Shown one piece after another: positions 1-38,888 of a stretch of DNA of 38,888 bases. This stretch comes from a virus, in the IMG/VR virus record IMGVR_UViG_3300033145_002215, positions 1 through 38,888 of that record; one strand, given 5' to 3'. The notes below the pieces were generated by a model. The model had not been told where the DNA came from and did no database searches. It was given only the letters and a program-made list of their open reading frames with translations. Within the stretch, counting starts at the first letter, position 1, and every line of letters begins with the position of its first letter. The translations under genes and the position numbers were made by a program.

Positions 1-678
1 TTCTCCAGTTTTTGGATCTTCTCTTAACTCTTCTACTTTACACAAAAGAGGATATCTTTTTTGATAATCCTTAAGACCGTATTTCCGATTTTCACTCATT
101 TTCTTTCTAGTTTCTTCAGAAACAAATTGTCCTTTACTACTTTTTCTCATTTTTTCCAAAGACTCTTCAGAAAAACAATTAAATTTTCCCTTGTTCCAAG
201 TAATTTTTCCTTTACCAGCCTCACTCATTTTTTTCCCAATTTTTGGACACATACTACAATTTTTCTCACAACACCACTTCCCATTTTTCATGTGATAGTG
301 GGCTTCTTTTCCACAACCATAATCACAAATATTTTCAGATTTTTCAATATATTTTAAATTAAAATGAATTTGTTTTTTACCTCTTTCTCTATTTTTTATT
401 CTTGATATTGAACATTTTCCATAATAACTTTCACAACACCACTTCCCATTTTTAAGTTGATAATGAGCTTCTTTTCCGCAACCATAATCACAAACGTGAC
501 CAGAATTTTCAACATATTTTGGTTTAAATGTGTTTTTATATTTTCTTCCTTTTGTTTTTATTCCAGTTTCTTTTTTTATAACTGGGCAACTTTGCCAGTA
601 TTTTTCACAACACCACTTTTTATTTTTTAATTGATATTTAGCTTCTTTTCCACAACCATAATCACAAATATGAATCAT
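1..678 (-). CDS. Homing endonuclease, zinc-module/NUMOD3 type (N-terminal part; runs off the window)
   Basis: The frame is open from an ATG at 678 to the window edge (226 codons, no stop). It has three copies of a cysteine module of the form CDYGCGKEA-YQ-KNGKWCC-CP, then NUMOD3-like repeats (SEETRKKMSE, WNKGK), then the stretch EELREDPKTGE that also occurs in the HNH endonuclease at 18464-19501. That match predicts an HNH nuclease domain beyond the window. NUMOD3 repeats are DNA-binding units of phage homing endonucleases. A GAACAAA...TATAAAA motif lies 33 bases upstream. I am confident of the family; the nuclease domain itself is inferred. Confidence 0.85.
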   Translation of the reverse strand, partial: MIHICDYGCGKEAKYQLKNKKWCCEKYWQSCPVIKKETGIKTKGRKYKNTFKPKYVENSGHVCDYGCGKEAHYQLKNGKWCCESYYGKCSISRIKNRERGKKQIHFNLKYIEKSENICDYGCGKEAHYHMKNGKWCCEKNCSMCPKIGKKMSEAGKGKITWNKGKFNCFSEESLEKMRKSSKGQFVSEETRKKMSENRKYGLKDYQKRYPLLCKVEELREDPKTGE

Positions 679-710
679 TATATTTTCCCCAGTTTAAATA
701 AAGTTCTAAT

Positions 711-725
711 TTTTATAATTTGTTC
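711..725 (-). promoter_or_regulatory. GAACAAA-N-TATAAAA motif upstream of the endonuclease
   Basis: On the minus strand this reads GAACAAATTATAAAA, 33 bases before the ATG at 678. Near-identical sequences precede queE (2816), the PIG-L gene (8748), queC (22080) and the plus-strand endonuclease (9666). A promoter with TATAAAA as its -10 part is the simplest reading, but this is inference. Confidence 0.4.
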
Positions 726-808
726 ATATATTTTAAAAAAGATTCTGAATAATTTTAAGGTATTATAACTTATTGTAGCTAAAATTTATTTCAAGTTTTT
801 CAACAATC

Positions 809-850
809 ATGGGGTAAATTCCAAAGAAAGTTTTTAGAATTTTACCCCAT
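809..850 (-). terminator. Hairpin downstream of thyX
   Basis: Arms ATGGGGTAAATTC (809-821) and GAATTTTACCCCAT (837-850) pair with one bulge. The hairpin begins 31 bases after the thyX stop codon. There is no clear U-run on either strand, so it may be a 3'-end stabilising hairpin rather than a classical terminator. The rest of the 679-880 gap holds nothing else I recognise. Confidence 0.35.
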
Positions 851-880
851 TCATATAACACTTATAAAAAGTTAATCTTC

Positions 881-1552
881 TTATTTCACTTTTATTTCAG
901 GTTTAAAATAAACATTAAAAATATCATCAAACAAAACAGGAATCTTTTCATGAAATTCTTTTAATAATGATAACATAATTTCTCTTATTTGTGGATGAGC
1001 AGCTTTTGAACATCTTAAATTTAAAATATGCCTCCATTCTCGAATATTACATGTCGTTACAATTTCTGTTTTTAATGAATTAGGAAGAATTGAACGAGCT
1101 TGTTGTGGAGACCAACCATTATTTAACAGTTGTATGTAAGCTGTTTCTAAATGTAGTAGATTACGACCCCAAATATTGTCGGCAGATGATTTAAACTGAT
1201 GCTTAAAGTTGTATTCTCCAGGCTCAATATCAACCCAGGGAGGAATAATAAAAGTAACTCCTCCACTATAATTACAATATCGTGTACTCTCTTGAGAGTA
1301 CACGGCGAGTCTATGCCGAACAAGCTCATGCGTCACGCCTCTATCACAAATAAATCTAACTGAAATATTCTCATGTTCAATAACAGAATGATGCCCACTA
1401 TTAACTATCCTTTTAACAAACTTTTTAGCACTATCATCTGTTATTAATTTTTCACTTTTGTAACATGTTCTTCCTGCGATTTCAATATTCTTTAAAATTT
1501 CTTCACCATTAATCTTTGTTAAAATTTCATGACTTGGTTTTATTAAATTCAC
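881..1552 (-). CDS. thyX: Flavin-dependent thymidylate synthase ThyX
   Basis: ThyX methylates dUMP to dTMP using methylene-tetrahydrofolate, FAD and NADPH. The 223-residue length is normal. The ThyX signature RHRLAVYSQESTR (RHRxxSxxxxSxR type) is present near residue 80, and GHHSVIEH is the upstream conserved histidine region. The start is GTG at 1552; its ribosome site GAGGAA lies in the last codons of the GroES-like gene, whose stop is two bases upstream, so the genes are translationally coupled. It supplies dTMP for the AT-rich genome and is the last gene of its operon before the hairpin at 809-850. Confidence 0.95.
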   Translation of the reverse strand: MNLIKPSHEILTKINGEEILKNIEIAGRTCYKSEKLITDDSAKKFVKRIVNSGHHSVIEHENISVRFICDRGVTHELVRHRLAVYSQESTRYCNYSGGVTFIIPPWVDIEPGEYNFKHQFKSSADNIWGRNLLHLETAYIQLLNNGWSPQQARSILPNSLKTEIVTTCNIREWRHILNLRCSKAAHPQIREIMLSLLKEFHEKIPVLFDDIFNVYFKPEIKVK

Positions 1553-1554
1553 TT

Positions 1555-1866
1555 TTATTCCTCACTTTTATTTTTTTTAAATTTTAATATCTCTGTTTTC
1601 TTTTCTTTTCTTAAAATACAATATACTTCTCCATATTTAAGAACCTTATAAACTTTTCCTTCAGAAAGCATGTCTTGGCCTCCATGTTGAGAAAATGCTA
1701 TAATATCATCTTTTTTAATATCAAGATTTTCTGCAATTGAAATAACTTTTCCTCTTAAAAAAGATTCAGGAAAAGCATTATCTGGTATTACTATTCCACT
1801 TTCTGTTACATTATTTTTAGGCATTACTTCTACTATTACATTTTCACCAACTGATATCATTTGCAT
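1555..1866 (-). CDS. GroES-like co-chaperonin
   Basis: A 103-residue protein with the GroES fold pattern: an N-terminal beta strand (VGENVIVEVMP), a mobile-loop-like stretch (NNVTESGIVIPDNA), G-KVISI, and a C-terminal strand ending in a lysine-rich tail. By analogy with T4 gp31 it would cap the host GroEL, perhaps to fold a phage capsid protein. The start is supported by GGAG six bases before the ATG. It sits between bS21 and thyX. The family assignment rests on pattern and length, with low identity to cellular GroES. Confidence 0.75.
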   Translation of the reverse strand: MQMISVGENVIVEVMPKNNVTESGIVIPDNAFPESFLRGKVISIAENLDIKKDDIIAFSQHGGQDMLSEGKVYKVLKYGEVYCILRKEKKTEILKFKKNKSEE

Positions 1867-1882
1867 AATATTCTCCTTTTTT

Positions 1883-2110
1883 TTAATTTAATTCTTGTTC
1901 ATATTTTATAGCTTTTATTGCTCGATTTCTTTTAATTCTTTTTTTAGTACTTGGTTTTTCGAAATACATTCTATCTTGAACTTCTTTTAATATTCCACTT
2001 TTTAAAACTTTTTTTTTAAAACGTCGGATTAAATTATCACCATTTTCATAAGCACGAAGTTTTACATAAATACTTTTTTCATAGAATTTATTTTGATTAA
2101 AATGTTCCAT
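1883..2110 (-). CDS. rpsU: Ribosomal protein bS21, phage type
   Basis: A 75-residue basic protein. It shows the bS21 order: a beta strand (IYVKLRAYEN), RRFKKKVLKSGIL (cellular RRFKRxxEKAG), then the R-x-FEKPSxxKR helix with a lysine/arginine-rich tail. Cellular bS21 binds the 30S platform near the anti-Shine-Dalgarno end of 16S rRNA. Phage copies are known in large environmental phages and are thought to replace the host protein and favour phage mRNAs. It has a longer N-terminus than cellular bS21. GGAG lies upstream of the ATG at a rather long spacing. Confidence 0.85.
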   Translation of the reverse strand: MEHFNQNKFYEKSIYVKLRAYENGDNLIRRFKKKVLKSGILKEVQDRMYFEKPSTKKRIKRNRAIKAIKYEQELN

Positions 2111-2133
2111 AATAAACTTAATCTCTCCTTTTG

Positions 2134-2796
2134 TTAAATAAAATTATAAATTATATGATCTCTACTTGAAAAATTAAATCGAAGTTTTTCAGCAATATCA
2201 AAAACTTCAGATGCATTTTTTAATAATTCTTCTCTTGTAATTCCTTTAACCATTAAATAGACTCTTTGATTAATATTAAGTTCTTCTACAAATTCTAAAT
2301 ATTCTTCTATAAGATCTCTTTTTTCATAAACTATTTTAAAATAAACATTTGAGATTTTAGATAATTTTTTACTTTTTTCTATTTCAATTTTTAAATCATC
2401 CTCTGCGAAAATTTTTGGTGAATATGAATATTTAACTTTTTTACTTGGATTAACTTTTTCTATAAGTTTTAAAAGATTAAAACCATTAGATTCAATATTA
2501 GCAGATGAATAATTTAACATATTTAAAAGTTTCAATGTATCATTAAAATGATTTTTAATAGTAGGTTCTCCACCAGTAATCATTGGAATTGTTTTTTCTT
2601 CATCTAAAATTTTTTGAAGATCCACTATTCTATATTTAGCTTCTTGTTGAATTCTCATTTTTAAAAGTGTATCACACCATTTACATTTTTTATTACAATA
2701 TTTAAATCGAAATAAAGAAACTCTTTTTCCTGAATCCACCCCCTCTCCTTGAAATGTATTTCTGTAGCATTCAATTAGTTTTACTGTTTCTAGCAT
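2134..2796 (-). CDS. queE: 7-carboxy-7-deazaguanine synthase QueE
   Basis: A radical SAM enzyme of the preQ0 pathway, converting carboxy-tetrahydropterin to 7-carboxy-7-deazaguanine. The 220-residue protein begins with the QueE substrate loop (FQGEGVDSGKRVSLFRF), followed by the cluster motif CNKKCKWCDT and the SAM-binding MITGGEPT (GGEP). AAAGGAG precedes the ATG, and a GAACAAAATATAAAA motif lies 20 bases upstream of the start. A QueC-like gene lies at 21508-22059. Phages use preQ0 either to modify their own DNA guanines or to affect host tRNA queuosine; no dpdA or folE/queD is in this window, so the product's fate is unknown. Confidence 0.88.
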   Translation of the reverse strand: MLETVKLIECYRNTFQGEGVDSGKRVSLFRFKYCNKKCKWCDTLLKMRIQQEAKYRIVDLQKILDEEKTIPMITGGEPTIKNHFNDTLKLLNMLNYSSANIESNGFNLLKLIEKVNPSKKVKYSYSPKIFAEDDLKIEIEKSKKLSKISNVYFKIVYEKRDLIEEYLEFVEELNINQRVYLMVKGITREELLKNASEVFDIAEKLRFNFSSRDHIIYNFI

Positions 2797-2815
2797 TTTA
2801 ATTAATCTCCTTTAA

Positions 2816-2830
2816 TTTTATATTTTGTTC
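2816..2830 (-). promoter_or_regulatory. GAACAAAATATAAAA motif upstream of queE
   Basis: A 15-mer ending 20 bases before the queE ATG. It is identical base for base to the one before queC (22080-22094), although the coding regions are unrelated. This makes it the best-supported pair of the proposed promoter family. Confidence 0.5.
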
Positions 2831-2861
2831 TTAATTTATAATTTTTATTCTTTCCTTTTTA

Positions 2862-2959
2862 CCGAGTATTGAGTCTATCCAATAACTTGAACAACATCAA
2901 TTTCCATTTTGATAATGAGCTTCTTTTCCGCAACCATAATCACAAATATGAATAATCAT
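2862..2959 (-). pseudogene. Decayed zinc-module remnant of a homing endonuclease
   Basis: Downstream of the polymerase stop, AAGGAT and an ATG at 2959 open a frame reading MIIHICDYGCGKEAHYQ, the same start as the endonuclease at 678. A short deletion and a TGA then break it where the module should read KWCC; CCSSYW follows after the stop. It is a scar of an endonuclease once inserted between polB and queE. Confidence 0.75.
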
Positions 2960-2972
2960 TTTTTATCCTTAA

Positions 2973-5900
2973 TTAAAACTCAAGAATTTTTGTTGGTATA
3001 CTTATTAATGGTTCAAGAAACTGATTAACTCGATCTGACCAATGAAATCTCATCATTGCTTTCATATCTGAAATATAATAATTTGGAAGTTTTAACTCAG
3101 AATCTGGAATACATATTACTTCTAATTTTTTCCCTTTAGTTATAAATTCTTTCTCATAATTCATTATAACTTTACTTGGTGCTTTATCATAATCAACGCC
3201 AAGAATTTTAAATAAATATCCTCTATCTCCAGTAGTAAAAGCTTCATACTCTAACAAATTAAAATTTTGACACGCTATCACATTTTGAGGGATTTTTTTA
3301 TACTCTTTCAAATTTTTTCCCCAGCCAGCGGGTTTCCCAATTTCTTTCTTACCAGAATTTATAGCTTTACTAATTTCTTTTCCTTTTCTTTCAACAAATT
3401 CATTAACTTTATTTATTGAAAAAATTTGAGATTTTAATATTATTTCAAGTAGTTCATTTAGATATTCTTTTGTTAAAGTTGAAAAATCTGATCTTTTCGT
3501 TGAGATTCCCATGGAAATTATTTTATCCATTTTTTGTCCTTCATTTTCTATTACCCATATTGCATACTGTTTTTTTTGTAAAAATAAACCAGTTTTTATT
3601 ATTAGTTCATTTTTTAAATCCAATCTATTTCTATCTAAAGGAACATTATGTTTTTCAACTATTTTTTGAACTATATCTTTATTTAAATAATTTTGAATTT
3701 GATCACAATATTTATGAATATCCTCTATTATTTCTATATCTGATTTATTTTTATCTAAAAGATCATCAAGAGTAATAAATAAACTATCAGTATCTCCAGT
3801 AATTACATATTTTGTATCTCTTGTCAAATCTCCATACATTTCAGATTTACTCAATGGAATAATTTCTTTCTTTTTTCTAGTTTTTAATTCTTCTGTAAAA
3901 TTGTTTCCATATATAATACTTTTTTTAATAGCTTCTTGACCACATAATGTTATAGTTCTTGCCAAATCTATATCAAAGAATCTAAAAACATTATTGCCAA
4001 GAATACCATAGATGGTATTAGCAAAAATTTTGTAAGACATTTGACGAGTATTATACATAGTCTCTAAATCTTTATTTTTGCTTATTTTACAATCAAACAT
4101 CTTCTTTTTATAAATTTTTCGACTGCTCAATAAACCTTTAAGAATATCTCCATAAAAAGAAAATTCTTTATCATGAGGTAAAAAGAAACATCCGGAAACA
4201 GTTGAAATTAAATTCTGATCTTTAACTTTTTTAATAAAATCTTCTTTAGATATTTTTATTACTTCTTTAGAAAAAGAAGGATCTAAAATAATTTCAAATT
4301 CATTTGGTAATTTATCTATGTCATATGTAAATTCATAACCTAAAGATGTATCTTTAAATTTCATCACAAAAGAGTTTAATCCAATATTATATGTAAGAAT
4401 ATTTGAAGGATATAGAGAAGTAAAATCAAAATCAACAATATATTTATGAACACCTCTTCTTGGTTCTTTAACATATGCACCTTCAAATTTTTTTCCTTTT
4501 GAATGAATATCTGCATTTTTTGAAGATAATCCTTTTTCTTTCATATATGCTACAATTAAAGAATCTAACATTCCCATTGGACTTGAAGATCCTTTAAAAC
4601 AATTTTTACTAATTATTTTAACTTCATTTTGTAGACTAATATGTTTTAATTTATTTTCTAAATCAACAAGGAGTTCAACATCTCTTCTATTATATCTAAT
4701 ATATTGATTAATATTTGTTTCATATAATTCATTAAAATCTTTACCAGAATCTAATTTTTCTTTATTTAATTCTAATTTTCCAATTGTTCCAAGTTTATAA
4801 TTTTCTTTTTTTGTAAAAGTATATGTTTTATAAAGAATAAGTTGATCTAATATTGTAAAACCATAAATGTCACATATTCCATACATTGAATTAAAATAAC
4901 ATTCATTAAAGGGTGATATAGAATTTTGACTAATTCCAATTTTTTTACATCTATTATATATGTAAGGAAGATCAAAACCATTTGAATGCCATCCTGTTAC
5001 TATATCAGGATTTAATTTTTTAAGATCTTTTATAAAATTATTAACTAATTCTTTTTCTGTTTGACATATAATAACTTCACCATTTAATTTATCTATTTCA
5101 ATTGTATTTTTATTCTTTTTTCCTAATAAAGATTTTGGATCAATAACATAAGTTATACATTTTTTATGATAATTATAAGAAATTAAACATATTGCAGCTT
5201 CTGCTTTATCAGGATGGGGAAATCCTTTTTTAGTTGAATATAATTCAATATCATGATATAAAATATTTAAATCTTTAATTGGTGCTTCTTCTTTATTTTT
5301 AATATAATAATCAATAGCATGTTTTGTTGTTATTTTTAAATCACCTTCATAAGTTCTTTCAGGATCTAATTTAATTTTATCTCGATACGGAACTGAAGCT
5401 TGTTCTAATTCTTTATAAGATACAATCTTTTTTGGAGAAATTTTTTTTGGAGCAAAATAAGCAACATAATTATCATTTTCTTTATGATAAATTTTTTTAT
5501 TATTAACATCTCGAAAAATATATAACACTTCTCTTTTTTTATTTAAAAATTGAATATCTACTAATCTATATTTATTAGTATAAAATTTCTCTGGAATTTT
5601 ATAATAATAAATACCTTTTTTTCCAGATGTTTTATTTGATGATATTGTTTTAGTTGTTTTATTTCCTGTTAGGGATTTAGCAACTTGAGCTAAGTCTGAT
5701 TCAAATATTGGTTCATATGATCTATCACGATTTACAAAACTGGGATGAACTGTTACAAAAATATTATATATTTTATTTTTATAACTCCATTTGAAAAAGT
5801 TTCCTCTTTTCTTAGTTACACCAACATTGCCCATTTCAAAATATCCTGCTTTGAAAGCATTCATTGGACTCGCACCCATAAGAACTATTAATTTTGGATT

Positions 5901-6248
5901 ACATTGTTCAATAATATTAAAACAATTTTCTTTACATAGATTAATAGTTTCTTTAGATGGATTTCCAGTGGTTCCATCTTTCAATATAGTTTGACATAAT
6001 ACAACATTAGTTAGTAAATAATTTAATTTATTTAATTTAAATTTTTCAAAATATTTACGAAAAGTTTTGCCACTTTTGCCTATTAAAGGTTGACCTTTTT
6101 TAACCTCATCCTTGCCTGGATTTTCAGCTATAAAAATTACATCAACTTTAGATAAATCTTTTTCACAATTAGTTTCTAAAATACATGAAGGAAATTCAAG
6201 TAATTCACATGCTGAACAATTAGCAAAAGAACTTTTTATTGAAATCAT
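2973..6248 (-). CDS. Family B DNA polymerase with N-terminal uracil-DNA glycosylase domain
   Basis: A 1091-residue fusion. Residues 1-195 form a family-4-like UDG: C11xxC14, motif AENPGKDEVKKGQPLIGKSG (41-60), two further cysteines (about 105 and 109) able to complete an iron-sulphur site, and HPS near 168. Residues 195-300 are an unrecognised linker. The 3'-5' exonuclease follows: DIE (about 333), NGFDLPYI (about 423) and YNRRDVELL (about 518). The polymerase has motif A DFTSLYPSNI (607-616), motif B KIFANTIYGILGN (740-752) and motif C TGDTDS (818-823). All catalytic acids are present, so both polymerase and proofreading should work. AAGGAT precedes the ATG. The UDG part could sense or remove uracil ahead of synthesis; its activity is untested. 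Confidence 0.93.
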   Translation of the reverse strand: MISIKSSFANCSACELLEFPSCILETNCEKDLSKVDVIFIAENPGKDEVKKGQPLIGKSGKTFRKYFEKFKLNKLNYLLTNVVLCQTILKDGTTGNPSKETINLCKENCFNIIEQCNPKLIVLMGASPMNAFKAGYFEMGNVGVTKKRGNFFKWSYKNKIYNIFVTVHPSFVNRDRSYEPIFESDLAQVAKSLTGNKTTKTISSNKTSGKKGIYYYKIPEKFYTNKYRLVDIQFLNKKREVLYIFRDVNNKKIYHKENDNYVAYFAPKKISPKKIVSYKELEQASVPYRDKIKLDPERTYEGDLKITTKHAIDYYIKNKEEAPIKDLNILYHDIELYSTKKGFPHPDKAEAAICLISYNYHKKCITYVIDPKSLLGKKNKNTIEIDKLNGEVIICQTEKELVNNFIKDLKKLNPDIVTGWHSNGFDLPYIYNRCKKIGISQNSISPFNECYFNSMYGICDIYGFTILDQLILYKTYTFTKKENYKLGTIGKLELNKEKLDSGKDFNELYETNINQYIRYNRRDVELLVDLENKLKHISLQNEVKIISKNCFKGSSSPMGMLDSLIVAYMKEKGLSSKNADIHSKGKKFEGAYVKEPRRGVHKYIVDFDFTSLYPSNILTYNIGLNSFVMKFKDTSLGYEFTYDIDKLPNEFEIILDPSFSKEVIKISKEDFIKKVKDQNLISTVSGCFFLPHDKEFSFYGDILKGLLSSRKIYKKKMFDCKISKNKDLETMYNTRQMSYKIFANTIYGILGNNVFRFFDIDLARTITLCGQEAIKKSIIYGNNFTEELKTRKKKEIIPLSKSEMYGDLTRDTKYVITGDTDSLFITLDDLLDKNKSDIEIIEDIHKYCDQIQNYLNKDIVQKIVEKHNVPLDRNRLDLKNELIIKTGLFLQKKQYAIWVIENEGQKMDKIISMGISTKRSDFSTLTKEYLNELLEIILKSQIFSINKVNEFVERKGKEISKAINSGKKEIGKPAGWGKNLKEYKKIPQNVIACQNFNLLEYEAFTTGDRGYLFKILGVDYDKAPSKVIMNYEKEFITKGKKLEVICIPDSELKLPNYYISDMKAMMRFHWSDRVNQFLEPLISIPTKILEF

Positions 6249-6259
6249 ATATATCCTTT

Positions 6260-6781
6260 TTATTGTTTTATTATTGAAAAGTTTTCTTCTATAAAATCTT
6301 TAAGTTTAATTTTTTGTTTCTTTTTTTTCTTTTTTAATTTAACTTTTTTTAATTTTTCTAATCCAAGAGTATTATAAATTGATTCTTTTTCTGGAGATTT
6401 TTCTATAATATCACAAAAAAGAGAAATATCATCATTTTTAAGTAAAGGTATTTTATCTCTTAGTTTTTTAAAAAGAACTTCTTTATGTCGATAAGGAAAA
6501 TAAACAATATCTCTTTGATTTATTTTAAAATTAATTACTGTTTCTTTAATAAAAATAAATAATTCTTCCTTAGAAATATATCTTAAATTAATATTATTAA
6601 AATAAGTATTCAAATAATGATTTAAAGGACCATTTTTTAAAAACATTTTAATAACATAAGTATGATTAATAGGAGAATTATATTTTAAAATATCTACATC
6701 TTTTGTGGCTTTTGGTAATGGTGATTTTTTAGACCCATCAAAAAGCCAAGAATTGAATACTTTATATGGAGATAATGCCAC
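6260..6781 (-). CDS. Unknown protein upstream of the DNA polymerase
   Basis: A 173-residue protein with a very lysine-rich segment (about 147-162, KVKLKKKKKKQKIKLK), which suggests nucleic-acid binding. I recognise no domain. The start is GTG at 6781 with AAAGGAAT from the end of the upstream glycosyltransferase. Its stop lies 11 bases before the polymerase ATG, so a role in replication is possible by position only. Confidence 0.7.
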   Translation of the reverse strand: MALSPYKVFNSWLFDGSKKSPLPKATKDVDILKYNSPINHTYVIKMFLKNGPLNHYLNTYFNNINLRYISKEELFIFIKETVINFKINQRDIVYFPYRHKEVLFKKLRDKIPLLKNDDISLFCDIIEKSPEKESIYNTLGLEKLKKVKLKKKKKKQKIKLKDFIEENFSIIKQ

Positions 6782-6784
6782 AAT

Positions 6785-7726
6785 TTATATTCCTTTCATA
6801 ATTTGAGAAATATTTTTATAAAAATCATCAACTTTATTTTGACATAAAAGTTTTGGAACTTCTAATTCTCTACCAAGACATATAGTTAAAGTATCTTTAA
6901 GTTCATCAAGATCATCATATAAATATTCTCTTGGGAGAATTTCTGGAAAACATAATTTATTAGGAGCTATCGGTATTGTATTATTTATAATTGCTTCCAT
7001 AACACTATAACCAAAAGTATCTTCTTTAGAAGTTATTAATAAAACTTTTCCTTGACTTAAAAATTTATAATAATCTTTCCAATTATTAACATTTTTTCTG
7101 ATAATTTTTCCAAATTCTTTTTCAATTTTATCTTCTATTAGTTTTGTAATTTTTTGATTATTTGGTCTTGCAACTGAAATAATATCATAAATTTTATTTT
7201 CTTTAAAAGTTTCAAATGGTGGAGTTGGAAGTGTGGTAATTATAATATTTTTCCAATTTAATTTTTTCAAATGATAATCACTTCCTACAAAAACTTTATC
7301 AAACATTTTTGCATTATAACTTTCAATACCAAATTTTGAATGACTAACTTTTTCAAAATAATCACCATAATTTAAACTTGTAGCATGACAAAAAGCAAAA
7401 CATTTTTTTGGTTTTTTATGATATAAAATATTACTAAATAATCCTGGAAAAGAAATATCACTTAAAAATAAAATATCATTATCTTGAAGTTTTAATTCAT
7501 TATATTCTTTTATTTGTTCACATTCAAACTCAATAGATTTTTCAATTGGAGAAAACATTTCATATTCTCCTCTTGATTTTTTAAATATTTTAGATTCAGT
7601 ATATTTTTTTCCTATAACTAAAACTTCATCAAAATACTTTTGAAATTGTTTAGGAAATTCAGAAATCCAAAATTCAGAATATCTCATTGTTACTGGAAAT
7701 TGTGGTACAAAAATTAATCTATTCAT
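6785..7726 (-). CDS. Glycosyltransferase, GT-B type (group 1-like)
   Basis: About 313 residues from the ATG at 7726, chosen because GGAAAA precedes it; an earlier in-frame ATG at 7765 lies inside the upstream gene and lacks a site. The C-terminal half has a GT-B donor-binding pattern: DIISVARPNNQKITKLIEDK, then a Rossmann-like strand (GKVLLITSKEDTFGYSVMEAI) matching the E-x7-E type region of group 1 transferases. The acceptor is unknown. It is separate from the main glycan operon, so it may modify DNA, virion or host surface. Confidence 0.75.
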   Translation of the reverse strand: MNRLIFVPQFPVTMRYSEFWISEFPKQFQKYFDEVLVIGKKYTESKIFKKSRGEYEMFSPIEKSIEFECEQIKEYNELKLQDNDILFLSDISFPGLFSNILYHKKPKKCFAFCHATSLNYGDYFEKVSHSKFGIESYNAKMFDKVFVGSDYHLKKLNWKNIIITTLPTPPFETFKENKIYDIISVARPNNQKITKLIEDKIEKEFGKIIRKNVNNWKDYYKFLSQGKVLLITSKEDTFGYSVMEAIINNTIPIAPNKLCFPEILPREYLYDDLDELKDTLTICLGRELEVPKLLCQNKVDDFYKNISQIMKGI

Positions 7727-7946
7727 TTTTATTTTCCAATCTATTTGATATAGAATTAAATTCAATTTTTAATTTGTTAAAAAATTTTATCATTTTTCTA
7801 ATTACAAAATATCTTTTATTTTTATTTAATAAGAAACATTTTAAACAAATTTGATGACCATCTGGAATTTGGGCTATAACAGACTCACTAGATAACATTC
7901 CACATCTTTTACAAATATTATTTTTGATATATGATACAGTTGCCAT
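7719..7946 (-). CDS. Small zinc-ribbon protein
   Basis: A 75-residue protein with CKRCG and CLKC about 25 residues apart, a four-cysteine zinc ribbon, then a basic C-terminal half. I chose the ATG at 7946 because AAAGGAAAG precedes it; extending upstream would translate the hairpin element at 7964-8015. The last codons overlap the glycosyltransferase start. Function unknown. Confidence 0.65.
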   Translation of the reverse strand: MATVSYIKNNICKRCGMLSSESVIAQIPDGHQICLKCFLLNKNKRYFVIRKMIKFFNKLKIEFNSISNRLENKNE

Positions 7947-7963
7947 TTTTAAACTTTCCTTTT

Positions 7964-8015
7964 TTATAAGATTAACGCGAGAAAACCTCGTGCCCTTGTG
8001 GCCGAGGTAATTCAC
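7964..8015. repeat. Hairpin element A, copy 1
   Basis: About 50 bases, far richer in G+C than its surroundings, matching 19988-20039. The core is stem CCTCG/CGAGG (7986-7990 with 8003-8007), a bulged T, a second stem GCC/GGC (7992-7994 with 8000-8002) and loop CTTGT, preceded by GCGAGAAAA. The other copy has A-T in place of G-C at the base of the second stem, a compensatory change. On the minus strand it forms the leader of the zinc-ribbon gene, ending just before its ribosome site. Confidence 0.65.
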
Positions 8016-8042
8016 TTAACATTCTAGTCTTTTTGTGATAAT

Positions 8043-8174
8043 TCAGTCTTCCAACTTCCAAAGTTTTTCAAGTATTGTGAAAATATAACTTGGTGCTCCT
8101 TTTTTGAGCAAAAATTGAGAATCATATCTATTACTCAAATTATAATGATTTTTTTCATCTGAAATTAAATCCAT
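8043..8174 (-). CDS. Small unknown protein, 43 aa
   Basis: An ATG at 8174 preceded by AAAAGGG opens 43 codons (MDLISDEKNHYNLSN...) ending in TGA. The -1 frame continues past this stop straight through hairpin element A1 and reads ELPRPQGHEVFSR before a TAA. The gene may therefore be a shortened version of a longer small protein. No family recognised. Confidence 0.45.
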   Translation of the reverse strand: MDLISDEKNHYNLSNRYDSQFLLKKGAPSYIFTILEKLWKLED

Positions 8175-8233
8175 ATTTAAACCCTTTTATTATAAATTGG
8201 TTATGTTGAATATAAAACTTTCTGTTAATAATT

Positions 8234-8725
8234 TTAAATAATCCATTTATTATAACCTTCAAAAAATACATACTTTTTATCATATTTCCATAAACTTTTC
8301 TGACTTGGATAAACTTTATTTAATAACTCTTCTTTTTTCTCCCATTCTTTTAACTTATGTATATATGGTGCATTCATATTAGTATTATAAAAAATTACAT
8401 TCAATCTTTGTCTTAAAAGTTGTTCTCCAATGGCTCCCCATTTTCGATGTTTTGGGTGAATTTCATAAACAGGATCTGGAAAATATAAAGTTGAATCAGG
8501 ATTTATAAAAGATTCAGGAATAGTATTTAAAAAAAGTTGAATTTTAATTTCTGTGTGTTCTTTTAATTTAAGAGCTTCTTCTCTTCTTTTTTGATCAATC
8601 TCACCTACATAAATAATAGATGGATTTTCTTTTGTTAAAATTTCATAATTTCCAATAATTTCATCATCAGGATGAGGTACAATAATAACGTGACCTTTAA
8701 AAATTTCTTGTTTTGGTATTTCCAT
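8234..8725 (-). CDS. PIG-L/LmbE family deacetylase
   Basis: A 163-residue protein with the zinc-binding motif PHPDDE (about residues 17-22), diagnostic of GlcNAc-PI de-N-acetylase/LmbE metal-dependent deacetylases. Members remove acetyl groups from N-acetylated sugars; here the likely substrate is a nucleotide- or lipid-linked amino sugar, consistent with the phage's other glycan genes. It is shorter than typical members (about 220-240). AAAGGAG precedes the ATG, and a GAACAAA motif lies 23 bases upstream of the start. Confidence 0.85.
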   Translation of the reverse strand: MEIPKQEIFKGHVIIVPHPDDEIIGNYEILTKENPSIIYVGEIDQKRREEALKLKEHTEIKIQLFLNTIPESFINPDSTLYFPDPVYEIHPKHRKWGAIGEQLLRQRLNVIFYNTNMNAPYIHKLKEWEKKEELLNKVYPSQKSLWKYDKKYVFFEGYNKWII

Positions 8726-8747
8726 AATTTTATATTCTCCTTTTTAT

Positions 8748-8762
8748 TTTTATTGTTTGTTC
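8748..8762 (-). promoter_or_regulatory. GAACAAA motif upstream of the PIG-L gene
   Basis: Reads GAACAAACAATAAAA on the minus strand, 23 bases before the ATG. It is a slightly diverged member of the family at 711, 2816 and 22080. Confidence 0.35.
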
Positions 8763-8805
8763 TAAATAATTTAAAAAATATCTTAAAAAAATTTAAAAAT
8801 GATTA

Positions 8806-8820
8806 TTCTATATATATTAA
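8806..8820 (+). promoter_or_regulatory. TTCTATATATATTAA motif
   Basis: Shares the 13-mer TCTATATATATTA with 15067, 22214, 22773 and 26861; all precede plus-strand genes. The copy at 22213 also shares the following TTTATGAA. TATATT could serve as a -10 box. The 8726-9085 gap otherwise holds the small ORF and hairpin element B1 listed below. Confidence 0.4.
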
Positions 8821-8823
8821 TTT

Positions 8824-8973
8824 ATGAATAAGAAAAAATATTTGGATAATTTTTTTATAACAATGAACAAATATAATATAAAAGGAGATACTATAAAAAC
8901 ACCACGAGATAAATATTTAAATGATCCTTATTATAATTCACTTGTAAATACTTTAGTGAAATATTTACAATAA
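8824..8973 (+). CDS. Small unknown protein, at most 49 aa, possibly decayed
   Basis: The frame runs from ATG 8824 (or ATG 8863) to TAA 8973. A strong AAAGGAG at 8881-8887 points instead to codon 8893, which is ATA, so the original start may have been lost by one base change. The last residues (PYYNSLVNTLVKYLQ) resemble FYYNPLMEKQRKYKVLQ in the frame before element B2 (24343). Hairpin element B1 starts immediately after the stop, and the same frame continues through it. Confidence 0.4.
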   Translation: MNKKKYLDNFFITMNKYNIKGDTIKTPRDKYLNDPYYNSLVNTLVKYLQ

Positions 8974-9017
8974 ATTCCCAGAGAAAGCCAGGAAGCTTTA
9001 GCACCTGGAACGTTCAC
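8974..9017 (+). repeat. Hairpin element B, copy 1
   Basis: Forty-four bases identical to 24343-24386 while both flanks have diverged. Predicted fold: CCAGG (8988-8992) with CCTGG (9004-9008), and an inner GC/GC pair around loop TTTA. The 5' side carries GAGAAAG and the 3' side GTTCAC. About half G+C in a very AT-rich region. Read in frame with the upstream ORF it encodes IPRESQEALAPGTFT, with codons unlike the neighbourhood. Confidence 0.65.
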
Positions 9018-9085
9018 TTTAAAACATTAGAATAAAAATGAAAAATAAATTGTTAATATAACACAAATTAAAGGAGAAAGTAAAA

Positions 9086-9631
9086 ATGAAAACAAAACCA
9101 TGTGAAAAAGAAAAAGTAACAATAGGAGATTTAGAAGGAGTGTGTGGGTGTAATAAAATTGCGTGCCCAAAAGAGATAGCGACTAAATTGATTAAAGATC
9201 GTCAGCTTTATGGGAACCGTATGGGAATTAATGATGATTTATGTAATACAAATTTAATATCCAAGAATTATTCACCAATGTTTATACGAAAATATAATGC
9301 AAGTATTTTGTCAAACTGGCCGCTTTATGTAAGTATGATCTGTGATGAGGATATTTCAGATATTGATCATGTTGTTAATGGTGCATTAAAAGCTTTTAAT
9401 GAAGCTGGGCTTGTTGAAAATAATATGCAGAATATGAGAAATCTAACTGGAATTATTTCTGAGACATTATCTAAATATTATAACAATAAAAAAGAAAATT
9501 GTGTAGAAGGAATCGCAGTTATACTTGCGATTGATAAAGCTTTCATAAGCTCGCTCACTGGCGATTACATGTCACATTTCATGTGCAGATTCGAACTGTA
9601 CTCAATTTTGAACATAATGCCTCATATTTAA
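9086..9631 (+). CDS. Unknown protein, 181 aa
   Basis: Starts at an ATG after AAAGGAGAAAG. The N-terminal fifth is cysteine-rich (CEKEK...VCGCNKIACP), possibly a metal site; the rest looks helical. I recognise no family. Base composition is visibly less AT-rich than its neighbours, with more G/C at third positions, which suggests recent transfer. It lies between element B1 and the homing endonuclease. Confidence 0.75.
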   Translation: MKTKPCEKEKVTIGDLEGVCGCNKIACPKEIATKLIKDRQLYGNRMGINDDLCNTNLISKNYSPMFIRKYNASILSNWPLYVSMICDEDISDIDHVVNGALKAFNEAGLVENNMQNMRNLTGIISETLSKYYNNKKENCVEGIAVILAIDKAFISSLTGDYMSHFMCRFELYSILNIMPHI

Positions 9632-9647
9632 TGTTTATGTTTTATGC

Positions 9648-9695
9648 AATCTCCTTATAAAGTATGAACAAATATTAAAACTTTATAAGGAGATT
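9648..9695 (+). promoter_or_regulatory. Perfect 16-bp inverted repeat enclosing the endonuclease ribosome site
   Basis: AATCTCCTTATAAAGT (9648-9663) pairs perfectly with ACTTTATAAGGAGATT (9680-9695) across a 16-base loop. The right arm contains AAGGAG, the ribosome site of the gene starting at 9703. In a long upstream transcript the hairpin would hide it. A transcript starting inside, for example from the loop motif GAACAAATATTAAAA at 9666, would leave it free. T4 I-TevI is known to be controlled this way. Confidence 0.75.
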
Positions 9696-9702
9696 AACAA
9701 AA

Positions 9703-11022
9703 ATGGTAGAAAATATTTCTAATGAAAAACATATTTGTGATTATGGTTGTGGACAAGAAGCTCATTATCAATTCAAAAGTGGAAAATGGTGTTGTTCAAA
9801 ATCTCAAAATTCTTGTCCATCAAAAAAAGAAAGATGCAGAATTGCTGCGACCGGAGTAAAACATAAACTTGCTTTACCAATAGAAACTAATAAAATTTGT
9901 TCATTTGGATGCGGACAACGGGCAAAATTTAAATATAAAAGTGGAGCATATTGTTGTTCAGATGATTGGCATAGATGTCCCGCTAAACATGAAGAACTTT
10001 CTCAAAGAAGTACAAAAATTTGGTCAGATTTAGATCTAAGAAAAAGATTAAGTAAAAATCAAAGAAGAGATTTATTTGCAGTTGCAATACCGGTTTTAGA
10101 AAATGATAAAAAATGTTTTTATTGTGGAGAAAAAGCTAATTTTTGGTTTAAAACAAATGATAAATATTGTTGTGCTGATAGAATAGAACGATGCCCATCT
10201 ATGAGAAAAGAAATATCTATCAGAAGTAAAAAATTATGGAAAGATGAAAATTTTAGAAAAAAAGTAATGGAATCTCAAGATTATAAAGATCCTGAAAGAA
10301 GAAAGAAAATAGGGGAAGCAAATAAAAAATGGGCAAAAAATAATCCAGAAAAATGTAAAGAAAGAGCAATAAAATCAGCTAAAACAAAGGGCCCTTGGAC
10401 AGAAGAAGAAAGAGAAAAATTTAGAAAAAGGTTACTCGGAAAAACAAGAATTGAATTATATGGTAAAGAAAAAGCTGAAAAAATAAGGTTTGCAATTTAT
10501 GTTAAAGTGGTAGGAAGAAAAAGAAAATTCCCAATGTCTGCAGAAACTCGAAAGAAGATGTCCAATGCAAAAAAAGAACATTGGAAAGATCCAAATAGTT
10601 CATATAATTCAAAACAATTCAGAGATAAAAAATCAGAAGAATCTAAAAAATGTTGGATGGATCCAGAATATAGTAAAAAAATACAAAAAGGTCTTCATAA
10701 TAGTCCTAACAAATTAGAAAGTTTATTAATAAAAATTTTTAAAGATTTAAATTTAAATTATGAATTTGTTGGTGATTGGTCATTAAATATAGGTGGACGA
10801 AATCCAGATTTTGTAAATTATGAATCGAAAAAATTAATAGAACATTTTGGTGTATATTATCATGATACAATTGTTAAATTATCAAGAGAAAAACATGAAA
10901 AAGAAAGAATAGAACATTTTAAAAAATATGGTTATAAAACTCTTATTATATGGGAAAATGAATGGCAAAATATTGAAAAAATGAAAAAGAAAATCTTAAA
11001 ATTCAATTTAGATAAAATATAG
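9703..11022 (+). CDS. Homing endonuclease with zinc modules and C-terminal Vsr-like (EDxHD) nuclease
   Basis: A 439-residue protein. Three cysteine modules lie near residues 11-42, 65-96 and 125-155, followed by basic NUMOD-like helices (about 165-320, including SAETRKKMSNAKKEHW). The C-terminal domain (about 335-439) matches Vsr-like free-standing endonucleases: NKLESLL with the first acidic residue, GGRNPDF, LIEHFGVYYHD and a final IIWENEW. This is the EDxHD pattern seen in I-Bth0305I. The zinc modules are the same as those in the HNH endonucleases here, joined to an unrelated nuclease. The ribosome site is in the hairpin at 9648-9695. Confidence 0.87.
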   Translation: MVENISNEKHICDYGCGQEAHYQFKSGKWCCSKSQNSCPSKKERCRIAATGVKHKLALPIETNKICSFGCGQRAKFKYKSGAYCCSDDWHRCPAKHEELSQRSTKIWSDLDLRKRLSKNQRRDLFAVAIPVLENDKKCFYCGEKANFWFKTNDKYCCADRIERCPSMRKEISIRSKKLWKDENFRKKVMESQDYKDPERRKKIGEANKKWAKNNPEKCKERAIKSAKTKGPWTEEEREKFRKRLLGKTRIELYGKEKAEKIRFAIYVKVVGRKRKFPMSAETRKKMSNAKKEHWKDPNSSYNSKQFRDKKSEESKKCWMDPEYSKKIQKGLHNSPNKLESLLIKIFKDLNLNYEFVGDWSLNIGGRNPDFVNYESKKLIEHFGVYYHDTIVKLSREKHEKERIEHFKKYGYKTLIIWENEWQNIEKMKKKILKFNLDKI

Positions 11023-11039
11023 AAAGGAAATGTAAAATA

Positions 11040-11300
11040 ATGTCATATAAAATAAAAGAAATTAAAATGTTTAAATGTAAAAAATGTAATAAAATATATG
11101 AAGATTTAAAAACTGCAGAAAATTGTTTTAATAAACATGCTATTTCTGATAATTTAGAAATTATAAAAACTATTTGGAATTCTTCTTTTAATTTAAGATT
11201 CCCCGGAGAAATATTTATTCAAGATAAAAGTTTTTCTGGAATTTTAGCTCAATATAAATTAATTGATAGTGGAGCTATTGAATTTAAAAAGGAGAATTAA
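11040..11300 (+). CDS. Small zinc-finger protein
   Basis: An 86-residue protein with a short finger MFKCKKCNKIYEDLKTAENCFNKH (split here as CKKCNK...NCFNKH), a C2CH-like pattern near the N-terminus. The remainder is unassigned. GAAAGGAAA lies upstream of the ATG at 11040. The stop is directly followed by the pyrE ATG, and GGAG in its last codons serves pyrE, so the two are coupled. Function unknown. Confidence 0.65.
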   Translation: MSYKIKEIKMFKCKKCNKIYEDLKTAENCFNKHAISDNLEIIKTIWNSSFNLRFPGEIFIQDKSFSGILAQYKLIDSGAIEFKKEN

Positions 11301-11876
11301 ATGAACTACGAAGAATTTTTAATCGATAATAATATAATCAAAAAAGGTCATTTCTTTCTATCATCAGGTCAACATTCTGATACATATATTAACAAAGATT
11401 CAATTTTTTGTAACCCATATGTATTTCATAAAATTGTTCATAAAATTGCTAAATTAACAATTTCATTTAAATATGATATAATCACAGGTCCAGCAGTTGC
11501 TGGTGCTATTTTAGCTGCTCCAGTTTCAATCATTCTTAGTAATAAAAAATTTGTATATCCAGAAAAATTTAAATCAAATGATAATATTGATTACATGTGT
11601 TTTAGACGTGGATATGATAAAATTATTAAAAACCAAAAAATTTTAATTATTGAAGATATAATTACAACTGGTTCTTCAGTTATTAAAACTATGAATTCTA
11701 TTTGTAATTTAGGTGGATCTGTTGCAGGAATTATTTGTATCTGGAATAGAACTAATTGGAAACCTGATAATAATATTAAAATTGAATCTATTATCAATAA
11801 ACAAGTTGAATCCTGGGTTAAAAATGAATGTCCTTTATGTTCAAAAAATATTCCTTTAACTGACCCTAAAAAATAA
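11301..11876 (+). CDS. pyrE: Orotate phosphoribosyltransferase
   Basis: Joins orotate to PRPP to give OMP in UMP synthesis. The 191-residue protein has GHFFLSSGQHSDTYINKD at the N-terminus, DIITGPAVAGAILAAP, and the PRPP-binding IIEDIITTGSS (about 114-124). The end, CPLCSKNIPLTDP, is the tail typical of bacterial PyrE of this branch. It lies in the same plus-strand run as pncB, and prs at 15195 can provide the PRPP. No pyrF is visible here, so OMP decarboxylation would rely on the host. Confidence 0.9.
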   Translation: MNYEEFLIDNNIIKKGHFFLSSGQHSDTYINKDSIFCNPYVFHKIVHKIAKLTISFKYDIITGPAVAGAILAAPVSIILSNKKFVYPEKFKSNDNIDYMCFRRGYDKIIKNQKILIIEDIITTGSSVIKTMNSICNLGGSVAGIICIWNRTNWKPDNNIKIESIINKQVESWVKNECPLCSKNIPLTDPKK

Positions 11877-11914
11877 ATTTTTAAATTCAATGTGAATTAA
11901 TTAAGGAGATTATT

Positions 11915-12781
11915 GTGATAGATTTTCAAAAAGATCCAAGTGATGAATGTAAAAATTTTGTTATTCCTGGTGTTCAACATAAATATGAACCTACAGTTTT
12001 GATTTTAACTACAAATAAATGTTTTCAATATTGTACACATTGTTTTAGAAAAAGAAATTTTGATAAGGATGAAGAAATTTGTAAAGATGAAAATTATAAA
12101 AAAGTTTTTGAATATATAAGTAATCATTCAAAAATTTCAAATATTCTTTTAAGTGGGGGTGACCCATTAACATTACCAACAAAAAAATTAAAATATATTA
12201 TTGAAAATATTCCCAAAAATATATTAATCAGAATAGGTACAAGAGCTTTAACTTTTAAACCTGAAGCTTTTAATCCTATAATTGATATTTTAAAATCTCG
12301 AAATATTCAAATAGTTTCTCATATTAATTCAATTGAGGATTTGCAAAAAGATTCATCAATTAAAATGATTCATAAATTACGTTCTAATGGAATTAATATA
12401 AGAAGTCAAACTGTATTTCTTAGAAATATAAATGATACTCCAGAAAAATTAATTAATTTTTATAGATTAATAACAAATCTTGGAATTTTTCCATATTATT
12501 TATTTCAATGTCGACCTGTTACAAATAATGAAAAATTTGTAATTCCAATTATTGAAGGTATTAAAATAATTAAAGAAACAAGAAAATATCTTTCTGGGTT
12601 GGAAAAAAGTTTTAGATTTATTGCAAGTACAAAATTCGGCAAAATTGAAATTCTTGATTTTGATTCAAAAATAAATATTTTAATATATAAATTTCATCAA
12701 AGTAACAATATCAATTTAATTGATAAAGTTTTTTGTCAATATATAAATAAAAATGAAATATGGATTAATCATATAGATTAA
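11915..12781 (+). CDS. Radical SAM protein of the lysine 2,3-aminomutase (KamA/EpmB) family
   Basis: A 288-residue protein starting at GTG after AAGGAGATT. The cluster motif CFQYCTHCFRKR (CxxxCxxC) is near residue 36, followed by ILLSGGDPLTLP as in KamA/EpmB. RIGTRAL and HINSIEDL also match that family. The lysine in STKFGKIEI near the C-terminus is a candidate for the PLP-binding lysine. KamA makes beta-lysine and EpmB acts on elongation factor P lysine; the short length is closer to EpmB (about 340) than KamA (about 410). The substrate is not provable from sequence. Confidence 0.82.
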   Translation: MIDFQKDPSDECKNFVIPGVQHKYEPTVLILTTNKCFQYCTHCFRKRNFDKDEEICKDENYKKVFEYISNHSKISNILLSGGDPLTLPTKKLKYIIENIPKNILIRIGTRALTFKPEAFNPIIDILKSRNIQIVSHINSIEDLQKDSSIKMIHKLRSNGINIRSQTVFLRNINDTPEKLINFYRLITNLGIFPYYLFQCRPVTNNEKFVIPIIEGIKIIKETRKYLSGLEKSFRFIASTKFGKIEILDFDSKINILIYKFHQSNNINLIDKVFCQYINKNEIWINHID

Positions 12782-12796
12782 AAAAGGAAAAAAATA

Positions 12797-13336
12797 ATGT
12801 CAGAAATTCTTAAAAAAATTAAGCAAGATCTTTCAGAAGCAATGAAAAAGGAAATTAAATCAAGAAAACAAGGTTGGGATATAGATTCAAATAGTTTTAT
12901 AATTAATCAAAAAGAAGTTTCAAGGTTTATTATTAGTATGATTCCTCAATTAGGAATAAAACTTGATAAAGTTTCAGATGAAGATATTATTAAACTTTTA
13001 AAAATATATATTAAAAATGAAAAAATGAAATTTTTATATCAAAATAAACATATTAATTCAACTCATATAAAAGGTTTAAATCAAAAAGAAATAAGTAAAT
13101 TAGAAAAATTAAAACTTTATGAATTAGGAGATACTTTAACTTCTCAAACTATTAAAATAGCAGAGCAATATCTACCTTCAAAAGCTACAAATGGAGAAAT
13201 TATAAAATGGATTAATTCTAATATTGATTTTTCTACATTCAAAAATAAAATGCAAGCTATGAAACCAATAATATCTTATTTCGGATCAAGAGTAGAAGGA
13301 AATAAAGTTAAAAAAATAATAATAGAAAATTATTAA
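12797..13336 (+). CDS. YqeY/GatB-C-terminal-like protein
   Basis: A 179-residue helical protein. The start (ILKKIKQDLSEAMKKEIKSR) and the end (AEQYLPSKAT...MQAMKPIISYFGSRVEGNKVKKII) follow bacterial YqeY, whose C-terminal domain resembles the tRNA-binding tail of the GatB amidotransferase subunit. YqeY's role is not settled; association with tRNA is suspected. AAAAGGAAA precedes the ATG. With the aminomutase-like gene before it, it may form a translation-related pair (inference). Confidence 0.75.
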   Translation: MSEILKKIKQDLSEAMKKEIKSRKQGWDIDSNSFIINQKEVSRFIISMIPQLGIKLDKVSDEDIIKLLKIYIKNEKMKFLYQNKHINSTHIKGLNQKEISKLEKLKLYELGDTLTSQTIKIAEQYLPSKATNGEIIKWINSNIDFSTFKNKMQAMKPIISYFGSRVEGNKVKKIIIENY

Positions 13337-13350
13337 CTAAAGGAATAATT

Positions 13351-13520
13351 ATGAAAAAATATTTATTACAACAATATGTTGCATGTTTTGTTTTATGATT
13401 CCATTTTTTCTCGGAGAATATTTTTCATTTTTAAAACCTTATGAAAAGATTTTAATGTTTTGGGAAGGAATGGAGTATTATTCATTAAATATTTTTATAA
13501 ATAAGAAAGGAAAAATATGA
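13351..13520 (+). pseudogene. Small hydrophobic protein, split by a frameshift
   Basis: AAAGGAAT precedes an ATG at 13351 that gives only MKKYLLQQYVACFVL before a TGA. A second ATG at 13395 overlaps that stop (ATGA) and runs in the -1 frame as MIPFFLGEYFSFLKPYEK... to 13520, where its TGA overlaps the pncB start. Joined, they make a plausible 56-residue membrane-anchored protein. It is either a decayed gene or two tiny coupled ORFs. Confidence 0.45.
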
Positions 13521-14701
13521 TAATTAATTCAATACTTGATACTGATTTATATAAACTTACTATGCAACAAGCAGTTTTGCATCAATTTCCTAATACTGAA
13601 GTTGAATATAAATTTATCTGCAGGAATGAAAAAATCGATTTCAAACCGTATGTTAATAAAATATCTCAAGAAATTTTAAATCTCCAAAATTTAAAATTAA
13701 CTCAAGATGAAGAATTATATTTATATTCTTTAAGATTTTTAAAACCTGATTATATTCAATTTTTAAAATTATTTAGATTTAATCCTAATTATATTTTGAT
13801 CAAAATTGAAAAAAATGGGGAATTAAATATTCGTATAAAAGGTCCTTGGTTATATACAATTTTATTTGAAATTCCTGTTTTGTCTATTATCAGTCAAATT
13901 TACAGTATATCTCAATTTTTAATTGTAAATCCAAATAATAACAATAATGATAAAATTCTCGAACAAAAAATTGAACATATAAAAAATTATAACTCAACTC
14001 ATTCTTATTTACAATTTGCTGATTTTGGAACCCGGAGAAGATTTTCATATCAAGTACAAGATCAAATAATTCAAAAACTTCAATTTAAATTATCTAGCAA
14101 TTTTATTGGAACGAGTAATGTGTATTTTGCTAAAAAATATGATATAAAACCAATAGGAACAATGGCTCATGAATGGATTCAATCACATCAACAACTTAAA
14201 TACAGATTAATTGATAGTCAGAAAATGGCTTTTGAAAATTGGGTTAAAGAATATCGCGGAGATTTAGGGATAGCTTTAACAGATACAATTGGGCATACTG
14301 AATTTATGAATGATTTTGATTTGTATTTCTGCAAACTTTTTGATGGTGTTCGTCATGATTCTGGAGATCCATTTTTATTCGCAGAAAGAATGATTAAATT
14401 TTATGAGAATATGAAAATTAATCCAAAAACAAAAACAATAGTTTTTAGTGATGGGCTTAATTTTCCAAAAATGATTGAACTCCATAAAAAGTTTTACAAA
14501 CATATAAATGTTTCTTTTGGAATAGGAACCAATTTAATGAACGATATGGGAATTAAACCTCTTCAAATTGTTTTAAAAATGATTAAATGTAATGATCAAC
14601 CTGTCGCTAAAATTAGCGATAATCCAAAAAAAGAAATGTGTGAAAATAAAAAATTTCTTATATATTTAAAAGAAGTTTTTAAAAGGGGAAAAAATGTTTG
14701 A
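13517..14701 (+). CDS. pncB: Nicotinate phosphoribosyltransferase
   Basis: Makes nicotinate mononucleotide from nicotinate, PRPP and ATP in NAD salvage. The 394-residue length and collinear motifs match E. coli PncB: SILDTDLYKLTMQQAV at the start, DFGTRRRFS, FIGTSN, the AHEW histidine that is phosphorylated in PncB, RHDSGDP and FGIGTNLM. It is not a NAMPT, which is about 100 residues longer and lacks this layout. AAAGGAAAA precedes the ATG. With prs across the tRNA cluster, it gives the phage its own PRPP-to-NAD-precursor route; nadD and nadE would come from the host. Confidence 0.92.
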   Translation: MIINSILDTDLYKLTMQQAVLHQFPNTEVEYKFICRNEKIDFKPYVNKISQEILNLQNLKLTQDEELYLYSLRFLKPDYIQFLKLFRFNPNYILIKIEKNGELNIRIKGPWLYTILFEIPVLSIISQIYSISQFLIVNPNNNNNDKILEQKIEHIKNYNSTHSYLQFADFGTRRRFSYQVQDQIIQKLQFKLSSNFIGTSNVYFAKKYDIKPIGTMAHEWIQSHQQLKYRLIDSQKMAFENWVKEYRGDLGIALTDTIGHTEFMNDFDLYFCKLFDGVRHDSGDPFLFAERMIKFYENMKINPKTKTIVFSDGLNFPKMIELHKKFYKHINVSFGIGTNLMNDMGIKPLQIVLKMIKCNDQPVAKISDNPKKEMCENKKFLIYLKEVFKRGKNV

Positions 14702-14885
14702 GTTTTTATGGATTATAAGTCTTATTATTTGTTGCTGGATATTAAGAAATCCCATTATAGTAATTATTTCGATTCTCTTTTGGGTTTGTATTTTAATTTT
14801 AATACTTATTAATTCAAGTATAGCTTTTATCGTTTTATTGAGTATAGACTTATTTAAAAATTTTAAACAAAGATATATAAATTAA
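14694..14885 (+). CDS. Small membrane protein, two transmembrane segments
   Basis: A 63-residue protein that is almost entirely hydrophobic: two predicted helices (about 4-22 and 24-53) and a short basic tail (KNFKQRYIN). It overlaps the end of pncB by 8 bases; AAAAGGGG in pncB serves as its ribosome site. Short toxic or holin-like proteins look like this, but nothing specific supports that role. Confidence 0.6.
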   Translation: MFEFLWIISLIICCWILRNPIIVIISILFWVCILILILINSSIAFIVLLSIDLFKNFKQRYIN

Positions 14886-14886
14886 A

Positions 14887-14959
14887 TGGCGTGTGGCCCA
14901 ATGGTTAAGGCGCATGAATTTGAATCATGTTTTTGGAAGTTCGATTCTTCCCACGCCAT
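14887..14959 (+). tRNA. tRNA-Gln (TTG)
   Basis: A good cloverleaf: acceptor TGGCGTG/CACGCCA, D-arm with GCC/GGC, anticodon stem CATGA/TCATG with loop ATTTGAA (anticodon TTG), and T-arm GGAAG TTCGATT CTTCC. The CCA end is not encoded. CAA is heavily used in the phage genes, so it fits codon supplementation. Confidence 0.9.
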
Positions 14960-14973
14960 TTAATTTATAATTT

Positions 14974-15044
14974 CTGGGATAACGGCGAGGTGTCTACTGG
15001 GCTTTGGAAGCTTGGTGTGGTTGGTTCAACTCCAGCATCCCAGA
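14974..15044 (+). tRNA. tRNA-Pro (TGG)
   Basis: Acceptor CTGGGAT/ATCCCAG, discriminator A, T-arm GTTGG TTCAACT CCAGC, anticodon loop TTTGGAA giving TGG. The anticodon stem TGGGC/GCTTG has three G-T wobbles and the D-stem is only 3 bp (GGC/GTC). A real but degenerate phage tRNA; CCA is not encoded. Confidence 0.75.
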
Positions 15045-15057
15045 TCAATTAAATATC

Positions 15058-15097
15058 GATTAACTTTCTATATATATTATTATATAGAAAGTTAATC
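15058..15097. repeat. Perfect 17-bp palindrome between tRNA genes
   Basis: GATTAACTTTCTATATA (15058-15074) is mirrored by TATATAGAAAGTTAATC (15081-15097) with loop TATTAT. The left part contains the TCTATATATATTA motif. It could end the tRNA-Pro transcript or be a regulator site; the T-run after it is weak. Confidence 0.6.
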
Positions 15098-15103
15098 TTT
15101 CTT

Positions 15104-15175
15104 CTGGGATAATGACAGTGGTGTCTATTGAATTTGAATGATTTGATAAAGATGGTTCGACTCCATAATTCCGGA
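15104..15175 (+). tRNA. tRNA-like gene, probably Phe (GAA), degenerate
   Basis: A diverged copy of the tRNA-Pro gene: same acceptor CTGGGAT (pairing ATTCCGG), D-stem GAC/GTC, T-loop TTCGACT. The best anticodon stem TGAAT/ATTTG puts GAA at 34-36, but bases 37-38 are TG instead of the usual purine-rich pair, and the T-stem has one mismatch. It may be a decaying tRNA. Confidence 0.55.
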
Positions 15176-15194
15176 TTAATTTAAAAATTTTTTG

Positions 15195-16145
15195 TCACAT
15201 AAATAATTCTCTTAAAGATTTTCCTCTATGAATATTATCTATTACCTTACTTAAAATATTGTCACATCTAAGGATTCTTATTTTTGAATTCATTAAAACT
15301 TCATCTCTTGGTTTTATTGAATCTGTAACATAAACTTTATCAAAATTAGATTTTTCAATTCTTTCTAAAGCTGGGCCTGAAAAAACTCCATGTGTAGCAT
15401 ATACTATTATTTTTTTCGCTCCAGCTTCTTTTATTTTTTTTGCCGCTTTACATATTGTTCCTGCAGTATCTACCATATCATCAATTATAATAGCTACTTT
15501 ATCTTTTACATCTCCTAATAATTTCATTTGACTTATTTCATTTGGTTTATTTCTTCTCTTATAAATAATTGCCATTGATAAATTAAGTTTTTTTGCATAA
15601 ATTGAAGATCTCTCAAATGAGCCAGCATCAGGAGGAATTATAACAAATTCTTTATTTTTTGGACATATTTTATTTTTAATATGATCTAAAAAAATCTTAG
15701 ATGAATATAAATTATCAACTGGACAATTAAAAAATCCTTGTATTTGATTTGAATGTAAATCTATAGTTATAATTCTATCAACACCGACCGCATAAATCAT
15801 ATCTGCAATTGCTTTAATCGAAATTGGTACCCCTGATTTTGTCTTCTTATCAGCGCGTGAATATCCAAGATATGGAATTACTGTAGTAACTTTAAAACAA
15901 TCTGATCTTTTGAGAGAGTCAAGAATAAGAATCAATTCCATGAAATTATTATTAATATTTGGAGATGAAATTGATTGGATTACATAAATATCTTTTCCTC
16001 TCATGCTCTCATTTAATTCTATTCTAATTTCACCATCACTAAATTTAGAAACTAAAACATCAGAAAGATTTAATTTCAAATTGTTACAAATTTTCTCTGC
16101 TAGATTTTTATTAGAATTACCTGAAATTATTTTAATATTATTCAT
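15195..16145 (-). CDS. prs: Ribose-phosphate pyrophosphokinase (PRPP synthetase)
   Basis: Makes PRPP from ribose-5-phosphate and ATP. The 316-residue length is standard. Motifs: FSDGEIRIELNESMRG, IPYLGYSRADKK (cellular YARQDRK), DLHSNQIQGFF, KRRNKPNE and the PRPP loop IIDDMVDTAGT. All catalytic regions are present; the RADKK variant of RQDRK is a minor departure. It overlaps nothing but is 1 base from the NDT-like gene and heads toward the tRNA cluster. Its product feeds pyrE, hpt and pncB, all in this window. Confidence 0.92.
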   Translation of the reverse strand: MNNIKIISGNSNKNLAEKICNNLKLNLSDVLVSKFSDGEIRIELNESMRGKDIYVIQSISSPNINNNFMELILILDSLKRSDCFKVTTVIPYLGYSRADKKTKSGVPISIKAIADMIYAVGVDRIITIDLHSNQIQGFFNCPVDNLYSSKIFLDHIKNKICPKNKEFVIIPPDAGSFERSSIYAKKLNLSMAIIYKRRNKPNEISQMKLLGDVKDKVAIIIDDMVDTAGTICKAAKKIKEAGAKKIIVYATHGVFSGPALERIEKSNFDKVYVTDSIKPRDEVLMNSKIRILRCDNILSKVIDNIHRGKSLRELFM

Positions 16146-16146
16146 T

Positions 16147-16527
16147 TTATTTTTCCCTTATATATTCGAAACATTCATTAATATTATTAAAAAAAATATT
16201 CGTATGATAAGATAACCAAATATCTTGAAGAAAAATTGAATTAGAATTTATAACATATATTGGAATATTATTTTCATATGCAAATAATATTTCCATGATT
16301 GTCCCACACGTAAATTTTTTTATAAAAGCAACAAAAATATCAGATTCTAAAATTAATCTTTTATCCATTTCGACAATAAGATTTCTTCCGAGATCATGAG
16401 GTGTTTCTTTTAATGGATCTATTATACGAAATTGATTTTCATATTTTTGATGGACTTCTTTTCTATATTCAATTTCATCTGCAGACCCACCTAAATAAAT
16501 TTTTAATTTATTTGTTTCTTTAATCAA
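16147..16527 (-). CDS. Nucleoside 2-deoxyribosyltransferase-like protein
   Basis: A 126-residue protein with the NDT-superfamily layout: IYLGGSADEIEYR at the start (glycine-rich binding strand), RIIDPLKETPHD, a DKRLILESDIFVAF segment, and GTIMEILFAYENN with the glutamate expected for catalysis. Relatives cleave or exchange bases on (deoxy)nucleosides or nucleotides. Its start overlaps the DUF5664 gene by 4 bases, so the two are coupled. Exact substrate unknown. Confidence 0.75.
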   Translation of the reverse strand: MIKETNKLKIYLGGSADEIEYRKEVHQKYENQFRIIDPLKETPHDLGRNLIVEMDKRLILESDIFVAFIKKFTCGTIMEILFAYENNIPIYVINSNSIFLQDIWLSYHTNIFFNNINECFEYIREK

Positions 16528-16859
16528 AATTCCTCCTTTACTCTATCATCTTCTCCAATTTTAAATTTACTAAAATTTAACAAAGTGAAACATCCCCAAG
16601 CACAATGAGCCATATGTGGTAACCCACTTTCTGGATCATTATCTTCACCTTTCCAAAATGCCCAAGCGTGTCTCATTATAGCACCAAAAATTCTACACCA
16701 TTTAAATCCTTTCCTCCAATTATTATCGTCATATTTAATTGTTCCATATGTATATACTTTTCCTAACATTTCTAAAGCATAAGCATCTATAAGATCATAT
16801 CTTATTTTTCCTTCATCGAATTTAACTCCAACTTTATTTTTTTGAATTTTATTTGTCAT
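16524..16859 (-). CDS. DUF5664 protein (dATP/dGTP diphosphohydrolase N-terminal family)
   Basis: A 111-residue protein with the family pattern: VKFDEGKIRYDLIDAYALE near the start, YGTIKYDDNNWRKG, then IMRHAWAFWKGEDNDPESGLPHMAHCAW, where the His, Glu and Asp could bind metal. Members are common in phages and annotated as dNTP pyrophosphohydrolases; activity of this one is inferred. It overlaps pyrG by one base (start at its stop). It would trim purine dNTP pools alongside the nucleotide genes around it. Confidence 0.78.
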   Translation of the reverse strand: MTNKIQKNKVGVKFDEGKIRYDLIDAYALEMLGKVYTYGTIKYDDNNWRKGFKWCRIFGAIMRHAWAFWKGEDNDPESGLPHMAHCAWGCFTLLNFSKFKIGEDDRVKEEF

Positions 16860-18463
16860 TATTCTTCTCCCTTCTTTTCAACACAAGCTTTTATAAAACC
16901 ATAAAAAAGCGGTGCAGGCTTTTCAATTTTTGATTTCAATTCTGGATGAGCTTGAGTTGCTACAAAAAATTTTAAATTGGGTAATTCAATAAACTCGACT
17001 AATCTTCCATCTCGAGAAGTTCCTGAAAATATCATTTTATTTTCTTTTAAAATTGAATGATAATCAGGGTTAACTTCATATCTATGTCTATGTCGTTCTT
17101 CTATTATAATTTTTTTATAAAGTTTATATACTACACTTTTTTCTTTTAAATATGAAATACAAGAACCACGTCTCATTGTAGCCCCTTTTTCAGTAATATT
17201 TTTTTGTTCCGGAAGAATATCAATAACTGGGTAAGATGTATTTTTATCAATTTCTGTTGAATTTGCATTTTTTAAATTACATACATTTCGAGCAAATTCA
17301 ACTATTGCTAATTGTAATCCTAAACAAATACCTAAAAAAGGAATGTTATTTTCTCTTGCATATTTAATTATTTTAATCTTTCCTTCTGTACCTCTGGGTC
17401 CAAACCCACCTGGCACCAAAATCCCATCAACTTTATCTAAAAAAGAAACATCTTTCAATTTAGTTGTTTCAATCCATTTAAGATTAATTTTACATTTTAA
17501 ATGTGCAGAACAATGATTGAATGATTCTATAATTGAAGCGTATGAATCTTCTAATTCTGTATATTTTCCACACATAGCAATTGTAATTTCTTTTTCTGGA
17601 TTTTCAATGTTATAAATTAATTTTTTCCATTTTTTTAACTTTGATGAATTTGGTGAATTTTTAATTTGAAATTTATTATAAATTAATTTCGACAATCCTT
17701 CTTTTTCAAAATTAATTGGAATTTCATAAATAATGTTAGTATCTAATCCAGTTATAACAGCATCTTTTTCAACATTACAAAAAGTTGAGATTTTATCTTT
17801 GATTTTATCTGTAAGAATTTCTGAACATCTTCCTATTATTATATCAGGAATAATTCCTCGTTTCATAAGAAGATTTACACTCTGTTGAGTAGGTTTTGAT
17901 TTTTGCTCATCAGATCCTATAATGATCGGGATATAAGTTAAATGAACAAAAATAATATTTTCTTTTCCAATATCATTTCTTAATTGTCTAACAGATTCTA
18001 AAAATAATTCATTTTCAATATCCCCAACTGTTCCACCAATTTCTACTAATGTAATATCTGATTTTTCTTCTTCTGAAATTTTTATTATTTTCTTTTTTAT
18101 AAGATCAGTAACATGAGGAATAAATTGAACAGTTTTTCCCAGATAATCTCCTTTTCTTTCTTTTGATAAAATTTCATGAAAAATTTTCCCCATAGTTAAA
18201 TTCCAATGAGATTTACATGATATGTCCAAAAATCGCAGACTATGTCCAAAATCCATATCAACTTCTGCTCCATCTTCGAGTACAAATACTTCTCCATGTT
18301 CCATAGGAGCCATTGTAGAAGTATCTGCATTTAAATATCCGTCACACTTTATTGGGATTATTTTCAAATCTGAAGGAAAAAAACAACCAATTGACGCAAT
18401 CGCAACTCCCTTGCCTAATCCAGAAATTCCCCCTCCAGTAATTACTATAAATTTAGTTTTCAT
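16859..18463 (-). CDS. pyrG: CTP synthase
   Basis: A full-length (534 aa) two-domain enzyme that aminates UTP to CTP with glutamine. The N-terminal synthetase has TGGGISGLGKGVAIASIG and the metal site region around MDFGH. The C-terminal glutaminase has GGFGPRGTEGK, the nucleophile GICLGLQ, and the HPE of QAHPELKSK. The ATG lies at the stop of the upstream HNH gene, whose last codons contain the AAGGAG that serves pyrG. Confidence 0.95.
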   Translation of the reverse strand: MKTKFIVITGGGISGLGKGVAIASIGCFFPSDLKIIPIKCDGYLNADTSTMAPMEHGEVFVLEDGAEVDMDFGHSLRFLDISCKSHWNLTMGKIFHEILSKERKGDYLGKTVQFIPHVTDLIKKKIIKISEEEKSDITLVEIGGTVGDIENELFLESVRQLRNDIGKENIIFVHLTYIPIIIGSDEQKSKPTQQSVNLLMKRGIIPDIIIGRCSEILTDKIKDKISTFCNVEKDAVITGLDTNIIYEIPINFEKEGLSKLIYNKFQIKNSPNSSKLKKWKKLIYNIENPEKEITIAMCGKYTELEDSYASIIESFNHCSAHLKCKINLKWIETTKLKDVSFLDKVDGILVPGGFGPRGTEGKIKIIKYARENNIPFLGICLGLQLAIVEFARNVCNLKNANSTEIDKNTSYPVIDILPEQKNITEKGATMRRGSCISYLKEKSVVYKLYKKIIIEERHRHRYEVNPDYHSILKENKMIFSGTSRDGRLVEFIELPNLKFFVATQAHPELKSKIEKPAPLFYGFIKACVEKKGEE

Positions 18464-19501
18464 TCATTTTTTCTCCTTTCTATATTTTCTCTCACAAATT
18501 AATTTTGCCAAAGCTCCAGTTGAACAATCTCCTTGATGTCCAATTTTCAAATGACAATTGTTTCCTTTTCCAAATCCACATAAAACCCATCCGTTAATTG
18601 GATCTAAAGCCATCTCAGGGTGCGTTTTCTGAGGCATTTCATGATGGACAGATAATTCATCTATATTTGTATTTCCACAAATTTCACATTGTAACTTTCC
18701 ATATTCTTCTATATTTCTTTTAAGAACTTCTTGTCTCCAGATTTCAGTTCCTTCTTGATTTAAGTTTTCTGGAATATGTCCAGCATTTATTAGATCTTGT
18801 TTCATAAATTGTTTTGCTGTTTTTCCATAAAGAATGCATTCATCTTTACATTTTTGAGAACAATAAAAATATGACCCATCATTTCCATTCTCAGATTCTA
18901 ATTGTCTTATTCTTTCATAAATTTGAGTATAAGAAAGAGTGAACCATCCACCTTTTTCTTTTGAATTTTTACAATTATGATTCTTACAATGTCCTTGAAT
19001 TTCTCCAGTTTTTGGATCCTCTCTTAATTCTTCAACTTGACAAAAAAATGGATGCTTTTCTTGCCAATCTTTAAGAATATATTTCAAACTTTCTCTTATA
19101 TTTTTCTTAGTTTCTTTAGAATGATGTTTTCCTTTAATCCATGGAATATGACCTTTTAATGATTCACTAATATTTTTTCTAGTTTCTATAGAGTGAAAAT
19201 TTGTTTTTCCTTTGCTTCGTGGAATTCTTCCTTTATTGGCTTTACCCATTTTTTTTCTAGTTTCTGTCGAGTAAATATTTGTTTTTCCTTTGTTCCATGG
19301 AATTTTACCTTTGTTCCCTTCACTCATTTTTTTTCTAGTTTCTAATGAGTAGGGAGGTTTTTTCTTTGCAGATTCACTTATTTTCTTTCTACCTTCTGGA
19401 CATCTTTCCCATTTCTCTTCGCAACACCACTTCCCATTTTTAAATTGATATTTAGCTTCTCTTCTGCATCCATAATCACATAGTTGTATTTTCTTTTTCA
19501 T
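18464..19501 (-). CDS. HNH homing endonuclease with zinc module and NUMOD3 repeats
   Basis: A 345-residue protein in the pyrG operon. Residues 7-35 are the cysteine module (CDYGCRREAKYQFKNGKWCC). Four NUMOD3-like repeats follow (SxETRKKMSEGNKG, IPWNKGKT; about 50-135). A second cysteine-rich part (about 155-225) leads to the HNH nuclease: CEICGNTN, LSVHHE and DPINGWVLCGFGKGNNCH (about 270-325). AATTAGGAAA precedes the ATG. The 3' end carries the pyrG ribosome site, so insertion would not uncouple pyrG. Homologous parts occur at 1-678 and 31613-32035. Confidence 0.9.
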   Translation of the reverse strand: MKKKIQLCDYGCRREAKYQFKNGKWCCEEKWERCPEGRKKISESAKKKPPYSLETRKKMSEGNKGKIPWNKGKTNIYSTETRKKMGKANKGRIPRSKGKTNFHSIETRKNISESLKGHIPWIKGKHHSKETKKNIRESLKYILKDWQEKHPFFCQVEELREDPKTGEIQGHCKNHNCKNSKEKGGWFTLSYTQIYERIRQLESENGNDGSYFYCSQKCKDECILYGKTAKQFMKQDLINAGHIPENLNQEGTEIWRQEVLKRNIEEYGKLQCEICGNTNIDELSVHHEMPQKTHPEMALDPINGWVLCGFGKGNNCHLKIGHQGDCSTGALAKLICERKYRKEKK

Positions 19502-19521
19502 TATCTAATTTTCCTAATTTA

Positions 19522-19545
19522 TCATTGAGAGATTTTTAATTTCAT
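19522..19545 (-). CDS. Possible 7-codon leader ORF
   Basis: AAAAGGAGATATT precedes an ATG that reads MKLKISQ and stops, 20 bases before the HNH gene. Upstream, TTGACT (19596-19601, minus strand) with TACAAT further on could be a sigma70-type promoter, though the 20-base spacer is long. It is either a leader peptide or a stranded ribosome site left by the endonuclease insertion. Confidence 0.25.
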   Translation of the reverse strand: MKLKISQ

Positions 19546-19642
19546 TATCTTAATATCTCCTTTTAATTTATTGTATCCTAAAAAATTATAAGATTAGTCA
19601 ACTTTTTCCCTATGTTCATTTTTTATAACAATCTCTTTTGTC

Positions 19643-19906
19643 TTAATTAAAAGATATTATAGATGCAGAAAAACCACCAACTCCAAGAAAGAAACCAAAA
19701 TCATACCATCCACCATTATTATATATGGCATATATTGCAGTTGATTCATTAAATAATGAAACTAACCATGCAAAAGGAAAAATTATTCCATGCCACAATC
19801 CATACCAAAAACCAACAGGTTGAATAGCATCAATAATTGAAATAGAAATACTTTCAGCACACCCAGACAAAGTAATTGCAATAAAACAAACTATTAAAAA
19901 TTTCAT
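19643..19906 (-). CDS. Small membrane lipoprotein
   Basis: An 87-residue protein with a lipoprotein signal peptide ending in LSGC (cleavage before Cys16), then tryptophan-rich hydrophobic segments (GFWYGLWHGIIFPFAWLVSLF and YDFGFFLGVGGF). The same layout occurs in a family of small bacterial membrane proteins of unknown role. GGAGAG precedes the ATG. Acquisition from a host is likely. An outer- or inner-membrane site cannot be decided. Confidence 0.75.
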   Translation of the reverse strand: MKFLIVCFIAITLSGCAESISISIIDAIQPVGFWYGLWHGIIFPFAWLVSLFNESTAIYAIYNNGGWYDFGFFLGVGGFSASIISFN

Positions 19907-19987
19907 AATTTCTCTCCTTTTATTAACACAAATAATAATTATCTGATCTGTGCGATTTGTTGTCAGATTCTAACGGTTGATTATATT

Positions 19988-20039
19988 TTATAAGATTGAC
20001 GCGAGAAAACCTCGTACCCTTGTGGTCGAGGTAATTGAC
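19988..20039. repeat. Hairpin element A, copy 2
   Basis: Matches 7964-8015. Stem CCTCG/CGAGG (20010-20014 with 20027-20031), second stem ACC/GGT (20016-20018 with 20024-20026), loop CTTGT. The outer pair of the second stem is A-T here and G-C in copy 1. On the minus strand it lies about 80 bases upstream of the lipoprotein gene and can be read as LPRPQGYEVFSRQSYKI. The rest of the 19907-20221 gap holds the broken small gene below and nothing else recognised. Confidence 0.65.
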
Positions 20040-20056
20040 AGGACATTAACCCCATT

Positions 20057-20167
20057 TCATATAACCGACAAATGTTTTATTCCATTACCAGAAAATGGAA
20101 TAAAGCATTCTCTGTCATAACATTCTATTTCTTTAACTTGATATTTTCTTTTTTCTTTTTTAGTCAT
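20057..20167 (-). pseudogene. Small frameshifted gene
   Basis: GAAGGAAA precedes an ATG at 20167 whose frame stops after 13 codons in an A-rich run. A second frame gives KEKRKYQVKEIECYDREC, then FIPFSGNGIKHLSVI and a stop at 20057. A third frame continues as YEMGLMSCQLPRPQGYEVFSR through element A2. This looks like one small gene broken by one or two indels. An 11-bp hairpin (20076-20104) lies inside. Confidence 0.4.
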
Positions 20168-20221
20168 TTTTTTGATTTTTCCTTCAAAATATAAAACATT
20201 CAAAATTTATAAATATAAAAA

Positions 20222-20667
20222 TTATTTAATTATCTCCTCATTAAATTTAAAATAAAGGCCGTCAACTATTTTCCCTGAATAATATTCAACTGTAACTCGA
20301 GTTTCATAAAACATCTGTAAAGATCTTTTTGAATCTTCTATCCATTTTTCATTATTTATTTTACTCCACTTTTTAAAAACTATAATCTTTTTAATTCCAC
20401 ATTGAATTATAGCTCGAGCACAATCTGTACATGGAAAACCGGAAATATACATAATACAATTTTTTAAAGAAACACCATGCAAAGCAGCATTATAAATTGC
20501 ATTCCTCTCAGCATGTTCCATCCAATAGTATTTTTCTGGTCTTTCTTGTCTTTCAGGAATATTATCAGTTAATCCTCTAACAAAGCTATTATAACCTGTT
20601 GATCTTATTTCATGATCTTCTCCAACAATAATTGCACCAATGACATAAAATATTTATCCCAATCCAT
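20222..20667 (-). pseudogene. dCMP deaminase, N-terminally damaged
   Basis: The normal start survives at 20667 with AAAGGAAAA and reads MDWDKYFM, as in bacterial and phage dCMP deaminases. The expected first helix is then missing, and the rest continues in another frame as VIGAIIVGEDHEIRSTGYN, PERQERPEKYYW and the zinc site HAERNA with PCTDC. The original frame hits a stop after 20 codons. The longest intact ORF begins only at 20521 (99 residues, HAE and PCxxC present). Either the gene is dead, or an internally started product is made. Confidence 0.75.
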
Positions 20668-20683
20668 ATTATATTTTCCTTTT

Positions 20684-20968
20684 TTATATATTTATTTTTC
20701 TAAGTTTAGATAATTCTTTACTTAAAAGATAACGTACATATAATTCAATAGATTTATATTTTTCTCTTATTTCATCAAAATCTAACACATCTTCATCACT
20801 ACTATTACCTTCACTACTCCACAAAATAATATTAAGAAATTTAACATTCCAAACATATCCATTAGTTAAAACAGAAATATTAAAATAATCAACATTAGAT
20901 TGTTCAAAAATATCTGATTCTATATTATTCACTGCTTTTATAATTTCAATTAAATCTTTTTCTATCAT
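20684..20968 (-). CDS. Unknown protein, 94 aa
   Basis: I chose the ATG at 20968 because GGAG lies seven bases upstream; a TTG at 20980 is also in frame. The protein is acidic (SSEGNSSDEDVLDFDEI) and begins with a helix (MIEKDLIEIIKAVNNIES). It sits between hpt and the deaminase remnant, with the stop of hpt adjacent. I recognise no domain. Confidence 0.65.
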   Translation of the reverse strand: MIEKDLIEIIKAVNNIESDIFEQSNVDYFNISVLTNGYVWNVKFLNIILWSSEGNSSDEDVLDFDEIREKYKSIELYVRYLLSKELSKLRKINI

Positions 20969-20980
20969 TTTAATCTCCAA

Positions 20981-21505
20981 TCATATTTCTTTCACAATAT
21001 AAATATCATTTAAATTTCTATATTTCTCATCATAATCCATACCGTAGCCTATAATAAATCTCTCGTCGTTAATCTCAAAACCATAATAATCAATTTTAAT
21101 ATCATATTTTCTTCTTTCAAGTTTATTTATGAGCGTACAAACTTTTATATCTTTAGCTCCATCTCTCTTTATTTTTTTTATAATATGATGCATTGTGAAT
21201 CCTTCATCGATAATATCTTCAACAATAACAACTGTTTTATTTTTAATATCTAATTCTACATTTTTAGTGAATTTAATATGCCCGCTTGATGTCATTTGTG
21301 ATCCATAGCTCGAAGCCCGAATAAAATCTATCTTTATTGGCAAATGAATTTCTTTACATAAATCTGAAAAGAAAAAAATTGCTCCATTTAAAACACCAAT
21401 AATAATTAATTGGTCTTCATTTTGATAATCTATATTTATTTGATGAGCAATTTCTTTTATTCTATTTTGAATTTGTTTTTTTGTAAATAACATTTCTTTT
21501 TTCAT
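20981..21505 (-). CDS. hpt: Hypoxanthine phosphoribosyltransferase
   Basis: Converts hypoxanthine or guanine plus PRPP to IMP or GMP. The 174-residue length is standard for bacterial Hpt. The PRPP loop VIVEDIIDEGFTM (family VEDIIDTGxTL) is near residues 94-106, with LNGAIFFFSDL and FIRASSYG before it and YGFEINDERFIIGYGMDYDEKYRN near the end. GGAG in the end of the queC-like gene serves its ATG. It uses PRPP from prs. Confidence 0.9.
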   Translation of the reverse strand: MKKEMLFTKKQIQNRIKEIAHQINIDYQNEDQLIIIGVLNGAIFFFSDLCKEIHLPIKIDFIRASSYGSQMTSSGHIKFTKNVELDIKNKTVVIVEDIIDEGFTMHHIIKKIKRDGAKDIKVCTLINKLERRKYDIKIDYYGFEINDERFIIGYGMDYDEKYRNLNDIYIVKEI

Positions 21506-21507
21506 TC

Positions 21508-22059
21508 TTATAATTCTCCATAACCACTAAAAAGTTCTTTTTCATTAATTCCATAAAATTTTAAAAATTTTAAAACTAATTCTTTTGTTAAACCAAGTAA
21601 AGGAGCTTCAACTTTAATTTTTTTTGGTCCAGCTATTTCAAATAATTTGTTAACTTTTAAAATATAAGATCCATAACAATCAGGAAATAAATTAAGACGA
21701 TCATCCCAATTACATCCTACCCAAATTGTATTAATATTTTTACTTTCTGCAACACTAAAAGCTAAACTTAAAAATATTGTATTTCTTCCAGGAACATACA
21801 TACTATGAACTTTACCTGAATTATTTTTTTGCCCATTTCCAGTTAATCCACTATTAATTTTCAAATCTTTAATTTGTATAATTCGATATTTAATATTTAA
21901 TTTTTTTAATTGAGATTTTGCAAAACTAAGTTCCTCTTGATGAAGCTGTTCATAATCAATTAAAATACAAAATGGTTTCTTTTTTAATTTTAAAGCCATC
22001 TCTAATAATAATCGACTATCAGCTCCACCACTATATAAAATTATAAGATCTTCTTTCAT
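21508..22059 (-). CDS. queC: QueC-like PP-loop enzyme, lacking the C-terminal zinc site
   Basis: A 183-residue protein. LYSGGADSRLLL is the ATP-binding PP-loop; HQEELSFAKSQLKKL, YVPGRNTIFLSLA, FPDCYGSYI and EAPLLGLTK match QueC in order. QueC (about 220-230 aa) turns 7-carboxy-7-deazaguanine into preQ0 and ends with a four-cysteine zinc motif (C-x7-CxxCxxC). Here the protein stops at ELFSGYGEL, where that motif should begin. It may be a shortened active version or a specialised relative. AAGGAGGAG precedes the ATG, with a GAACAAA motif upstream. Confidence 0.8.
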   Translation of the reverse strand: MKEDLIILYSGGADSRLLLEMALKLKKKPFCILIDYEQLHQEELSFAKSQLKKLNIKYRIIQIKDLKINSGLTGNGQKNNSGKVHSMYVPGRNTIFLSLAFSVAESKNINTIWVGCNWDDRLNLFPDCYGSYILKVNKLFEIAGPKKIKVEAPLLGLTKELVLKFLKFYGINEKELFSGYGEL

Positions 22060-22079
22060 TAATCTCCTCCTTGATTTAA

Positions 22080-22094
22080 TTTTATATTTTGTTC
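22080..22094 (-). promoter_or_regulatory. GAACAAAATATAAAA motif upstream of queC
   Basis: Identical to the 15-mer before queE (2816-2830), with nearly the same spacing to the start codon (21 against 20 bases). The two genes encode enzymes of one pathway. Confidence 0.5.
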
Positions 22095-22125
22095 TTTTTT
22101 AAAAAAAAATAATCTCAATAGTATA

Positions 22126-22192
22126 TTCAAAATCTTATATAGATTCATCTACAATATATATTAATATATGAATTTTTAATTCATTTAAAGAA
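22126..22192. repeat. Intergenic repeat, long form, copy 1
   Basis: Starts TTCAAAATCTTATATAGATT and continues CATCTACAATATATATTAAT; apart from one missing A it matches 25074-25142 over about 67 bases. ATCTTATATAGAT is a near-palindrome. It lies between the divergent queC-like gene and the gene at 22303, so promoter or operator function for either side is possible. Confidence 0.6.
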
Positions 22193-22212
22193 TAATCATT
22201 TTTTAAAAACAT

Positions 22213-22227
22213 ATCTATATATATTAA
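22213..22227 (+). promoter_or_regulatory. ATCTATATATATTAA motif
   Basis: Member of the TCTATATATATTA set, 75 bases before the ATG at 22303. Its following TTTATGAA matches the copy at 8806. Confidence 0.4.
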
Positions 22228-22302
22228 TTTATGAAAAGAAATAATTATTTGTTTTTAAATGAGTTAACTTAATTAATTAAACTTAAAAAGGAGATTTGTA
22301 AA

Positions 22303-22662
22303 ATGGTAATGAAAAAAAAAGAAATGAACAAAGAAGAAATGAACAAAGAAAAATTAATGAGAAACCTCCAGAAAAAGTATGAAGATCTCCAGAAGAAATA
22401 TAAAGAAACTGTTGACTTCACACAAAATCAAATTGATGAGATGTGTGAAATGAAAGATGAAATTAACAAATTAAAAAAGAAGATCAAAAATGTTAAAAAT
22501 GAAAAAAATCTAGATGATCCAGAAATTTCAATATGGAAGAAAACAAAGACTTATGTTATAGCAGGAGTTGTCATGACTCTGGCAGGAACAGCAATATATT
22601 TTGGTTCAAAATCGGATGGAGAATCTAAAGAAGGAGAATCTGAAGGAGAAGATTCATTATAA
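22303..22662 (+). CDS. Coiled-coil protein with one transmembrane helix
   Basis: A 119-residue protein. Residues 5-70 are a highly charged coiled coil (KYEDLQKKYKE-type heptads). Residues about 83-102 (TYVIAGVVMTLAGTAIYFG) form a membrane helix. The tail is acidic (ESKEGESEGED). AAAGGAG precedes the start; ATG at 22309 is an alternative. The layout suggests a membrane-tethered cytoplasmic coiled coil, but the role is unknown. A very strong terminator follows directly. Confidence 0.75.
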   Translation: MVMKKKEMNKEEMNKEKLMRNLQKKYEDLQKKYKETVDFTQNQIDEMCEMKDEINKLKKKIKNVKNEKNLDDPEISIWKKTKTYVIAGVVMTLAGTAIYFGSKSDGESKEGESEGEDSL

Positions 22663-22719
22663 AAAAATTATGAAAAAATAAGGAACTGTATATTCCTTAT
22701 TTTTTCATAATTTTTTTTT
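22661..22719 (+). terminator. Strong intrinsic terminator
   Basis: A perfect 25-bp stem (22661-22685 with 22693-22717) around loop CTGTATA, ending in a run of nine T. It overlaps the stop codon of the preceding gene. The length and perfection are unusual. Confidence 0.9.
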
Positions 22720-22720
22720 G

Positions 22721-22757
22721 TTCAAAAATCTTATATAGATTTAACTACAATATATAA
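22721..22757. repeat. Intergenic repeat, short form, copy 2
   Basis: TTCAAAAATCTTATATAGATT followed by TAACTACAATATATA. It directly follows the T-run of the terminator, as copy 3 does at 25074, and it precedes a TCTATATATATTA motif and a plus-strand gene. Confidence 0.6.
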
Positions 22758-22771
22758 ATTTTAATGAAATT

Positions 22772-22786
22772 TTCTATATATATTAT
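22772..22786 (+). promoter_or_regulatory. TTCTATATATATTAT motif
   Basis: Member of the TCTATATATATTA set, 54 bases before the ATG at 22841 and after a strong terminator, which is where a new promoter is needed. Confidence 0.45.
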
Positions 22787-22840
22787 TAATTAGATAAATA
22801 AAAGATTTTGTTTAAATTTTTAATAAAGGAGAATAAAAAT

Positions 22841-23524
22841 ATGTCAATTGCACAAGAATTTTATAAAGAAGAATCATCTAATTCTAATATTTTAAACTCT
22901 AATAATATCAATTATATAATTGACAATATTGGAGAATTATTTCAAAAATGCAGAGCTTATGAAACAGCAGAAAATAATGTATTAGAAGCTCGAAAACAAA
23001 TTGAAAGAATTAAATTAGAAATTAAAACTAATGCTCAACTTTCAGAATTAAATGGAAAATCTGATATTGATGAAAGAGAAAAACTTGAATATTCTGAACG
23101 TATCAATATGATGTATAAAATAATGAAAGGGGTTGTAGAATATAAAGATAAACCAATGAATAATTCTTTAATAATGATGTATGTAACTAATTCAATTGTT
23201 AGAAATATTATTACAAATATTGATAATAAAATACAAAAACCAAGAGTAATTTTATCAAGAAAATTAAAAATTAAAATACAAGAACTCTTAGATTCTTTAA
23301 AAGATATCATAGAAGAAAAAGAATATCAAAATAAAAAACCAGGAATAATATTAAATTATACTGAAAAAATATGTAATTTCATTCCAAATTTAATCAAAAA
23401 ACATATTGAAACTATTCCTGAAAAAATATCTGAATCAAGTAAAATAATAAATGAAGATTATCAAACTCATATTCAAAATTTAAAATTTCTCCAAAATGAA
23501 ATTCTAAAAGTTAAAAAATCTTAA
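22841..23524 (+). CDS. Unknown helical protein, 227 aa
   Basis: The start is the ATG at 22841 after AAAGGAGAA; an in-frame ATG at 22808 has no site. The protein is mostly helical, with charged coiled-coil-like stretches (ENNVLEARKQIERIKLEIK and DSLKDIIEEKEYQNKK). I recognise no family. It lies between the membrane coiled-coil gene and the J-domain gene in a plus-strand run with its own candidate promoter. Confidence 0.75.
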   Translation: MSIAQEFYKEESSNSNILNSNNINYIIDNIGELFQKCRAYETAENNVLEARKQIERIKLEIKTNAQLSELNGKSDIDEREKLEYSERINMMYKIMKGVVEYKDKPMNNSLIMMYVTNSIVRNIITNIDNKIQKPRVILSRKLKIKIQELLDSLKDIIEEKEYQNKKPGIILNYTEKICNFIPNLIKKHIETIPEKISESSKIINEDYQTHIQNLKFLQNEILKVKKS

Positions 23525-23562
23525 AATGTTATAAAATAAATATTTTAAAAAGGAGAGTTAAA

Positions 23563-24222
23563 ATGATTAATGTTACTATAGGTGATCAAACAAAAAAGTT
23601 TATGAGAATATTACAAATAGATTTTTACCCATTTACTAAATCTGAAGTTAAACAGCATTTTAGAAAAATAATTAAAAGTTGTCATTCAGATAGAAATGAA
23701 GGAGATGATACTTTTACAAAAATAGTAATAGAAGCTTATACCCATATAAGAAATTTAGCAATTAGTGATAATGGGATTGCTAAAAAAGCATCAGAAATAT
23801 TAAATGCAGAACGTCAAAATACAAATATATTTGAACTTTATGATAATTGTAAAAAATGTAAAGGTACAGGTAAAATTAAAAACATAGTCAATTCTCATAT
23901 TGAAGATTGTGATAGATGTTCTGTAAGACTAAGACCTGGAATTTTTGGTTTTTCTACATATATATCAACAGGAAAAATTAAGATTGCATGTAATGCTTGT
24001 CATAGTTCAGGAAAATTTAAACAACGAAGTGGTAAAACTGTTGATTGTTTTAAATGTAATGGTAAAGGGTTTCGATATATTAAATGTTTTAAATGCAAAG
24101 GAACTAAAGTAATACATATTAAAGCCTATACGACAGAACACATTTGCATTAATTGTAGTGGGACTGGAAGAGTTAAAGTAGACCCATTTAATCCTGTAAT
24201 AACTAAAGGTGCAATCTTATAA
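23563..24222 (+). CDS. DnaJ-like protein with J-domain and zinc-finger repeats
   Basis: A 219-residue protein. The N-terminal 70 residues follow the J-domain (YPFTKSEVKQHFRKIIKSCHSDRNEGDDTFTKI), but the HPD tripeptide that activates DnaK is HSD. Residues about 100-205 hold DnaJ-type CxxCxGxG repeats (CKKCKGTGK, CNACHSSGK, CFKCNGKG, CINCSGTG). AAAGGAGAG precedes the ATG. It could bind substrate or host DnaK without normal stimulation. Another frame beyond the stop runs on as NLSGKYIPNMNPSEN, so the C-terminus may once have been longer. Confidence 0.85.
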   Translation: MINVTIGDQTKKFMRILQIDFYPFTKSEVKQHFRKIIKSCHSDRNEGDDTFTKIVIEAYTHIRNLAISDNGIAKKASEILNAERQNTNIFELYDNCKKCKGTGKIKNIVNSHIEDCDRCSVRLRPGIFGFSTYISTGKIKIACNACHSSGKFKQRSGKTVDCFKCNGKGFRYIKCFKCKGTKVIHIKAYTTEHICINCSGTGRVKVDPFNPVITKGAIL

Positions 24223-24256
24223 AGAAAAAAATCTATCTGGAAAGTATATTCCTAAT

Positions 24257-24444
24257 ATGAATCCTTCTGAAAATATTTCGATAATTGAATTTTATTATAA
24301 TCCGTTGATGGAGAAGCAAAGAAAATATAAAGTTTTACAGAGATTCCCAGAGAAAGCCAGGAAGCTTTAGCACCTGGAACGTTCACGAACAAGGATATGA
24401 TAGCGTTAAGAATAATGAATAAAAATAGATATAAACTTTCATAG
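24257..24444 (+). pseudogene. Remnant small gene interrupted around element B2
   Basis: From ATG 24257 one frame reads MNPSENISIIEFYYNPLMEKQRKYKVLQR and stops inside element B2 (TAG at 24368). A second frame reads IPRESQEALAPGTFT through the element and continues NKDMIALRIMNKNRYKLS to TAG 24442-24444. Joined by one frameshift they give a plausible small protein, related in outline to the frame around B1 at 8824-9034. The 24223-24486 gap holds nothing else recognised. Confidence 0.35.
24343..24386 (+). repeat. Hairpin element B, copy 2
   Basis: Identical over 44 bases to 8974-9017. It is about 100 bases upstream of the 3D-domain gene, in the same orientation relative to transcription as copy 1. 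Stem CCAGG/CCTGG with GAGAAAG on the 5' side and GTTCAC on the 3' side. Confidence 0.65.
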
Positions 24445-24486
24445 GAAAGGATTGATAATGAAAAAATATTTTGTATTAGGAACATT

Positions 24487-24906
24487 ATGTGTATTAATAA
24501 ATATTTAAATGATTTATTATCGGATATTAATAATAATTATAAATTTATTATTAATGAACAACAGGATTCAATTCAAGTATTAGAAAAAGAATTACAAAGA
24601 AAACAAATTGTTAAAGTTACATTTTATCATCCAAAATCAAGAGGGATTAATTCAGACAGTGATCCTAATAATACCGCAATTATGAGGAAACCAGTAGTAG
24701 GTCGGACTGTCGCCATATCTGATGATTTATTTAATATAGGATGGCTTGGCAGCAAAGTATATTTAGAACAATTTGGGGTATTTATAATGGAAGATAGAAC
24801 AAATCATAGTATTAAAGGAATGCAAATTGATATATGTGTAGAATCCAAAGAAAAAGCTTTTGAATTAGGTGTGAAGTATAACATAGTAGCAATACGATTA
24901 ATATAA
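24487..24906 (+). CDS. 3D-domain (double-psi beta-barrel) protein, probably cell-wall active
   Basis: A 139-residue protein. After a helical N-terminus, residues about 43-139 match the 3D domain of lytic-transglycosylase-like proteins: VTFYHP, GRTVAISDDLF, WLGSKVYLEQFGVFIMEDR and IKGMQIDICV with its conserved aspartates. Such domains occur in MltA-type and related murein enzymes. No signal peptide is visible in this frame; a short upstream ORF (24457, MKKYFVLGTLCVLINI) looks like a signal sequence and ends 16 bases inside this gene in another frame, so a frameshift may have removed one. AGGA precedes the ATG. Confidence 0.75.
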   Translation: MCINKYLNDLLSDINNNYKFIINEQQDSIQVLEKELQRKQIVKVTFYHPKSRGINSDSDPNNTAIMRKPVVGRTVAISDDLFNIGWLGSKVYLEQFGVFIMEDRTNHSIKGMQIDICVESKEKAFELGVKYNIVAIRLI

Positions 24907-25039
24907 ATTTGAGATTAAATGCAAAAAATATGGAAATACATTAGTTAATATTAAAGGAACTTCAGTTAATTATGAATATAAAGGAATAAATTAAATGAGG
25001 AACACATGATTTATATTTGAACAAACATGAAAATTTATT

Positions 25040-25072
25040 AAAATATAGGATGCAATTATCCTATATTTTTTT
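25040..25072 (+). terminator. Intrinsic terminator
   Basis: Stem AAATATAGGAT (25041-25051) with ATCCTATATTT (25058-25068), loop GCAATT, then a T-run. It ends the plus-strand run from 22841 and faces the convergent glycosyltransferase gene. Confidence 0.85.
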
Positions 25073-25073
25073 G

Positions 25074-25142
25074 TTCAAAAATCTTATATAGATTCATCTA
25101 CAATATATATTAATATATGAATTTTTAATTCATTTAAAGAAT
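25074..25142. repeat. Intergenic repeat, long form, copy 3
   Basis: Begins right after the terminator T-run and runs into the last codons of the minus-strand glycosyltransferase (stop at 25134-25136), so the 3' end of that gene is formed from repeat sequence. Matches 22126-22192. If it is a promoter it would fire antisense into the glycosyltransferase. Confidence 0.6.
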
Positions 25143-26147
25143 CCAATGATGAATATTTTTTTGACAAGTTTCTTTAAAAGATAATTCATTATTAATAACT
25201 TCTAAAACTTCCTTTGAATATTTATAATAATGTTTCATTCCTTGTTTTATCTTTTTAAAAATATTTTGATTATTAAATTCAATAACACCATTTTGTTTAT
25301 AATAATTTAATAATCTAGTAGAATCTTTAATTAATAAAGGAGTCCCAGACATTAATATTTCTGTAGAAATTCTTGGACATCCATCATTTAAATTAGAAGT
25401 TACTAATCCAAATTTAGATTGATTTAAAATTTTATTTAATTTAGGTCTTGAAATTAATCCTATAAATTTAATATTATTAACATTATATTTTTTACATAAT
25501 TTTTTTCCGATTTCAGGTTTATTTCCAATATGTACAATTTTTAATTTTTTAAGATAAGGACAAACTCCAACTGTTTTAATAAAAAATTCTTGGCCTTTAT
25601 ATTTTAATTGTGTAAAATTATTAGGCCAACAAATATCATATTTTTTTTCTAAATTTAAAGGGTAAAATATATTAGGATTAGCAGTTTTATAAAAAGGAAT
25701 AGTATTTGAAATATGAGATTCTTTTTCAGATTCAATTAAAATTTTATTATATATTCCTCCATATTGAGGAATAACTCTTTTTCCTGCACCAAGATATAAT
25801 TTCAATCCTAAAAATTTTGGATTATGTTTTGTTAATATATCATATTCTTTAAATCCACCCCGAAATAAGGTTATTAAAGGTTTAGGGTATAAAAGGGATT
25901 CATTAAAATTTAAAACCCATTTCTGGATATATTTGCCCCCTTTAGATAGATTAAAAATTATATCTTCTTGAGGTCTTTTAGTTAATCTCCATATTATAAC
26001 TTCATTAAAATAATTATCTTTTAATAATTGTAATGGTAATAATAAGTAAAAATCATGACAATTTTTTTCGAAAGTTTCTAAATCTTTATATTTATGATAG
26101 TATTCATTATGTAATAAATTTGATCTAAATAACCAAAAACTTTTCAT
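25134..26147 (-). CDS. Glycosyltransferase, GT-B type
   Basis: A 337-residue protein. The C-terminal half follows group 1 transferases: KLKIVHIGNKPEIGKKLCKKYN, VNNIKFIGLISRPKLNKIL, KFGLVTSNLNDGCPRISTEILM (E-containing donor loop) and TPLLIKD. The N-terminal half is the variable acceptor domain. GAGGAT precedes the ATG. It is coupled to the primase-like gene upstream (2-base gap). The last residues derive from an intergenic repeat, so the C-terminus may be recently altered. Substrate unknown. Confidence 0.8.
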   Translation of the reverse strand: MKSFWLFRSNLLHNEYYHKYKDLETFEKNCHDFYLLLPLQLLKDNYFNEVIIWRLTKRPQEDIIFNLSKGGKYIQKWVLNFNESLLYPKPLITLFRGGFKEYDILTKHNPKFLGLKLYLGAGKRVIPQYGGIYNKILIESEKESHISNTIPFYKTANPNIFYPLNLEKKYDICWPNNFTQLKYKGQEFFIKTVGVCPYLKKLKIVHIGNKPEIGKKLCKKYNVNNIKFIGLISRPKLNKILNQSKFGLVTSNLNDGCPRISTEILMSGTPLLIKDSTRLLNYYKQNGVIEFNNQNIFKKIKQGMKHYYKYSKEVLEVINNELSFKETCQKNIHHWIL

Positions 26148-26149
26148 AT

Positions 26150-26833
26150 TTAAATCCTCGATCTATTTGGTTCAAAACTTAAAATATCATTAAAATTAAT
26201 TTCCATACATTTTAATCCTAATAATGAAAGACTTCCATTTGTAATATATGCACCTCTAAGTTTATTTGGAGATAAATCAAGATTCACAATTCCTTTTTGT
26301 CTTTTACTTTCAATTGTATATTTTTTAGATAAATCAGATCTTTGTAATTCATGTTTAAGCAAAAATCTAATTGCATCTATTTTATTTTTTCTGTTAAATT
26401 TACATATAATATGAAATCCAGTTTTTCCTGTAAATCTTATTTTTGCAGAATTAATAAATCCTATATGATCTATAATATATTCATATACATCTTTCGTAGC
26501 TATTTTTGCTTGAGACCAAATATTTGTGTCTATATCAATTATCCCAAAATCTTCATAAAATCCCATAGTAGAATAAATAGTTATAGTTCTTCCTGTTATT
26601 AAAGTATCATAATTTTGAGGAGTTAATTTTATAAATTTTAATTTTTCTTTTCTTTTTAAAATAGGTTTATTTTTATCTACCATTATTGCAAACATAAGCT
26701 CTCGATTTCTTGTTTCTTTTAAAATTTGAGTTTTATTTTTTTGATAATAATTCCAAATATCTATTTCTCTAAGACCTTTTGAATAAAATTTATTTTTAAG
26801 AATTATTGTATCTGGATTTTTTGGATAACTCAT
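26150..26833 (-). CDS. Archaeo-eukaryotic primase-like protein (LigD polymerase-domain type)
   Basis: A 227-residue protein. The start (FYSKGLREIDIWNYYQKN) resembles the LigD polymerase domain (YTKGDLIDYY). The catalytic pair is in GIIDIDTN (about 115-122), the second motif is GKTGFHIICKF (SGxGxHI type), and the third is NLDLSPN. These are the three AEP motifs in order. It could prime DNA or act as a repair polymerase. It stands alone, without helicase or ligase, and is joined to a glycosyltransferase gene. AAAGGAA precedes the ATG. Confidence 0.78.
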   Translation of the reverse strand: MSYPKNPDTIILKNKFYSKGLREIDIWNYYQKNKTQILKETRNRELMFAIMVDKNKPILKRKEKLKFIKLTPQNYDTLITGRTITIYSTMGFYEDFGIIDIDTNIWSQAKIATKDVYEYIIDHIGFINSAKIRFTGKTGFHIICKFNRKNKIDAIRFLLKHELQRSDLSKKYTIESKRQKGIVNLDLSPNKLRGAYITNGSLSLLGLKCMEINFNDILSFEPNRSRI

Positions 26834-26858
26834 TGTAAATATTCCTTTTTTATAAGAA

Positions 26859-26884
26859 TTTCTATATATATTAATATATAGAAA
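26859..26884. promoter_or_regulatory. Palindromic TTTCTATATA/TATATAGAAA site
   Basis: TTTCTATATA (26859-26868) and TATATAGAAA (26875-26884) flank TATTAA. It lies in the gap between the divergent primase-like gene and the gene at 26932 and contains the TCTATATATATTA motif. A promoter or operator serving both directions is plausible. Confidence 0.45.
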
Positions 26885-26931
26885 AGTTAAATTATAATTG
26901 TTTCAAAATTTTTTAAAATAGGGGGTATGAA

Positions 26932-27177
26932 ATGAATATCTTTAAAATGACACAAGATAAACTACGAAAATCTTCTTTAAAAAATCTCAAAAAAATTTTA
27001 AGACATCATGATAATTTCTTTTTATCCCAAGAAGAATTTCCAGATGAACGTCTAACTGTTAGAGAAAATAATAAGGATTCTATTGTTAATTGGATTATGG
27101 CTACTGATCCATTTTATGTAGAAGGTGGACTTTTAAGTTTTATTAGAGAAATGAAAAAAGAAAATCTATTATTATAA
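26932..27177 (+). CDS. Unknown protein, 81 aa
   Basis: Basic N-terminal half (KMTQDKLRKSSLKNLKKILRHH) and an acidic C-terminal half. A poor ribosome site (GGGGGT) precedes the ATG. No family recognised. It follows the palindrome at 26859 and precedes the lipoprotein gene. Confidence 0.6.
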   Translation: MNIFKMTQDKLRKSSLKNLKKILRHHDNFFLSQEEFPDERLTVRENNKDSIVNWIMATDPFYVEGGLLSFIREMKKENLLL

Positions 27178-27200
27178 TTTTATAAAAGGAGAATTAAAAA

Positions 27201-27593
27201 ATGAAAAAATTTTCAATTGTATTTATTATTTTATGTTTTATTGGAATTGGTTGTGCAAATCCTGGTAGATACAATACTCAAAAAGGTACGGCTATTGGAA
27301 CTGGACTTGGCGCTATTACTGGACAAATAATTGGTGGCGATACAACATCAACATTGATTGGTGCTGGAATAGGCGGAATTGCAGGTTCTTTAATAGGAAA
27401 CAGTGAAGATCAACGAGCTGATATTTTACGTGAAAAAGAACAAAAAACTCAGCCTCAAAATAAAACAATCTATACTTCACCAAAAGCTCAACTTATTACA
27501 CAACCTCCTGGAACATGGGTTCAAGTTCCAGGATATTGGAATGGTTCAACATGGATACCTGCTCATCAAGAATGGAAGCCGATTCAACCTTAA
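27201..27593 (+). CDS. Glycine-zipper lipoprotein with WxxGxW tail
   Basis: A 130-residue protein. An N-terminal signal peptide ends at IGIGC (Cys18). Residues about 29-68 are a glycine zipper (GTAIGTGLGAITGQIIGG, GAGIGGIAGSLIGN) that inserts in membranes. The C-terminus has WVQVPGYWNGSTWIPAHQEW, a WxxGxW-type repeat known from bacterial envelope proteins. AAAGGAG precedes the ATG. The layout is that of Gram-negative outer-membrane lipoproteins, so it was probably taken from a host and may alter the envelope, for example to block superinfection (inference). Confidence 0.82.
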   Translation: MKKFSIVFIILCFIGIGCANPGRYNTQKGTAIGTGLGAITGQIIGGDTTSTLIGAGIGGIAGSLIGNSEDQRADILREKEQKTQPQNKTIYTSPKAQLITQPPGTWVQVPGYWNGSTWIPAHQEWKPIQP

Positions 27594-27624
27594 ATTAAAA
27601 CTTATAAAAAAAAGGAAAAGAATA

Positions 27625-27774
27625 ATGATTGAAATTTCTCAGAATGGTGTTGTGTTTATTGGTTCTCAATGTGAATTTAAATCTTTCTTAAATTGGATAA
27701 AAAAGAATATTCCACCAAAAACCAAAATAAAAAATTTCAGAAAAATTCTTATTAATCATCTCTATTCTTATTAA
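27625..27774 (+). CDS. Small unknown protein, 49 aa
   Basis: Starts at the ATG at 27625 after AAAAGGAAAAG (MIEISQNGVVFIGSQCEF...). A longer frame running upstream overlaps the lipoprotein gene and is not the gene. The protein is basic at its end. A strong AAAAGGAGG after its stop (27791-27799) serves no ATG and may mark a lost gene. Confidence 0.6.
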   Translation: MIEISQNGVVFIGSQCEFKSFLNWIKKNIPPKTKIKNFRKILINHLYSY

Positions 27775-27802
27775 AAACTAACTCAAAAATAAAAGGAGGA
27801 TT

Positions 27803-27843
27803 AAAAAAATAAAGAGATGAATTATCTATCTCTTTATTTTTTT
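27803..27843. terminator. Bidirectional terminator
   Basis: A perfect 16-bp stem (27803-27818 with 27828-27843), loop GAATTATCT, with A-run and T-run on the two sides. It separates the convergent gene at 27625 from the long minus-strand glycan operon and overlaps the last codons of the latter. Confidence 0.88.
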
Positions 27844-28685
27844 GTATAATTATTTTTTGTTGTAGCACCTTTTATTTTTTCCCAATCTTTTTCTAATCTA
27901 ACTTTATTATTAACAGATTCTGCAGCTTTACACATTTCAATATTTAATCCTTCTTTTTCAACATATTTAATAAAAGCATTTATATCTTTTTTAAAACATT
28001 TTCCTCCCCAACCTAACATTCCATCATGTCCTGGAACATCAGTATGAGAATTACCAATTCTCATATCACCTAACCACATATCTTTTAAATTTTCAAAATC
28101 AATATTTAAATGTTTTGTTAATAAATATATTTCATTAAGAAATGAAAGTTTAACAGAAAAGAAACAATTGCACATATATTTAACAATTTCAGCAGATTCC
28201 CAATCACATTCAAAAATTTTAACATGAGAAAATTTAATTTGATATAATTTTTTAACTAAAGATGTCGCTTCTGGATTTCCTCCTAATATAATTCTTGCTT
28301 GATTTAAAAAATCTAATTTAGCTTGTCTTTCTGTTAAAAATTCTGGATTGAAAACAAATTCATGATTTTTATATTTTTCTGCATAATGTCTTGTTGTTCC
28401 TGGAATTATAGTACTTTTAAATATTATAATTTTTTTAGTTGTAGCTATTTTTACAATATTTTCAACTACATCATCTATACTTGAAAGATCTTGAGATCCA
28501 TCTGATCTCATTGGAGTAGGAACACAAACAAAAATAAATTTGGAATTATTAACTGTTTCTTCTAAATTATCTAAATCTTCTTTAAATTTATCATACACTT
28601 TTAAATTATAATGCAAATACATTCCATGAGCTATAGCCTGACCAACAAATCCAAAACCAATAATTCCAATATTTTCTTTTCTCAT
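27834..28685 (-). CDS. Nucleotide-sugar (UDP-glucose-type) dehydrogenase, short form
   Basis: A 283-residue protein from the ATG at 28685 (AAAAGGAAA upstream). The NAD-binding site is GIIGFGFVGQAIA; FVCVPTPM, FKSTIIPGTTR and FNPEFLTERQA follow, and the catalytic cysteine is in GGKCFKKD (family GGxCFPKD). The C-terminal UDP-binding domain of about 130 residues found in full-length enzymes (about 420-450) is missing. It either acts with another protein or on another substrate, or has lost activity. Its ATG overlaps the HAD gene stop. It is the last gene of the glycan operon. Confidence 0.8.
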   Translation of the reverse strand: MRKENIGIIGFGFVGQAIAHGMYLHYNLKVYDKFKEDLDNLEETVNNSKFIFVCVPTPMRSDGSQDLSSIDDVVENIVKIATTKKIIIFKSTIIPGTTRHYAEKYKNHEFVFNPEFLTERQAKLDFLNQARIILGGNPEATSLVKKLYQIKFSHVKIFECDWESAEIVKYMCNCFFSVKLSFLNEIYLLTKHLNIDFENLKDMWLGDMRIGNSHTDVPGHDGMLGWGGKCFKKDINAFIKYVEKEGLNIEMCKAAESVNNKVRLEKDWEKIKGATTKNNYTKK

Positions 28686-29080
28686 ATATTTTTCCTTTTT
28701 ATAAAATCTATTGTTTGTTTCCAATTATTAAATCTAATAGCTTTATCATCTATATAATATAAAGCTCTTGGTTTAGTATTAGTTACATCAAAAATGTATT
28801 TTTTTAATTTCCAATTTTCTAACCATTCCCATATTAAATCAATTCCTGTTTTACTATTTACTAAAGGTCTTTCTGGATTTGCTTTACATGTATAAATAAT
28901 TAATTTAAATCCTTTTTCATATAAATATTTTAAAGATTCTTTTGTTCCCATAATTGGTTCATCATAAATTGTTCCATCATAAAAACCTTTAGAATTTTTA
29001 TGAATCACCCCATCAAAATCTATTACAATATTTAAAGAAATTTCATCTTCTATCTTATTTAAAAAATTTATATTATTCAT
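28682..29080 (-). CDS. HAD-family phosphatase
   Basis: A 132-residue protein with motif I IVIDFDGVIHKN (catalytic D-x-D), a threonine strand LIIYTCKAN (motif II) and YYIDDKAIRF (motif III-IV acidic pair). It lacks a cap domain. Its place between the DapA-like and dehydrogenase genes suggests it removes a phosphate from a sugar intermediate, as KDO8P or sialate-9-phosphate phosphatases do; this is inference. Confidence 0.78.
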   Translation of the reverse strand: MNNINFLNKIEDEISLNIVIDFDGVIHKNSKGFYDGTIYDEPIMGTKESLKYLYEKGFKLIIYTCKANPERPLVNSKTGIDLIWEWLENWKLKKYIFDVTNTKPRALYYIDDKAIRFNNWKQTIDFIKRKNI

Positions 29081-29986
29081 TTAAATAACTCCAAGATCTT
29101 TTAATTCTCCAATCATTAATATTTTTTCTTTTTGACTTAATCTTTTCCATGGACTTTTACATGTTCCTACTTTTATTCCTTTTTCATTTAAAACATCATA
29201 GGCTGCTACTGCTCTTCCATTATTATATTTTCCAAGTATAGTTCGCACTTTCATTACTTTAATAAATAATTTTACTGCAATATCAATATTGTTATTATTC
29301 ATATTTTCATAAATTTTTAATATAAGATTAGGTATTGATAAAGCAACTCCTGAAACACATGATTTTATTCCTAAAATATTTCCTATAATTAAACTACTAG
29401 TTGAAGATGGATAATAATCAAAATCACATTTATTTTTATTAATAATATTCAACATTTCTAACATTTTTCCCATATCAGATCCACCATCTTTTATTCCACA
29501 TAATCCAATATTAATTAATTTATTTAAAAATTCTGGAGTTATATTAAATCCTGTAGTATTTGGATTATTATAACAATGAACATCAATTGATACATTATTA
29601 ATAATTTCTTCAAAATATTTAAGAAAAACATCTTCGTTATAAAAAGTAGATGAATAATAAAAAGGAACAACTGAAGAAATAGCATCTGCTCCAATATTTT
29701 CAACATGTTTTGCTAAAATAATAGCTTCCTCAGTTGAAGTAGAACCAATTTGAATAATAGTTTTTATATTTTTTTCTTGACATATGTTTATGACTACTTC
29801 AGCTACGGTCATTCTATCAGTCATTGACATAAGAGGAAATGAGCCGTAAGAACCACATGCAAAAATATTCCTATAACCATATTCATATAAATAATTTATT
29901 TCATTTTTTATTCCTTCTTTAAAAATTGTACCATCTTTATTAAATGGTGTAATTAATGCAGGAATTATTCCTTCAAATTTTGGCAT
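29081..29986 (-). CDS. DHDPS/N-acetylneuraminate lyase family aldolase
   Basis: A 301-residue TIM-barrel protein of normal family length. It has GIIPALITPFNKDGTI at the start, the binding loop CGSYGSFPLMS (family GTTGE), the tyrosine in CYNNPNTTG, and the Schiff-base lysine in LCGIKDGGSD. Such enzymes join or split pyruvate and an aldehyde. Next to a CMP-ulosonate synthetase-like gene, sialic-acid-like chemistry is more likely than lysine synthesis. Its start overlaps the upstream gene by 14 bases. Confidence 0.85.
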   Translation of the reverse strand: MPKFEGIIPALITPFNKDGTIFKEGIKNEINYLYEYGYRNIFACGSYGSFPLMSMTDRMTVAEVVINICQEKNIKTIIQIGSTSTEEAIILAKHVENIGADAISSVVPFYYSSTFYNEDVFLKYFEEIINNVSIDVHCYNNPNTTGFNITPEFLNKLINIGLCGIKDGGSDMGKMLEMLNIINKNKCDFDYYPSSTSSLIIGNILGIKSCVSGVALSIPNLILKIYENMNNNNIDIAVKLFIKVMKVRTILGKYNNGRAVAAYDVLNEKGIKVGTCKSPWKRLSQKEKILMIGELKDLGVI

Positions 29987-30659
29987 TTTTTTCTCCCAAT
30001 AATTGAGTTATTTTTAATTGAAATTCATAATCTATAGCAATAGATCTTTCCCAAGGCATTAAATAAAAAATTGGACTAAACCCAAACAAATTTCTTTTTG
30101 GATCCATAAAATTTTCACCTGAATCAAATATTATAGCATCATTATAACAATAAGTTTTATAATGATCTTGTTTTCTTGTACTTCGATAATAATCTTTTGG
30201 AAAAATTGGTTCTAAAAATTTATCATTTCTAATTTTCCAAGACATTTGAATTGGATTTTCATTTTGTTTAACACTAACTACACAATTATATTTATCATTT
30301 TCTTCAAAAATTCTATAAGCATTTTGAATATCTTCAATTTGCCTAAGAGGGCATGTAACTAAAAGAAGTCCAATTGTATCTTCTTTATTAATATCTAAAT
30401 CTATTATTGATTGTCTTATTACATCAATAATTTGATCATATTTATCTTCTCGAAAATGTATTTCAATTCCACATTCTTTTCCAATTTTTAAAATATCTTT
30501 ATTATTTGAAGATAAAATTATTCTATCAAAAACTCCACATATTTTAGCTTGTTCTATAGTATGTGTTATTAGATTTCCTTTTTTAAATAATGACACATTT
30601 TTATTTTTTAATCGAGTTGAACTATCACGAGCTGGTATAAAACATATATTTTTATACAT
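29973..30659 (-). CDS. Acylneuraminate cytidylyltransferase (NeuA/KdsB-like)
   Basis: A 228-residue protein. The CTP-binding start ICFIPARDSSTRLKNKNVSLF matches CMP-ulosonic-acid synthetases (IPARxGSxRxxxKN). IILSSNNKDILKIG, LLLVTCPLR and ISF-like later parts follow the family. It would make CMP-sugar from an ulosonic acid. pyrG elsewhere in the window makes the CTP it needs. It overlaps the genes on both sides, showing one operon. Confidence 0.87.
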   Translation of the reverse strand: MYKNICFIPARDSSTRLKNKNVSLFKKGNLITHTIEQAKICGVFDRIILSSNNKDILKIGKECGIEIHFREDKYDQIIDVIRQSIIDLDINKEDTIGLLLVTCPLRQIEDIQNAYRIFEENDKYNCVVSVKQNENPIQMSWKIRNDKFLEPIFPKDYYRSTRKQDHYKTYCYNDAIIFDSGENFMDPKRNLFGFSPIFYLMPWERSIAIDYEFQLKITQLLGEKNAKI

Positions 30660-31626
30660 TTAAAGATTCCTTATATAATTCTTTATTAAAAAATTTTGCA
30701 TCTTTGTCTCTCAGATAGAAAATTGCTTTCAAAATTATATTATCTAAAAATTTTTGAGATATTGCTTTTTGTATATATATAGGATGAATATTGTATTCTG
30801 CGCTTAGATAATATAATAATGAAGATCCCCATCCATATTTTTGTTTTAAAGGATAAAAATCATTTAAAGATAATTCAAAAATTGATTTTGCATCAAATTC
30901 AAAATTTCTTTTATTTAATTCTAGTAAAAGATATTCTGTTTCTGTATTGCCTGGCCCTCGTCCAATCCCAGCAATACATCCATCTATCCAATCAACCCCT
31001 ATATCAATTGCCTCTAAACTATTATCTAATGCTTGACTTTTATTATTATGAGCATGAAAACCTGTTAATCCCGACCAATTTTCTTTTATTGCCTTAAAAG
31101 AATAATTTACTGAATCTTGATTCATTCCGCCCAGAGAATCTGCTAAATACAATATGTTCACTGACCCCCACTTTTTAATTTTTTTTGCGGCATCTTTAAT
31201 TTCCTCATAACTTTTATCTGCTACTTGCATCAAATTAAGAGTTACTAAATATTCTAATTTTTTTAATTCTTCACATAACTCTTCAGCTTTATTAATATCT
31301 TTAAAATGGACGGCGACTCGAACGAAATTTATTGGGGAATCTTTTAAATTTGAAAATGATTTTTTTATTAATTCTTTATTCATACTTGCAGCATTTATCA
31401 TAACTCCAAAATATTTAATTTTGGGTAAAATCAAATTTTTTCTAATAAAATTATCTGTAACATTAGCAAAATTTCCTTCTGGTTTCAATGGATTTCTAAA
31501 TCCAATTTCAACAGCATCAATTCGAGATAATTCCATCGTAAGAAGATATTTATTAACTAATTCTAAATCAAAATTCCAGTTCGTATGATATCCGCCGTCT
31601 CTAAAAGAACAATCAAGAGTTATCAT
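30652..31626 (-). CDS. DRE-TIM (HMGL-like) aldolase
   Basis: A 324-residue protein. TLDCSFRDGGYHTNWNF carries the RDG metal-site start; VEIGFR, YLADSLGGMN, the metal-binding GFHAHNN and IAGIGRGPGNTETE follow, as in 4-hydroxy-2-oxovalerate aldolases and relatives. These join pyruvate or acetyl groups to aldehydes, or reverse this. Similar genes occur in polysaccharide clusters near CMP-sugar synthetases. AAAGGAG, lying in the end of the HNH fragment, serves the ATG. Confidence 0.83.
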   Translation of the reverse strand: MITLDCSFRDGGYHTNWNFDLELVNKYLLTMELSRIDAVEIGFRNPLKPEGNFANVTDNFIRKNLILPKIKYFGVMINAASMNKELIKKSFSNLKDSPINFVRVAVHFKDINKAEELCEELKKLEYLVTLNLMQVADKSYEEIKDAAKKIKKWGSVNILYLADSLGGMNQDSVNYSFKAIKENWSGLTGFHAHNNKSQALDNSLEAIDIGVDWIDGCIAGIGRGPGNTETEYLLLELNKRNFEFDAKSIFELSLNDFYPLKQKYGWGSSLLYYLSAEYNIHPIYIQKAISQKFLDNIILKAIFYLRDKDAKFFNKELYKESLNV

Positions 31627-32035
31627 TTTTATATCTCCTTTTACATATTAATTTTCTTAAATATCCAGTAGAACATTTAGTTCCCGGTTTATGTCCAATT
31701 AGATAATGACAATTATTTCCTTTTCCAAATCCACATAAAACCCAACCGTTAATTGGATCTAAAATTTGTTCAGGATGAGTTTTCTGAGGATTTTCATGAT
31801 GGACAGATAATTCATCTTTATTTGTATTTCCACAATATTCACATTGTAATTCTCCATATTCTTCAATATTTCTTTTGATAACGTCTTGTCTCCAAATATC
31901 ATAACCTGGAATATTATTTTCATTTTCTTTCAGATATCCAGCATTAATTAAATCTTGTTTCATAATTTGATCTACAGATTTTCCAAAAATAGAACAAGAA
32001 TTTTTACAATGTTCTGAACAGTAGAAATATGAATT
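31613..32035 (-). pseudogene. C-terminal fragment of an HNH homing endonuclease
   Basis: The frame from 32035 reads NSYFYCSEHCKNSCSIFGKS and MKQDLINAGY, then the HNH core (CEYCGNTN, LSVHHEN, DPINGWVLCGFGKGNNCH). It is collinear with the second half of the protein at 18464-19501, but a TGA precedes it and the zinc module and NUMOD3 half are gone. A 116-residue ORF from the ATG at 31963 could still be made and keeps the HNH residues. Its end overlaps the aldolase start. Confidence 0.8.
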
Positions 32036-32044
32036 TCACTCATT

Positions 32045-32695
32045 TTAAAATCCACCATTAAAATTTTTATAAATAGTAGGAGTTAATATTTTAAAATTTA
32101 TTCCAAAATCTTTTAAATTTCCTAAAATTTTATTAACAAGTAAATCTTTTTTAATACATATATCTTTTGTAAATGGTATATAATTTTCTTCATAACAGTG
32201 ATGTTGAATTTTACCAGATTTAATATCATTATAATTATGAATAGTATGACCATCCATGCCCACTACGTTAATTTTCGAAATTCCCATTAAATGAAGAATC
32301 ATTATTGCTAAATTTCCTGCTGTTCTAAAATGTCCATAAATCTTCCCTTTTTTATATCCAATAGAAATATCTTCTCTATCTGTATAATTAATTAAAGTAT
32401 ATTTTTTATTTCCAATTATTTCTTTAATAATTTTAATAGATATATTAGAACCTAATAATAGTTTTGAATCTTTATTTATTTTATTAGCAAAAGTTCTAAA
32501 TCTTTTAGTATTTGTATATAAATGATAATCAGGTTTATAAAGATGAGAAATATTATTTATACCTATTGTAACAGGATTATTTTCTTTTATAAATTTATTG
32601 ATTTGTTTTTTATTTTTTTTAATCGATAAACCTGCACATATTACTAATCCTATGCTATCTTTTTTTATATTGATTAAATCTTTTATTGTTTTCAT
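32045..32695 (-). CDS. Putative DUF115/MptE-like or sialyltransferase-like protein
   Basis: A 216-residue protein. The start (GLVICAGLSIKKNKKQINKF) resembles the nucleotide-binding opening of DUF115/MAF proteins (GxGPSL), which include glycosyltransferases for nonulosonic acids; HFRTAGNLAIMILHLMGISKINVVGMDG is the second conserved part of that fold. Position next to CMP-sugar genes supports a transferase of the activated sugar. The assignment is tentative. GGAAAAA precedes the ATG. Confidence 0.55.
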   Translation of the reverse strand: MKTIKDLINIKKDSIGLVICAGLSIKKNKKQINKFIKENNPVTIGINNISHLYKPDYHLYTNTKRFRTFANKINKDSKLLLGSNISIKIIKEIIGNKKYTLINYTDREDISIGYKKGKIYGHFRTAGNLAIMILHLMGISKINVVGMDGHTIHNYNDIKSGKIQHHCYEENYIPFTKDICIKKDLLVNKILGNLKDFGINFKILTPTIYKNFNGGF

Positions 32696-32708
32696 TTTAA
32701 ATTTTTCC

Positions 32709-33182
32709 TTATATTTTTATAATTTGACATGGAATTTTTTCAAGTTTTAAAATTAAACAACATGTTATTCTATGATGACCTTCAAATATTTCATATTTAT
32801 TATTATACTTATTTTTAACTATTGGTTTATTTAAGATAATTATTCTTTGATTTAAATCATAACCATTCTTTTTTATATCTTCAAATAAATTAATAAATTT
32901 ATTAATTTTATTTTTAATCCATTTATCATTTCTTCCATATAATTTTTGAAGTTTATAATAATCAGTATTTCGAATATTTTTATTTTGTTCTATATATTGT
33001 TTTAATAATCTATAATGAGGAGAATATTTAATATTAAGAACTTCTTGTTTTGGTCCAATATGTAAAGATTTCCAAAACTTAAAACGGGAAGGATTATATT
33101 GAGCTTTTATAAGATTGATGTTAATATCTTTTTCTGTATAATTATTAGTGTTAATATTTTTTATTAGTTTAGTGAATTTCAT
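32709..33182 (-). CDS. ParB-like (ParB/Srx fold) domain protein
   Basis: A 157-residue protein. The C-terminal part YEIFEGHHRITCCLILKLEKIPCQII has the GHHR motif and strand order of ParB-like N-terminal domains. No helix-turn-helix follows, so it is not a partition protein. Similar stand-alone domains are found in phage and polysaccharide loci; role unknown. Start and stop overlap neighbours. Confidence 0.65.
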   Translation of the reverse strand: MKFTKLIKNINTNNYTEKDININLIKAQYNPSRFKFWKSLHIGPKQEVLNIKYSPHYRLLKQYIEQNKNIRNTDYYKLQKLYGRNDKWIKNKINKFINLFEDIKKNGYDLNQRIIILNKPIVKNKYNNKYEIFEGHHRITCCLILKLEKIPCQIIKI

Positions 33183-33790
33183 CTGAACATCCTATATGTT
33201 TCTTTAAAATTCATTAAATTTAATTTAATAGGATTTTTCCATAATACATAAGGAAAACTAATTTGATCTCTATTACTATATTTTTCAATTTCATTATACC
33301 ATTGTTTCATAAAATTTCTAATTTCTTTTGTATTTTTTCTAATCAATATACCTGTACTAAAAAGACCAAAATTTTTAGGAAATTCTTCTTTTCTATATTT
33401 TAATACTTGATTTTGAATAATATCTTTATTTCCTATATTTTTATTAATACAAAATTTAGCTTCATCATAAATACAATTTCTTTTAAAATGATCCATTAAA
33501 ACCATATCATGTTTAAGATTTTTTTCTATAAAATTATCAAGATTACATTTAATTGTAAATTTAGCGTCAATAAATAAACACATATCACAATTTAAAAATT
33601 TATCATATCTAATTTTTATTTCTCTTGCCTTTTTTCTTGGATTATTATTTCCATTAACATATATCATTTTCCAATTATTACTATATCTTTTTTTATCAGT
33701 AAAACAAATTAATTCCCAATCCTTATTATAATAAGTTGGTTCATTAAGTTTGTAATCACCAATTAATATTGTATATACAATTTTTTTCAT
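33179..33790 (-). CDS. DUF616-like glycosyltransferase
   Basis: About 203 residues from the ATG at 33790; an ATG four codons earlier is in frame. KIVYTILIGDYKL and WELICFTDKK open the protein, and CLFIDAKFTIKC carries an acidic metal-site-like pair; DHFKRNCIYDEAKFC and DQISFPYVLWK follow. These match bacterial DUF616/TOD1-like transferases found in surface-sugar clusters. It sits between two other sugar genes. Confidence 0.68.
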   Translation of the reverse strand: MKKIVYTILIGDYKLNEPTYYNKDWELICFTDKKRYSNNWKMIYVNGNNNPRKKAREIKIRYDKFLNCDMCLFIDAKFTIKCNLDNFIEKNLKHDMVLMDHFKRNCIYDEAKFCINKNIGNKDIIQNQVLKYRKEEFPKNFGLFSTGILIRKNTKEIRNFMKQWYNEIEKYSNRDQISFPYVLWKNPIKLNLMNFKETYRMFR

Positions 33791-33792
33791 AA

Positions 33793-34656
33793 CTAAATCC
33801 ATTTTTCAATTTCATCGACTGTTTTACTAAAAGTCCATTGTTTAACATCTTCTTGACATTTTAATAATATATCTTTTCGTTTTTTAGGATAATATAAAAA
33901 CCAATCTATAATTTTCGATAATTCTTCTTTATTTTTATATATTGGAATATCTTGAAATATATCTTTTAGACCAGGATTATCATCTGATATACATAAATTA
34001 TTACTACATTTAAAAATATCTAAAATTCTTACAGCAACAAACCCTTCTTTTCTCATATCTTCATGTGCTGCATAAAAAGATAATTTTCCTTGATTAAAAA
34101 ATTCACCTAATTTATTATTTTCAATATATGAACCTTTATAATCAACTTTTTTTATTTGATCTCCTAATTTTTTATCCCAACCATTTCCAACTAAACATAT
34201 TCTATATTTATCTAATTTAATTAAATATTTTATTAATTCAATTCTTTTTGGTTTCTCTGAATTTCCAACAAACATTATATCATATTTAATATTTTTATTT
34301 TGAGAAATAAATTTTTTTGATGATGCACCTAACAATACTGAAAATTCTCTATTTATTTTAAATTTATTTGAAAGAATAAATATATGCTCAAATTGTTTAG
34401 AAAATATTTTCCATTTATCTGAATGAATTAAATCGGGATGAGAATATATCCAACAAAATCTTCGAGGTGCAGTCATAAAATTATCATAAGAATAATTTCC
34501 AAATAAATAAAAATCTAAATCAGGATCTTTTTGAACTATCTCGTATTTTCTTTTTCTAAATTCATTTTCTAAATCTTTCTTAACCCAATAATCCCCACAT
34601 TGGATATGAAAATGTTGTTTTTTTGGATTTAAAGGTGCAATAATTCGTATTTTCAT
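33793..34656 (-). CDS. Glycosyltransferase, CgeB/group 1-like
   Basis: 287 residues from the ATG at 34656 (AAAAAGGAAT upstream; an earlier ATG lies inside the acetyltransferase). Pattern: RRFCWIYSHPDL in the N-terminal domain, YDIMFVGNSEKPKRIELIKYL, CLVGNGWDKK, and DILKCSNN-like DIFKCSNNLCISDDNPGLKD near the donor site. The end QWTFSKTVDEIEKWI resembles the end of the transferase at 37733. Confidence 0.78.
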   Translation of the reverse strand: MKIRIIAPLNPKKQHFHIQCGDYWVKKDLENEFRKRKYEIVQKDPDLDFYLFGNYSYDNFMTAPRRFCWIYSHPDLIHSDKWKIFSKQFEHIFILSNKFKINREFSVLLGASSKKFISQNKNIKYDIMFVGNSEKPKRIELIKYLIKLDKYRICLVGNGWDKKLGDQIKKVDYKGSYIENNKLGEFFNQGKLSFYAAHEDMRKEGFVAVRILDIFKCSNNLCISDDNPGLKDIFQDIPIYKNKEELSKIIDWFLYYPKKRKDILLKCQEDVKQWTFSKTVDEIEKWI

Positions 34657-35168
34657 ATATATTCCTTTTTTAAGATTCTCATGCATATTAAATCATTATA
34701 TTTACCATTTTTATATATATGTTCTTTTTTAATACCTTCTTGTTTAAAACCAATTTCTTCATAAAAATTAATAACTTTAGTATTATTTTTTTTAAAAGTA
34801 TCTAAATATACACTATGTAAATTTAAATGTTTAAAAGCATAATTTAAAATCATAATAATAGCATTTTTTCCGTAACCTTTTCCTCGATATTTTTTATCTA
34901 TAAAAAATCTTCCGAATTCAGCATTTCTATTTCGATTATCTATTTTAGATAAATTAATTGATCCTATTATTCTATTATTATAACCAATTAGACGAATCAT
35001 AAAAAGCAAGTCACCACTTTTTAAATATTTTTCAAACCATGACTGCTGTCCACTATTAGAAAAAGGATATTCATAAAAATATTCATATGATTTATTTCTC
35101 CATTTAACTAAATGATATAAATCTTCTACTTCTAATAATCTTAAATCAATATCTTTATTATTTAACAT
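34653..35168 (-). CDS. GNAT N-acetyltransferase (RimJ/PseH-like)
   Basis: A 171-residue protein: IDLRLLEVEDLYHLVKWRN at the start, then the acetyl-CoA loop KYRGKGYGKNAIIMILNYAF (R/QxxGxG/A) and VINFYEEIGFKQEG at the end. Next to a DegT aminotransferase it probably acetylates the amino group that enzyme installs on a nucleotide sugar, as PseH does. It overlaps both neighbours, which supports joint translation. Confidence 0.85.
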   Translation of the reverse strand: MLNNKDIDLRLLEVEDLYHLVKWRNKSYEYFYEYPFSNSGQQSWFEKYLKSGDLLFMIRLIGYNNRIIGSINLSKIDNRNRNAEFGRFFIDKKYRGKGYGKNAIIMILNYAFKHLNLHSVYLDTFKKNNTKVINFYEEIGFKQEGIKKEHIYKNGKYNDLICMRILKKEYI

Positions 35169-36282
35169 TTTCTCTCCTTTTCATATAAAAAGAATGAATT
35201 TCTTTAATAACTATATTAACATCTTGATCTGTTAATCCAGGGTGTAAAGGTAATGATAATATTCTTTCAAAATATTTTTCAGCATTTGGTAAACTTGGAA
35301 TATTGTCATAACATTTATATAAATGAATAGGTTTATAATGAACTCCAGTCATAATATCTTTCTTTTTTAAATAAACACTTAAATCATTTCTATTTAAACA
35401 TTTTATACAAAATATATGCCATGATGATTTCGAATTATGAGTATCCATTATTGGTAATATTATTTGATGTAAATCTTTTAAACCTTCAAAATACATATCA
35501 GTAATTTGTTTTCTTCGTAGATTCATTTGGTCTAATTTTTTAAGTTGAACTAAACCTATAGCCGCATTAATATCATTCATATGACATTTTAATCCTATCT
35601 CAGAAACATCATATTCCCACCAATAAGATTTATTTTTATCTGTTCTGTCCCAAGTATTTTTATCAATACCTAACCATCTTAATTTTTTTGCACGCTCATA
35701 TATATTAAAATCATTAGTTGTGATCATTCCTCCATCACCAGTACTTAAATTTTTAACAGCATGAAAACTAAAAACTCCAATATCTCCCAAACTTCCACAT
35801 TTTTGATTATTAAAAATAGATCCACAAGCATGGGCACAATCTTCTATAATTGGAATATCTCCAACAACTTTTTTAAGATGTTCCATGTCGACTGATCTAC
35901 CTGAATAATGTACAGGAATAATAGCTTTAGTTCTTGAAGTAATTTTTCGTTTAACATCTTCAATATCCATTAATAAATTTTCATCTGAATCAACAAATAT
36001 AGGTGTAGCTAAATTATAAGCTACTACATGTGCAGTTGAAACAAAAGTAATAGTAGGTACTATTACTTGATCTCCATGATTTATATGTAATAATTTCAAA
36101 GATAAATCCAATGCAGCAGTAGCAGAATTAAGACCAACAGCATATTTAGTTCCTATATATTTCGCAAATTGTTTTTCAAATTCTTCTGTTTTTGGACCTA
36201 AACCAATCCAGCCACTTTCAAAAATAGGTTTTAATGCATTTAATTCTTCATTTCCATAATATGGTTTAAATAAATTAATCAT
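35158..36282 (-). CDS. DegT/DnrJ/EryC1/StrS-type sugar aminotransferase
   Basis: 374 residues from the ATG at 36282, with AAAGGATGG at good spacing. Standard motifs: LNSATAALDLSLKLL (PLP phosphate), VPTITFVSTAHVV, IEDCAHACGS (Asp binding PLP), and the catalytic lysine in FSFHAVKNLSTGDGGMI. Such enzymes aminate 4-keto (or 3-keto) nucleotide sugars. The GNAT downstream would acetylate the product, and the PIG-L gene at 8234 might reverse this. The keto-sugar source is not in the window. Confidence 0.92.
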   Translation of the reverse strand: MINLFKPYYGNEELNALKPIFESGWIGLGPKTEEFEKQFAKYIGTKYAVGLNSATAALDLSLKLLHINHGDQVIVPTITFVSTAHVVAYNLATPIFVDSDENLLMDIEDVKRKITSRTKAIIPVHYSGRSVDMEHLKKVVGDIPIIEDCAHACGSIFNNQKCGSLGDIGVFSFHAVKNLSTGDGGMITTNDFNIYERAKKLRWLGIDKNTWDRTDKNKSYWWEYDVSEIGLKCHMNDINAAIGLVQLKKLDQMNLRRKQITDMYFEGLKDLHQIILPIMDTHNSKSSWHIFCIKCLNRNDLSVYLKKKDIMTGVHYKPIHLYKCYDNIPSLPNAEKYFERILSLPLHPGLTDQDVNIVIKEIHSFYMKRRENVK

Positions 36283-36299
36283 TTTTATCCATCCTTTCT

Positions 36300-36590
36300 T
36301 CACTTTCTATTTTTTCTTCTTATTTTATCTTGTTCAAAATCTTTATTTTCTTCCCAAAAATCTTTATCCCAATTTTTCTTATATTCTCTAAGTTTATTTT
36401 CCATTCTTTTCCCCATATCATAAGCAATAATAACTCTTGCTTGAAGTTCTTTTTGAGTTTTGGTATCTTTCACTTCTTCAATAATATCCCAAATTTCTCG
36501 ATGTATTTCACAAATTGTTCTTTTAGGATATGCTATTGTTTTAATACCTTTAAGACATCTTATCATTATTTCATTAATACTTGATGACAT
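36300..36590 (-). CDS. Unknown protein, 96 aa
   Basis: From the ATG at 36590 (AAAAAGGAGATAG upstream). It is helical and charged (MGKRMENKLREYKKNWDKDFWEEN). No family recognised. It lies in the glycan operon between FkbM and the aminotransferase. Confidence 0.65.
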   Translation of the reverse strand: MSSSINEIMIRCLKGIKTIAYPKRTICEIHREIWDIIEEVKDTKTQKELQARVIIAYDMGKRMENKLREYKKNWDKDFWEENKDFEQDKIRRKNRK

Positions 36591-36595
36591 ATTTT

Positions 36596-37147
36596 CTATC
36601 TCCTTTTTAAACATTTTTTCATTTCTGAAAATATTTCTGTGTTACTTGATTTTAATTTAATAAGAAGTTTTTCATACATTTTTTTATCTTTAAAATCAAT
36701 AGCAAAATGCCATCCTATATAAGATTTATTTATATATTCAATAGTTTTATCTTTAATCATTTTATCTAAAATCTTAAATTCAGCTCCTTCAATATTCATT
36801 TTTAATATTATATAATCATTTTTATTAAATGTATTTTGAATCCATTTACTAAGATCAATGCATTGTACTTTAATGGGATGTTCTTTATTCATATTACCTG
36901 TTTTTTTACCTTTGAATAAACTATTTCCATCTGAATGTTCAGCTAAATAAAGATTCACTTCACCATCAAAAATCCAAACTGCTTGTTTAAATTTAATAAT
37001 ATCTTTTTCTTCTTTATATTTTTCAAATAAATAAGGAACAGGTTCAAAACTATAAAACATAAAATCTGATGTATAATCTTTTGATTTTTTAAAAAGTTTA
37101 ATAGATTCTCCGACATGACCACCACAATCAATAAATATTTTTTTCAT
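36596..37147 (-). CDS. FkbM-family methyltransferase
   Basis: A 183-residue protein: SAM-binding start IFIDCGGHVGESI, YSFEPVP, and LKMNIEGAEFKIL, all typical of FkbM O-methyltransferases common in polysaccharide clusters. It would methylate a sugar hydroxyl. AAAAGGAAA precedes the ATG. Confidence 0.86.
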   Translation of the reverse strand: MKKIFIDCGGHVGESIKLFKKSKDYTSDFMFYSFEPVPYLFEKYKEEKDIIKFKQAVWIFDGEVNLYLAEHSDGNSLFKGKKTGNMNKEHPIKVQCIDLSKWIQNTFNKNDYIILKMNIEGAEFKILDKMIKDKTIEYINKSYIGWHFAIDFKDKKMYEKLLIKLKSSNTEIFSEMKKCLKRR

Positions 37148-37160
37148 AATTTATTTCCTT

Positions 37161-37736
37161 TTATTTAATTGCTTTACACCATAAATCATTTGTAGGTATA
37201 TTATTTAATATTATTCCTAAATCTTCCCCACCATTTTTTAAATGAGGCATTGTTTTTGAAGTTCTTAATGAAACTTTTTCACAATCTATAACTTTAAATC
37301 CAGCATATTCAACAGCTTTAATTAATAATCCTTTTGTGAATAAATTTCTATTTTTATAACCTTCTCCTCTAGTTTGTTTACCAAAAATTCCTCTCAAATA
37401 ACCCTTCTTTTTTAATGATAATATGTCTTTTAGTTTTTCTTCATCTGAAATATTTAAATATCTTTTTAAATAATATTCAGCATCGGGACAACGAATAATT
37501 AATATTCCTCCTACTTTTAATAACTTATACCATCTTTTTAAAGCTGTAATAAAATCTTCAGGTTTGATATGTTCTATAGCATGACTTGTATAAATTTCAT
37601 CAATAGATTTTTCTTTAAAAGATTTTAATATAATCATATCATCAATTATATCTGATTTTCTATATTTATCAATATTTATCCAACCTTTAATATTATTATT
37701 TCCACAACCCAAATGTAATTTAATTTTTTCACTCAT
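37161..37736 (-). CDS. Class I SAM-dependent methyltransferase
   Basis: A 191-residue protein: KLHLGCGNNNIKGWINID (motif I), TSHAIEHIKPEDF, and LLKVGGILIIRCPD (post-motif strand). Type 11 methyltransferases like this often sit in glycan operons. Its ATG overlaps the upstream transferase stop, with AAAGGAG at good spacing. Confidence 0.86.
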   Translation of the reverse strand: MSEKIKLHLGCGNNNIKGWINIDKYRKSDIIDDMIILKSFKEKSIDEIYTSHAIEHIKPEDFITALKRWYKLLKVGGILIIRCPDAEYYLKRYLNISDEEKLKDILSLKKKGYLRGIFGKQTRGEGYKNRNLFTKGLLIKAVEYAGFKVIDCEKVSLRTSKTMPHLKNGGEDLGIILNNIPTNDLWCKAIK

Positions 37737-38605
37737 TTACTCTCCTTTAAAAATCTATGTACTAATTTTTTAAAAGTCCAATTTTGAAGAACTTTTTGTC
37801 GGCCTTTTATTATAGTACTTAATCCTTCATTAGGATATTTTTGATAAAATTTAATCTTATCAATTAAATCTTCTATATTTTTCCATTGAATAATTTCATC
37901 TTTATTAAAAACTTCTTTTAAATTAAAATCAGTTTCAATATAAATTAAACCCATAGATAAGGCATTGGGTAATCGTGTAGATGAATATTTTATTTTTGGT
38001 CGAGTTTCATCATATACCATACCAAAACTAATATTATAATTTTTAGAAAATTCAACTAAATCTTTCCCAAACTTTGGAGAAATATTTCCACCTTTTCCAA
38101 TTACATCAACTTGAATCCCTGACTTATATAACTTATCTATTATCTTTTTTCTATATGATGTTAAAGATCCAATAAATAAAACTGTATTATTTTTTTTATG
38201 TTCAACTAATCGAAATATATTTTCATCTACTGGATGTAAAACCCAATTAATATCAGATCTCCACATTGATGTACCATAAAGAGCTGCTGAATATACTTTA
38301 ACTTTAGGGACAGAATCTAATAATTCATGATGAAATTCAAATCTTTTAAGCATAGCATCACCAAAAAAACAACTAATACTACAATTAGTTTTCTTTTGAA
38401 TTTCTTTAACTTTATTCACAGATATAAAATCATTACAATGTGAATATTTACCTTTACAACTTCCTCCTAAATGTAAATGATCTATTTCTTTTGGAAATTT
38501 ATCTGAATGTATTGAACCTAAAGATAATTCTCCATATTTTCTAAATGCATTTTGCCAAGATAAATTTGTTGTTCCATGATTATTTCTATAATGAATTTTT
38601 AACAT
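37733..38605 (-). CDS. Glycosyltransferase, CgeB-like
   Basis: A 290-residue protein: HLHLGGSCKG and FFGDAMLKRFEFHHELLD in the first half, NTVLFIGSLTSYRKKIIDKLY and VDVIGKGG at the start of the donor domain, and STRLPNALSMGLIYIETDF near the nucleotide site. The end NWTFKKLVHRFLKE is like that of the transferase at 33793. AAAAGGAT precedes the ATG. Confidence 0.76.
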   Translation of the reverse strand: MLKIHYRNNHGTTNLSWQNAFRKYGELSLGSIHSDKFPKEIDHLHLGGSCKGKYSHCNDFISVNKVKEIQKKTNCSISCFFGDAMLKRFEFHHELLDSVPKVKVYSAALYGTSMWRSDINWVLHPVDENIFRLVEHKKNNTVLFIGSLTSYRKKIIDKLYKSGIQVDVIGKGGNISPKFGKDLVEFSKNYNISFGMVYDETRPKIKYSSTRLPNALSMGLIYIETDFNLKEVFNKDEIIQWKNIEDLIDKIKFYQKYPNEGLSTIIKGRQKVLQNWTFKKLVHRFLKESK

Positions 38606-38837
38606 TAATTAATCCTTTTATTTCAACGCCATCTCTTTTACTGTTAGAGTCATCAATCGACAGGTTAGCTTGAATACATTTAGGACAAGATAGTTTCTCA
38701 GTATCGCCTAAATAAGCCCACTCTTCTTCGGTCGAATATTTTACGACCAGGTCATCGAATGGATCAACTTCTTCTTTCGTCGTATAGATATCTTCGCATG
38801 TTTCACATACCCAAACATTTATTTGTAATATGCTCAT
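38586..38837 (-). CDS. Small cysteine-pair protein of unlike base composition
   Basis: An 83-residue protein with CETCED near the start and CPKC about 40 residues on, a possible zinc ribbon, and a strongly acidic middle. The first 60 codons use G and C much more freely than the neighbouring genes, a sign of recent transfer. No clear ribosome site precedes the ATG at 38837. It overlaps the next gene start by 20 bases. Confidence 0.6.
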   Translation of the reverse strand: MSILQINVWVCETCEDIYTTKEEVDPFDDLVVKYSTEEEWAYLGDTEKLSCPKCIQANLSIDDSNSKRDGVEIKGLINVKNSL

Positions 38838-38865
38838 ATATCATAAAAGGTTAACGATTGAGTTC

Positions 38866-38885
38866 AGCGAACGGGGTTTTTCGCT
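38866..38885. promoter_or_regulatory. GC-rich hairpin at the window edge
   Basis: AGCGAA (38866-38871) and TTCGCT (38880-38885) flank CGGGGTTT. It lies upstream of the gene at 38586-38837, whose composition it shares. It may be a leader structure or part of a longer element cut by the window end. Confidence 0.4.
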
Positions 38886-38888
38886 CCG

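Follow-up and report, generated by a model that had tools for sequence, protein, structure and literature searches.

A 48-nt hairpin unit duplicated in a viral genome is very probably a terminal-only remnant of an IS200/IS605-family transposon

The IMG/VR virus record IMGVR_UViG_3300033145_002215 (positions 1 to 38,888; this whole 38,888-nt stretch is called the window below) contains two copies of a GC-rich hairpin, here named element A, and the question is what kind of element this is. The initial annotation described a repeat of about 50 bases (7964-8015 and 19988-20039) in the leaders of minus-strand genes, and took a compensatory base change in its stem as a sign of selection on the structure. 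The repeat is real, and comprises two direct copies of 62 nt (7962-8023 and 19986-20047) with 89% identity. When the 15-mer CGCGAGAAAACCTCG was searched with up to 3 mismatches, two matches were found in the window against 0.03 expected by chance, and two matches occurred in none of 100 shuffles. The stem is also exactly as described, with CCTCG, a bulged T, GCC or ACC, the loop CTTGT, GGC or GGT, and CGAGG, and the base exchange was confirmed, with G-C as the first inner pair of copy 1 and A-T at that place in copy 2.

Folding of element A as DNA gave z-scores of -3.9 (copy 1) and -3.0 (copy 2). We aligned 22 hairpins, 15 of them distinct, in which 92.5% of the paired cells were indeed paired and both-side changes occurred at three pairs. 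Twelve cells were changed on both sides compared to 4.2 in shuffles, and the covariation score was reached by none of 500 shuffles, although the rows are related and represent few independent lineages, which limits this statistic. Selection on structure is thus supported, yet the structure concerned appears to be a single-stranded DNA hairpin recognized by a transposase and not a cis-acting leader RNA family (see below). Changes that break the stem were also looked for. Every stem in the transposase-linked copies was intact, whereas 5 of the 10 free-standing phage copies carried a mismatch (L007m, L016, L009a, L009b, and L027), and for that reason the hairpin seems to be under little or no selection within the phages. 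Mismatches were also present in the degenerate copy L025 and in L015.

A pattern scan for the hairpin identified seven contigs in IMG/VR and four more among genome contigs. The identical 22-nt hairpin was found next to the transposase gene tnpA (PF01797), accompanied by tnpB or iscB, in clostridial genomes and in two viral contigs. PF01797, the Y1 HUH transposase, lies beside the hairpin in L005, L008, L011, and L012, the last an IS of C. luticellarii, with a divergent TnpB behind it in L008 and L012, and with IscB in L005. A right-end hairpin of like design was present in L008, followed by TTCAC, and in L005, followed by TTGAC, and further left and right ends occur in the bacterial genomes that carry the linked hairpins. 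Because it adjoins TnpA with TnpB or IscB, and because right-end hairpins match it, the hairpin is identified as the subterminal one through which IS200/IS605 elements are recognized. The bulged T and the loop T that are signatures of IS608 (PMC2775950) are both present in element A.

In IS608, the guides AAAG and GAAT select the cleavage sites TTAC and TCAA (PMC5934647). From these two pairs we derived a pairing rule (c1-g2, c2-g1, c4-g4), which predicts AAAA for TTAT, GAAG for TCAC, and CAAG for TGAC. The sequences show all three, with 3/3 pairs at each type of end, TTAT-AAAA at left ends and, in full elements, TCAC-GAAG and TGAC-CAAG at right ends. In the phage copies, TTTAT is followed by an 18-nt stretch with AAAA at its end, then by the hairpin of 22 nt, and last by an 8-nt tail that terminates in TTSAC or in a sequence one base different from it. 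Their left part is a left end, as illustrated by L006, which shows such a left end with an outer stem, and their tail is a right end that is joined to it with nothing in between, so that one hairpin serves both ends. As listed in Table 1, the unit is exactly 48 nt long in both window copies and lies directly 3' of TTTAT, which is the target and stays outside the unit. The right borders that had been proposed from the repeat, 8015 and 20039, coincide exactly with the predicted right transposon end.

Table 1. Positions of element A, its parts, and element B in the window.
Feature	Position	Strand	Remarks
TTTAT, left cleavage/target site, copy 1	7963..7967	+	Found ahead of left ends, also of those next to TnpA genes
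Element A copy 1, left end fused to right end, 48 nt with a single hairpin	7968..8015	+	48-nt unit shared with other phage contigs; relatives have clean empty sites
AAAA guide 5' of hairpin foot, copy 1	7982..7985	+	Matches TTAT by the IS608 code (PMC5934647)
Hairpin CCTCG-T-GCC-CTTGT-GGC-CGAGG, copy 1	7986..8007	+	Bulged T at 7991
TTCAC, right-end type cleavage sequence, copy 1	8011..8015	+	Right ends of the IS copies L008, L012, L052 finish identically
TTTAT, left cleavage/target site, copy 2	19987..19991	+	
Element A copy 2, 48-nt fusion	19992..20039	+	Guide AAAA 20006-20009; hairpin 20010-20031
TTGAC, right end, copy 2	20035-20039	+	TTGAC right end also in L005, L060
Element B copy 1	8965..9017	+	TTTAC target, guide AAAG, hairpin CCAGG-AAGCTTTAGCA-CCTGG, end TTCAC
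Element B copy 2	24334..24386	+	TTTAC just left of the 44-nt core of this copy

Both window copies are intergenic. The initial annotation correctly placed them upstream of short minus-strand open reading frames (ATG at 7948 and 19906), a position that fits insertion between genes, and we read them as intergenic insertions and not as leader RNA. Protein coding by element A is unlikely, since all sites that can be read on both sides are intergenic; among the sites examined, one right end overlaps a stop codon.

Copies of the 48-nt phage type were present in the phage contigs G001/G002/G005, G004, and G007/G009, with a more divergent one in L015. At two loci, near-identical phage contigs differ by the clean presence or absence of the unit. 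L003 and L007 are filled, and the near-identical L004 is empty (TTTTTATAGAACG), with the canonical TTTAT| junction; the unit is thus situated 3' of a fixed T-rich site, TTTTTAT|AGAACG, without target duplication. Since the flanks of L007 and L004 are 100% shared and that of L003 differs, the simplest reading of these alignments would be that L004 has lost the unit. Distant relatives of the L007 neighbour gene carry no element. In L003, a radical SAM gene (5558-6764), located among tail-region genes, is flanked by two oppositely oriented 48-nt units and could be cargo. At the second locus, G007 is filled and G009 is empty (AGGTTCACTTTAGC), the difference being the 48-nt unit. The empty site in G009 is non-canonical, since it has kept TTCAC and not the TTTAT expected from excision by TnpA, and either slippage over GTT removed the unit or the unit entered by a route that keeps TTCAC. 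The distant relative G004 lacks the unit at this site, and its gene there ends with TGA, at the same codon. No relatives of the window proteins were found in IMG/VR, so the polymorphism is known from relatives and not from an empty site for the window copies.

These data make it very probable that element A is what remains of an IS200/IS605-family transposon, a non-autonomous unit of the terminal-only kind (PATE). Its ends are fused via one palindrome, it is too short for a gene, and its borders follow from presence and absence in relatives. Neither TnpA nor TnpB is encoded in the window record, and each copy has one hairpin only, so it is not an autonomous IS200/IS605 element with its own tnpA and two end hairpins. 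The left and right hairpins are direct repeats of each other, and a deletion between them would have given rise to the unit. The hairpin presumably folds in single-stranded DNA during replication and would be selected as the binding site of the HUH/Y1 transposase TnpA, which, supplied from elsewhere by the host or a co-infecting element, may have placed and sometimes removed the phage copies; alternatively, these copies may be scars left when a longer IS lost its core.

The latter scenario, with a full IS once present at each locus, its core lost by recombination between the hairpins, and later losses due to slippage at short flanking repeats, has in our opinion close to an even chance of being correct. 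Microhomology is present at the two empty sites, ATA in L004 and GTT in G009, and L058 is an independent left/right fusion, the only one in a Bacillota MAG genome in which left-end hairpins with TnpA, as well as a right-end hairpin, are present too. Core deletion via repeats has moreover been documented in Haloquadratum (PMC3119063). However, many independent full insertions and deletions would be required, and a full parent IS with a TTGACGCG-type left end was not found in phage contigs or elsewhere, L006 being such a left end only. The absence of this parent from viral contigs, the approximately eight distinct loci in several phages that have the 48 nt and nothing else in common, and the two presence/absence polymorphisms can also be taken to mean that the 48-mer itself is mobile, with TnpA acting in trans by cutting TTTAT and TTSAC around a single hairpin and moving the unit among phages. 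From such comparisons this is a real possibility, if one to which we give less than even weight, since the non-canonical G009 junction does not agree with it, TnpA dimers act on two hairpins (PMC5934647, PMC7290912), and AAAA, the sole guide, agrees with the left site but not with TCAC or TGAC, which leaves self-excision of the 48-mer unexplained. More tentatively still, and with some doubt, a gene-free DNA of 48 nt with one hairpin might be a genuine transposable element that TnpA in trans carries from one phage genome to another. If so, few mobile DNAs would be smaller, and its right end would have to be cut without a matching guide. The other phage records with 48-nt units contain no TnpA, and these may be fragments. 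Among the 391 and 149 genomes searched, none had the 48-nt phage type as a host copy, and other matches there were set aside as showing no transposon ends by eye, and phage and plasmid collections gave short chance matches only.

It is improbable that the unit has been exapted as an RNA element, in which the hairpin on the mRNA strand, followed by UUUU, could act to terminate or stabilise transcripts. Where the neighbouring genes all run one way, the unit is always antisense to them, so that the mRNA has the hairpin and UUUU, and RNA folding gave z-scores of -4.5 and -2.5. On the other hand, the complete hairpin and tail were not among the hits of a terminator scan, half of the phage copies are mismatched in the stem, and the sites are few as independent cases, with an orientation that may reflect replication instead. 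The idea of a new structured RNA family, either leader or small RNA, has very little left in its favour, as the linkage to transposase genes, the guide code, and the polymorphism in presence or absence explain as DNA what covariation, fold energy, and the lack of an Rfam match at the gathering score had suggested. The earlier remark that no known RNA family has this shape holds in so far as Rfam gave no match above the gathering score for element A (in the window only a tRNA was found, next to weak matches far below the cut-off), but what lacks a match is a pair of fused transposon ends and not a new RNA.

The window contains a second repeat, element B, whose copies are identical over 44 nt (8974-9017 and 24343-24386) and obey an IS608-like code with TTTAC as target and AAAG as guide. 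TTTAC precedes both copies, and because it is rare in the window (0.0017 per position), this supports a like reading, based on code and repeat, of element B as a putative second transposon-end family of the same kind as element A. It folds less strongly than element A (z = -1.4 and -1.0), no relative linked to a transposase turned up, and an exact 22-mer match was absent from IMG/VR. Another repeat in the window, an AT-rich direct repeat of 65 nt (22129-22193 and 25078-25142, both copies 100% identical, and a related one at 22725), is a possible promoter or transcription signal. As for the genes, one minus-strand open reading frame (2973-6248) encodes a family B DNA polymerase that has a uracil-DNA-glycosylase-like domain at its N-terminus, and another (20222-20521, minus strand) contains a deoxycytidylate deaminase domain of which just the C-terminal half is present, and may be truncated or have a misread start. 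Several open reading frames share short cysteine-rich peptide repeats (202-705, 2909-2964, and 18464-19501), one with NUMOD3 motifs, and these repeats are also present in phage contig G004.

What seemed an orphan phage RNA is therefore better viewed as a likely transposon fossil or micro-transposon with precise borders. This would mean that phage genomes gather ends of single-strand transposition systems without the genes that belong to them, and the 48-nt units could be natural substrates for testing the minimal DNA needed by TnpA.

Among known systems, IS608 and ISDra2, IS200/IS605 elements with TnpA and TnpB or IscB, share with element A the hairpin with a bulged T, a guide tetranucleotide 5' of it, and insertion 3' of a T-rich left target, whereas element A has no genes, one hairpin instead of two, and no right-end guide. 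REP/REPIN sequences with RAYT (TnpAREP) (PMC3116915, PMC6006769) are likewise short intergenic hairpins with a 5' guide, processed by a Y1 enzyme. Element A does not belong to them, as it has AAAA in place of the GTAG guide, consists of single hairpins and not an inverted doublet, does not occur in high copy number, and has a hairpin linked to an IS-type TnpA with TnpB or IscB. In Borrelia plasmids, free-standing IS605 stem loops with compensatory changes have been described (PMC2775950), which are also intergenic transposon-end hairpins without a transposase; however, those are single left or right ends, whereas element A has both ends fused and defined borders. The nearest known case is that of the terminal-only PATEs of Haloquadratum walsbyi, 52-bp derivatives of IS605-type transposons made by repeat-mediated core deletion, of which one has six strain-specific insertions in its short form (PMC3119063). 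Like the 52-bp forms of HqIRS46 and ISHwa23, element A is about 50 bp long with its ends fused via one palindrome, and as in the Haloquadratum PATEs there is no transposase and presence or absence is strain-specific (PMC3119063). Element A differs in its length of 48 nt, in having clostridial full IS relatives and a guide code that was checked, and in its distribution over several phage lineages.
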